Assembly (NCBI GenBank): GCA_028532905.1 | Contig: JAQQAM010000057.1 | Span: 1 to 45,214 of the forward strand | Origin: Spirochaetales bacterium | Lineage (GTDB): Bacteria > Spirochaetota > Spirochaetia > DSM-2461 | Direction: 5' to 3' | Length of the DNA stretch: 45,214 bases | In this document: one piece after another, positions 1 through 45,214 of the stretch | How positions within the stretch are numbered: the first letter of the stretch is position 1 | Layout: each line of letters opens with the position of its first letter | Translations under genes and position numbers: made by a program | Notes under the pieces: generated by a model | Seen by the model: the letters and a program-made list of their open reading frames with translations, nothing else | Told to the model about the DNA's origin: nothing | The model's database searches: none

Positions 1-30
1 CCGGTATGAGACCCCACAGAGAGGCCTGTC

Positions 31-885
31 TCAGTCAAAAACGATTGTTTTGTTACCGAATACCAGTATTTTGTGCTGCAGATGGAGCTGAACCCCTCTG
101 GAGAGGACGGATTTCTCAAGGTTCCGCCCCTTTTCCACAAGATCACTCACATTGTCTCTGTGGTTGACCCGTGCCACATCCTGGGCAATGATGGGTCCCT
201 GATCCAGATCTTCGGTCACATAATGGCTTGTGGCGCCAATCAGCTTCACTCCTCTGGAAAAAGCCTGATGATAAGGTTTAGCTCCCACAAAGGCCGGGAG
301 GAAGGAGTGGTGGATGTTTATAATCTTCCGGGGAAAGGCATCAATGAACCTGCCCGACAGTATCTGCATGTATCTGGCCAGAACCACCAGATCTATTTTA
401 GACTTCTTCAGTAAATCAATCTGTTTTTTCTCTGCTTCTGCTTTCGTATCCTTAGTCACAGGGATGTGGTGGAAGGGAATATCGAAGTAATCCGCAATGG
501 GCCGGCAGTCTTCATGGTTGGAGATGATCAGCTTGATATCAGTATTCAGCTCACCTGCCTTGTTTCGGATCAGAAGCTCATAGAGACAGTGGTCATATTT
601 GGATACCAGAATGGCCGTGTTCAGTCTGTCTGATGAAAACTCAAGGCGCCAGTCCATTTCAAATTTCAAAGCAATTGGTTCAAAGGCGGACTCTATTTTC
701 TTACCGGGGATGGCAAAGTCGGACATATCCCACTCCACTCTCATAAAGAACATGCCCGACTCATCATAGTGCTGGTCACAGTTCAGAATATTCCCTTCAT
801 ACATGGTGATGAAGTGGGTTATTTCCGCAACAATTCCCTTTCTGTCTTTACAGGATAAGAAGAGGATAGCTGATTCTTTATTCAT
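31..885 (-). CDS. purU: Formyltetrahydrofolate deformylase (PurU)
   Basis: Hydrolyses 10-formyl-THF to THF and formate, balancing one-carbon pools and supplying formate to purine synthesis in the cytoplasm. The 284 residues match the family length. An N-terminal ACT-type domain (about 5-85, with DRKGIVAEIT) precedes a formyltransferase-fold domain. The catalytic Asn-His-Asp set is visible as N190 and H192 in IINIHHSFLP and D228 in TEDLDQGPII. The ATG at 885 has a GGAG about 7 nt upstream. It is followed upstream by a 114-bp spacer and then murD on the same strand. No convincing terminator is visible in the 30 bases beyond the stop. Confidence 0.93.
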   Translation of the reverse strand: MNKESAILFLSCKDRKGIVAEITHFITMYEGNILNCDQHYDESGMFFMRVEWDMSDFAIPGKKIESAFEPIALKFEMDWRLEFSSDRLNTAILVSKYDHCLYELLIRNKAGELNTDIKLIISNHEDCRPIADYFDIPFHHIPVTKDTKAEAEKKQIDLLKKSKIDLVVLARYMQILSGRFIDAFPRKIINIHHSFLPAFVGAKPYHQAFSRGVKLIGATSHYVTEDLDQGPIIAQDVARVNHRDNVSDLVEKGRNLEKSVLSRGVQLHLQHKILVFGNKTIVFD

Positions 886-915
886 AATAATCTCCGGATA
901 TATTTCTGCTCTTTT

Positions 916-953
916 CTGCAGCCTCCTTTATCTTTCTGACAGGGGGGCTGCAG
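916..953. repeat. Inverted repeat between murD and purU
   Basis: CTGCAGCC at 916-923 is perfectly complementary to GGCTGCAG at 946-953, with a 22-nt loop. Neither strand has a T-run directly after the stem, so it is not a classic terminator. It may be an mRNA hairpin or operator between murD and purU. The rest of the 114-bp spacer (886-999) shows nothing else I can name. Confidence 0.35.
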
Positions 954-999
954 ATTCAACATCAGCCTATTATAGAGAGGACGGCGGATTTTGAACAGA

Positions 1000-2382
1000 T
1001 CAATCCGGGGAGCTCTCCTGATTGCCCCTTAAGGCGTTCACAAGCTCCCGGAAACTGTCCCCTCTGTGAAACTCGTTGATAAACATCCCGAAGGATGTTG
1101 CCCCGGGGGACATGAGAATCACATCGCCCTCTGCCGCACCCTGCAGGGCCCGGTCAAAGGCTTCCTTCAGGGAAGAGAAGGGGCCGTCGAATCCGACTTC
1201 AGACTCATTCAGTTCGGCGGTGATTTTTCCGAAAGCCGATCCTTCCAGAATATAGATTCCTGCCGCGTTTTTGAGGCTGCCGGCGGCTCCAGTATAATCC
1301 AGCTCCTTGTCTGTGCCCCCGCAGATCAGCCTGACGGGATCTGTAAAACTGTCCACTGCCGCACACATGGCTTCGGGAATGGTGGCTGTGGTATCGTTAT
1401 AGAAGCGGATGCCCCGGTACTCTCCGGCGAGTTCCAGTCTGTGGGGTACTCCGGGGAAGTCTGTCAGGCTGCTTTTTACAGCTTCCGGTTCTTCGCCGTA
1501 CAGGACTGCTGCCGCTGCGGCAATCAGACAGTTCTGTCTGAAATAGAGGCCCGGTGTTGTCAGCTGTTCAGGCAGGAGGTCCAGATCTCTTCCCTCATAG
1601 CTGAAGCGGCCCTTCCCATCCTTCAGAAAAATGGAGGCCTCAGAATTGCTGCTGCTGTAAAACCAGCTGGTTCCGGGGGCTTCGGAGGCAAAGACCTTCC
1701 CCCTCTCATCCAGGTGGAATATGGATTTCTGTTCCCCGTTCTGACCCCGGTAGATCACTTTCTTGTCATCCACATAGTCTTCAAAGCTGTCGTACATATT
1801 CTGATGGTCATTCATAATGTTTGTGAGTACGGCAATCTCCGGATGCAGCAGATCCCGGCCTTTCAGATCTCCCAGCTGCCAGGAGGAGAGCTCCAGGATG
1901 ACAGGATCTCCCGGGTTCAGTTCCTCCAGAAAACTGAGGGGCGAACGGGTGATATTCCCTCCCAGACGGCAGCCGGGATAGCTTTTTTTCAGAATATGAT
2001 GAAGAGCCGATACCACTGTGGACTTCCCTTTGCTTCCGGTTACGGCAAGAATCGGATTGGTACAGAGGGACAGAAAAAGAGATATATCCGTTTCCACCCT
2101 TTGGGCGGCCTTCAGAAAAGGGGATGAGGGAGGTACAGCCGGATTTTTGATAACCAGATCCGCAGTACTGAAGTCTTCCATTCTATGCTCCCCCAGAACA
2201 TAACGGATATCCAGGTCTTTCAGACTCTCTATGGTGGGGGCCAGAATCTCGGCGGTTCTCAGATCGGTGGCTGTCACCCGGGCTCCCTGTTCGGCCAGAA
2301 AGCGGACACTGGCCAGCCCTCCGCCGTTCAGGCCCAGACCCATGACTGTAATTTTGCGGTTTTTGAAATTCCGGGAACTCAA
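1000..2382 (-). CDS. murD: UDP-N-acetylmuramoylalanine--D-glutamate ligase (MurD)
   Basis: Adds D-glutamate to UDP-MurNAc-L-Ala in cytoplasmic peptidoglycan precursor synthesis. Visible are the N-terminal Rossmann-like start (KITVMGLGLNGGG), the Mur-ligase P-loop GSKGKST, the central ligase motif LTNIMNDHQNMY, and the C-terminal PHRLELAGEYRG and YNDTTATIPEA motifs. I chose the TTG at 2382, which is preceded by AAGGAG with a 6-nt gap and gives 460 residues, the usual length. The frame stays open to a TTG at 2514, but that extension (MASIRYSDTIS...) has no MurD similarity and covers the promoter of the divergent FecR-like gene. Confidence 0.92.
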   Translation of the reverse strand: MSSRNFKNRKITVMGLGLNGGGLASVRFLAEQGARVTATDLRTAEILAPTIESLKDLDIRYVLGEHRMEDFSTADLVIKNPAVPPSSPFLKAAQRVETDISLFLSLCTNPILAVTGSKGKSTVVSALHHILKKSYPGCRLGGNITRSPLSFLEELNPGDPVILELSSWQLGDLKGRDLLHPEIAVLTNIMNDHQNMYDSFEDYVDDKKVIYRGQNGEQKSIFHLDERGKVFASEAPGTSWFYSSSNSEASIFLKDGKGRFSYEGRDLDLLPEQLTTPGLYFRQNCLIAAAAAVLYGEEPEAVKSSLTDFPGVPHRLELAGEYRGIRFYNDTTATIPEAMCAAVDSFTDPVRLICGGTDKELDYTGAAGSLKNAAGIYILEGSAFGKITAELNESEVGFDGPFSSLKEAFDRALQGAAEGDVILMSPGATSFGMFINEFHRGDSFRELVNALRGNQESSPD

Positions 2383-2472
2383 TATCTTCTCCTTGACCGG
2401 CTGCGGGAAAGCAGAACCGGAACCCGCGGACCTCTTTAATCCGGACCTGAGGGTGTGATTACTGTTAATTGA

Positions 2473-2481
2473 TGTTATAAT
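2473..2481 (+). promoter_or_regulatory. Extended -10 promoter for FecR-like gene
   Basis: TGTTATAAT at 2473-2481 is a perfect TGn-TATAAT extended -10 element, 51 bases before the chosen start at 2532. The -35 region is poor, which is usual for extended -10 promoters. It lies between the divergent murD start and this gene. Confidence 0.5.
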
Positions 2482-2531
2482 AGATATAGTATCAGAATAT
2501 CGGATACTTGCCAAAGGTGGAGGATTTCAAT

Positions 2532-3491
2532 ATGACCGACAATCGGGACAGCCGTTTCAAAAGGACCTTTTTCACACTGCTCTGTTTACTGACGGCAGCT
2601 GTATCATTGCCGGCCGAAAGCTCTGCGGAGATTGTGTATGCAGAAGGGGCGGGATTCTCTCTGGTGAGAAACGGTGAAAGCCGGTATTACGATATTTATG
2701 AAGGTGAGGCCGATGGTCTGGCCCTCAGGGGGGGGGACCTGATTCTCACGGAAGATGAGACCTGGATTGAGCTTCAGCTTTCCGGTTCAGGCACCATTAT
2801 CAAGATTGCCGAGAACACAACATTCACTCTGAAAACCCTTCAGGATGAGGGGGGAACCTTTGAAGTCGCCTACGGCAGAGTCCGGGCCAGGGTGGAGAAG
2901 CTTACGGCGGATACGCCCTTCTGGATTGAAGGTTCCGATACGGTGGCCGGCGTACGGGGAACCGATTTCGGCTATGACCTGTTTTATGATCCGGCAGAAC
3001 CGTCAAAAAAGAATGTCAGTGTGTACTGCTTTGAGGGCCGGGTTGAAGTGGTCCGCCGTCTGGAGGTGGAAGAGGGCGAGGCGTATGAGGCCAAATCAGA
3101 TTTTGCCACAGGCAAGGAAAAGACCTCCACCGTCATGCTGGGTAAAAATGAGATGGTTTCCATTGACTCTGAAACCAGAACAGAAGAATTGAAAAAAAGC
3201 CGGATAGAACCGGAAATCAAGGAATTCTGGGAACTCAATGAGTTTATCTATGAACCCGAGCCGGCCGATGATATTCAGCAGTCCGCCTTTCAGAACTTCC
3301 ATAATGACAAAAAAGAGCTGCAGCAGGGCGCTTTAATCAGCGCCACTACCGGCGCCCTTATTGCCGGGGTCGGAGCTGCTGCTTATTATGCTCTGGACGC
3401 TCCCCAGACGGGAGTCGGTCTGATGGCCGTCGGTTCTTCTGTCATTGCCGCCGGGGGATACTTCCTGATCCGGTCCTTTCTCATAGAGTAA
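2532..3491 (+). CDS. Exported FecR-domain protein
   Basis: Unknown role; a FecR-type beta domain exposed outside the cytoplasmic membrane is likely. Residues 8-32 form a signal peptide or anchor (RFKRTFFTLLCLLTAAVSLPAESSA). The FecR core spans roughly 60-170, with GDLILTEDETWIELQL, IIKIAENTTFTL, YGRVRARVEKL and the hallmark TVAGVRGTDFGYD. The C-terminus has two glycine- and alanine-rich hydrophobic stretches (GALISATTGALIAGVGAAAY and GVGLMAVGSSVIAAGGYFLI) that probably form a hairpin. I chose ATG 2532 because GGTGGAGG precedes it; a TTG at 2508 lies upstream of that Shine-Dalgarno. No FecI sigma factor or TonB receptor is nearby, so this is unlikely to be a classical FecR anti-sigma factor. 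Confidence 0.75.
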   Translation: MTDNRDSRFKRTFFTLLCLLTAAVSLPAESSAEIVYAEGAGFSLVRNGESRYYDIYEGEADGLALRGGDLILTEDETWIELQLSGSGTIIKIAENTTFTLKTLQDEGGTFEVAYGRVRARVEKLTADTPFWIEGSDTVAGVRGTDFGYDLFYDPAEPSKKNVSVYCFEGRVEVVRRLEVEEGEAYEAKSDFATGKEKTSTVMLGKNEMVSIDSETRTEELKKSRIEPEIKEFWELNEFIYEPEPADDIQQSAFQNFHNDKKELQQGALISATTGALIAGVGAAAYYALDAPQTGVGLMAVGSSVIAAGGYFLIRSFLIE

Positions 3492-3535
3492 TCAGGATCT
3501 TATAGGGGAATCAGAGTCCGGATTCTCAGCGTCTC

Positions 3536-4912
3536 TCAGGGGTAGGGGATCTCCACGATCGTTCTCTCCCGTTCCACAATAAGCCAGTTTCCCTTGTTCT
3601 GTTCTTCCAGGGTCAGATGGTCGGTCACCCGGGTGCCGTAGGGCGGGATGGGTGAAGTGTCTGACGGATCTCTGTCATCGGGAGCACCGGGCATCCATTT
3701 CTCATATTCCGCCCGGAACCGTCCGCTTCCCAGTTCGTGGATTTCAAGGTCCGTCACACCATAGACACTGCTGCCGAATTCCAGAGGCTCTTTTCCGGCA
3801 GCCACCCATTCATCAGCACGGATAAATCCGCTGTTGCCTTCATATCCCATGCGCACTCTGGATGTAACAAATAAATTGGTAATCTCTCCCACTTCTCTTT
3901 TTCCGAGGTCCTTGTCTATGCAGTCCTCCATCAGCTCCTGATCCATGGTGTTGAAACTGCTGTAATAGGCCTCTACCACTTCCCGTGGAGACAGACCCAT
4001 GGTCACAGGGGGAGCCATGGCTTTTCTTACGGGACCGCTGATCATTATTCCCAGAAAGAGAAAGGCTGCGGCAACGGCAATATAGAGGCTGCTCTTTCTC
4101 CTCCAGACCTGACGGCGTTTCCGGTTTTTCTCTCCTTTCTCAAGGAATTGAGCCGCTTTCCTGTCAATCTCGTCCTTCTCGGCACTGTTCAGCTCCCGGC
4201 AGGCTCCCCCGGTTTTCCAGTCGGCGAGAAGAGCCGTCCATTCTTTCAGATTGCAGTCTTCATTTTTCAGGCTTCTGTCTATAAGGGAGGCAATCTCTGT
4301 CTTAATACCGGGTATCTGCAAACCGGCTTCCAGAAGAGGGGGACGCCTCAGCTGCTCATTTCTGTTATCTTCCGCCTCCTCCAGAGGGGCATAGGGATGT
4401 TTGCCGGACAGGAGCCGGGCGGCCAGAACGGCAGCGGTGAATTCCATTCCCGATACATCGGTTTTATCAGGATGATTGTAGGGGTACCAGTTGGTGAGTC
4501 TGTTTTTTTCATTTTCCGATTTCCGGATAAACTCCATCAGAGACACCGGAAGAACCAGGACTCTCCCGTCTTCCAGGAAAAACCAGGACCGGCTGTAGAA
4601 TCCTCTGTAGTCACCGTTTTTATCCCGGATGGCCTGAAAGGTTCTGATGATTTTTTCCAGTATCTCCCGGTCAAAGGTTCCATCATCAAAGGGGGCTCCC
4701 TCAACCCGGGGACCGTAAAACATCATGGCACCATCAGATTCACTCACGGTTTCCAGCTTCCAGCTTTCCACCCGTCCGTCGGCATCGTAAATCCAGCCGG
4801 GTTCGTTCTGCAGGGCACTGATATCCACAGCCCGGAATACTTTGGAACCGAGGCCGCTGTTTATGCCGCTGTATTTTTTCCCGTCAATTGTTACCGGGGA
4901 CAAGTTCTCCAT
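3536..4912 (-). CDS. Membrane protein with pseudokinase-like N-terminal region
   Basis: I do not recognise a named family. The 458 residues divide into a cytoplasmic N-terminal region (1-265), one membrane span near 275-295 (SSLYIAVAAAFLFLGIMI) preceded by a KNRKRRQVWRRKS stop-transfer stretch, and an exported C-terminal domain (305-458). The N-terminal part recalls a protein-kinase C-lobe in layout (LVLPVSLMEFI, then SGMEFTAAVLAARLLSGKHPY, then TEIASLIDRSLKN), but no VAIK lysine, HRD or DFG is seen. The C-terminal part (SPREVVEAYYSSFNTMD) looks like an NTF2-type domain. ATG 4912 has AGGAG about 6 nt upstream. Function unknown. Confidence 0.6.
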   Translation of the reverse strand: MENLSPVTIDGKKYSGINSGLGSKVFRAVDISALQNEPGWIYDADGRVESWKLETVSESDGAMMFYGPRVEGAPFDDGTFDREILEKIIRTFQAIRDKNGDYRGFYSRSWFFLEDGRVLVLPVSLMEFIRKSENEKNRLTNWYPYNHPDKTDVSGMEFTAAVLAARLLSGKHPYAPLEEAEDNRNEQLRRPPLLEAGLQIPGIKTEIASLIDRSLKNEDCNLKEWTALLADWKTGGACRELNSAEKDEIDRKAAQFLEKGEKNRKRRQVWRRKSSLYIAVAAAFLFLGIMISGPVRKAMAPPVTMGLSPREVVEAYYSSFNTMDQELMEDCIDKDLGKREVGEITNLFVTSRVRMGYEGNSGFIRADEWVAAGKEPLEFGSSVYGVTDLEIHELGSGRFRAEYEKWMPGAPDDRDPSDTSPIPPYGTRVTDHLTLEEQNKGNWLIVERERTIVEIPYP

Positions 4913-5009
4913 GATCTGCTCCTGTTCTGCGATTTTTTTACATACTATTTTTAGTAAATATAATCATTGTTCTGTCCTGTGGATACTAAAAAAGAGTTCC
5001 CAACGGGAT

Positions 5010-5561
5010 TCAGCTGCCTTTTTTCATACCGAATACCTGGGCGGTGAAGCTGTAAAGGCTGTAGCTGCCGCTTCTCCAGAATTCCGCCGGAAGTCCGGCT
5101 TTCATGGAAAGATGATCCATAAAAGTGTCTCTGTCCCAGCCCTGTTCTGTGGCCACCTGAGGCAGAAACAGTCCCCTGTAGATGCCGCTTTCCAGCAGAG
5201 CACCGTGGGTTCCCATAATCAGATCATCAGCAGAATCAACGGCTTCCATGGGACTGAGCAGGGATATTTCAAGATCCGCCTCTTCCCATTCCTCTTCCGT
5301 CAGGGGCGGAAACCGGGGATCTCTGAAGGCTGCCGAATGGCCTGCCTCTTTAAGGCTGTACCGCAGTTCTTCCCGTCCTTCTATAAAACCGATACATCCC
5401 CTCAGGCGCTCCTTCAGGTGGAGGGTGACAAAGGCTCCGCACCGGGGCAGAGTCTCCAGGACGGAGGGTGTCTCCTGCTCCTTCCTGCCGAAGGCCGATC
5501 CGATGGTACTGTACACCCAGTTCAGTATCTGAAGTTCTTCCTCTCTGCTGAGCTTCTTCAT
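5010..5561 (-). CDS. AMMECR1-domain protein
   Basis: Partner-type protein of the AMMECR1-MEMO-radical SAM set found in bacteria and archaea; its biochemical role is not settled. The domain fills the protein. GAFVTLHLKERLRGCIGFI carries the hallmark LRGCIG, followed by AAFRDPRFPPLTEEEWEEADLEISLLSP. I chose ATG 5561 because GGGAGGG lies 8 nt before it; this gives 183 residues. A GTG at 5582 in the same frame is also possible and would abut the upstream stop. It is the last gene of a minus-strand operon, directly after the MEMO-like gene, which fits the usual pairing. Confidence 0.85.
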   Translation of the reverse strand: MKKLSREEELQILNWVYSTIGSAFGRKEQETPSVLETLPRCGAFVTLHLKERLRGCIGFIEGREELRYSLKEAGHSAAFRDPRFPPLTEEEWEEADLEISLLSPMEAVDSADDLIMGTHGALLESGIYRGLFLPQVATEQGWDRDTFMDHLSMKAGLPAEFWRSGSYSLYSFTAQVFGMKKGS

Positions 5562-5584
5562 TGTTTTGTCCCTCCCCGGCACAC

Positions 5585-6430
5585 TCAGTGTCCTGTCCAG
5601 ACTCCTGCGGCATAGTGAACCGCCATGGTTCCGTTTTTATCTTCCACTTCCGTACGGCTTCTGTGAAGAAGGTTAAAGAGTCCCTTCTCCCGGTCAGAAA
5701 AAAGGTTCAGGTCTGAGACAAGATGAAGCGGCACAACACCGCAGCTGCTGACATCTCCCTTCTTTTCTTTTTCTAGCATAGAATTTTTCAGCGGGAAATT
5801 CAGATCTTCCAACAGAGTTCCTGCTTCTTTTTCCGTCTCTTCCATCCGGCCGTAGCGGCTCAGGTTGGCGGACAGAATAATCAGAGTGTTCCCCTCCTGC
5901 TCTTTCAGAAAAGAACGGATTAGGGCGGCCCCTTTCTTTATATTCGACCGTTTCAGTCCGGCTGTCAGGAGCGGGATGAGGGGAGTGTCCGGAAATAGTG
6001 TCTGAATAAAGGGCAGCTGCAGCTCCAGGGCATGCTCCTCCATATGAGGGGAGTCATCCACTGTAAAAAGCCCTTCCTCTTGTTTCAGAATCCCGCAGCT
6101 TTTCTGATCCACAGGGAGCAGTCCCAGAGGACTGTCAAAGAACTTCTTTGTGGGGAGGTAGATTTTCTGTTCTTCCCTCTCTCTGTGAACCGGAGCTATC
6201 AGCAGAATCCTGCGGGGCTTAAAATCCCGGGCTGCTGAAAAGGCGGCGGCAATACATTCGGCGCACTGATCCCAGCTGCCGTGGGGTGTGAGGATTATCC
6301 GGGCTGCCCCCCGGTGGTTTTTCTGCTGTTCCAGTTCCTTCTCTACCCGGCGGGCCAGTTCCCGGGGCTCTTCCGGATAAAAGAGGCCGCTCACAATGGT
6401 TTCACGGATATCCCGTTTCAGTATTTCCAT
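5585..6430 (-). CDS. MEMO-like protein (AmmeMemoRadiSam system protein B)
   Basis: Member of the MEMO/LigB-dioxygenase-like fold; bacterial members accompany AMMECR1 and a radical SAM protein. Putative metal ligands are kept: H50 in LTPHGSWDQC, H82 in LIAPVHRERE and C230 in SSCGVVP. EEHALELQLPFIQ near 131-143 is the typical EEHSLEVQLPF stretch. Two departures are visible: the usual PHAGY loop reads PHGSW, and the usual SSDLSHY reads SANLSRY, so an Asp and a His are replaced. The ATG at 6430 directly follows the TAG of the NFACT gene, so the two genes abut and are probably translationally coupled. Confidence 0.8.
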   Translation of the reverse strand: MEILKRDIRETIVSGLFYPEEPRELARRVEKELEQQKNHRGAARIILTPHGSWDQCAECIAAAFSAARDFKPRRILLIAPVHREREEQKIYLPTKKFFDSPLGLLPVDQKSCGILKQEEGLFTVDDSPHMEEHALELQLPFIQTLFPDTPLIPLLTAGLKRSNIKKGAALIRSFLKEQEGNTLIILSANLSRYGRMEETEKEAGTLLEDLNFPLKNSMLEKEKKGDVSSCGVVPLHLVSDLNLFSDREKGLFNLLHRSRTEVEDKNGTMAVHYAAGVWTGH

Positions 6431-7816
6431 CTAATCCAGTCCTTTCAATTTTTTGATTCTCTGATCTTCCAGTTTTATATGAAGGTTTTTTTCCCTGGTC
6501 GGCAGAACAAGCCCCCGTTTTCCTTCCCTGGGCTTTCTCAGATATTTCACCTGGGTGTAATAGAGATCGGCGGCTCCCGAGTTTTTAGCCTTGCTGTAGA
6601 ACAGAGCCAGGTTGCCTGCATCCAGAAGGGTTTCCAGGGGAACAGTCTTTCCTTTGGGAAGGCGGATAAACACATAGGCTCCAGGATAGTCCCTGGTATG
6701 GAGCCAGTAATCGTTTCCCCGGACACAGGACTTGAGGATCTCTTCATTTTCCCGGGCCGACCGGCCCACAATAATGGAAAACCCTCCCGATTCGAATTGA
6801 AGCCCCAAAGTGGTTTTGTTCAGGTTCCGGGACTGCTCCTGTTCCCGGGGCAGCATCTGCTTCAGAATCTCCGGATCATCGATGCTGCTCAGGCGGGCTA
6901 TATCGTTTTCCGTCCGCCTGAGTTTCTGATGCTGATTCTCCAGCTCCTCCTGTGTCAGAGCCTTTCCTCTGGAGGCTTTGGATGCTTTCTTATAGAGGTC
7001 CTGAGCGTTCTCCACGGCAGATTTCTTCCGGTCCAGGGGAATAGGACCTTTCCCGTCATCCGCTGTGAACTCGGAAAATCCCTTTTGTATCAGATGAAGG
7101 GAAGACATCAGCCTGTCGGCATTCTCTCTGTACTCTTCTTCTCTGCTGTAGTCTGCAAGGCGTGCTTCAAGGGTTTTAATTCTGCCTCTGAGGGCATTCT
7201 CTTTAATCTTCAGCTGTTTAAGAACCTTCTCCTGCAGCTGCTTTGTATTGACTCCCTGTTCCCTGTGGGAATACAGATCTTCCAGAAAGCTGCTGTAGGA
7301 GCTGTAATTCTCAGGGCAGGGTCTGGGGACAAACTCTTTTTTGGGGGGGGCTGTGTCTTCAGGAGGTGCATATGTCTTTCCGGGTATTTCATCCTTTGCC
7401 GGCCGTCTGGAAAAGGCATCCAGAATGGTTCCCTCACTGTCGCACAGGATCAGATTGGCTGCCGCTCCCCAGAGCCGGATATAGAGAATATCCCGGTTTT
7501 CTCCTTTCTTCAGATCCATACGGATGATTCTGTCACTTCCCAGCTGCCGGCACCCTGTGATTCTGGCGCCCCGGATTCTGGATCGCATATAGGCTGTAAA
7601 GCGGGGCGGTTTGGGAAGTGATTTTTCCCTGGCAGTGATTTCATGCAGGCGCAGAGCATTTTTCTCCAGAGAAATGAGAATATTGAAACTTCTTCCCGGC
7701 CGGTGCAGTTCAAATATGAGGCGGGTATAGCTGCTCTGTCTGATATTCTGCAGAAAAGAGCCTTCCACAGGCAGCTCATCCAGGACAGTATTGATTTCGA
7801 GCCAGTTCAGACTCAA
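6431..7816 (-). CDS. NFACT family protein (RqcH/FbpA-like)
   Basis: NFACT proteins bind stalled 60S/50S-peptidyl-tRNA complexes and, in bacteria, add alanine tails in ribosome quality control (RqcH); some are described as fibronectin-binding proteins. Domains seen: NFACT-N (1-150, YTRLIFELHRPGRSFNILIS and RIIRMDL), a helical and coiled-coil middle (190-330), and NFACT-R (355-461, ISIIVGRSARENEEILK-like start, then NDYWLHTRDYPGAYVFIR). At 461 residues it is shorter than typical RqcH (about 570) but has both ends. The start is a TTG at 7816 with AAGGAG 8 nt upstream, overlapping the preceding TGA by 2 nt. Confidence 0.85.
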   Translation of the reverse strand: MSLNWLEINTVLDELPVEGSFLQNIRQSSYTRLIFELHRPGRSFNILISLEKNALRLHEITAREKSLPKPPRFTAYMRSRIRGARITGCRQLGSDRIIRMDLKKGENRDILYIRLWGAAANLILCDSEGTILDAFSRRPAKDEIPGKTYAPPEDTAPPKKEFVPRPCPENYSSYSSFLEDLYSHREQGVNTKQLQEKVLKQLKIKENALRGRIKTLEARLADYSREEEYRENADRLMSSLHLIQKGFSEFTADDGKGPIPLDRKKSAVENAQDLYKKASKASRGKALTQEELENQHQKLRRTENDIARLSSIDDPEILKQMLPREQEQSRNLNKTTLGLQFESGGFSIIVGRSARENEEILKSCVRGNDYWLHTRDYPGAYVFIRLPKGKTVPLETLLDAGNLALFYSKAKNSGAADLYYTQVKYLRKPREGKRGLVLPTREKNLHIKLEDQRIKKLKGLD

Positions 7817-8367
7817 TGCTTCTGCTCCTTTTCGGTTCCGACAGCCCTGATAAACCCTTCTTCCCCCTCTGCAGAAAAGAAGACAAGTAGAATCTTACGG
7901 GGATACTCCAAACCGGGCAGCAGGGCTGCGAGAGTCCTGTATACGACTTGTGCCGCCTTTTCAGGGGGGTAGCCATACACCCCTGTGGAGACCGCCGGTA
8001 CCGCCAGTACTTCCAGTTTTTCCGAGTCAGCCAGTTCGAGGCTTTTCCGGTAGCAGGAGGCAAGGGTTTTTTCTTCATCCCATGATCCTCCCTTCCAGAC
8101 AGGTCCTACAGTATGAATCACATGTGAACAGCTCAGGGAACCGGCTCCTGTGATCACAGCCTCACCGGCAGGCATCCCATCCGGGTAGACCTCCCTTCTG
8201 ATTCTGCGGCACTCCTCCAGTAAGGAGGGGCCAGCCGCCCTGTGGATTGCCCCATCCACTCCGCCGCCCCCCAGTAGAGAGGAGTTGGCCGCATTGACCA
8301 CAGCATCACAGCTGACGGCTGTGATATCGGCGCACATTGTTTCAACTCTGCCCTTAAACAAAATCAT
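7813..8367 (-). CDS. Macrodomain ADP-ribose hydrolase
   Basis: MacroD-type macrodomain, expected to remove ADP-ribose from proteins or hydrolyse O-acetyl-ADP-ribose in the cytoplasm. The signature NAANSSLLGGGGVDGAIHRAAG (about 25-46) and the second loop STGVYGYPPEKAA (about 125-137) are both intact, as is HVIHTVGPVW. The 184 residues are a normal single-domain length. The start ATG at 8367 overlaps the upstream TGA in an ATGA arrangement. No DarT or other ADP-ribosyltransferase partner is adjacent. Confidence 0.9.
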   Translation of the reverse strand: MILFKGRVETMCADITAVSCDAVVNAANSSLLGGGGVDGAIHRAAGPSLLEECRRIRREVYPDGMPAGEAVITGAGSLSCSHVIHTVGPVWKGGSWDEEKTLASCYRKSLELADSEKLEVLAVPAVSTGVYGYPPEKAAQVVYRTLAALLPGLEYPRKILLVFFSAEGEEGFIRAVGTEKEQKH

Positions 8368-8702
8368 AAGAGAACTCCTGTCAGAAAGGCTGCACTGATA
8401 AAAATCCAGTTCAGAAAAGGCAACAGCAGAGGCTTTTTCCGGCGGATGCTTCTTCTGGATAATACAAACATCATAATCAGAGGCATAAGGGCCGGCAGCA
8501 CATGGATCACTGACGCGGATCCGATCATCAGGAATCCGCTGACAAGAGCCAGAGGGAGAAGCAGCTGAGACAGGTTGAGGAACAGCCGGTCGGCCTTTCC
8601 GGGAGTTTTTTTGCTCCGGAGCAGCACAACGGCTCTGAGCAGAAACAGCGAGTGGGACACAAAAAGCAGTATTCCCAGAATTGTATGTATTAACTGGATC
8701 AT
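8364..8702 (-). CDS. Small four-helix membrane protein, SirB-like
   Basis: 112 residues with about four hydrophobic segments: 3-28, 45-62, 66-83 and 94-111. The spacing and the sequence around FLLRAVVLLRSKK and LALVSGFLMI resemble SirB-family proteins, whose function is unclear; I am only moderately sure. It is the first gene of the minus-strand operon that continues with the macrodomain, NFACT, MEMO and AMMECR1 genes, and it overlaps the macrodomain gene by 4 nt. The start ATG at 8702 has no clear Shine-Dalgarno. Confidence 0.55.
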   Translation of the reverse strand: MIQLIHTILGILLFVSHSLFLLRAVVLLRSKKTPGKADRLFLNLSQLLLPLALVSGFLMIGSASVIHVLPALMPLIMMFVLSRRSIRRKKPLLLPFLNWIFISAAFLTGVLL

Positions 8703-8824
8703 AACAGAGTTACTTTAACTTCATGTTTCGAAAAAATCTATTGCCTTGTTCCTTTATGAGGAAAAAGCAAAACTTCTCTGACTCTTTAATTTACAAATGA
8801 AGGGGATCTGTTTATTATTTAAGA

Positions 8825-11731
8825 ATGAACAAAGGGACTTTTCTGCTGTTTCTTTCTCTTTTCCTTATTTCTGTAAGCCCTCTTTCCGCTCAGGTGGATT
8901 TCCGGTCGAAAATTGTGATTGTACCCATGGAGAACCAGACCGGTTCGGATCAGTACAACCCTCTGTGTAATACCATAACAGATACGGTCTCCCTGGTTCT
9001 TGAGTTCCTGAAGGATTACAGAGTTCTGGAAGAGGATGAATTCAATCTGGCCAGACTGCAGAGAATTGATCCCTCTGACAGAGAATCCATTAAAGAAGCC
9101 GCACTTGAAGAAGATATTGACGAGATCATCTACGGAACCATGGTTCAGGTGGATGATGTCTTTCAGTTCACCATTTCCCTCTACAATGTGAAAAAAGCCA
9201 GAGTCACCAATACGGAGAGTGCGGAAGCCTTCTCTGTTCTGGAGGTTTTTGATGCGGGAGATGAGCTGACTGCAGGATTGATTTCTCAGATCTCGGATAT
9301 TAAGATTGCCTTTGGTTCAGTCAAACTGGAGCAGAAAGGCGGAAAGGGGAACTACACTGTCAATCTGGATACCTATCCCCTGAGAAATCCGGATAAGACC
9401 TTTCAGAAAGTACTGAACGGCCAGTATGAAATATCCATTTCCCAGCAGAGGCTCACAGGGGTTGAAACTGTTTTTACCAGAATCATTGATGTTGTCGAAG
9501 ATCAGGAAACCGTTGTGGAGTTCACCATTCCCCCCGGCAGCCCCGAGGAATTCCAGTGGATGGAAGAAGAGGGTGATGCCCTTCTGGCTCTGGGACAGAA
9601 TGAGGAAAACTTCGATCAGTTTATGGCAGAACTCACATCCTTTCAGAACAGAACCCTTGCCCTGGAATACGATAAAGACCTGCAGGGCCTGAGACAGAGT
9701 TATCTTGACCAGGCCGGTGAACTGGCTACCGCCACTCTTCAGGGAAGAATGGAGGAGGCGGACAGTTCCTTTTATTCCAAGCGGGTCCGCTTTGATGAGT
9801 CTCTGCAGGAGTACGAAGGGATATCCTCTCTGGTGGAGACCGAGTATGAAATCAGCATGCTCAGCAGCTCCAAGGATCTTTTTCTTTCCGAACCCCAGAA
9901 GATTCAGACCGGCAGGGGAGATCTGGTCTATTTTACCGCCTATGATATCAAGCAGAAGAATTTCCTTTTCCAATGGAATCCGGAAGATGACAATGTTCTT
10001 TTTAAAGAGCTGCAGTCTGTAGATGCTGAACCTTACAAAGGGGATTTCTTTGTTTCAGGCTGGAAGGTTTTCCTCTGGGAACCCGGCAGTTCACAGATCG
10101 AAATTCTGGACGATATGCTTAAAACACTGGAAACCATACCCATACCCGACCTGGCAGGGGGAGGAAGCGGCTATAAACTGACCGTCTCTCCATCCGGTCT
10201 GATCTATATCATCGGTGGCAGTACTGTAAGGGTTATCGATACATCCCGGCAGTATGATGACAGCGGTGAACTGATGCTCCCCGACAGGTATTACAGCATT
10301 GAAGAGACTTTAAGTGACGTTCTGGCATCCGAGAACAGCAGTCCCGGAGATATATATTTTGATAATGCCAATCACCTTAATGTGTTCTATCCCGAAACCG
10401 GAGATCTTTACAATACAGACGCCAAGGGCAACCTGCTGAAAAAAATCAATCTGTCTCTCTCCAGACCCGAATCCAGAGTCTGTTCCGATGATACGGGTTT
10501 TTACTACATCACCGTATATGATGAGAACAGTATTGCCAAATACACTCCTGCAGGGGAGCTGATAACCACAATAGGTCAGTACGGTTCAGACCGGGATCAG
10601 TTCTCCCTCCCCACAGGTATAGCCGTGGGGCAGGAGGGAATTCTGTTTGTGGCGGATTCCTATAATGCCAGGATAAAAAAGATGGTTCCCCTGAATGCAC
10701 CGGTTCTCTATCCTCAGATAGCCCGGTACAGCACGGATCTGAACAGAAGAATAGACCGGAGCAAAGTGGCGGTTAAAAAAGATGAGGCTGCCCGGGGTGA
10801 GGTCAACTGGAAAACCCATACGGGAAATATCGTTGCCACCTCTGCTTTTCTGGGAACGGCCTTCGGCCTCGTTCTGGCACAGGACTATCTCGGCAACAAT
10901 GCGGCCAATGCCTATGCAGAATATCAGGCAAGCACTGTCCCCGATGATATTCCCGAATTGCGTTCAAATGCCGAGACAAGTCAGATCATGCAGATCACAA
11001 CAGAAGTGGGGGCAATGACCTTTTTCGGGCTGGGGGCGGCCTGGGGTACTGAAACACTGCTGAAGATAGGTCTGGATACGACTCTTTCGAATTACAACAG
11101 AAAGCAGATACAGCGGCTGGATATGAATGATGTCTATGAGACGGATCCCGACAAGTACAGAAGTATCCGTGCGACCTCCCGCATCGGAATCTGGACGGGT
11201 ATTGTGCCTCCCGTACTGGGGCTCACAGGGATGGTCACTGCTGCGGCTATGGGAAACGATGCTTCCGGGGATCTTCTGACCTGGTCTGTGGCCGGAGGAA
11301 TTCTGATTCCCCCTGTTTTCTCCCATCTTCATGGCGGCAGGTTCAATATGAGCCTGTTGATTGCCGGTCTGACGGCAGATCTTCTGGCTGTGTGGGGTGT
11401 TATGGAGATGAACACCTTCACCTCCGGAGAGTTTGAACCCTGGGGAATAGACCGGTATGATGAGGGGCAATACAGCACTATGAGTGTGGGACGAGCCCTG
11501 GAACGGGCCTGGGAAACCAGAGCCTTCTATATTCTGAGCGCCGCTTTCGGAATCCGTCTGGCTGCCGGTATTTTTGATACCCGCTACGGCTGGACCTATA
11601 CAAACAACTATAACCGCTACAAGGCTGTCAGACCGAAGGAAAGCGAAGAAACAGCCCATGCCGACTTTGATGTGAACCCCTTTATGAATGAGAGCGGAGG
11701 GATGGGACTGGCTCTGAAAGTCTCATTTTAA
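8825..11731 (+). CDS. Exported CsgG-like / NHL-propeller / multi-span membrane protein
   Basis: Unknown function. The 968 residues begin with a signal peptide (about 1-22, ending SPLSAQ). Residues 30-160 resemble the N-terminal part of CsgG/FlgO-type proteins (IVIVPMENQTGSDQY, then YRVLEEDEF and a regular IYGTMVQVDD). A coiled region (250-345) leads into a beta-propeller-like region (350-640) with at least one good NHL repeat (DQFSLPTGIAVGQEGILFVADSYNARI). The last 300 residues have about six hydrophobic segments, including NIVATSAFLGTAFGLVLA and GIWTGIVPPVLGLTGMVTAA. The Shine-Dalgarno is weak. It stands alone between a divergent operon and a convergent lipoprotein. Confidence 0.65.
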   Translation: MNKGTFLLFLSLFLISVSPLSAQVDFRSKIVIVPMENQTGSDQYNPLCNTITDTVSLVLEFLKDYRVLEEDEFNLARLQRIDPSDRESIKEAALEEDIDEIIYGTMVQVDDVFQFTISLYNVKKARVTNTESAEAFSVLEVFDAGDELTAGLISQISDIKIAFGSVKLEQKGGKGNYTVNLDTYPLRNPDKTFQKVLNGQYEISISQQRLTGVETVFTRIIDVVEDQETVVEFTIPPGSPEEFQWMEEEGDALLALGQNEENFDQFMAELTSFQNRTLALEYDKDLQGLRQSYLDQAGELATATLQGRMEEADSSFYSKRVRFDESLQEYEGISSLVETEYEISMLSSSKDLFLSEPQKIQTGRGDLVYFTAYDIKQKNFLFQWNPEDDNVLFKELQSVDAEPYKGDFFVSGWKVFLWEPGSSQIEILDDMLKTLETIPIPDLAGGGSGYKLTVSPSGLIYIIGGSTVRVIDTSRQYDDSGELMLPDRYYSIEETLSDVLASENSSPGDIYFDNANHLNVFYPETGDLYNTDAKGNLLKKINLSLSRPESRVCSDDTGFYYITVYDENSIAKYTPAGELITTIGQYGSDRDQFSLPTGIAVGQEGILFVADSYNARIKKMVPLNAPVLYPQIARYSTDLNRRIDRSKVAVKKDEAARGEVNWKTHTGNIVATSAFLGTAFGLVLAQDYLGNNAANAYAEYQASTVPDDIPELRSNAETSQIMQITTEVGAMTFFGLGAAWGTETLLKIGLDTTLSNYNRKQIQRLDMNDVYETDPDKYRSIRATSRIGIWTGIVPPVLGLTGMVTAAAMGNDASGDLLTWSVAGGILIPPVFSHLHGGRFNMSLLIAGLTADLLAVWGVMEMNTFTSGEFEPWGIDRYDEGQYSTMSVGRALERAWETRAFYILSAAFGIRLAAGIFDTRYGWTYTNNYNRYKAVRPKESEETAHADFDVNPFMNESGGMGLALKVSF

Positions 11732-11742
11732 TATTTTACGAA

Positions 11743-12306
11743 CTATTCTTCGCTGATTTCCCATCCGATTAGCTGATACAGCTCCCAGGCTTTATACCGC
11801 CGCTGAGCAAACAGATCTTCCACAGATCCCTTTTTCAGAACATTGCTTGTGGATGTGCTGTAGTAGGATGTGTAGGAGTACCAGCCTCGGCGGCCGATAA
11901 CCTTTATCAGCACCGGGCTGATAAAAACGGTATTGGGTTCTATCAGAAAGGGACTGGTCTGAATATACTCGGTTCTTGTTTTGGTATGACTGCTCCCTTT
12001 CCACCTGAGTGACAGGGTAATCTGATTGTTGAACATGTACTTTCCCGGTTCCAGGGTTGTGCTGATAAAGCTTTTCGATGGATAGAACACCAGATCCTTC
12101 TTTTTACCTGTGTCCACTTGTACCAGAGTCACTCTTATACTTTCCAGAGAATGGCCGCCGTTCCCGTCGGTTCCCAGATCACGTTCCAGATCGCCGCATA
12201 ATACAAAAAGACTTTCCGTCGGACTGCCGGGCAGGGGGATGGAGGCACAGGAAACCAGAAGCATCATCAGCATTCCCAGGGCCGTAACAGATTTAATTTT
12301 CTTCAT
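11743..12306 (-). CDS. Small exported lipoprotein, unknown function
   Basis: 187 residues starting with a lipoprotein signal peptide (MKKIKSVTALGMLMMLLVSC; lipobox LVSC with the acylated Cys at residue 20). The mature part looks like a beta-rich domain (ESIRVTLVQVDTGKKKDLVF, then LEPGKYMFNNQITLSLRW), a layout seen in envelope proteins that format a carbohydrate-binding or DUF-type beta sandwich. I cannot name a family. The ATG at 12306 has AAAGGA about 7 nt upstream. The gene is convergent with the 968-residue gene, 11 bases apart. Confidence 0.65.
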   Translation of the reverse strand: MKKIKSVTALGMLMMLLVSCASIPLPGSPTESLFVLCGDLERDLGTDGNGGHSLESIRVTLVQVDTGKKKDLVFYPSKSFISTTLEPGKYMFNNQITLSLRWKGSSHTKTRTEYIQTSPFLIEPNTVFISPVLIKVIGRRGWYSYTSYYSTSTSNVLKKGSVEDLFAQRRYKAWELYQLIGWEISEE

Positions 12307-12343
12307 ACATGGTCCTTTTTCAGGAAAAACAGCAGTTTATTTA

Positions 12344-12372
12344 ATTGTGTCCCTACATGAATCTTTTGTCAA
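12344..12372 (-). promoter_or_regulatory. Sigma-70 promoter for the lipoprotein gene
   Basis: Read on the minus strand, TTGACA (12372-12367) is followed by a 17-nt spacer and CACAAT (12349-12344). The perfect -35 and correct spacing make this a likely vegetative promoter about 40 bases before the lipoprotein start codon. Confidence 0.6.
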
Positions 12373-12393
12373 TTTATATGAGCCGATTTACTT

Positions 12394-14202
12394 TCAAACC
12401 AGAGGAAGTTTTACTTTGAAGGTCGTATTTTTTCCGGGTGTACTGCTGAATGTGAGAATCCCGTTATGGGCTTCCATTATATGCTGGCAGATCGAAAGGC
12501 CCAGACCGGCATTCTCTTTTTTGATCTTGGTAGAGAAGAAGGGAGAAAAAATCTCCTTCTGTATTTCCAGAGGAATCCCGTAGCCGTCATCACTGATCAG
12601 AATCTGGATGTAGTTGTCTAAGATTTCCCTGTTGATCTCCACCTTTATATGTCCCCCCTGGGCAACGGCTTCAATGCTGTTGTTGATCAGATTGACGAAA
12701 ACCTGACGCAGTCTGTTCTCATTCCCCTTGAGGATAATCTGGCCTTTCGGGTACGTCCGGCTCAGCTGTATGTTCTTGTTCTTGATATTGTGTGACAGAA
12801 GAAGGAGGACTTCATCCAGCAGGTCTATCAGATTGAAGCTCTGATCGGGAACCTGTTTGAGTTTGGAAAAAGAGAGGAGGCTGGATGTTATTTCAGTAAT
12901 GCGGGAGAGCTGAGTCTGGATCTTCTCCAGTTTCTCCCGGGTTTCATCATCCGGATTGCCGTAGAGAAGAATCTGAAGGTAATTGTTGATAATTCCCAGA
13001 GGATTGTTGATCTCATGGGAGACACCCGCCGCCAGTTCGGCTACTGAGGATATTTTTTCAGCCCGTACCAGATATTCCCTGAGAGAACTTTCCATCAGTT
13101 CCTCTTCCAGCATCAGTACAGAACCCTTGTATGTATCGGAACTGTCCTTGAAGGGCATGGTTTTTATCCGCAGGAACTTTTTCTGCTGAAAGGGGATATG
13201 TTCCCAGGATTTTTCCTCGTTATTTTTCAGAACATCGATGATTTTCTCAGCCCATGTCAGATCTTCCTTCAAGAGAATCTCCTGGGCCGGAGTGCCGCTG
13301 GGCGGAGCTGTCTCCCGTTCCAGAATCCGGTTGGCCGCGTTGTTAATGGAGGTCAGTTCCAGATCTCTGTTGAAAATCAGAACACCCGCCGGCAGATTGG
13401 CCATCAGGTTCCGGGGAAGTCCATGGTCTCCCAGAATCAGAGACTGATCGGTCTGTTCATTCTGATTCAGGGCAAAATTATAGGTCAGTCTCAGGAGTTT
13501 GATCCGGTCCAGGTCTTTTACGTCTTCTGTGCCGCCGGAGATTCCATTGTGGAGAAAGGTGACACGGTCGGCCAGTTCAATGATATTATCCACATCCGAA
13601 TCGATAAAGATTATGGACTTTCCCTCATTTCTGCTTTTTTTCAGCACATTGGTCAGGAGTCCCATTTCTTTGGCTGTCAGGCGCCCGCTTATATCATCAA
13701 GAATCAGTATCTCAAAATCAAGATAATAGAGCCGGGCCAGCTCAATCATCTGCTGCTGGGCGGCGCTGAGCAGTTCCATGGGTGTTTCCAGGTTCACATC
13801 CAGTCCTATCTCTTCAAGAATGGCTCTGCAGCGCCCGATTTGCTCCAGTTTGTATTTGTGGGAGATCCTGCCGGGGGGCAGGGTGCCGGCGATGATGTTT
13901 TCAAAAGCCGACACATTGGGAATAATCAGGGGTTCCTGATAAATCACACCGATCCCTTTCTGAAGGGCCAGTTCAGTATTCATTTCCTCTATGAGTCTGC
14001 CTTTCAGGAGGTACGTGCCGGAATCCGGTTTCAGCACTCCCGTAATGATTTTTATGAGCGGAGTCTTTCCTGCCCGGTGCTCTCCCACCAGGGCATGAAT
14101 TTCACCCGGTTTCAGATCAAAACTGATGTTCTGCAGCACATGACTCTTTTTATTATTGAGATATATATTTTTCAGCTGCAGAAGGGGCGGGCTGTAGGGC
14201 AT
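12394..14202 (-). CDS. Histidine kinase with a degenerate sugar-ABC ATPase input domain (ABC-PAS-HisKA-HATPase)
   Basis: A 602-residue soluble sensor kinase. Residues 7-235 are clearly a sugar-importer ABC ATPase of the RbsA/XylG type but with altered motifs: Walker A GEHRAGKT (40-47, Gly to Arg at 43, Lys46 kept), Q-loop Gln89 kept (YQEP), signature LSAAQQQ (135-141, Gly to Ala), Walker B ILILDDIS (Glu to Asp at 160), and the switch His replaced by Ser192 (FIDSDVDN, where importers have ISHKLEE). Then a PAS domain (about 255-350, ANLPAGVLIFNRDLELTSIN), HisKA with phospho-acceptor His386 (AGVSHEINNPLG) and an intact HATPase (FVNLINNSIEA, DDGYGIP, AGLGLSICQHIM). No membrane span is seen. It overlaps the upstream response-regulator gene by 1 nt (TGATG), so the pair is coupled. 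The sensing mode is inferred: the ABC part may dock on a sugar-permease. Confidence 0.88.
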   Translation of the reverse strand: MPYSPPLLQLKNIYLNNKKSHVLQNISFDLKPGEIHALVGEHRAGKTPLIKIITGVLKPDSGTYLLKGRLIEEMNTELALQKGIGVIYQEPLIIPNVSAFENIIAGTLPPGRISHKYKLEQIGRCRAILEEIGLDVNLETPMELLSAAQQQMIELARLYYLDFEILILDDISGRLTAKEMGLLTNVLKKSRNEGKSIIFIDSDVDNIIELADRVTFLHNGISGGTEDVKDLDRIKLLRLTYNFALNQNEQTDQSLILGDHGLPRNLMANLPAGVLIFNRDLELTSINNAANRILERETAPPSGTPAQEILLKEDLTWAEKIIDVLKNNEEKSWEHIPFQQKKFLRIKTMPFKDSSDTYKGSVLMLEEELMESSLREYLVRAEKISSVAELAAGVSHEINNPLGIINNYLQILLYGNPDDETREKLEKIQTQLSRITEITSSLLSFSKLKQVPDQSFNLIDLLDEVLLLLSHNIKNKNIQLSRTYPKGQIILKGNENRLRQVFVNLINNSIEAVAQGGHIKVEINREILDNYIQILISDDGYGIPLEIQKEIFSPFFSTKIKKENAGLGLSICQHIMEAHNGILTFSSTPGKNTTFKVKLPLV

Positions 14203-15527
14203 CAGGATAACCCGTATTTCTTCATTCTGTTATACAGGGTCTTACGATGAATACCCAGTAGATCGGCGGCCTTGCTTTTGGAGCCCCCTGCTCTGACAAG
14301 AGCATCACTTATAGCCTGTCTGGAGAGATCCTGATACAAAGCCTCAAGAGGTTTCTCCTCTCCTTTCAGCACAGGAATGTTCATTTCTCTGTACTGTTTG
14401 GGCAGGTTCTCTTTTGCCACAGTCCCGCTTTGACAGAAAATGACAGAACGCTCTATCACATTTTTCAGTTCCCGGATATTGCCGGGCCAGTCATGGGCCA
14501 GAAACATCTCCTTCACTTCCGGGCTCAGCTCCTTAACATCCTTTCCGTAGGACGAGCTGAAGAGCTTCAGAAAACTTTCGCACAGAAGAGGAATGTCCTT
14601 TTTTCTGTCCCGCAGCGGGGGCAGGTGGATGTTGATAACAGAAATCCTGTAAAAGAGGTCTTCTCTGAAGTCTCCGTTCTTAATCATTTCAGGAATATTC
14701 TTATTGGTAGCGGCAACTATTCTGATATCCGCTTTGATCAGCTCATTGCTTCCCAGACGTTCGAATTCCTTCTCCTGCAGGACTCTCAGGAGTTTCGCCT
14801 GGGTGTTGAGGCTCATATCACCGATTTCGTCCAGAAACAGAGTTCCCCCATGGGCGACTTCGAACTTACCCTCTCTGTTGCGTCTGGCATCTGTAAACGC
14901 TCCTTCTGCATGGCCGAAGAGCTCACTTTCCAGCAGAGAGTCGGGAATGGCGGCACAGTTGAGTTTGACATAGGGGCCGCTGGAGCGCTGGCTGAAACTG
15001 TGCACCCCATTGGCTATTCTCTCTTTGCCTGTACCGCTCTCACCGGTTATGATCACCGGGGCATCTGTGGGCGCTGCTGTCCGGATAATCTGAAAGATAT
15101 CCTTCATGGCCTTTGTCTCTGAAACAAGCTCATCTGAGTCGTGTGCTTCCAGGGCGCTGCTGCTGTGTTTGTTCAGATACTCTTCGGCTTCGTTGATCAG
15201 TTCCGGAATATTCAGGGGCTTTTCATAGAAATTGATGGCACCGTATTTCATACACTGCACAATGTTTTCCGTTGAAGCGTAGCCGGACATCATTATGATT
15301 CCGGTTTCCGGATAGATCTCCCGAATCATTTTCAGAAGAGAAACCCCGCCCAGTCCGGGCATGCGCACATCCATCAGGATCAGATCCGCAGTCTCTTTTT
15401 CCAGAAGGGGGAGGACATCAAGGGGATCGGTGGCTGTTAGAACGCTGTATTTCCGGGCAGAAAATATTTCGGAAAGAGAGAGGCACATCTCCTCTTCATC
15501 ATCAATAATCAGTATTTTTAAAGGCAT
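14202..15527 (-). CDS. NtrC-family sigma-54 response regulator
   Basis: Enhancer-binding activator expected to be phosphorylated by the adjacent ABC-PAS kinase and to open sigma-54 promoters. The 441 residues contain a receiver (1-120; acidic pair DDEE near 9-12, phospho-acceptor Asp in LILMDVRMPG near 53, and the KPLNIP lysine), a sigma-54 AAA+ domain (about 135-375; Walker A GESGTGKE, Walker B LFLDEIGD, R-finger region DLFYRISV) and a Fis-type HTH at the C-terminus (GGSKSKAADLLGIHRKTLYNRMKKYGL). The sigma-54 contact loop reads GAFTDA, not the common GAFTGA. ATG 15527 has no obvious Shine-Dalgarno. It is divergent from xylF across a spacer with palindromes and a -24/-12 promoter. Confidence 0.92.
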   Translation of the reverse strand: MPLKILIIDDEEEMCLSLSEIFSARKYSVLTATDPLDVLPLLEKETADLILMDVRMPGLGGVSLLKMIREIYPETGIIMMSGYASTENIVQCMKYGAINFYEKPLNIPELINEAEEYLNKHSSSALEAHDSDELVSETKAMKDIFQIIRTAAPTDAPVIITGESGTGKERIANGVHSFSQRSSGPYVKLNCAAIPDSLLESELFGHAEGAFTDARRNREGKFEVAHGGTLFLDEIGDMSLNTQAKLLRVLQEKEFERLGSNELIKADIRIVAATNKNIPEMIKNGDFREDLFYRISVINIHLPPLRDRKKDIPLLCESFLKLFSSSYGKDVKELSPEVKEMFLAHDWPGNIRELKNVIERSVIFCQSGTVAKENLPKQYREMNIPVLKGEEKPLEALYQDLSRQAISDALVRAGGSKSKAADLLGIHRKTLYNRMKKYGLS

Positions 15528-15635
15528 AAGGAAATAATAAGGTCGCTTTTCCGATTTAGCAAGTTCTTATTATTCATGATTTTACGGAAGGATGTTCTGA
15601 CAATCAGGTACAAAATCAAAATTATTCCTTAGAAC

Positions 15636-15651
15636 GTGCAACAGCTTGCAC
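15636..15651. promoter_or_regulatory. Palindrome 1: candidate activator site
   Basis: GTGCAACAGCTTGCAC is an inverted repeat with 6-bp arms (GTGCAA and TTGCAC) around a 4-bp centre. It sits about 137 bp before the -24 element of xylF, a normal distance for an enhancer-binding activator. It is probably the binding site of the adjacent NtrC-type regulator. Confidence 0.6.
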
Positions 15652-15668
15652 ATCCGTCAGACAGAGCT

Positions 15669-15684
15669 GTGCAAGTATGTGCAC
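15669..15684. promoter_or_regulatory. Palindrome 2: candidate activator site
   Basis: GTGCAAGTATGTGCAC has 5-bp arms (GTGCA and TGCAC) and shares its left half with palindrome 1. The two centres are 33 bp apart, about three helical turns, which fits tandem dimer binding on one DNA face. The rest of the 298-bp spacer between the regulator and xylF is AT-rich and holds only these sites and the sigma-54 promoter. Confidence 0.6.
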
Positions 15685-15772
15685 ATTTTGGCAAAATTTT
15701 AAAATTCATGATAAGATGGTACAAATTATTAACTGTTTACTAATAAAGGAAATAGGACATAATCGCCTTTTT

Positions 15773-15787
15773 TGGCACAGTTGTTGC
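15773..15787 (+). promoter_or_regulatory. Sigma-54 (-24/-12) promoter of xylFGH
   Basis: TGGCAC at 15773-15778 and TTGC at 15784-15787 are separated by 5 bases, a nearly perfect match to TGGCAC-N5-TTGC. The invariant GG (15774-15775) and GC (15786-15787) are 12 apart. Transcription should begin near 15799, leaving a leader of about 27 nt with the Shine-Dalgarno AAAGGAG before the xylF ATG at 15826. Confidence 0.88.
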
Positions 15788-15825
15788 GATTAGAATGGGC
15801 AGAAACTTAACTAAAAGGAGTTAAA

Positions 15826-16899
15826 ATGAAAAAAGTAGCTATTATTCTTCTTTCTCTCGTTATGCTCGCCTCTATGGGTATGAGTGTGTTTGCGTCAGGT
15901 CAGCAGGATGGTGACAAACCTCTTAAGGTCGGTCTCTCTTTTTCTGATTTTGATACAGAAAGATGGTCTACTGAAGCAGATGCAATGGAAAAACTTTTCA
16001 CCGAAGCCGGTTGTGAAGTTGTTATTCAGGTAGCCAACCATGATGCCAAACTGCAGAATGACCAGATTGACAACATGGTAACAGGCGGTGTTGATGTCCT
16101 GCTGATCGTTGCTGAAGACGGGGCAGCCGCTGCAACTGCTGTTGATGATGCTGCTGCGGAAGGTATTAAGGTAATCGCTTATGACAGACTGATCAAATCT
16201 GCCAACCTTTCAGCATACATCTCTTTTGACAACGTTGCTGTAGGTGAAGCTCAGGCGAAAGCCATCGTGGAAAGAGTGCCCGAAGGCCGCTTTGTAATGC
16301 TCGGCGGATCTCCCACAGACAACAATGCCGTTCTCTTCAGAAAAGGACAGATGAATATCGTTCAGCCTCTGGTGGATGCCGGAAAAATCGAAATCGTTGC
16401 CGACCAGTGGGTGGAAAACTGGGACAGTGCTACTGCGACAACCAAAATGGAAAACATCCTGACAGCCATCGACAATGGTGTTGATGCTGTTGTTGCTTCC
16501 AATGACGGTACTGCTCTTGGTGCTCTTCAGGCCATGAAAGCCCAGGGACTGGCCGGTGTTGTTCCCATCTCCGGACAGGATGCCACAGCCGCCGGTTGTA
16601 AATCCATCGTTGAAGGCGAACTCTCCATGACCGTATTCAAGGATCTCAGAAAACTGATGCCCCTGGCCGTAGAAACCACTCTGGCCCTCGGCCGCGGTGA
16701 GTCCATTTCCGGTATGACATCCTACTCTCTGAAAGAACTGACAGGTGACAACCTCTCCGGTGATGTTCCCTGTAAGTTCCTGGAAGTTATTTCTGTAGAT
16801 GCAGACAACGTATACGAAGAAGTTGTAAAAAGCGGATTTCAGGCTTACGACGAAGTTTACAAAGACATTCCCGAAGATCAGAGACCTCCTAAAGTCTGA
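15826..16899 (+). CDS. xylF: Xylose-type ABC importer substrate-binding protein (XylF-like)
   Basis: Periplasmic pentose- or hexose-binding protein feeding an ABC importer. The signal peptide covers about 1-23 (MKKVAIILLSLVMLASMGMS then VFA), and the mature part starts SGQQDGD. XylF-specific stretches are evident: ERW at 45-47, VIAYDRLIK, YISFDNVAVGEAQAKA, GGSPTDNNAVLFRKGQM, QWVENW, VVASNDGT and SGQDATAAG. The 357 residues fit the family. D-xylose or a related sugar is the likely ligand, but the exact sugar cannot be fixed from sequence. It is expressed from a sigma-54 promoter and is separated from xylG by a terminator-like hairpin, consistent with a higher level of binding protein than of ATPase and permease. 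Confidence 0.9.
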   Translation: MKKVAIILLSLVMLASMGMSVFASGQQDGDKPLKVGLSFSDFDTERWSTEADAMEKLFTEAGCEVVIQVANHDAKLQNDQIDNMVTGGVDVLLIVAEDGAAAATAVDDAAAEGIKVIAYDRLIKSANLSAYISFDNVAVGEAQAKAIVERVPEGRFVMLGGSPTDNNAVLFRKGQMNIVQPLVDAGKIEIVADQWVENWDSATATTKMENILTAIDNGVDAVVASNDGTALGALQAMKAQGLAGVVPISGQDATAAGCKSIVEGELSMTVFKDLRKLMPLAVETTLALGRGESISGMTSYSLKELTGDNLSGDVPCKFLEVISVDADNVYEEVVKSGFQAYDEVYKDIPEDQRPPKV

Positions 16900-16925
16900 T
16901 TTTCATCTGTTGATGTGAAATAATA

Positions 16926-16953
16926 ACCGGGAGGTTAAACTCCCGGTTTTTTT
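16926..16953 (+). terminator. Intrinsic terminator or attenuator between xylF and xylG
   Basis: ACCGGGAG (16926-16933), a GTTAAA loop and CTCCCGGT (16940-16947), followed by a T-run to 16953, form a perfect 8-bp-stem terminator 26 nt after the xylF stop. Partial read-through would supply xylG and xylH. Confidence 0.8.
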
Positions 16954-16995
16954 GGCTGAAACAGAGGTTCTGCTGTTCTGGCGGAGACTTGTGAC

Positions 16996-17091
16996 GTTCA
17001 GACCCTAAGGGGGCTGAAGGATATACTATGGGGGCCGAAGGAAACCCTGCCGGGTATCGGCGTCCCGAAAAAAAAGAAAGGCCCCGGGGCC
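16996..17091 (+). other. Structured leader upstream of xylG
   Basis: This GC-rich stretch of the 222-bp xylF-xylG spacer has a 13-nt near-repeat (GGGGGCTGAAGGA at 17009 and GGGGGCCGAAGGA at 17030), a possible stem GCCGA/TCGGC (about 17034-17062), and the perfect palindrome GGCCCCGGGGCC at 17080-17091. I match it to no known riboswitch class. The xylG Shine-Dalgarno (AAAGGAG) lies 16 nt further on. Confidence 0.4.
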
Positions 17092-17121
17092 TGTAAGGAA
17101 AATGAAAAAGGAGCGAACCAG

Positions 17122-18666
17122 ATGGAATCGGAATACATTCTGGAAATGGCGGGTGTAACAAAGAAATTCCCTGGTGTAACGGCATTAAAAGATGTTTCCT
17201 TTAAAGTAAAGAGAGGGGAGATTCACGGGATCTGCGGAGAAAACGGTGCCGGCAAGTCCACACTTATGAAGATTCTCTCGGGCGTATACCCCCACGATAC
17301 TTATGAAGGGCAGGTTTTCTATAATGGAGAAGAGGTTAATTTTACTGCCGGTGCAATCAGACAGGCTATTGAGAAAGGGATTGCTATTGTTTATCAGGAG
17401 CTGGCCCTCGTTCCTCAGTTGACTGTTGGAGAAAATATCTTTCTGGGGCACGAACCCCGCAAAAAAAACGGAAGCATAGACTGGAATCAACTGTATTCCA
17501 ATACAAAGGATATTCTGGAAAAGTATAAACTGGATATTCCCTATGCCGAAAAGGTGGAGGACCTTCCCGTCGGGAAGCAGCAGATGGTGGAAATTGCCAA
17601 GGCCCTGAGTGAGGATGCCAAGGTCCTGATTCTGGATGAGCCCACCTCCGCCCTGACCATTAATGAAGCAGAAGTATTGATGGATATTATCCGGCTCCTG
17701 AAGGAGCAGGGTGTTACCATGCTGTATATATCCCATAAACTGGAGGAGTTTTTTGAAATCTCCGATACGGTAACCGTCTTCCGGGACGGCCAGTTTATTG
17801 AATCTCTGGATAAGGAAAGACTCTCTCTGGAACGGATGATCGCCCTGATGGTCGGTCGGGATATGACAGAGCGTTTTCCTGAGAGAAAACACCAGATTGG
17901 CGAGACGGTCTTTTCTGTCAGCGATCTTCATGTCATTGATCCGGATAAACACGGAAAGAAGGTCATCAGCGGTATCTCCTTTGATCTCCATAAGGGGGAG
18001 GTTTTCGGAATTGCCGGCCTTATGGGTGCCGGCCGTACTGAACTGGTGACCGCTCTGTTCGGTGCCTACGGACAGGTTGTTCAGGGCGAGATTCAGGTGA
18101 ATGAAAAGGCTGTTGTCATTAAAGATATTAAAACCGCAATGGATCTGGGAATCAGTCTGGTACCGGAAGACAGAAAAAATATGGGATTGATTCTCGACCA
18201 GTCCATCCTGAAGAATATCAGTCTGCCCAATATGGACAGATTTGCCGGATTCGGGCGAATTAACAAACTGGGAGAGCTGGAAGAGAGCCAGAAATATTCT
18301 AAAAGCCTCTCCATTAAAACTCCCAGTATGCATGTGGCGGTTGAGAGCCTCAGCGGAGGGAATCAGCAGAAGGTTGTCATTTCCAAATGGCTGATGTCCA
18401 GCCCCCAGATTCTGATACTGGATGATCCTACCAGAGGAATCGACGTCGGTGCCAAATATGAAATCTACAAACTTATCAACGACCTGGCAGAGCAGGGTGT
18501 AGCCATCATTATGATATCGTCAGAAATGGAGGAAGTCATTGGAATGAGTGACCGGATTATGGTCATGTTCGAAGGACAGAGCTCCGGTATCATAGATGTT
18601 GCCGATGCGACTCAGGAAAAAATCATGTCTATGGCCACAGGAAATGTGGCGGATCAGGAGGACTAA
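17122..18666 (+). CDS. xylG: Sugar ABC importer ATPase (XylG-like, two ABC domains)
   Basis: Energises sugar import with XylF and XylH at the cytoplasmic membrane. The first ABC domain (about 6-240) is fully canonical: Walker A GENGAGKS at 39-46, signature LPVGKQQ, Walker B ILILDEPT and switch His in ISHKLEE. The second ABC domain (about 260-500) has the usual degenerate Walker A of this family (GLMGAGRTE), the signature LSGGNQQKV and Walker B ILILDDPTRGID. The 514 residues fit the family. It gives an intact reference for the degenerate ABC domain in the nearby kinase. ATG 17122 follows AAAGGAG. The xylH ATG begins 2 nt after its stop. Confidence 0.93.
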   Translation: MESEYILEMAGVTKKFPGVTALKDVSFKVKRGEIHGICGENGAGKSTLMKILSGVYPHDTYEGQVFYNGEEVNFTAGAIRQAIEKGIAIVYQELALVPQLTVGENIFLGHEPRKKNGSIDWNQLYSNTKDILEKYKLDIPYAEKVEDLPVGKQQMVEIAKALSEDAKVLILDEPTSALTINEAEVLMDIIRLLKEQGVTMLYISHKLEEFFEISDTVTVFRDGQFIESLDKERLSLERMIALMVGRDMTERFPERKHQIGETVFSVSDLHVIDPDKHGKKVISGISFDLHKGEVFGIAGLMGAGRTELVTALFGAYGQVVQGEIQVNEKAVVIKDIKTAMDLGISLVPEDRKNMGLILDQSILKNISLPNMDRFAGFGRINKLGELEESQKYSKSLSIKTPSMHVAVESLSGGNQQKVVISKWLMSSPQILILDDPTRGIDVGAKYEIYKLINDLAEQGVAIIMISSEMEEVIGMSDRIMVMFEGQSSGIIDVADATQEKIMSMATGNVADQED

Positions 18667-18668
18667 TC

Positions 18669-19862
18669 ATGACACTGGATAAAGCACAGACAAAAGCTTT
18701 TTTGAAACGCTACACCATGGTAATCGCCTTGTTGTTTATTTGGGTGCTCTTCGGCATTCTGACAGATTGGGTTTTCTTCAAGGCAAGAAACCTTTCAAAC
18801 CTCTTCCGTCAGATGACCATTACCGGATTTCTGGCCAGCGGTATGCTGCTGGTTATTGTGACCGGTGGAATTGATCTCTCTGTCGGTTCGGTTACAGGAT
18901 TCGTCAGTGCGGTGGCCGCCTTTTTTCAGGCCCGGGTTTTTCCTGACCTCCTGCTGAATATGATGCCCAATGCCTCTATCGCCGCCAGAGGAATCACCTC
19001 CACGATCGTTACGGTTCTGATTGCCCTTGTTGTCGGTCTGATGATCGGTTCCCTCCAGGGGCTGGTGATCTCCTATCTCTCGGTTCCGGCCTTTATTGTC
19101 ACCCTGGGATGTATGCTTATATTCCGCGGCGGTGTTCTGGGTGTTACCGGGGGGAAGACCATCGTTCCCATTGAGGACTCTTTCCGCCTGATTGCCCAGG
19201 GATATGTACCCAAGCCTGTGGGGCTGATTCTGGCTCTTATTGTGGTGGTTCTGATCTTTCTGGGCAGTCTGGACAGCCGCAGACGGAAGCGGGCCTATGG
19301 ATTTGAACTGAAACCCCTGGCTCAGGACCTGCTGATGGCCGGACTGTGGTCGGCTCTGGTTCTGGTGTATGTTCTGATTATGAACAGCTACAGAGGGATT
19401 CAGAATCCGGTTCTTCTTCTGGCCGTGGTGGCCATGATTGTGCATTACATCACTCAGAATACCCGTTTCGGCCGGTATGTGTATGCCCTGGGGGGGAATA
19501 AGGAAGCCACAAGACTCTCGGGTGTTAACATTAAAAAGAACCTGTTCAAGGTTCATGCCCTGATGGGGACTCTGGGAGGAGTGGCCGGTATTGTCCTTAC
19601 AGGTTATGTGGCTGCCGGTACAACCGGGGGCGGAACCAACTACGAGCTGGATGCCATTGCCTCCTGTGTTATCGGAGGAGTCAGCCTGTCCGGAGGAAGC
19701 GGTACCATCATGGGAACCATGATCGGCGCCCTTGTGATGGCCAGTCTGGTGAATGGAATGTCTGTGATGAATATGCCCATATTCTGGCAGTATATTATTA
19801 AAGGTCTGGTTCTGATTGTGGCGGTTTATTTTGATATCGCCTCCAAGAAGAAATCATCCTGA
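18669..19862 (+). CDS. xylH: Sugar ABC importer permease (XylH-like)
   Basis: Membrane-spanning partner of XylG and XylF. The 397 residues contain about 10 hydrophobic helices, starting at VIALLFIWVLFGILTDWVFF. BPD_transp_2 features are clear: GMLLVIVTGGIDLSVGSV near the N-terminus, VPAFIVTLG in the middle, and YALGGNKEATRLSGVNI with a following glycine-rich helix near 275-310. The long charged cytoplasmic loop DSRRRKRAYGF between helices is typical of the xylose-type branch. It is directly coupled to xylG by a 2-nt gap and is the last gene before a terminator. Confidence 0.93.
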   Translation: MTLDKAQTKAFLKRYTMVIALLFIWVLFGILTDWVFFKARNLSNLFRQMTITGFLASGMLLVIVTGGIDLSVGSVTGFVSAVAAFFQARVFPDLLLNMMPNASIAARGITSTIVTVLIALVVGLMIGSLQGLVISYLSVPAFIVTLGCMLIFRGGVLGVTGGKTIVPIEDSFRLIAQGYVPKPVGLILALIVVVLIFLGSLDSRRRKRAYGFELKPLAQDLLMAGLWSALVLVYVLIMNSYRGIQNPVLLLAVVAMIVHYITQNTRFGRYVYALGGNKEATRLSGVNIKKNLFKVHALMGTLGGVAGIVLTGYVAAGTTGGGTNYELDAIASCVIGGVSLSGGSGTIMGTMIGALVMASLVNGMSVMNMPIFWQYIIKGLVLIVAVYFDIASKKKSS

Positions 19863-19886
19863 TTCAGACATAAATCGAATATGTGA

Positions 19887-19921
19887 GGGACTGTCTCAAT
19901 GCGGGGCAGTTCCTTTTTTTT
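19887..19921 (+). terminator. Intrinsic terminator after xylH
   Basis: GGGACTGTCTC (19887-19897) can pair with CGGGGCAGTTCC (ending 19913) through an 11-bp stem with G-U pairs, followed by a run of eight Ts. It closes the xylFGH operon. The remaining bases to 20018 are AT-rich and probably hold the promoter of the next gene. Confidence 0.75.
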
Positions 19922-20018
19922 TCTTAATTTTCATTATTTGCTGAAAAACTCTTTTCAAACTATTTTCTTGTGATATATTTGTTCATTATTCATTCAAATA
20001 ATAAATGGAGAATCGTTA

Positions 20019-22193
20019 ATGAAAAGGTTGCTTTGCTTTTTCATCATGGGGACAGCTCTGGCATGTCTTTTTGGTGAATCCCCTGATTCCTACAAGGTCA
20101 ACTACAACAGATACTACCGCTCACCGGTCAGTCTGGGATTCGGCTACAGCGCCTTATCTCCGTTAAACGGATATGACACAGGTGCTCCCTATAAAATATC
20201 AGACCTAAGTCTGGGGATTCAGTATTCTCCCCGTCCGCTTCCCACCCTGCAGCCGGAACTCACTCTGGGATACAGGATCAGTGACAGTCAGAATTCTCTG
20301 GATGCTGATCTCTGGGACAGCAACGGGTATTACGCGACCGGAGGCTTCCGTTTTATTCATAGGTTTTCAAAAAGTTTTGAAGCCGGGATCGGACTGAGCG
20401 GCGGGTACGAGAGAACCCTATTCAGCGGACTCTCGACAGACGGGATGGTCTCCACCGGTTTTGCCCTGGGGCAGACTGCTCTCTATCTGGGACTCAATCC
20501 CAGCTACAATATGAATCTCACACTGGTCCCTTCTCTGCGCTACCAGCACTGCCTGGACAGTTATCATACCGATATGAACGGTTTTCTATTCGGGATTGGC
20601 GGAGTCGTGAGCTTCCGTTTCGGGAAGGATCCGGATTCTCCTGATGCTGTCATCAAGAGTCTGAATTTCACCAATGCGGAAATAGAACCACTTTTCGCCT
20701 CCATGCAGAGCTATTATACAAAAAATCCCTTCGGCTCTGTGACCGTCACGAATACAGATAAAAATGACTTTCATAATGTTGTGTTCACCTTCTTTCAGTC
20801 CGGATATATGGATGCTCCGACTATTATTCAGGAACTGGATGTAATCGAATCAGGGGAAACAGTGACTGTTCCTCTGAAAGCGTCTTTCAATAATGAGGTC
20901 TTTATGACCGAAGGGGTTACCCCGTTAAGCGGAGAAGTGAGAGTTTCCTATGCTTACAACCGCCGGCCCGTGGATCAGGCCTATCCTGTGTCTTACGACC
21001 TCTATGATAAGTCTTCCATGCTCTGGGATGACGACAGAAAGGTAGCTGCATTCATCACTCCCGCGGACAGCGCCCTGCAGAATTACAGCAGTTTTATCCG
21101 GCATAGCTGTAAAGAGGATGTGAATAGAGGCCATAATGCACAGCTCCAGAGCGCCATGCAGATCTATCATGCTCTTGCAGAGATCGGAGTAATATATCAG
21201 GCCGATCCTCTACAGCCCTTTGCCTCTGTATCAGATACGGAAGCTCTCACTGTGGATACGGTTAATCTGCCCCGGAATACACTGAAGAAACTTACTGGTG
21301 ACTGTGATGATCTGACCGTGCTTTATCTAAGCCTACTGGAAACTCTGGGTATTGAAACGGCTTTTCTCACTGTTCCCGGCCATATATACACCGCTTTTAA
21401 TACAAAAGAGGCGGCCCCCACGGCGGTCCGCATCCACCCGGACAGAGACATGACCATTAATATCGATGGTGAGCTCTGGGTTCCTGTGGAAATCACCCTG
21501 ATAGGGAAAACGGACTTTATGGATGCCTGGCAGAAGGGTGCGGAACAGTGGAACTCTCTGGAAGACAGGGTGGATCAGCGAAGTATGTACCTCACGGCCG
21601 AAGCCCGCAAAGAATTCAGACCGGTGGGACTCCGGGAAACAGACCTCGGACTTCAGTATGGTGATGCCCCACAGATTGCCTCTGCCTTCAGCAGAGACCT
21701 GGATGATCTGACCGAAATAATACTGGCAGATTATTACAGAAAAGCAGAAGAGCGGGGGAGCAAACAGGACTATAACCGTCTGGGAATTGTCCTGGCTGAA
21801 TACGGTCGGAATTCCGAGGCAATTAGTGCATTTAACAAGGCTGTGAGAAAAGACAGCTCCTATATGAGCCCCCGGGTGAATATGGCTAATCTGGAATATC
21901 TGGCAGGCCGTTATGATAAAGCTGTGGATGCCTATCTGAGTGTACTGGAACTGCTTGGAGAGAAAGGGAAGGATGCCAGCCGCAGTGCGGCTCTTATAAA
22001 TCTGAACCTGTCCAGAAGCTATTATGCAATGAAAAATACCGAGGCGGCTCAGAAGTATTTTTCTGCTGCCGAAGCCATAGATCCTGAAAGAGCCGCCGAA
22101 GCCTCCTATCTGGCAGCGGTCAGTTCAGGGAACGGGATCAGCAGAGCTTCAGAAGCGGCAGAGACAACAGTCTTTTTTATGGATGAGGAGTAG
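20019..22193 (+). CDS. Exported barrel-like / transglutaminase-like / TPR protein
   Basis: Unknown function in the cell envelope. The 724 residues start with a signal peptide (about 1-20, MKRLLCFFIMGTALACLFGE). Residues 30-210 alternate polar and aromatic residues in strands (VSLGFGYSALSP, LSLGIQYSP, ELTLGYRISD, FEAGIGLSGGY, FGIGGVVSFRFG), suggesting a small outer-membrane barrel. Residues 415-470 look like a transglutaminase-type thiol core (TGDCDDLTVLYLSLLETLGIE with Cys, then VPGHIYTAF with His). The C-terminus (about 585-700) has TPR repeats (NRLGIVLAEYGRNSEAISAFNKA, then YMSPRVNMANLEYLAGRYDKA). Start ATG 20019 has TGGAG 8 nt before it. The next gene starts 4 nt after its stop. Confidence 0.7.
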   Translation: MKRLLCFFIMGTALACLFGESPDSYKVNYNRYYRSPVSLGFGYSALSPLNGYDTGAPYKISDLSLGIQYSPRPLPTLQPELTLGYRISDSQNSLDADLWDSNGYYATGGFRFIHRFSKSFEAGIGLSGGYERTLFSGLSTDGMVSTGFALGQTALYLGLNPSYNMNLTLVPSLRYQHCLDSYHTDMNGFLFGIGGVVSFRFGKDPDSPDAVIKSLNFTNAEIEPLFASMQSYYTKNPFGSVTVTNTDKNDFHNVVFTFFQSGYMDAPTIIQELDVIESGETVTVPLKASFNNEVFMTEGVTPLSGEVRVSYAYNRRPVDQAYPVSYDLYDKSSMLWDDDRKVAAFITPADSALQNYSSFIRHSCKEDVNRGHNAQLQSAMQIYHALAEIGVIYQADPLQPFASVSDTEALTVDTVNLPRNTLKKLTGDCDDLTVLYLSLLETLGIETAFLTVPGHIYTAFNTKEAAPTAVRIHPDRDMTINIDGELWVPVEITLIGKTDFMDAWQKGAEQWNSLEDRVDQRSMYLTAEARKEFRPVGLRETDLGLQYGDAPQIASAFSRDLDDLTEIILADYYRKAEERGSKQDYNRLGIVLAEYGRNSEAISAFNKAVRKDSSYMSPRVNMANLEYLAGRYDKAVDAYLSVLELLGEKGKDASRSAALINLNLSRSYYAMKNTEAAQKYFSAAEAIDPERAAEASYLAAVSSGNGISRASEAAETTVFFMDEE

Positions 22194-22197
22194 ATAA

Positions 22198-25122
22198 ATG
22201 AAACAGAGACCCTGCTTAATTATTGTATTCATCATTCTGGCATCATTGCTCTCCTGCCGGAATGATCTGATTCCTTTGGAGGAAATGATCCTGGACAGAG
22301 CCAATGATCGTACAGCACCTGTTGTACTGGTAGAGAGCCCTTCTGCAGATTCCGTTTATGGTCAGAATGTTGCTGTTACCGGCCTTGTGAGTGACGACGG
22401 TTCTGTACTCCCCGTTCTGACCTATCAGGTTCAGGATGATCTGGGAAAAGTTATAACAGAAGGCACTGCTGAATTAAGCTCTGTTGAGAGTACTACGGGA
22501 GTGTCCGCATCCTTTGATATCCGTTTTTCAACCGAGAGCATGTGCTCTGATATTCTGATCATCCTGACGGCCACCGACTGGAACGGAAATGTGGATGATC
22601 ATTCCTCCTTCCGGCTGCAGTACCCCGGAAACAGCATTCCCTCCCTGAAAGCCGTATCCGGAAATAACGCAATCAGTCTCAGCTGGGAGCCTTTGTCTGA
22701 GGCCCGGGAGTATATTGTGTATTACACCCTGGATGAAGAAAGTTTTACCGAGGCTTCCGCATCACAGGTCCGTGTGGTTCCGGAAGCGGGACAGGAGCGA
22801 ATCTCTCTGGTGTTAAATAAGGATGAACATGGAGTTCGTAATAACCGGCTGTCCCAGGTTCTGGTCAGAGCTGTGACTTCCGAAGGCAATCTGGATTCTT
22901 CTGTTATGAATATAGTTCCACTGGGTGCCGAATCGCTGACTCCCCGTTTGTCGGCCGGAGCTGATGCGGTTTTTCTGGACTGGAATCCCGTACACTGTGC
23001 AGAAGGTTATGACGCAGAGTATACAGTGTGGCGGTCAAAGAGTGGTGAAGAGGGCAGTTTCTCCAGAATCTCTCCTGTAGGCTGGACATATTCCCATTTC
23101 AGAGATGAAAGTGTCAGTGAAGGAAACATATTTTACTACAAAGTCTCTTGTGAATCCTTCTCTTCAGTGATTAGTACTGCCGCTGTCTGCAAGTCTCTCA
23201 AGACTATTCCCGGAGCTTTTATTGCGGATTATACAGAAATCCTGGGAGATGAGAGTAACCGTTCTGTCAGTACGTATACATTTACTCCGGATGGTAACCG
23301 TCTTTTTATTTTTGATAAGTATCCTTCAAACCGAACGATTATGGAACTGGATATTAACAGCTGCTCTCAAGTAGGAACAACCTACAGTGTAGGCAATTTA
23401 GTTTATGATATGGCTGCAAATAATGATACTCTGTTTATATTGAAGGCCGGTTCCTCACTTAACGAAAAAGTGATCATTTCCTTAGATATCAGTACTCCGG
23501 GAACTATTACAGAGCAGGACAGAATCACTGTTGATTATACTAAAAGTATTTGTCTGAAGGATCAGACTCTGTACCTCACTAAATCAAATAGCAGTAATCA
23601 TTTTGCAATGGATGTGAGTAATCCCTCAGACTTGAAGACGGAATCCGCTTTGAGTTACGGAGGCTCTATTTCTGTCACCTCAGGAAGTACCAGTGATTTG
23701 TTTTTTGTGGGAGATACACTCTACTCCCGCTGTCGGAACGGCTCCGGCACCAGCCAGATTGCCCTGTATGATTCTCTGTCAGACAGCTGGAGCGCTGTCA
23801 ATCTTCTGGATGATGCCCCCGGTTTTGATCAGAGTGATTTACTCTATACCTATATGACGGCCAATGGAGATTCCGGAAAACTGGCTGTCCTTTGTGATAC
23901 CCACTATTTAAGTAACAGCGATGTTCTTTTATGGATTTATGATATCGGAAGTGACGGTTCTTTAACTCTTATGGAATTCAAAGTGCTGGATGACCGGAAT
24001 ACCAGTTATCAAAATATGCCGGTTATCATTGACAATACTCTGTTTGTAAAACGATCCAATAACACCGTTCAGGCAATAAATATCAACGGGCGTATCTATG
24101 AAAAGAAAAGTCATTCTATTCCCCACTATCCCCGTCTTCTTAGCCCTGATGGAAACTCATTATTTGTGACAACCTATGATAATGGTATTGGAATGGTTTC
24201 TTTAAACACTGGTGCTCCACTGAGTCTGAGGGCAACCTGGGCTCCCCCAGCGCCGGCCTGTGGCGCTTTGGCCTTGGACAGAGGCAGGCTGTATTCTTTT
24301 GGAAATTATAAAACAATAAGACAGTACAGTATCGGGAATAATGATACTCTGACACTCCTGGATAGTGATACAGCCTCCGGATGGGGTATTGCTGTAAACG
24401 GCGATGTTCTTTATCAGCGGACAGGTAACAGGAGAATTGATCTGTACAGTATAAGCAGTAGTGGAGCTCTGGGAGGAAAAATAGGAGAAATCGTGACTCA
24501 GAGAGAGGTTTATTCCATCAGTTTTGCCGGAGATTATCTGATTGCCGGAGAAAAATATAAAGTAGAAATTTTTGATGTTTCTGATTCAGATAAGATGATC
24601 AGCATAAGTGATTTTGATACAAATTATAATGTAACCGGTACTGAAGTCTATGAGGACTCTTTACTTGTTCTGGATTCCAACTACGGACTCTGCTGTTATA
24701 ATTTCTCCAACCCGGAAGATCCTGTTCTGGAAGGTGTTTTTTATGACAGAGCGTCTTCTTCCCGTACTGTTCATGCAGTGGATGTTCAGGAGGGGTTGGT
24801 ATACCTTGGAACAAATACCGGTCTTTTTGTTCTTAATCTGGAAGAGGCTTCAAACTGGAGAACCGCTGATTCTAGTTTTGATAATTACGGATCGGCTAGC
24901 TGTTGGATAGAAGGAGATGCCAAGGGGGTAAAGGTTGCCGGTGATTTTCTTTACTTTTCCAATTCTGGATACCTGGGAGCATACAGTCTCAGCAATCCTA
25001 AAAATCCTGAACTCTTTTATGAAGATACCGAAGCACGATATATAAACAGTATAACCCTGTGGGGGAATAGTCTGTTTGGATTAACTACCGGTACTCTGTA
25101 CAGCTTTTCTCAGGATGGTTAA
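22198..25122 (+). CDS. Large propeller-type lipoprotein with FN3-like domains
   Basis: A 974-residue envelope lipoprotein (signal MKQRPCLIIVFIILASLLSC, lipobox LLSC with Cys20). Two fibronectin-III-like domains are suggested at about 150-230 (SLSWEPLSEAREYIVYYT) and 245-325 (DWNPVHCAEGYDAEYTVWR). The remaining 600 residues are a long run of blade-like repeats resembling LVIVD/propeller proteins, for example IEVFDVSDSDKMISIS, then VYEDSLLVLDSNYGLCCYNFSNPEDPVLEGVF and GLVYLGTNTGLFVLNLEE. It is almost certainly cotranscribed with the barrel/transglutaminase gene, 4 nt upstream. Exact function unknown; a binding or structural surface role is a guess. Confidence 0.7.
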   Translation: MKQRPCLIIVFIILASLLSCRNDLIPLEEMILDRANDRTAPVVLVESPSADSVYGQNVAVTGLVSDDGSVLPVLTYQVQDDLGKVITEGTAELSSVESTTGVSASFDIRFSTESMCSDILIILTATDWNGNVDDHSSFRLQYPGNSIPSLKAVSGNNAISLSWEPLSEAREYIVYYTLDEESFTEASASQVRVVPEAGQERISLVLNKDEHGVRNNRLSQVLVRAVTSEGNLDSSVMNIVPLGAESLTPRLSAGADAVFLDWNPVHCAEGYDAEYTVWRSKSGEEGSFSRISPVGWTYSHFRDESVSEGNIFYYKVSCESFSSVISTAAVCKSLKTIPGAFIADYTEILGDESNRSVSTYTFTPDGNRLFIFDKYPSNRTIMELDINSCSQVGTTYSVGNLVYDMAANNDTLFILKAGSSLNEKVIISLDISTPGTITEQDRITVDYTKSICLKDQTLYLTKSNSSNHFAMDVSNPSDLKTESALSYGGSISVTSGSTSDLFFVGDTLYSRCRNGSGTSQIALYDSLSDSWSAVNLLDDAPGFDQSDLLYTYMTANGDSGKLAVLCDTHYLSNSDVLLWIYDIGSDGSLTLMEFKVLDDRNTSYQNMPVIIDNTLFVKRSNNTVQAININGRIYEKKSHSIPHYPRLLSPDGNSLFVTTYDNGIGMVSLNTGAPLSLRATWAPPAPACGALALDRGRLYSFGNYKTIRQYSIGNNDTLTLLDSDTASGWGIAVNGDVLYQRTGNRRIDLYSISSSGALGGKIGEIVTQREVYSISFAGDYLIAGEKYKVEIFDVSDSDKMISISDFDTNYNVTGTEVYEDSLLVLDSNYGLCCYNFSNPEDPVLEGVFYDRASSSRTVHAVDVQEGLVYLGTNTGLFVLNLEEASNWRTADSSFDNYGSASCWIEGDAKGVKVAGDFLYFSNSGYLGAYSLSNPKNPELFYEDTEARYINSITLWGNSLFGLTTGTLYSFSQDG

Positions 25123-25129
25123 AACTTGA

Positions 25130-25169
25130 TTCAGTATATCCAATGATAAGAATTTCCGGATATACTGAA
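25130..25169. repeat. 12-bp perfect inverted repeat at a start region
   Basis: TTCAGTATATCC (25130-25141) and GGATATACTGAA (25158-25169) are exact inverted complements with a 16-nt centre. The hairpin ends 3 nt before the ATG at 25173, the more likely start of the next gene. It could be an operator or an RNA hairpin controlling that gene. Confidence 0.7.
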
Positions 25170-25172
25170 CGT

Positions 25173-25619
25173 ATGCCAAACACTAAGACCGAACAATCCG
25201 ATTTAAAATCCTGTCTCAGGGAAATCCTGGATATTGAAGCCGAACACTGGGCTCTGGGCCGTCTGTTTTCTCCTCCGGGAAATGCAGCTGTACCAGTCTG
25301 GGGACTGTTTGTGACAGACAAAGGGGATAATCTTCATTTTGTCAGCTTTGATCAGGACAACTGGCTGAGCGCTTTGACGAAAGCCGGCAGCCCTCTGAAC
25401 AGGAAAAGTTCAAACGGCATAAAGCACCACCTGACTTTTCCTGTTTCCCGCAGAGAGTCCCTGGAGCAGATAACAAAAAGAGGATTCTTCTCCTTTCTGC
25501 AGAAACCCTTTCCCCTCTATCATCTGAAGCAGAATGGGGAGAAGGAGACTGTGATCTTCGAACTGGAAGATCCGGAATCTCCCTTTCTGAATGCTCTTAT
25601 CAGGGGATCTCATGATTGA
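25173..25619 (+). CDS. Small hypothetical protein
   Basis: I do not recognise a family. With the ATG at 25173 it has 148 residues, is soluble and has no signal peptide. Features include an acidic amphipathic start (SDLKSCLREILDIEAEHWALGRLF) and a beta-like middle (VPVWGLFVTDKGDNLHFVSFD). An ATG at 25143 inside the inverted repeat would add 10 residues; neither has a good Shine-Dalgarno. Its last 8 nt overlap the steroid-reductase-like gene, so the two are probably coupled. Confidence 0.5.
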   Translation: MPNTKTEQSDLKSCLREILDIEAEHWALGRLFSPPGNAAVPVWGLFVTDKGDNLHFVSFDQDNWLSALTKAGSPLNRKSSNGIKHHLTFPVSRRESLEQITKRGFFSFLQKPFPLYHLKQNGEKETVIFELEDPESPFLNALIRGSHD

Positions 25620-26397
25620 CAGCCTCTACAGGATACTTCTGATTACCCAGTTTTCCCTGGTCCTTCCCGTTCTGGGTCTGCTGTTTTTCATCAGGGCTCC
25701 CTACGGCAAGTTCGGTTCTTCGGGGAGTCGGGTTTTTGTATGGGACTCCCGCATGGCCTGGATGGTTATGGAACTGCCGGCGGCAGCCACAATTTTCATT
25801 CTGTACCTGTACTCTCCCGCCCGGCAGGAGGGTTCCCTGAATCTGATTTTTCTGCTGATCTGGGAATTCCACTATCTGTACAGAACTTTTCTGTTTCCCC
25901 TTCTTATGAAAGGCAACAGCCGGAATTTTCCGGCTTTAATCGTTCTGTCCGCCTGGTTTTTTAATGGTATGAACGGCTTTATCAACGGGTATTATCTGTT
26001 TTATATCCGTCCTGCCGTTGAGGCCTCTTTTTTCAGATCCCCCCGGTTTCTCACAGGGCTTCTGATCTTTCTGGCAGGTTTTAGCATTCACTGTTTTTCC
26101 GATGCTGTTATCAGGACGTTGAGGCGTAATAAGGGCCCCGGTTACCATATTCCCCATGGCGGTCTTTACAAGCTGGTTTCCAGTCCTGCCTATCTGGGGG
26201 AATGGATTCAGTGGTCCGGCTGGGCGCTGCTGACCTGGTCTCTGCCGGGTCTTGCTTTTTCTCTCTTCACCTTTGCCAACCTCTATCCCCGGGCTGTGGC
26301 CAATCACAAATGGTATCTGGAATCATTTCCTGACTACCCGGACAACAGGACCGCCTTCTTTCCGGCGGTTCTGAAAAACAGAAAAAATCATATATAA
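25612..26397 (+). CDS. Steroid 5-alpha-reductase C-terminal domain membrane protein
   Basis: An integral membrane protein of 261 residues with about six to seven spans, of the family that includes steroid 5-alpha reductases and isoprenylcysteine methyltransferase-like enzymes. The conserved C-terminal part is visible: YHIPHGGLYKLVSSPAYLGEWIQWSGWALLTW, then AFSLFTFANLYPRAVANHKWYLESFPDYP. These match the reductase motifs (PxGGLFxxVSxPNYxGE and RAxxxHxWYxxxF). The bacterial substrate is unknown, and a lipid double-bond reductase is one possibility. ATG 25612 follows AGGGG and overlaps the upstream stop by 8 nt. Confidence 0.75.
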   Translation: MIDSLYRILLITQFSLVLPVLGLLFFIRAPYGKFGSSGSRVFVWDSRMAWMVMELPAAATIFILYLYSPARQEGSLNLIFLLIWEFHYLYRTFLFPLLMKGNSRNFPALIVLSAWFFNGMNGFINGYYLFYIRPAVEASFFRSPRFLTGLLIFLAGFSIHCFSDAVIRTLRRNKGPGYHIPHGGLYKLVSSPAYLGEWIQWSGWALLTWSLPGLAFSLFTFANLYPRAVANHKWYLESFPDYPDNRTAFFPAVLKNRKNHI

Positions 26398-26490
26398 TGG
26401 AAATACATTACTCGAGCTCCGATCTTTCTCTTGATTCATGACTCATTCTGGATTACCATGGATCAATTCAGTTCAAAACAGGATAGCAGA

Positions 26491-27957
26491 ATGACATTAA
26501 TAGAACACTTTAAACCCTTCAGAGATAACATTATCGGTGTGGATCAGACCATGGAACTGTCTGATGGCAGAACCTCTCCCATCGTCTATGCCGACTGGGT
26601 GGCCAGCGGCCGTCTGTATGCCCCCATTGAACAGTTTATGACTGAAAAAATCGGGCCCCTTGTTGCCAACACCCATACCGAAACGACCCTTACCGGAACG
26701 ACCATGACCAGGGCTTATCACGATGCCCGTCAGAAAATCAAGGATCATGTGGGTGCCGGTGATCGGGATTCTCTGTTTCTGGCTGGATTCGGAATGACAG
26801 CGGCTATCAACAAACTGCAGAGAATGCTGGGGCTCAGGCTTCCCGAAGGCTGCCCCGAAACCTGTCACGGTCCCCTTAAACCCCTTGTGATTGTGACCCA
26901 TATGGAACATCACTCCAATCAGATCAGCTGGGAGGAGTGTGCCTGTGATGTGGAAATCCTCCCCCGTGTGGATGAAACAGGTCTTCCGGATTTACGGTCC
27001 CTGGAGTTTCTGCTGAAGAAGAACAGCGACAGACCCCTGCTGATCGGCGCCTTTTCGGCCTGCAGCAATGTCACTGGAATTATCACTCCCTATTATGAAA
27101 TGGCTAAGATGATGCACAATGCCGGCGGGTACTGTTTTGTGGATTTTGCCGCCTCCGCTCCCTATGTGGATATAAACATGCATCCTGAAGATCCTGAAGA
27201 GAGGCTGGATGCCATCTATTTCTCGCCCCACAAATTCCTGGGAGGACCCGGCTCATCGGGAGTTCTGGTTCTCAGCAATGAGCTGTATCAGAGGGTTATT
27301 CCCGATCAGCCCGGTGGAGGTACGGTGAAATGGACCACTCCCTTCGGCAGCCACAGCTATTTTGATGAAATTGAGGTAAGAGAAGACGGCGGAACCCCGG
27401 GATTCCTTCAGGCGATCCGCTGTGCTCTGGCCATTGAAGTGAAAGAGGCTATGGAACCGGCAAAAATAAGAGCCCGGGAAGAGGAACTCTATGAGATTCT
27501 TTATTCCGAGCTGAAAAAGGAGCCTATGGTCTATATGCTGGAACCTCAGAATAAAGACCGTCTGGGTATTGTTTCCATCTATGCACCTGGTGAACACCAT
27601 AATCTGATAGTCAAACTTCTCAATGACCGTTACGGGATTCAGACCAGAGGCGGGTGCAGTTGTGCCGGTACCTACGGGCATATTCTGTTTTCCATTGATC
27701 AGAACACTTCCATGAAGATTACGGATATGATTGACAGCGGAGATCTGACGGATAAGCCCGGCTGGGTGAGAATCTCTCTCCACCCGACTATGACAGATGA
27801 GGAAGCCGCTCATATCGGCTCGGCTGTAGTGGATGTCATCCGTAATTATAAAACCTGGCGGCAGGACTATGATTTCCACCAGGACAGCGGTGAGTTCACC
27901 CGCAAGGCCGGAGAGCTGCGGGCTCCTGAACTGATGAGGGAGTTTTCTCCCTGTTGA
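26491..27957 (+). CDS. Class V aminotransferase / cysteine desulfurase-like protein
   Basis: PLP-dependent fold-type I enzyme. The PLP lysine is in FSPHKFLGGPGSSGVL, with the upstream Asp-containing FVDFAASAPYVDI and an HMEHHSNQISWEE motif that precedes it. A cysteine-rich loop TRGGCSCAGTYG is where desulfurases carry the active-site Cys, but its spacing and setting differ from IscS/NifS. I chose ATG 26491 (AGGA 8 nt upstream; 488 residues); ATG 26458 and TTG 26431 are in frame upstream but lack a Shine-Dalgarno. A strong terminator separates it from nifH, so a nif role such as Fe-S sulfur supply is possible but unproven. Confidence 0.75.
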   Translation: MTLIEHFKPFRDNIIGVDQTMELSDGRTSPIVYADWVASGRLYAPIEQFMTEKIGPLVANTHTETTLTGTTMTRAYHDARQKIKDHVGAGDRDSLFLAGFGMTAAINKLQRMLGLRLPEGCPETCHGPLKPLVIVTHMEHHSNQISWEECACDVEILPRVDETGLPDLRSLEFLLKKNSDRPLLIGAFSACSNVTGIITPYYEMAKMMHNAGGYCFVDFAASAPYVDINMHPEDPEERLDAIYFSPHKFLGGPGSSGVLVLSNELYQRVIPDQPGGGTVKWTTPFGSHSYFDEIEVREDGGTPGFLQAIRCALAIEVKEAMEPAKIRAREEELYEILYSELKKEPMVYMLEPQNKDRLGIVSIYAPGEHHNLIVKLLNDRYGIQTRGGCSCAGTYGHILFSIDQNTSMKITDMIDSGDLTDKPGWVRISLHPTMTDEEAAHIGSAVVDVIRNYKTWRQDYDFHQDSGEFTRKAGELRAPELMREFSPC

Positions 27958-27992
27958 TTCTGATTTGAACTGACCTTGTTCAGTCTCTATAG

Positions 27993-28022
27993 CCCGGTTT
28001 CAAAGGAAACCGGGTTTTTTTT
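27993..28022 (+). terminator. Intrinsic terminator after the aminotransferase gene
   Basis: CCCGGTTTC (27993-28001), loop AAAG, GAAACCGGG (28006-28014), then eight Ts. The 9-bp perfect stem ends the aminotransferase transcript before the nif promoter region. Confidence 0.9.
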
Positions 28023-28055
28023 CGTTCACCCATTCTGCTTAAGATATTCTTCCCT

Positions 28056-28271
28056 TCTGTACAATAATAAGCCCCGGGTATTCGATTCAAATCGCCTGAT
28101 GGGTCTGTACCTATCTGTATAAAAGTTCGGTTTCCGGGGACATTCTTTACCTTGATGTAAAAAACACACTGCTGCAAAAAAATCCTTGCTTTGGACTTTT
28201 TTTAAAAATCAGAAAAAAATTGTATATTTTTTAATTGCTTATATTTAAAGGATATAGTCTACCTTCTGTAC
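28056..28271 (+). promoter_or_regulatory. Repeated TCTGTAC motifs upstream of nifH
   Basis: The 408-bp spacer before nifH contains TCTGTAC at 28056, 28104 and 28265 and the variant TCTGTAT at 28114. The copies at 28104 and 28114 are 10 bp apart, one helical turn. I found no TGT-N10-ACA NifA site by eye, so these repeats are candidates for activator binding. The rest of the spacer is AT-rich with no gene. Confidence 0.3.
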
Positions 28272-28309
28272 GGTCATGTCTGCTCCTTTCTTCCGGTAAA
28301 AATAAAAAA

Positions 28310-28325
28310 TGGCACAACTCCTGCA
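28310..28325 (+). promoter_or_regulatory. Sigma-54 (-24/-12) promoter of the nif operon
   Basis: TGGCAC (28310-28315), 5 bases, then CTGCA (28321-28325); the GG and GC pairs are 12 apart. It is a close match to TGGCAC-N5-TTGCA. Transcription should start near 28336, about 30 nt before the nifH ATG, with AGGAGG in between. NifA encoded at 38891 is the expected activator. Confidence 0.88.
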
Positions 28326-28329
28326 ATAG

Positions 28330-29187
<858 letters not shown>

Positions 29188-29204
29188 CCCTTAGGAGATA
29201 AAAA

Positions 29205-29528
29205 ATGGTATTGATACGTTCCGTTGTAAGACCCGAAAAATCACAGGATGTTATGGATGCTCTTCTGGATGCAGGGTATCCGGCTGTAACAAAAGTCAGT
29301 GTGGCCGGTAGAGGCCAGCAGAAAGGACTGAAACTGGGAAATGTTGTTTATGATGAACTCCCCAAGGAGCTTCTGATAACCGTTGTCCCCGAAGATGATA
29401 AGGATATTGTACTGAAAACCATTATGGGATCAGCTAAAACCGGCGAAGAAGGTTCCTTCGGAGACGGGAAGATTTTTGTATCCCAGGTGGAAGAAACCTA
29501 TACCATCCGGACAGGAGAGAAGGAATGA
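29205..29528 (+). CDS. nifI1: PII-family nitrogenase regulator NifI1
   Basis: 107-residue PII-like protein which, with NifI2, binds dinitrogenase and blocks its activity when 2-oxoglutarate is low (known from methanogens and clostridia). The T-loop region GRGQQKGLKLGNVVYDELPKE is characteristic of NifI1, and the C-terminus GDGKIFVSQVEETYTIRTGE is typical PII. It lies 17 nt after nifH, the usual position in anaerobes. Its last 4 nt overlap nifI2 (ATGA). Confidence 0.93.
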   Translation: MVLIRSVVRPEKSQDVMDALLDAGYPAVTKVSVAGRGQQKGLKLGNVVYDELPKELLITVVPEDDKDIVLKTIMGSAKTGEEGSFGDGKIFVSQVEETYTIRTGEKE

Positions 29529-29902
29529 AGGAAGTGATGGCTGTTGTCCGCATCAATCAGATGAACCGGACGAAAGAGGCACTCACCAAGGCGGGAATAA
29601 CCTCCTTTACAGTTACCGGCCGCGTTATGGGCCGGGGAAAGGGGCTGGTGGACCACCAGGTTCTTAAGGCTGCGGATGAGGGAGATGAATATGCCAGAGC
29701 CCTTCTGGGCAGCGGCCCCCGTCTCATCTCTAAGAGGATGATTCTGGTCATTGTACCTGACGATATGGTGGATGTGACAGTGGATACCCTGATTAAGACC
29801 AACCAGACTGGTAAAGCCGGAGACGGGAAGATTTTTGTTCTGCCTGCTACAGAGACCTACAGAGTCAGAACTGGTGAGAACGGGGACAGTATTCTGCAGT
29901 GA
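29525..29902 (+). CDS. nifI2: PII-family nitrogenase regulator NifI2
   Basis: Partner of NifI1. The 125 residues have the longer T-loop typical of NifI2 (GRGKGLVDHQVLKAADEGDEYARALL) and the usual end GDGKIFVLPATETYRVRTGE. It overlaps nifI1 by 4 nt and is followed 25 nt later by nifD. The pair suggests ammonia-dependent switch-off acts directly on the enzyme in this organism. Confidence 0.92.
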   Translation: MKEVMAVVRINQMNRTKEALTKAGITSFTVTGRVMGRGKGLVDHQVLKAADEGDEYARALLGSGPRLISKRMILVIVPDDMVDVTVDTLIKTNQTGKAGDGKIFVLPATETYRVRTGENGDSILQ

Positions 29903-29927
29903 TACAGGCTGCATAGGGAGAAGTAAA

Positions 29928-31580
29928 ATGAGTTCATTAGCAGATAATGAAAAACTGAAAGACGACATACTGGATATCTACCCGGCCAAAGTCGCCAGGA
30001 AGAGAAAGAAGTCTATTGTTCTGAATGATCCCGGTGAGATTCCCGAGATTCAGGCCAATGTCCGGACTATTCCGGGAATCATCACCCAGAGGGGCTGCAG
30101 TTATGCAGGCTGTAAAGGGGTAGTTCTCGGACCTACCAGAGATATTATAAACCTGACTCATGGTCCCATTGGCTGCGGATTCTATTCCTGGCTGACCAGA
30201 CGGAACCAGACCAGACCCGGAACGGAAGCAGGCAGTGATGAGAATTTTATGACCTACTGTTTTTCAACGGATATGCAGGACCCCAACATTGTATTCGGGG
30301 GAGAGAAAAAACTGAAAAAGGCTGTGAAAGAAGCGTATGACACCTTTCACCCCAAGGCCATCGGTATTTTCAGCACCTGTCCGGTCGGTCTGATCGGTGA
30401 CGATGTGCACGCGGTTGCCCGTGAAATGACAGAAGAGCTGGGAGACTGTAATGTTTTCGGCTTCAGCTGTGAAGGGTATAAGGGGGTCAGCCAGTCGGCA
30501 GGCCACCATATTGCCAACAACCAGCTGTTCAAACATGTCATCGGCAAGGGTGAAGAGAAGACCGAAGGTGAGTTTAAAATCAATCTTCTGGGAGAATACA
30601 ACATCGGCGGAGATGCTTTCGTTCTGGAGGATATCTTCGAGAAATGCGGTATTACCCTGGGAGCCACCTTCAGCGGTAACTCAACATACGACCAGTTCGC
30701 CTCCAGCTACTCGGCTGATCTGAACTGTATCATGTGCCACCGTTCCATCAACTACGTTGCTGAGATGATGGAGGAGAAATACGGTATTCCCTGGATCAAG
30801 GTTAACTTTATCGGAGCCGAGAGCTCTGCCAAATCCTTGAGAAAAATAGCCGATTATTTCGGCAGTCAGAAGCTGAAGGACAGGGTGGAAGAGGTTATAG
30901 CCGAAGAGATGTCTGCTGTTTCAGCTGCCCGGGATGAAGTTCTGCCCAGAACCGAAGGGAAGTCGGCCATGCTCTTTGTGGGAGGCTCCAGAGCTCACCA
31001 TTATCAGGACCTGTTTACAGAGCTGGGTATGAAAACCCTGGCTGCCGGATATGAGTTCGGTCACAGGGACGATTATGAAGGACGCCGGGTCATTCCCAAT
31101 ATCAAAATTGATGCGGACAGCCGGAACATCGAGGAACTCTCTGTTTCTGCAGACCCTGATAAATACAACCAGAGGATCACAGACGAAGAGAGAGCCCGCC
31201 TGACCGAAGAACGGGGCCTAGAGTTCAGTGACTACGAAGGGCTTATGCCCCAGATGGAAGAGGGAACCCTTGTTATAGATGACCTGAGTCACTATGAGAT
31301 GGAAGAGCTGATCAAGGCTCATAAACCCGATGTGTTCTGTGCGGGAATCAAAGAGAAATATGCCGTTCAGAAGATGGGCGTTCCCTTAAAACAGCTACAC
31401 AGCTATGACTACGGCGGACCCTATGCCGGATTCGCCGGTGCAGTGAACTTCTATAAGGACATTGCCCTGATGGTCAGCAGCAGAGTCTGGGGACTGGTCG
31501 GTGCTCCCTGGGAGAAGGGTGAATCCCTGTCTCCTGTCTATGTTGAGAGCGGAGCTCCCGCGGTCACCATGACAGAGTAA
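29928..31580 (+). CDS. nifD: Nitrogenase MoFe protein alpha chain NifD
   Basis: Carries FeMo-cofactor and part of the P-cluster. P-cluster ligands appear at C57 (RGCSYAGCKG), C83 (IGCGFYSW) and C151 (STCPVGLIGDD). FeMo-co ligands are C270 (CIMCHRSINY) and H491 (QLHSYDYGGPYAGF). An insertion of about 50 residues near 385-450 (RRVIPNIKIDADSRNIEEL and following) is typical of clostridial and other group II/III enzymes and explains the length of 550. ATG 29928 follows AGGGAGAAG. No vnfG- or anfG-type delta gene follows, so the Mo type is most likely. Confidence 0.95.
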   Translation: MSSLADNEKLKDDILDIYPAKVARKRKKSIVLNDPGEIPEIQANVRTIPGIITQRGCSYAGCKGVVLGPTRDIINLTHGPIGCGFYSWLTRRNQTRPGTEAGSDENFMTYCFSTDMQDPNIVFGGEKKLKKAVKEAYDTFHPKAIGIFSTCPVGLIGDDVHAVAREMTEELGDCNVFGFSCEGYKGVSQSAGHHIANNQLFKHVIGKGEEKTEGEFKINLLGEYNIGGDAFVLEDIFEKCGITLGATFSGNSTYDQFASSYSADLNCIMCHRSINYVAEMMEEKYGIPWIKVNFIGAESSAKSLRKIADYFGSQKLKDRVEEVIAEEMSAVSAARDEVLPRTEGKSAMLFVGGSRAHHYQDLFTELGMKTLAAGYEFGHRDDYEGRRVIPNIKIDADSRNIEELSVSADPDKYNQRITDEERARLTEERGLEFSDYEGLMPQMEEGTLVIDDLSHYEMEELIKAHKPDVFCAGIKEKYAVQKMGVPLKQLHSYDYGGPYAGFAGAVNFYKDIALMVSSRVWGLVGAPWEKGESLSPVYVESGAPAVTMTE

Positions 31581-31605
31581 GCCTTCCGGCTTGATCGAAA
31601 CGAAT

Positions 31606-31630
31606 ACCGGTGCCCCCTTCGGGTGCCGGT
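31606..31630 (+). repeat. Hairpin between nifD and nifK
   Basis: ACCGGTGCCC and GGGTGCCGGT can form a 10-bp stem (two wobble pairs) with a short loop in the 62-nt spacer. It lacks a T-run and ends 3 nt before the AAGGAGA of nifK, so it is more likely an mRNA processing or stability element than a terminator. Confidence 0.45.
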
Positions 31631-31642
31631 AAGGAGAATATT

Positions 31643-33034
31643 ATGTTACTGAAACACACAACTGCCGAAGTGGCCGAGCGCTCCGCTCTGACAGTCAATC
31701 CGGCAAAAACATGCCAGCCTGTGGGAGCCATGTATGCGGCTCTGGGTATCCACGGATGCCTTCCCCACAGCCACGGTTCCCAGGGGTGCTGTGCCTATCA
31801 CAGATCTGCTCTGACCAGGCATTATAAAGAGCCTGTTATGGCGGGAACCAGTTCCTTTACTGAAGGGGCTTCTGTTTTCGGAGGTCAGGGGAACCTGGTA
31901 CAGGCCCTGAACAATATGTTCACCATCTATAACCCCGAAATCATAGCGGTTCACTCCACATGTCTGTCCGAGACAATCGGTGACGACCTGGCTCAGATCG
32001 TCAGGAAGTCCATAGACGAGGGCAAGGTGCCTGAAGGGAAAACGGTCATTTATGCTCCGACTCCCAGTTTTATCGGGTCCCATGTCACCGGTTTTGCCAA
32101 TATGTGTGCCTCCATGGCTTCACAGCTGGCCGAAAAACCGGCAGAAGAAGCCGCTCCTCTGGATCAGGTGAATATCCTACCGGGATGGGTGGAACCCTCT
32201 GATATGCGTGAGATTAAAAGAATCATGAAAACCATGGGAATCCCCTATGTCATGTATCCCGATACATCAGATGTAATGGATGCTCCCATGACCGGACACC
32301 ATGAGTTTTACCCCAAAGGGGGAGCGAAAATCGCCGATATCAAGTCTTCGGGCAGCAGCAAAGCTACCTTTGCTCTGGGAGCCTGGGCATCCGAACCGGC
32401 AGCCAAAGAGCTCTGGAAAAAGTGCCGTGTTCCCTATGAAACCCTGGATCTGCCCATCGGGATCAAGGCTACCGACAGGTTCCTCGCCAAATTGAGTGAA
32501 GTCACCGGCACCCCCGTTCCCGATTCCCTGACAGCGGAAAGAGGGAGAGCTGTGGATATGATTACCGATATGCAGAGCTACCTGTACGGTAAGCGTGTCG
32601 CCCTCTGGGGAGATCCCGACCAGCTTCTGGCTCTGTCCGAGTTTCTGGCGGATATCGATATGAAGCCTGTTTATATCGTAAGCGGTACGCCCGGTAAGAA
32701 ATTCATGAACAAAATGGAGTCTATTCTGGGAGACGTTGTTCCTGAATCCAAGTTCAAAAATGGTGAAAGAGCAGACCTGTTTCTGATGCATCAGTGGATC
32801 AAAGAGCAGGGTGTCGACCTTCTGATGGGTAATACCTACGGAAAGTACATTGCCCGGGATGATGATATTCCCTTTGTCAGAATGGGATTCCCCATTTACG
32901 ACAGGGTGGGACACAGCTACTTCCCCACTGTGGGGTACATGGGAGCCATACGGATTCTTGAAAAGATTCTGGGGGTTCTGATGGACAGACAGGACAGGGA
33001 CAGTCCTGAAGAGAGTTTCGAACTGGTTATGTAG
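31643..33034 (+). CDS. nifK: Nitrogenase MoFe protein beta chain NifK
   Basis: Forms the alpha2-beta2 MoFe protein with NifD. P-cluster Cys residues are C24 (AKTCQPVGAM), C49 in GSQGCCAYHRS and C107 in VHSTCLSETIGDD. At 463 residues it lacks the N-terminal extension of the Azotobacter beta chain, as in clostridial nitrogenases. ATG 31643 follows AAGGAGA. It is the last structural gene; a long hairpin follows before nifE. Confidence 0.95.
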   Translation: MLLKHTTAEVAERSALTVNPAKTCQPVGAMYAALGIHGCLPHSHGSQGCCAYHRSALTRHYKEPVMAGTSSFTEGASVFGGQGNLVQALNNMFTIYNPEIIAVHSTCLSETIGDDLAQIVRKSIDEGKVPEGKTVIYAPTPSFIGSHVTGFANMCASMASQLAEKPAEEAAPLDQVNILPGWVEPSDMREIKRIMKTMGIPYVMYPDTSDVMDAPMTGHHEFYPKGGAKIADIKSSGSSKATFALGAWASEPAAKELWKKCRVPYETLDLPIGIKATDRFLAKLSEVTGTPVPDSLTAERGRAVDMITDMQSYLYGKRVALWGDPDQLLALSEFLADIDMKPVYIVSGTPGKKFMNKMESILGDVVPESKFKNGERADLFLMHQWIKEQGVDLLMGNTYGKYIARDDDIPFVRMGFPIYDRVGHSYFPTVGYMGAIRILEKILGVLMDRQDRDSPEESFELVM

Positions 33035-33036
33035 TA

Positions 33037-33070
33037 TGATGAGCCGGCCCCCGGGGCCGGCGGATCATCA
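33037..33070 (+). repeat. Strong hairpin between nifK and nifE
   Basis: TGATGA-GCCGGCCC pairs with GGGCCGGC-(GGA bulge)-TCATCA, giving a GC-rich stem of 14 bp starting 3 nt after the nifK stop. No T-run follows. It is well placed to protect the 3' end of the nifHDK message or to damp read-through into nifENB. Confidence 0.65.
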
Positions 33071-33095
33071 AGTTTCTGAAGATAAGGAAATGAAA

Positions 33096-34451
33096 ATGAG
33101 TGCGCCGATTTTAAAGGAACGTAACAAACAGGTCCATGAGAAGGGGAAAGCCGCTTTCGATCTGCAGTGTGACCGGAAAAGTGTCGCCGGGTCAGTCAGT
33201 CAGAGAGCCTGTGTTTTCTGCGGCTCCAGGGTAGTTCTCTATCCTATAGCCGATGCTCTGCACCTGGTGCACGGTTCAATCGGCTGCGCTTCCTATACCT
33301 GGGATATCAGAGGTTCGGTCAGTTCCGGTCCGGAGCTGCACCGCCTCTGTTTCTCCACAGACCTCAGGGAAAAAGACGTGGTCTACGGGGGAGAAAAAAA
33401 GCTGTCGGCCGCTGTGAGGGAACTGACAGCAAAGCATAAGCCCGCGGCTGTTTTTGTGTACAGCACCTGTATTGTGGGAGTGATTGGAGATGATGTGGAT
33501 TCTGTCTGCCGCAAGGCGGAGCAGGAGTTGGGAATCCCTGTGATCCCCGTTCATTCCGCCGGTTTTGCAGGAACCAAAAAAGACGGATACAAGGCGGCCT
33601 GTACGGCTTTGAATAAAATCGTCGGAACAGATGAGACAGGGGAGATCAGTCCTCTGAGCATCAATATTCTGGGGGAATTCAATCTGGCCGGAGAAGCCTG
33701 GATTATCAAAGAGTATTACCGCCGTATGGGTATTCAGGTTGTCTCCATCCTCACCGGGGACGGACGTATCCCGGATATCCGCAAATCCCACAGAGCCTCA
33801 TTGAATCTGGTTCAATGCTCAGGTTCTCTGACGACCCTGGCAGAACATATGGAGAAGGAATACGGCATTCCTTATAAAAGGGTTTCCTATTTCGGTCTGG
33901 AGGATGTCTCCAAAGCCCTTTATGAGGTTGCCGGATATTTTTCAGATCAGGACCCTCTGATAATGAAGAGAACAGCCGATCTGGTCCGGGAGGAAGTGGA
34001 GACATATCTGCCGGCCCTGCAGGAATGCAAAAGAAGACTGGAAGGGATGAAGGCGGCCATCTATGTGGGCGGCGCCTTCAAGGCTTTTTCACTGATCCGC
34101 ATATTGAGAACCCTGGGTGTGGATGTGGTTCTTGTGGGATCTCAGACAGGGAATCGTCAGGATTATGAACAGCTGGAATCCATGTGCGATAAGGGAACGG
34201 TCATTGTGGATGATTCCAATCCCATGGAGATGTCCCACTATATCGTTGAAAAGGATGTGGATCTTTTTATCGGCGGTGTGAAGGAACGGCCTATGGCTTT
34301 CAAGCTGGGAGTCGGATTCTGTGACCACAACCATGAACGTAAAACGGCACTGGCCGGATTTGAGGGTACTTTGAATTTCGCCCGGGAGGTCTGTGCCTCT
34401 GCACTGAGCCCTGTCTGGCGTTTTGCACCCAGAAGGAGAAACAGTTTATGA
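33096..34451 (+). CDS. nifE: FeMo-cofactor assembly scaffold NifE
   Basis: With NifN forms the scaffold on which the NifB product is matured to FeMo-cofactor. NifD-like features: ACVFCGSRVVLYPIADALHLVHGSIGCASYTW, FSTDLREKDVVYGGEKKL and YSTCIVGVIGDDV. The Cys equivalents for a [4Fe-4S] cluster are present. I chose the ATG at 33096 (AAGGAA 8 nt upstream; 451 residues); an ATG 6 nt earlier is too close to that Shine-Dalgarno. It overlaps nifN by 4 nt (ATGA). Confidence 0.93.
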   Translation: MSAPILKERNKQVHEKGKAAFDLQCDRKSVAGSVSQRACVFCGSRVVLYPIADALHLVHGSIGCASYTWDIRGSVSSGPELHRLCFSTDLREKDVVYGGEKKLSAAVRELTAKHKPAAVFVYSTCIVGVIGDDVDSVCRKAEQELGIPVIPVHSAGFAGTKKDGYKAACTALNKIVGTDETGEISPLSINILGEFNLAGEAWIIKEYYRRMGIQVVSILTGDGRIPDIRKSHRASLNLVQCSGSLTTLAEHMEKEYGIPYKRVSYFGLEDVSKALYEVAGYFSDQDPLIMKRTADLVREEVETYLPALQECKRRLEGMKAAIYVGGAFKAFSLIRILRTLGVDVVLVGSQTGNRQDYEQLESMCDKGTVIVDDSNPMEMSHYIVEKDVDLFIGGVKERPMAFKLGVGFCDHNHERKTALAGFEGTLNFAREVCASALSPVWRFAPRRRNSL

Positions 34452-35863
34452 GCGGAGCAGCAGCAGAGAATTATCAGGCTGCAGGAAATCCCTGCCGTCA
34501 GTGCATGCCCCTGGGAGCCAGCTGGGCTTTCAAAGGAATAGAAGGCTGTATCCCGGTTCTCCACGGATCTCAGGGATGCGCCACCTATATAAGACGTTTT
34601 ATGATCAGCCATTTCAGAGAACCCATTGATATTGCCTCCAGCAGTTTTGATGAAACCACTGTTATATTCGGCGGACAGGAAAACCTGGAACAGGCTGTTA
34701 TGAATGTGTTCAATCAGTATAAGCCGGAGGTCATCGGTATTGCGACTACCTGTCTGTCTGAGACCATCGGTGATGATGTGGAACGTTTTGTCAGAGAACT
34801 GCGGATGAAAGAACCCGGTCTCTGTACCCTGATTCCTGTTTCCACTCCCAGTTATCAGGGAACTCAGGAAGAAGGATTCCACAGAACGGTTTTTTCCATT
34901 GTCAGTCATCTGGCCGGGGCAGACGTCGGTTCGGACGCCGGTTCGGAAAATGAGCAGAATGATCTGGAGGAACAGGCAGAGAGCAGCCTTCCGGCTTTGA
35001 ACTTCTTTCTTCCCATGGTCACCCCGGCGGATATCCGCTGGATCAGAAAGGTGACAGCCGCCATGAAAGGCGAGGCTCTGATTCTGCCTGATATCAGTGA
35101 CACTCTGGACGGCGGTCTGTGGAACGAGTACAACGCCATTCCTCCCGGAGGTACCTCTGTGGATCATGTCAGATCCATGCACCTGAGCGAGGCATCCATG
35201 GAGTTGGGCGCTCTTCTTCCCGATGACTGGAGGCCGGGTTACTGGCTGCAGAAACATTACGGAACTCCCACTCTGAGCTGCGGACTGCCGGTGGGAATAG
35301 ACGGTACAGACCATTTTTTCAAGATTTTGTCGGAAATTCTCGGATCTTCTGTTCCACAGGAGATTCTGGAGGAGAGGAACCGGCTGTGTGATGCCTATGC
35401 AGATGCCCACAAGTATCTGTACGGAAAAAAAGTCGTGATCTACGGAGACAGTTCCACAGTGGAATCCCTCTACCGGTTTACATCTGAAATCGGTATGAAT
35501 CCTCTGTTCTGTTTTACAGGCAGTCCCGGAGGCATCCTGAAACCGGCTATAGAGAAACTGGAGATTCCTCCAGTCGCCGATGAAGCTCCTCTGATTCTGG
35601 AAGACTGCGACTTTGCCGATGCCGAGGACATCATCGAAGACAGGAAGCCGGATCTTCTGATCGGAAACAGCAAGGGATACAAAATCAGCCGCAGGACGGG
35701 AATTCCTCTGTTGCGGACCGGTTTTCCCATACACGACCGGTTCGGAGCGTCCCGGCAGAGAATGCTGGGGTACAGCGGAGCATTGGAGCTGCTGGATCGT
35801 ATTGTCAATATTCTGATGGAAAAGAAGCAGGATGATTCAGAGGTGGGATACACCTACCTTTGA
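34448..35863 (+). CDS. nifN: FeMo-cofactor assembly scaffold NifN
   Basis: Partner of NifE, related to NifK. NPCRQCMPLGASWAFKGIEGCIPVLHGSQGC near 12-42 carries the conserved Cys, followed by SSSFDETTVIFGGQENL and ATTCLSETIGDDV. The 471 residues fit. An acidic Asp/Glu-rich linker (about 155-180, SDAGSENEQNDLEEQAES) separates the halves and looks like a lineage-specific insertion. It is coupled to nifE by a 4-nt overlap. Confidence 0.92.
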   Translation: MSGAAAENYQAAGNPCRQCMPLGASWAFKGIEGCIPVLHGSQGCATYIRRFMISHFREPIDIASSSFDETTVIFGGQENLEQAVMNVFNQYKPEVIGIATTCLSETIGDDVERFVRELRMKEPGLCTLIPVSTPSYQGTQEEGFHRTVFSIVSHLAGADVGSDAGSENEQNDLEEQAESSLPALNFFLPMVTPADIRWIRKVTAAMKGEALILPDISDTLDGGLWNEYNAIPPGGTSVDHVRSMHLSEASMELGALLPDDWRPGYWLQKHYGTPTLSCGLPVGIDGTDHFFKILSEILGSSVPQEILEERNRLCDAYADAHKYLYGKKVVIYGDSSTVESLYRFTSEIGMNPLFCFTGSPGGILKPAIEKLEIPPVADEAPLILEDCDFADAEDIIEDRKPDLLIGNSKGYKISRRTGIPLLRTGFPIHDRFGASRQRMLGYSGALELLDRIVNILMEKKQDDSEVGYTYL

Positions 35864-35887
35864 GAACTGTTCCGCGGAGAACTGTTC
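35862..35887. repeat. Tandem 11-bp repeat after nifN
   Basis: GAGAACTGTTC occurs at 35862-35872 and 35877-35887, 15 bp apart. Each contains the short palindrome GAACTGTTC. They span the nifN stop and the nifN-nifB spacer. They may be a protein site or a local duplication; no function can be assigned. Confidence 0.4.
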
Positions 35888-35930
35888 TGCAGCAAATTAG
35901 ATAACAGAAATTAGTATTGAGGAGAGAATA

Positions 35931-37178
35931 ATGAGCATTAACCTGGAAAATCATCCCTGTTTCAGCAGTAACGCATGCAGCGATCATGCCAGAATCCATC
36001 TGCCTGTTGCCCCCAAATGCAATGTACAGTGCGGATTCTGCAACCGGAAATACGATTGTGTCAATGAAAGCCGGCCAGGAGTATGCAGCTCTGTTCTCAG
36101 TCCCCGGCAGGCTCTGTATTACCTGGAAAAAGCTATGGAAAAGAGATTTTTCGATGTGGTGGGTATTGCTGGTCCCGGAGATCCCTTTGCCAATCCGGAT
36201 GAGACCATGGAAACACTGTCTCTTGTCCATGCCGCCTATCCTGAGGTCATGCTCTGTGTGGCCACCAACGGGCTTAATCTGAGACCCTATATACCGGAAC
36301 TGGCCCGTCTGGGAGTGACTCATGTGACCATTACTGTCAACGGTGTGGATCCCGAGACAGCCGGCAGAGCCTACAGGTGGATACGTCACAATAAAAAGGT
36401 GTACAGAGGAAAGGCCGCGGGAGAGATCATAATGAATGAACAGCTTCAGGCGGTTCGGGAACTCAGGGATCAGGGCATCCTGGTGAAGATCAACAGCATC
36501 ATCATTCCGGGGGTCAATGATCATCATATTCCCGAAATTGCCAGGATCACCGGCGGACTGGGTGCCACAACCCAGAACTGTCTGCCCCTTCTTCCTGTAA
36601 AAGGGACTGACTTTGGTCATTTGCCTCATCCGGCACATGAACAGGTTCAGGATATCAGAAAGAAAAGCGGAGAGTTCATTCCGCAGATGGGACACTGCAG
36701 ACGGTGCCGGGCCGATGCGGCAGGACTTCTGGAGGAAGCCATGTCCGAAGGCATCACGTCTCTCCTGAAAGAAGCGGCATCCAGACCCTTGAGTCCGGCG
36801 GAAGACCGTCCCTGTGTAGCTGTCGCCAGCTATGAAGGCATGCTGGTGAACCAGCATCTGGGGCATGCGGAAAAACTCAGAATCTATCGTAAGGATGAGA
36901 CGGGTTATCACATTGAATCAGAACGGATAATGCCCGTACCCGGAAGAGGGGATGAGCGCTGGATAACCATAGCCGAAAGATTGTCTGACTGTTCTGCCCT
37001 TCTGACCAGCGGTATCGGGAAGAGGCCTGAAGAAATCCTGAGTGGATCGGGAGTCAAAATTATCCAGGTTGAAGGGTTGATTGATGAAGCTCTAAGGGGA
37101 GTTTTTGAAGGGAAGGATCTGAAACATATGGCTGTCAGAAAGGGTGCCTGCAGCGGTAATGCCGCCGGATGTGCCTGA
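35931..37178 (+). CDS. nifB: FeMo-cofactor biosynthesis protein NifB (radical SAM with NifX-like tail)
   Basis: Radical SAM enzyme that fuses two [4Fe-4S] units with carbide insertion to make the FeMo-co precursor. The radical-SAM motif CNVQCGFC is at about 27-34, followed by GIAGPGDPFANPDET and TITVNGVDPE. The C-terminal 110 residues (VAVASYEGMLVNQHLGHAEKLRIY to AVRKGACSGNAAGCA) form a NifX/NafY-like cofactor-binding domain fused in the same protein. The 415 residues fit such a fusion. ATG 35931 follows GAGGAGAG. Confidence 0.94.
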   Translation: MSINLENHPCFSSNACSDHARIHLPVAPKCNVQCGFCNRKYDCVNESRPGVCSSVLSPRQALYYLEKAMEKRFFDVVGIAGPGDPFANPDETMETLSLVHAAYPEVMLCVATNGLNLRPYIPELARLGVTHVTITVNGVDPETAGRAYRWIRHNKKVYRGKAAGEIIMNEQLQAVRELRDQGILVKINSIIIPGVNDHHIPEIARITGGLGATTQNCLPLLPVKGTDFGHLPHPAHEQVQDIRKKSGEFIPQMGHCRRCRADAAGLLEEAMSEGITSLLKEAASRPLSPAEDRPCVAVASYEGMLVNQHLGHAEKLRIYRKDETGYHIESERIMPVPGRGDERWITIAERLSDCSALLTSGIGKRPEEILSGSGVKIIQVEGLIDEALRGVFEGKDLKHMAVRKGACSGNAAGCA

Positions 37179-37210
37179 GAATTATATCAGTAAAATACAG
37201 GAGCTAAATC

Positions 37211-37519
37211 ATGGAAAAACCAAACAAGCACATTTTAGTATGCTGCAGCTTCCGGGCAAGCGGTGAGCCCCAGGGCGTCTGCCACAAGAAAGGGGCAGGG
37301 GACTGGCTCGGCTATCTTGAGTCAGAAATCCTGGACCGCGGTATGGACGGGGTCATGGTCTCTTCAACAGGCTGCCTCAAAGTCTGTGACAGAGGTCCGG
37401 CCATGGTGGTCTATCCGGACAATGTCTGGTACGGAGGCATGACAGGAGAAGATGATCTGGATACCATTCTGGATGCTATGGAAGATGAAGAGCTGGCAGA
37501 GGAGTTTCTGATTTCCTGA
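37211..37519 (+). CDS. Thioredoxin-fold [2Fe-2S] ferredoxin
   Basis: 102-residue shethna-type ferredoxin, probably a one-electron carrier to or within the nitrogenase system. The cluster Cys residues are spaced C-X11/12-C (CCSFRASGEPQGVC) and C-X3-C (STGCLKVCDRG), the pattern of nif-associated [2Fe-2S] ferredoxins. It is the last gene before a strong terminator and sits 32 nt after nifB, with AGGAG upstream of its ATG. Confidence 0.88.
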   Translation: MEKPNKHILVCCSFRASGEPQGVCHKKGAGDWLGYLESEILDRGMDGVMVSSTGCLKVCDRGPAMVVYPDNVWYGGMTGEDDLDTILDAMEDEELAEEFLIS

Positions 37520-37544
37520 TCTTCTGCAGTGCCGGGAGAAAGAA

Positions 37545-37590
37545 AAAAGCCGGATGTCTCAAGGAGAGAGACATCCGGCTTTTATTTTTA
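37545..37590 (+). terminator. Intrinsic terminator of the nifHI1I2DKENB-fdx operon
   Basis: AAAAGCCGGATGTCTC (37545-37560), 7-nt loop, GAGACATCCGGCTTTT (37568-37583), then a T-rich tail to about 37590. The 16-bp perfect stem makes this one of the strongest terminators in the window. Bases 37591-37728 are very AT-rich with no gene. Confidence 0.93.
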
Positions 37591-37728
37591 TAATTCCCTA
37601 CTATATTGTATGACTAAATTACGTTTATGACGAAAATGTTGATTTATTGGTAAGTTTAGGTATACTGGTTAAACTGATGATCACATTTAAGTCTATATGA
37701 TAAAAGAAATAAGCATATTTAAATAAAA

Positions 37729-37745
37729 TTGGTCTGGTATTTGCA
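37729..37745 (+). promoter_or_regulatory. Candidate sigma-54 promoter before nifV
   Basis: TTGGTCTGGTATTTGCA has the GG (37731-37732) and GC (37743-37744) pairs 12 apart and a perfect TTTGCA -12 part, but the -24 part (TGGTCT) departs from TGGCAC at three positions. It predicts a start near 37756, only about 2 nt before the nifV ATG. Confidence 0.4.
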
Positions 37746-37757
37746 ATATATTTCGGC

Positions 37758-38888
37758 ATGACTCGTCGATCAGCAGTTTTTGTAGACAGTACATTACGCG
37801 AAGGTGAACAGACTCCGGGTATTGTCTTTGACCGGAAGGATAAGATCCTGATTGCCGAATCCCTGGTAGCAGCCGGAATACATGATCTGGAGGCAGGGAT
37901 ACCGGTTATGGGGCAGGACGAGGTCAATCTGCTGAAAGATTTGAGTCATCTGGACGCCCGGATTATTTGCTGGTGCCGTGCCCGTCATGATGACATCGAG
38001 GCTGCATTCGCTGCAGAGACAGGAGCTGTACATATCAGTCTGCCTGTTTCAGACTGCCTCCTGGATGTCATGGGTTATTCCTGGGATCAGGTTCTGGAAC
38101 AGGTAGGCGTATGGGGAGCCTGTCTGGAAGGCTCTACCGATTTTTATTCACTGGGAGCCATGGATGCATCCCGTTGTGAAACCGGAAGGCTGAAAGAGTT
38201 TGTTCAGGCTGCCGCATCTGCCGGATACTCCAGAGTGAGGCTGGCCGATACACTGGGGCTGGCTCTTCCCTCTACTGTCAGAACCTGGGCGGATGAACTG
38301 TGGAACTACAGATATCTTCTGGAGTTTCATGGTCATAATGATTTTGGAATGGCTGTTGCCAACAGCCTGACTGCTCTGGAATGCGGTTTTTCTTCCGTCA
38401 GTATGACCCTGCTGGGACTGGGGGAACGGGCCGGGAATGCACCTCTGGAAGAAGTGATCCTGGGGGCCGGAAATCTATTGTCCCTGGGGCAGGAGATCGA
38501 TCTGGAAAAGATCACACGAACTGCCAGGCAGACGGCAGAGATCTGCGGGATCTCCATTCCCGAGAACAAACCTCTTTTGGGAAACAGAATCAACAGCCAT
38601 GAGTCAGGAATACATGTGGCCGGTCTGAAACGAAATCCCCTCAGTTTCAAACCCTACGATCCTGAGTCCTATGGAGGGGCGGCAGAAACAATTATATGGG
38701 GACGACACAGTGGAAGGCATGCTGTTGAGTTTCTGCTGAAAGAACAGTACCAGGAGTTCTGTAAAGATCTGGTAGCTCCTCTTCTTGCAAAAGTCCGGCA
38801 GACCTCCGGAACTTATAAAAGAGGACTTTCCAGAGAGGAAGTACTGTCATTATATCAATCCCTGCTGACTGCTGAAGGAGTTTGCTGA
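37758..38888 (+). CDS. nifV: Homocitrate synthase NifV
   Basis: Condenses acetyl-CoA with 2-oxoglutarate to homocitrate, the organic ligand of FeMo-cofactor. The 376 residues have the family signature STLREGEQTPGI at 11-22, RLADTLG, EFHGHNDFGMAVANSLTALECG and GLGERAGNAPLEEV. The ATG at 37758 is the only start that keeps the N-terminal motif and has no Shine-Dalgarno; the upstream -24/-12 element would make the message almost leaderless. nifA follows with its ATG 2 nt after this stop. Confidence 0.92.
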   Translation: MTRRSAVFVDSTLREGEQTPGIVFDRKDKILIAESLVAAGIHDLEAGIPVMGQDEVNLLKDLSHLDARIICWCRARHDDIEAAFAAETGAVHISLPVSDCLLDVMGYSWDQVLEQVGVWGACLEGSTDFYSLGAMDASRCETGRLKEFVQAAASAGYSRVRLADTLGLALPSTVRTWADELWNYRYLLEFHGHNDFGMAVANSLTALECGFSSVSMTLLGLGERAGNAPLEEVILGAGNLLSLGQEIDLEKITRTARQTAEICGISIPENKPLLGNRINSHESGIHVAGLKRNPLSFKPYDPESYGGAAETIIWGRHSGRHAVEFLLKEQYQEFCKDLVAPLLAKVRQTSGTYKRGLSREEVLSLYQSLLTAEGVC

Positions 38889-38890
38889 AC

Positions 38891-40534
38891 ATGTCAGATA
38901 ATAACCGTAGCCGACAGAGGGCTGCTGATAACCACCGCCTCAAAAGTGAGGCGGAATGTCGAAATTGTATGGGAAAGGTCTGGGATGAACTGGATTTTAT
39001 AGCCGGTATCAGTCAGCTCCTTCTCAGCGGAACCGATATTGATACAATCTTAAGAAAAGTCCTTCACAGTCTCTGTGAGCATAAATCCTATAAAAGGAGT
39101 ATGATCGCTCTGTTTAACAGAAAGGCCGGCTCCATTCTTGTAAAGGAATCCTTTGGTGTAACACCTGAAGAACAGGCCAGAGGCGTCTACTATCCGGGAG
39201 AAGGGATAACCGGAGAGGTTGTTGAAACAGGTAAAACCATAGTAATTCCGAGGATTCGGAAAGACTCCCGTTTTCTGAACAGAACCAGAATGTCCGACAG
39301 TCTTCTGGACAGTGCTTTTCTCTGTGTTCCCATCAGAACCGGGATACAGATCATAGGTACCCTGAGTGCCGTTATCAGTACCCCCGGCTCTGAGGAAGAC
39401 CATCGTCTGGAGTCAGATGAACAACTGCTTCAGATAATGGCCTCCATGATTGCTCTGACCGCACAGCTTTCCCGGTCCAGGGAAGAGGAGAATATTCAGA
39501 AAATACAGGAACGCCGTTCCGACTGTGATGATCCCATAAAACGACCTCCCAATATTATCGGTAATTCCAAAGTGCTTCAGCCTGTGTACCAGATGATCCA
39601 GAAAGTGGCTCCCGCCAGTTCCACCATTCTGATTCTCGGAGAGAGCGGAGTGGGGAAGGAACTGGTTGCCGAGGCCATCCATTATGCCAGTACCAGAGCC
39701 GACAGGGCCTTTGTAAAACTCAACTGTGCCGCCCTCCCTGAAAGTATTATAGAGAGTGAACTCTTCGGACACGAGAAGGGCGCCTTCACCGGTGCGGTTG
39801 CCCACAGAAAGGGACGTTTTGAACTGGCCCAGGGGGGGACTCTGTTTCTGGATGAAATTGGTGAGATCAGCCCCGGTATTCAGGCGAAACTTCTGAGGGT
39901 TCTTCAGGAGAGAGAGTTTGAGAGGGTAGGGGGAACGGAAACCATCAAGGCGGATGTCAGAATCATTGCCGCCACAAATAAAAACCTGGAAGAAAAAGTC
40001 CGGGAAGGGGAGTTCCGGGAAGATCTGTATTACCGTCTGAACATCATCCCCATCACCATACCGCCTCTGCGGGAGAGAAAAACAGATATCCTGCTGCTCA
40101 GTGACTTCTTTATCGGAAAGTATAACCGTCTGAACGGTAAATCCGTGAACAGAATCTCCACCCCCGCCATAGATATGCTTATTGCCTATCACTGGCCCGG
40201 GAATGTGCGGGAACTGGAAAACTCCATTGAACGGGCTGTCATTCTCAGCGAAGACAAGGTGATTCACGGCTACCACCTGCCTCCTTCCCTTCAGATTGCC
40301 GATCCTCATCTGGGAGATAAGGAGCTGCACGGAACCCTGCAGCAGAAACTGGACGCCATTGAATACGAAATGATTGTGGAAACCCTGAAATCGACCCGGG
40401 GAAATCTGTCCAGGGCTGCTGAACAGCTGGGGCTGACAAACCGGATGATGGGCATCCGGGCCAGAAAATACGGAATAGATTTCAAAACATACCGCCGGAG
40501 TACACATCAGGGGGGAGAGGAAGAAGCTGTCTGA
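38891..40534 (+). CDS. nifA: Nif-specific sigma-54 activator NifA
   Basis: GAF-AAA+-Fis-type activator of nif promoters. The GAF domain is at about 35-195 ([24 protein letters not shown] through [18 protein letters not shown]). The AAA+ core (about 210-445) has [30 protein letters not shown] and LFLDEIGEI. The C-terminal [29 protein letters not shown] is typical of NifA. The Cys motif of oxygen-sensitive NifA between the AAA+ and HTH domains is absent; a CRNC motif is at 23-26 instead. No nifL is present. I chose ATG 38891 (AAGGAG 10 nt upstream; 547 residues); a TTG 9 bases earlier would be too close to that Shine-Dalgarno. Confidence 0.9.
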
Positions 40535-40564
40535 CTCTGTTCCCGGATCTGTCCCCCTGTTGAG

Positions 40565-40594
40565 AAGGAGCTGTATAATACGGCTCCTTTTTTC
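40565..40594 (+). terminator. Intrinsic terminator after nifA
   Basis: AAGGAGC (40565-40571) pairs with GCTCCTT (40583-40589) over an 11-nt loop, followed by a run of Ts. It separates the nifVA transcript from the URO-D promoter. Confidence 0.75.
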
Positions 40595-40638
40595 ATTTTA
40601 CCTTAAATTTACTTTCATTCATTTTATATAAATACTTC

Positions 40639-40666
40639 TTGACGTCCTCCTTATGTGGTGTATAAT
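40639..40666 (+). promoter_or_regulatory. Sigma-70 promoter of the URO-D/TRAP region
   Basis: TTGACG (40639-40644), 16-nt spacer, TATAAT (40661-40666). The start of transcription falls near 40673, immediately at the first half-site of the operator array. Confidence 0.75.
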
Positions 40667-40673
40667 AAAAACA

Positions 40674-40719
40674 GTTTTCATAATGTGAAAACATGGAAAT
40701 AGTTTTTAGGTTTTCACAT
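40674..40719. promoter_or_regulatory. GTTTTCA operator array
   Basis: Three half-sites: GTTTTCA at 40674-40680, its inverse TGAAAAC at 40686-40692, and GTTTTCA at 40710-40716. The first two form a perfect 7-bp palindrome with a 5-bp centre. The last two extend to a 10-bp perfect inverted repeat (ATGTGAAAAC at 40683, GTTTTCACAT at 40710). The site covers the transcription start, as expected for a repressor. No regulator gene is in view. Confidence 0.7.
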
Positions 40720-40737
40720 ATCTGTCCGGGAGTCATA

Positions 40738-41910
40738 ATGACGTCAATAGAAAGAGTAAGGCTGGCATTGAATCACAGGGAAGCCGACAGGGTGCCCTAT
40801 GATCTGGCCGGAACCACAGTCACCAGTATTTCCGGTATTGCCTGGGAACGCGCCATGGCTTGCCGGGGAATGTCTGCTGCCTATGATGATTCTAAAACGG
40901 TAGATATTGTCTCCCAGATTATTATTCCTCCCGAAGAGAAACTGATAGAACTGAAATCGGATACAAGACGTATCGGTGCCGGGCGTGTCCTTGACCAGGA
41001 CGAGGTACTGAAACAGGAGGGGTCTCTCCGTTTTTTTACCGATCAGTACGGCTGCCGCTGGGAGATGGAAGAGGGGAAGGATTTCTATTTTAACCAGACC
41101 CTTCATCCCCTGGAGCAGTATGATGATATTCAGGATGTCCTTGATCATCTGACACTTCCCGATCTGAGCAGCCGGAAATCTGAATACTATGAGCTATTTG
41201 ACTCACAAAGAGCCGAGCTGGGTGAAGCCGCCCTTGTGGCCGACAGAAACTGCGCCGGACTGACCGAAATGTTTCTCCGCTTCAGAGGATATGAAAAGGG
41301 TTATATGGATATGGCTCTCTATCCCGATGAAAGCCGGGAGCTGATGGACCGGATTGCAGAGCACAAGATGCAGTACTGGGATATTTTCGGGGACTATATT
41401 CAGGACCGGGGTCTTCAGGATCAGTTCCTGGTTGCCGCCGAGTGTGATGACCTGGGAACTCAGCAGTCCCTGCTTGTCTCACAAACCATGCTGGAAGATC
41501 TTGTCTTTCCCTCCATGACTAAATATATAGGATTTTTGAAAAAGAAAATTCCGGGAATAAAAGTGTTCTTCCATTCCTGCGGAGCTGTCCGTACCCTGAT
41601 TCCCCGGTTAATTGAGATGGGCATTGATATTCTCAATCCCGTGCAGTACACCGCTTCGGAAATGAATCTTCAGGAATTGAAGAAAGATTTCGGACAGGAC
41701 ATCTGCTTCTGGGGAGGCGGTGTGGACACTCAGGAGGTTCTCTCCAAGGGATCTGCCGAACAGGTGATGGATGAAGTGAAAAAGAACCTGGATATCATGG
41801 CCCCCGGGGGAGGCTATGTATTTGTTCCGGTTCACAATATTCAGGAGGATGTGCCTCCTGAGAACTTCTGGGCCATGTGGGATGCCTGGAATGAGTATTC
41901 CGCCTATTGA
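40738..41910 (+). CDS. Uroporphyrinogen decarboxylase family protein (URO-D/methyltransferase-like)
   Basis: Probably not a haem enzyme but one of the broad URO-D family that includes cobamide-dependent methyltransferases. Start TSIERVRLALNHREADRVPYD is typical. A zinc-type site is suggested by FFHSCGAV (His and Cys) in the C-terminal part, and DDLGTQQSLLVS and CFWGGGVDTQEVLSKGS are conserved features of this group. I chose ATG 40738 (GGGAG 7 nt upstream; 390 residues); an ATG at 40693 lies inside the operator. It directly precedes a TRAP transporter and may act on its substrate; no corrinoid-protein gene is in view. Confidence 0.78.
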   Translation: MTSIERVRLALNHREADRVPYDLAGTTVTSISGIAWERAMACRGMSAAYDDSKTVDIVSQIIIPPEEKLIELKSDTRRIGAGRVLDQDEVLKQEGSLRFFTDQYGCRWEMEEGKDFYFNQTLHPLEQYDDIQDVLDHLTLPDLSSRKSEYYELFDSQRAELGEAALVADRNCAGLTEMFLRFRGYEKGYMDMALYPDESRELMDRIAEHKMQYWDIFGDYIQDRGLQDQFLVAAECDDLGTQQSLLVSQTMLEDLVFPSMTKYIGFLKKKIPGIKVFFHSCGAVRTLIPRLIEMGIDILNPVQYTASEMNLQELKKDFGQDICFWGGGVDTQEVLSKGSAEQVMDEVKKNLDIMAPGGGYVFVPVHNIQEDVPPENFWAMWDAWNEYSAY

Positions 41911-42008
41911 GAAATAATTATTTAAAAAAAGTTAGCTATGGGCCTGGTCCCTTAATTTTGTGAAACGCGGATGTATATCCGGGTAAAAAAAATAGAGGAG
42001 TCTATTAA

Positions 42009-43025
42009 ATGAAAAAGAGTCTTATTGTACTGATGATGCTGTTTGTAGCTCTGTCTTTCGGCTGGTCCGAAGGTCAGAAAGACAGCGGTGCCGAAGAAAT
42101 GAAGGTTTACACCATGAAATTCGGCCATTCCATGCCCAACGACACATCCAGACATCAGTCCCTGCTGAAGTTCAAGGATTATGTTGAGAGCAAATCCGAA
42201 GGTCAGATTGTTGTGGAAATTTATCCTTCCGGTCAGCTTGGTAAAGAAGCTGAAATGCTGGAAGCCCTGAAGCTGGGAAGCCAGGAAGGTTACATTGGCG
42301 GTGTATTTGATTCCATCACACCCAAGCTTAACCTGTATCTGATGCCCTTCCTCTTCGCTGACCAGGACGCTCTTATGAGATTCGCCCAGTCAGACCTGGG
42401 AATGGAAATCAACAAGGATGCTGAAAACTACGGAATCAAACTGCTTGCCAATGGTGATGCCGGTTCCAGAAACCCCACAAACAACATCCGTCCCATCAAG
42501 ACACCTGCCGACATGGCTGGTCTGAAAATGAGAACACCTCCCGTTGAAGCTATTATCAAAACCATGGAAGCTCTGGGAGCCAACCCTGTATCCATCCCCT
42601 ATGTTGAAGTATACATGGCTCTTAAAACCGGTGTTGCCGACGGTCAGGAAAACCCCTTTATGAACATCGCAACAATGAAGTTCCAGGAAGTACAGAAGTA
42701 CATGACCATCATGCACTATCAGTTCAACCCCGAGCCCTTCTGTGTTGCTCTGGACTGGTATAACTCTCTTCCTTCCGATCTGCAGCAGATCGTGCAGGAA
42801 GGCGCTGATCTCTACACTGTAGAACAGAACAAAATGAGAGCCGAAAGCTCTGATATGTATCTGCAGATCATCAAGGACGCCGGTGTTGAGGTTTATACTC
42901 CCACTGCGGCTGAAAGACAGCAGTTTATTGATGCCTGTGCTCCTGTTTATGATTACTATATCGGAAAAGGTTTCTTTACCCAGGCTGAGCTTGATAAAGC
43001 AATCGCCATTTCCAAAGGTGAATAA
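42009..43025 (+). CDS. dctP: TRAP transporter substrate-binding protein DctP
   Basis: Periplasmic receptor of a TRAP importer for an organic acid such as a sugar acid. Signal peptide about 1-19 (MKKSLIVLMMLFVALSFGW), mature start SEGQKDSGAEE. The DctP fold is evident: FGHSMPNDTSRHQSLLKFKDYVE, GQLGKEAEMLEALKLGSQE and the conserved Arg-containing IKTPADMAGLKMRTPPVEAII, followed by GVADGQENPFMNI. The 338 residues fit. ATG 42009 follows GAGGAG. Uronates or related acids are plausible given the downstream SDR, but the substrate is not proved. Confidence 0.9.
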   Translation: MKKSLIVLMMLFVALSFGWSEGQKDSGAEEMKVYTMKFGHSMPNDTSRHQSLLKFKDYVESKSEGQIVVEIYPSGQLGKEAEMLEALKLGSQEGYIGGVFDSITPKLNLYLMPFLFADQDALMRFAQSDLGMEINKDAENYGIKLLANGDAGSRNPTNNIRPIKTPADMAGLKMRTPPVEAIIKTMEALGANPVSIPYVEVYMALKTGVADGQENPFMNIATMKFQEVQKYMTIMHYQFNPEPFCVALDWYNSLPSDLQQIVQEGADLYTVEQNKMRAESSDMYLQIIKDAGVEVYTPTAAERQQFIDACAPVYDYYIGKGFFTQAELDKAIAISKGE

Positions 43026-43040
43026 TTTCTGATTGACTGA

Positions 43041-43077
43041 TAGTGGGACCGCTCTCCTTGCAGGGGTGGTCCTACTA
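43041..43077 (+). repeat. Intercistronic hairpin between dctP and dctQ
   Basis: TAGTGGGACC (43041-43050) and GGTCCTACTA (43068-43077) form a 10-bp stem with one G-U pair. No T-run follows. It starts 15 nt after the dctP stop and may raise dctP mRNA relative to dctQ and dctM. Confidence 0.6.
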
Positions 43078-43094
43078 TTGTCTGAGGGTCTAAC

Positions 43095-43658
43095 ATGAAT
43101 AAATTTCTGAAAATATTAGACAAAGTCATGTCTGTTTATTGCCTGTCTATGATGGCAATCATGGCTGTCAGTGTTATCTTTTCTGTATTTTTGCGATACG
43201 TATTTAATATCACATTTGTAAGAGCGGAAGCTGCCATAACCATGCTTTTTGTGGCTACTACTTTTTATGGTGCGGCACTGGGTATCCGCGAGGGCGATCA
43301 TATCAATATTGCCTATTTCAGTGAGAAAGCAAATGACCGGGTCCGCGGTTATATCGAAATATTAATTAATCTTGTCATCATTTTTGTGATGTACTACCTG
43401 TTTAAAAACAGTCTGATCTGGATTGATAAAGTAGGCGGGGTAAAAGAGCCCAGTCTGCAGATTGAATCAAAATACCTGTACATCATGGTGCCTGTGAGCT
43501 GTGTTCTGTCCATCTTCTATGCTCTTGTGAATATGCTGGGCGTTTTTATGAAGATTGAGGAACCCGACTACGGTTATGACCGGGATGAAATCCATGTGGA
43601 AGAAGGAGAGAAAATGGGAGAAGAGATCGGATTCCATCATGAGGAGGCAAAATCATGA
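43095..43658 (+). CDS. dctQ: TRAP transporter small membrane subunit DctQ
   Basis: 187 residues with four membrane spans (about 12-35, 45-66, 86-108, 127-150), typical DctQ. Conserved FVRAEAAITMLFVATTFYGAALGIREGDHINI is clear. The C-terminal tail is acidic and hydrophilic (EEPDYGYDRDEIHVEEGEKMGEEI), longer than common. Its last 4 nt overlap dctM (ATGA). Confidence 0.88.
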   Translation: MNKFLKILDKVMSVYCLSMMAIMAVSVIFSVFLRYVFNITFVRAEAAITMLFVATTFYGAALGIREGDHINIAYFSEKANDRVRGYIEILINLVIIFVMYYLFKNSLIWIDKVGGVKEPSLQIESKYLYIMVPVSCVLSIFYALVNMLGVFMKIEEPDYGYDRDEIHVEEGEKMGEEIGFHHEEAKS

Positions 43659-44935
43659 GTCTGTTTATTATGATGCTCAGTCTTTTTGCCCTAATTCTGA
43701 TCAGTGTTCCCATTGCCTACTCTCTGGGAGCCTCCGGACTGATTTATCTGCTCATTGAGAAGCCGGCTTTTATTGCCACTCTGCCTCAGCGGGTCTGGTC
43801 CGGAACCAACAGTTTTGTCCTGATTGCCCTTCCCCTGTTCATCCTGGCCGGTGAGCTTATGAACAGAGGCGGTCTGACCAAGAGACTGATTAACTTCAGC
43901 CTTCTGACAGTTAAACCTATCCGGGGCGGTCTGGGTGAGGTGAACGTTGTAGCCAGTATGATCTTCGGCGGTATTTCAGGCTCCTCTGTAGCCGATACAT
44001 CCGCCCTCGGGTCCGTACTGATTCCTACAATGATCAAGAAGGGATACAGTAAGGGTTTTGCCACAGGGATTACCGTTGCTTCATCCACCATGGGAATGAT
44101 TATTCCTCCTTCAGTCCCCATGCTGATGTACGCCATGATTTCCGGCGCTTCCGTAGGGTCTCTGTTTCTGGCAGGACTGATTCCGGGAGTTCTGATCGGT
44201 GTGTCCCAGCTGGTTATCGTATATGTTTATTCCGCGAAAAAGGGATATCATCCTCCCCGGGAAAAAGTAAGCATGAAGGAGATTACCACTACCACCCGTG
44301 ACGGTCTTCTGGCGGTTGTTATGCCTCTGGTTATCGTTCTTTCTGTATCAACCGGTGTGGCTACAGCCAGTGAATCGGCGGGGATTGCGGTTTTATATTC
44401 CCTTATTCTGGGATTCTTTGTCTACAAGGAACTGACAGTGAAAGAGCTGCCCGGCATCCTGAAAAAGACAGTGATGATGTCGGCGTCCATTATGATTATC
44501 GTAGGATTTTCCATGATCTTCACATGGATACTGGCTGTTGAACAGATCCCTGTAATGGTTGCCAATTTTCTGATGAGCCTTGAGGTGCATCCCTTCTGGA
44601 TTCTTCTGTTCATCGATATTCTGATTCTGTTTGTGGGAACCTTTATGGATGTAACCCCCACACTGCTGCTGCTTTGCCCCATTCTGATTCCTGTGATGCA
44701 GTATTTTGGAATCAGTGAGCTTCAGTTCGGTGCCATCATGATCACCGGCTGTGCGGTGGGACTGGTGACCCCCCCTGTGGGAATGTGTCTGAATGCGGCG
44801 ACCAAGATCTGCGGACTGCCCATTACAAAGATATTCAAGAGCGCCATGCCCTTCATTATCTGTAACATCATTGTACTGGTTCTGGTCACTTTCGTACCTG
44901 AAATCAGCACCTGGCTGCCGTCAGTATTTATGTAA
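43655..44935 (+). CDS. dctM: TRAP transporter large membrane subunit DctM
   Basis: 426 residues with about 12 spans; it forms the transport channel with DctQ and DctP. Family stretches are plain: NSFVLIALPLFILAGELMNRGGLTKRLINF, ASMIFGGISGSSVADTSALGSVLIP, IPPSVPMLMY and CAVGLVTPPVGMCLNAATKICG. The start ATG overlaps the dctQ stop in an ATGA arrangement. It is followed by three hairpins and an SDR gene. Confidence 0.93.
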   Translation: MSLFIMMLSLFALILISVPIAYSLGASGLIYLLIEKPAFIATLPQRVWSGTNSFVLIALPLFILAGELMNRGGLTKRLINFSLLTVKPIRGGLGEVNVVASMIFGGISGSSVADTSALGSVLIPTMIKKGYSKGFATGITVASSTMGMIIPPSVPMLMYAMISGASVGSLFLAGLIPGVLIGVSQLVIVYVYSAKKGYHPPREKVSMKEITTTTRDGLLAVVMPLVIVLSVSTGVATASESAGIAVLYSLILGFFVYKELTVKELPGILKKTVMMSASIMIIVGFSMIFTWILAVEQIPVMVANFLMSLEVHPFWILLFIDILILFVGTFMDVTPTLLLLCPILIPVMQYFGISELQFGAIMITGCAVGLVTPPVGMCLNAATKICGLPITKIFKSAMPFIICNIIVLVLVTFVPEISTWLPSVFM

Positions 44936-44942
44936 TTGACTT

Positions 44943-45025
44943 GTTGCGGCTGTAAACTTTTAAAGCCGCAGCAGATTTCAGACCCTGTGGTCTGTATGTA
45001 ATGAATATCCGCCCCTTTGCGGGGG
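44943..45025 (+). repeat. Three consecutive hairpins between dctM and the SDR gene
   Basis: Stem 1 (GTTGCGGCT/AGCCGCAGC, 44943-44972, one wobble), stem 2 (CAGACC/GGTCTG, 44979-44994) and stem 3 (CCCC/GGGG, about 45012-45025) fill the 116-nt spacer. None has a clean T-run. They may be a processing, attenuation or stability region, since the SDR Shine-Dalgarno (TAGGAG) follows. Confidence 0.5.
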
Positions 45026-45051
45026 AGGATAGAGTTTAGGAGTATATTATT

Positions 45052-45214
45052 ATGTTTAACGAAAAAAGCTTTGATCTGAGCGGAAAGGTCGCCCTGGTAA
45101 CAGGTGCCTCCTACGGAATCGGTTTTGCCATTGCCAAAGGCCTGGCAACATACGGTGCAAAAATAGCCTTCAACGATATCAATCAGGAGCTGGTGGACAA
45201 GGGACTGGCCGCCT
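45052..45214 (+). CDS. SDR oxidoreductase, gluconate 5-dehydrogenase-like (partial)
   Basis: The first 54 codons of a short-chain dehydrogenase that continues past the window end. The NAD(P)-binding loop TGASYGIG (about 18-25) and the start [14 protein letters not shown] are typical of gluconate 5-dehydrogenase or related 3-ketoacid reductases. ATG 45052 follows TAGGAG. Being just after a DctPQM set, it supports a sugar-acid pathway, but the enzyme assignment rests on the N-terminus only. Confidence 0.75.

Follow-up and report, generated by a model that had tools for sequence, protein, structure and literature searches.

A 45,214-nucleotide contig of a Spirochaetales bacterium (GenBank assembly GCA_028532905.1, contig JAQQAM010000057.1; the whole stretch is called the window here) carries two tandem palindromes and a sigma-54-type promoter between a leftward regulator gene and a rightward sugar-importer operon. 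Which protein binds these palindromes, and which of the two divergent operons do they serve? Site 1 (GTGCAACAGCTTGCAC, 15636-15651) is a 16-bp palindrome with a perfect GTGCA-N6-TGCAC, and site 2 (GTGCAAGTATGTGCAC, 15669-15684) lies 33 bp downstream of it. The palindrome centres fall at 15643.5 and 15676.5. The two sites start 137 bp and 104 bp upstream of the -24 TGG, respectively, and the end of site 2 is 89 bp from the -24 element. The -24/-12 promoter (TGGCACAGTTGTTGC, 15773-15787, + strand) has its GG (15774-15775) and GC (15786-15787) in the standard sigma-54 register. The earlier note had located both palindromes and this element to the base and had given a centre spacing of 33 bp and a promoter distance of ~90-137 bp, all of which is borne out by the coordinates. 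Enhancer geometry, taken as at least two palindromic sites ~80-200 bp upstream and in helical phase, is found here with a separation of 33 bp.

Between site 2 and the promoter lies an AT-rich spacer of 88 bp (15685-15772, + strand), with 24% GC versus 49% for the window, which probably bends and thereby brings the activator to the polymerase. The spacer contains no IHF-consensus site. Judging from the promoter position, transcription is expected to start near 15798, which, with the gene start at 15826, predicts a short leader. No Rfam match to a known RNA element was found within the window. Strong sigma-54-like sites number only two in the window. The second, TGGCACAACTCCTGC (28310-28324, + strand), lies 20 bp before a nifH-like gene (28345-29187), and two genes for nitrogenase component 1 come next (29835-31580 and 31610-33034). 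Sigma-54 promoters are established for genes of the nifH class.

The promoter faces the importer operon, whose first gene encodes an XylF-like sugar-binding protein (15826-16899, + strand) and is preceded by the ribosome site AAAAGGAG. Profile matches identified the remaining importer genes, on the same strand, as an XylG-like double ABC ATPase (17122-18666) and an XylH/GguB-like permease (18669-19862). The binding protein scored 334.8 against the XylF equivalog cut-off of 389.6, the ATPase 673.3 against 699, and the permease, nearest to GguB, 331.9 against 450; these scores do not establish the sugar specificity. A strong terminator-like hairpin with a T-run (16925-16948, + strand) separates the binding-protein and ATPase genes. 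It may cause partial attenuation and allow an excess of binding protein, which is common in such importer operons. Downstream of the importer, two long genes (20019-25122) encode a 724-aa protein with TPR repeats and a 974-aa protein without a Pfam match.

On the other side, the predicted binder is an NtrC-family response regulator (14202-15527, - strand) transcribed leftward, divergently from the importer genes. Profiles matched a receiver, a Sigma54_activat domain (E 3e-71), and a Fis-type HTH, whose recognition helix is HRKTLYNRMKKYG, of the H-R-K-T-L-Y type (H-type). The GAFTGA loop of the AAA+ domain is present as the variant GAFTDA, which is named among natural variants that should remain active in Desulfovibrio, DVU2106 being an example with assigned targets (PMC4641369). 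RpoN is encoded in the genome (PF04552, E 4e-57), which its FlaA proteins mark as that of a spirochaete. The regulator scored 403.8 bits against the NtrC equivalog TIGR01818, below its cut-off of 558.6. No sigma-54-like site facing the regulator gene was found, and the regulator seems to serve a single operon. Its stop codon is overlapped by the start codon of the partner histidine kinase gene (12394-14202, - strand).

We then examined how rare the elements are, using pattern searches over the 4.98-Mb genome with reversed patterns as a control. Exact GTGCA-N6-TGCAC occurred at these two sites only, and the control gave 0. Allowing at most one mismatch, the window held three copies against 0.68 expected, and the two exact ones were both here. 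The combined pattern TGCAC-N72..102-TGGCAY-N6-TGC had a single occurrence in the genome, at this locus (control, 0). The promoter pattern TGGCAC-N5-TTGC by itself occurred 11 times in the genome, and its weight therefore comes from its position and its conservation in relatives. The earlier note had proposed a genome scan for the motif and had named wide scatter through coding DNA as what would count against its reading; genome-wide, exact copies are confined to the two sites here and the motif is not scattered.

Relatives were gathered with the kinase as query from near genomes and from a class-wide sample. Kinase relatives were present in 25 of 61 near genomes, and more were found in the class-wide sample, with several per genome. 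In the 58 stretches read around them (587 kb), the kinase mostly stands beside an NtrC-type regulator and a sugar ABC importer, often in divergent arrangement with a -24/-12 element before the importer. This element is conserved before orthologous genes in L034, L035, L036, L048, L049, L109, L113, L117, and L124, where it precedes the binding-protein gene as it does here. Where a regulator of the H-R-K-T-L-Y type adjoins a divergent promoter, GTGCA-like sites were found in all 12 loci, the window included, and a recognisable pair 30-33 bp apart in 10 of them; in L109 and L123, one site is perfect and the second only weak. All 11 such loci other than the window had GTGCA-like pairs at p ≤0.014 relative to shuffles. 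For nine non-redundant H-type loci, with the window excluded, the summed pair score at 30-33 bp was 146, compared with 100.5 for shuffles (sd 2.9, maximum 108, n = 300), and no other spacing window from 16 up did as well as 30-33 bp. The 33-bp spacing proposed earlier thus holds at this locus and gives way, as a strict value, to 30-33 bp among relatives.

Across the 58 loci, tandem pairs scoring at least 17 of 20 at 30-33 bp occurred only before sigma-54 promoters of H-type systems, and the same scan of five shuffled sets returned 0. None of the 12 loci with S-, T-, N-, or D-type regulators reached the H-type pair level (best p 0.024, in L042). The whole-locus scan also supplied an out-of-sample case, L111, whose H-type regulator lacks a divergent sigma-54 promoter. 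Here the tandem sites GTGCACGAATGTGCAC and GTGGCACCACGTGCAC, 33 bp apart and 98 bp before TGGTACGGCGCTTGCA, lie together with that promoter after the permease gene and before the ATPase-like reading frame that comes next. Because these sites precede the ATPase-like gene, the pattern goes with the importer, not just with gene order. The H-type locus L065 showed neither tandem pair nor promoter in the stretch read, and L110 and L119, on short contigs, were excluded from judgement. Some motifs had already been seen when the H-type grouping came to attention. Conservation of sites and spacing is independent of this grouping; the claim that the His sets specificity depends on it. On the tree, the H-type regulators group together, with 3-4 changes, and independent contrasts are thus too few to put the helix-motif link to a sign test.

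Forty half-sites gave the consensus GTG(C/G)(A/C)A, in which the first G was present in 39 of 40, the second G in all 40, and the T between them in 36. Second sites are often weaker, of the form GTGGC-N6-TGCAC with a weak left half. The motif that had been predicted for the regulator is supported, with the refinements that the second site is often weak and that the motif is not exclusive to this regulator family. In genome G073, L129 carries, near 5561-5659, an exact GTGCA-N6-TGCAC and a sigma-54-like site before a solute-binding-protein gene; it belongs to an unrelated membrane-kinase two-component system beside an NtrC-type regulator, and convergent use of the same operator is possible. The NtrC consensus is TGCACCAnnnTGGTGCA (PMC8743547), and identity of the present motif with it was ruled out, since orientation and gap differ. 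Judged by a TGCACCAnnnTGGTGCA site together with the equivalog score, the locus falls outside the nitrogen NtrC regulon. Other palindromes were seen beside other regulator types. L047, L122, and L126, all S-type and of one clade, have conserved GTAACAG-like palindromes upstream of the regulator and before a sigma-54 promoter, and L042-L044 have TTCCC/GGGAA-like palindromes. These sequences hint that each paralogue may have a private operator. A motif-agnostic search for tandem palindromes over all loci was too weak to decide by itself.

Taken together, the conservation of sites, spacing, and promoter, the way the motif tracks the regulator type, its absence elsewhere in the genome, and the presence of RpoN argue for the enhancer of an NtrC-type activator that the earlier note had proposed. 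On this sequence evidence, the palindromes are very probably the UAS of the divergent NtrC-family response regulator, which would drive sigma-54 transcription of the XylFGH-like importer.

The sites might instead be operators of another factor, a sugar-responsive repressor or a CRP-like protein, with the regulator binding elsewhere. The motif is a plain 16-bp palindrome, an exact copy precedes the unrelated two-component system of G073, and weak sigma-70-like sites do occur in the region (5 found against 2.2 expected). However, in loci from many families, presence of the motif goes with the type of the neighbouring regulator, and most sites begin 90-150 bp before the -24 (209 bp in L123), an enhancer-like position and not one over the promoter. 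The genome also lacks the further copies that a global regulator would need, and even the G073 copy precedes a sigma-54-like site beside an NtrC-type regulator, so we regard this explanation as improbable. We give still less credence to the idea that the sites mainly autoregulate the leftward regulator-kinase operon, with activation of the importer being secondary. Site 1 does lie 109 bp upstream of the regulator start codon, and weak leftward sigma-70-like matches are present at 15603-15576 and 15562-15534. Nevertheless, the sigma-54 promoter faces the importer and none such faces the regulator, and in L111 the tandem pair and its promoter stand before a transporter ATPase-like gene, away from the regulator gene. 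That the palindromes arose by chance and have no function is scarcely credible: short palindromes do occur, and nothing else speaks for chance, whereas the two sites are unique in the genome and are conserved, with their spacing, in divergent relatives.

If the palindromes are the UAS of the adjacent regulator, each of them would be bound by a dimer of the phosphorylated regulator. Placed on the same face of the DNA at a distance of about three helical turns, the two dimers would help assemble the AAA+ ring, and the AT-rich 88-bp spacer would loop. ATP hydrolysis would then remodel the sigma-54 polymerase at 15773-15787, and the XylFGH-like importer would be transcribed. These steps are inferred from what is established for activators of the NtrC type; the anatomy, uniqueness, and conservation come from the sequence.

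The kinase that would phosphorylate such a regulator combines a CUT2-type ABC ATPase, PAS, HisKA, and HATPase_c without a membrane segment; no hydrophobic segment was found in it, as in a soluble protein. Residues 1-245 form a complete ABC ATPase fold, with profiles nearest to the CUT2 importer ATPases YtfR, AraG, and AlsA, and are followed by PAS and then by an AtoS/ZraS-like kinase core. A predicted model and a structure search agree for both halves (mean pLDDT 77, pTM 0.45, with domain placement uncertain). The Walker A Lys and Walker B Asp are retained across the ABC-kinase family. The glycines of the LSGGQ signature are missing family-wide, the window protein reading LSAAQ, and the H-loop His is variably missing; the window kinase has IDSD in its place. 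Taking LSGGQ and the H-loop His as the marks of a functional ABC ATPase, the N-terminal domain does not qualify as one. Since the nucleotide-binding residues are kept while the signature glycines and the H-loop His are lost, the domain may dock or read without pumping. From the domain make-up, we tentatively propose that it senses the state of the importer, perhaps by docking on the permease or by reading the nucleotide state without pumping; the simplest supposition is that the domain mimics an ATPase and either docks on the importer or monitors it.

The ABC-kinase family of spirochaetes (L034-L073, L109-L126), of which up to four copies were found per genome, mostly adjoins an NtrC-type regulator and a sugar importer. 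An ABC-kinase fusion from Lysinibacillus in the named genome collection was rejected, because the opened loci L091 and L092 hold separate neighbouring genes. A search of the open-access literature for fusions between an ABC ATPase domain and a histidine kinase returned nothing relevant, which is not proof of absence, and no named family or paper for an ABC-domain kinase circuit was found in profile families or open-access literature. Spirochaetes may possess a class of one-operon circuits whose output end is the enhancer. In such a circuit, a soluble kinase would read how occupied or active the transporter is by means of a non-pumping copy of the transporter's ATPase domain, and each paralogous regulator would act on its own importer through a private tandem palindrome, with GTGCA for H-type regulators and GTAACAG-like or TTCCC-like sequences for the other types. 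The locus provides a concrete predicted operator and promoter for a two-component family that has several paralogues per genome and is found next to sugar importers in many spirochaetes. Were the ABC-domain kinase to sense the state of the transporter, it would couple the import machinery directly to gene control at the molecular level, and paralogue-specific operators, if real, would show how several circuits stay insulated within one cell.

Compared with known systems, the enhancer and promoter are of a classical kind; the ABC-domain kinase partner is unusual. As with the NtrC UAS, tandem palindromes lie ~100-150 bp upstream of a -24/-12 promoter and the activator is of the receiver-AAA+-Fis HTH type. 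Unlike in the NtrC UAS TGCACCAnnnTGGTGCA, the half-sites are reversed and the gap is shorter, giving GTGCA-N6-TGCAC, and the target is a sugar importer. Among the closest named NCBIfam families are AtoS for the kinase core and AtoC and ZraR for the regulator, and ZraS is a close solved structure to the kinase core. However, the scores are far below the family cut-offs, and in contrast to AtoS-AtoC and ZraS-ZraR, the kinase has no membrane sensor and instead carries an N-terminal CUT2-type ATPase. Sigma-54 controls sugar phosphotransferase systems of the MptR/LevR type (PMC12316311, PMC8262876). The present locus resembles those systems in placing sugar uptake under sigma-54. The MptR/LevR type comprises a phosphotransferase system and PTS-controlled activators, as opposed to the ABC importer and response regulator found here. 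The importer itself, with XylF-, XylG-, and GguB/XylH-like genes, is like the xylFGH importers controlled by XylR in Escherichia coli and by XylFII-LytS in Clostridium, the latter a two-component system tied to a sugar-binding protein. Control at this locus differs from both in using sigma-54 and an NtrC-type regulator, and in place of the extracytoplasmic sensor of XylFII-LytS it has a soluble kinase with an ABC ATPase domain.
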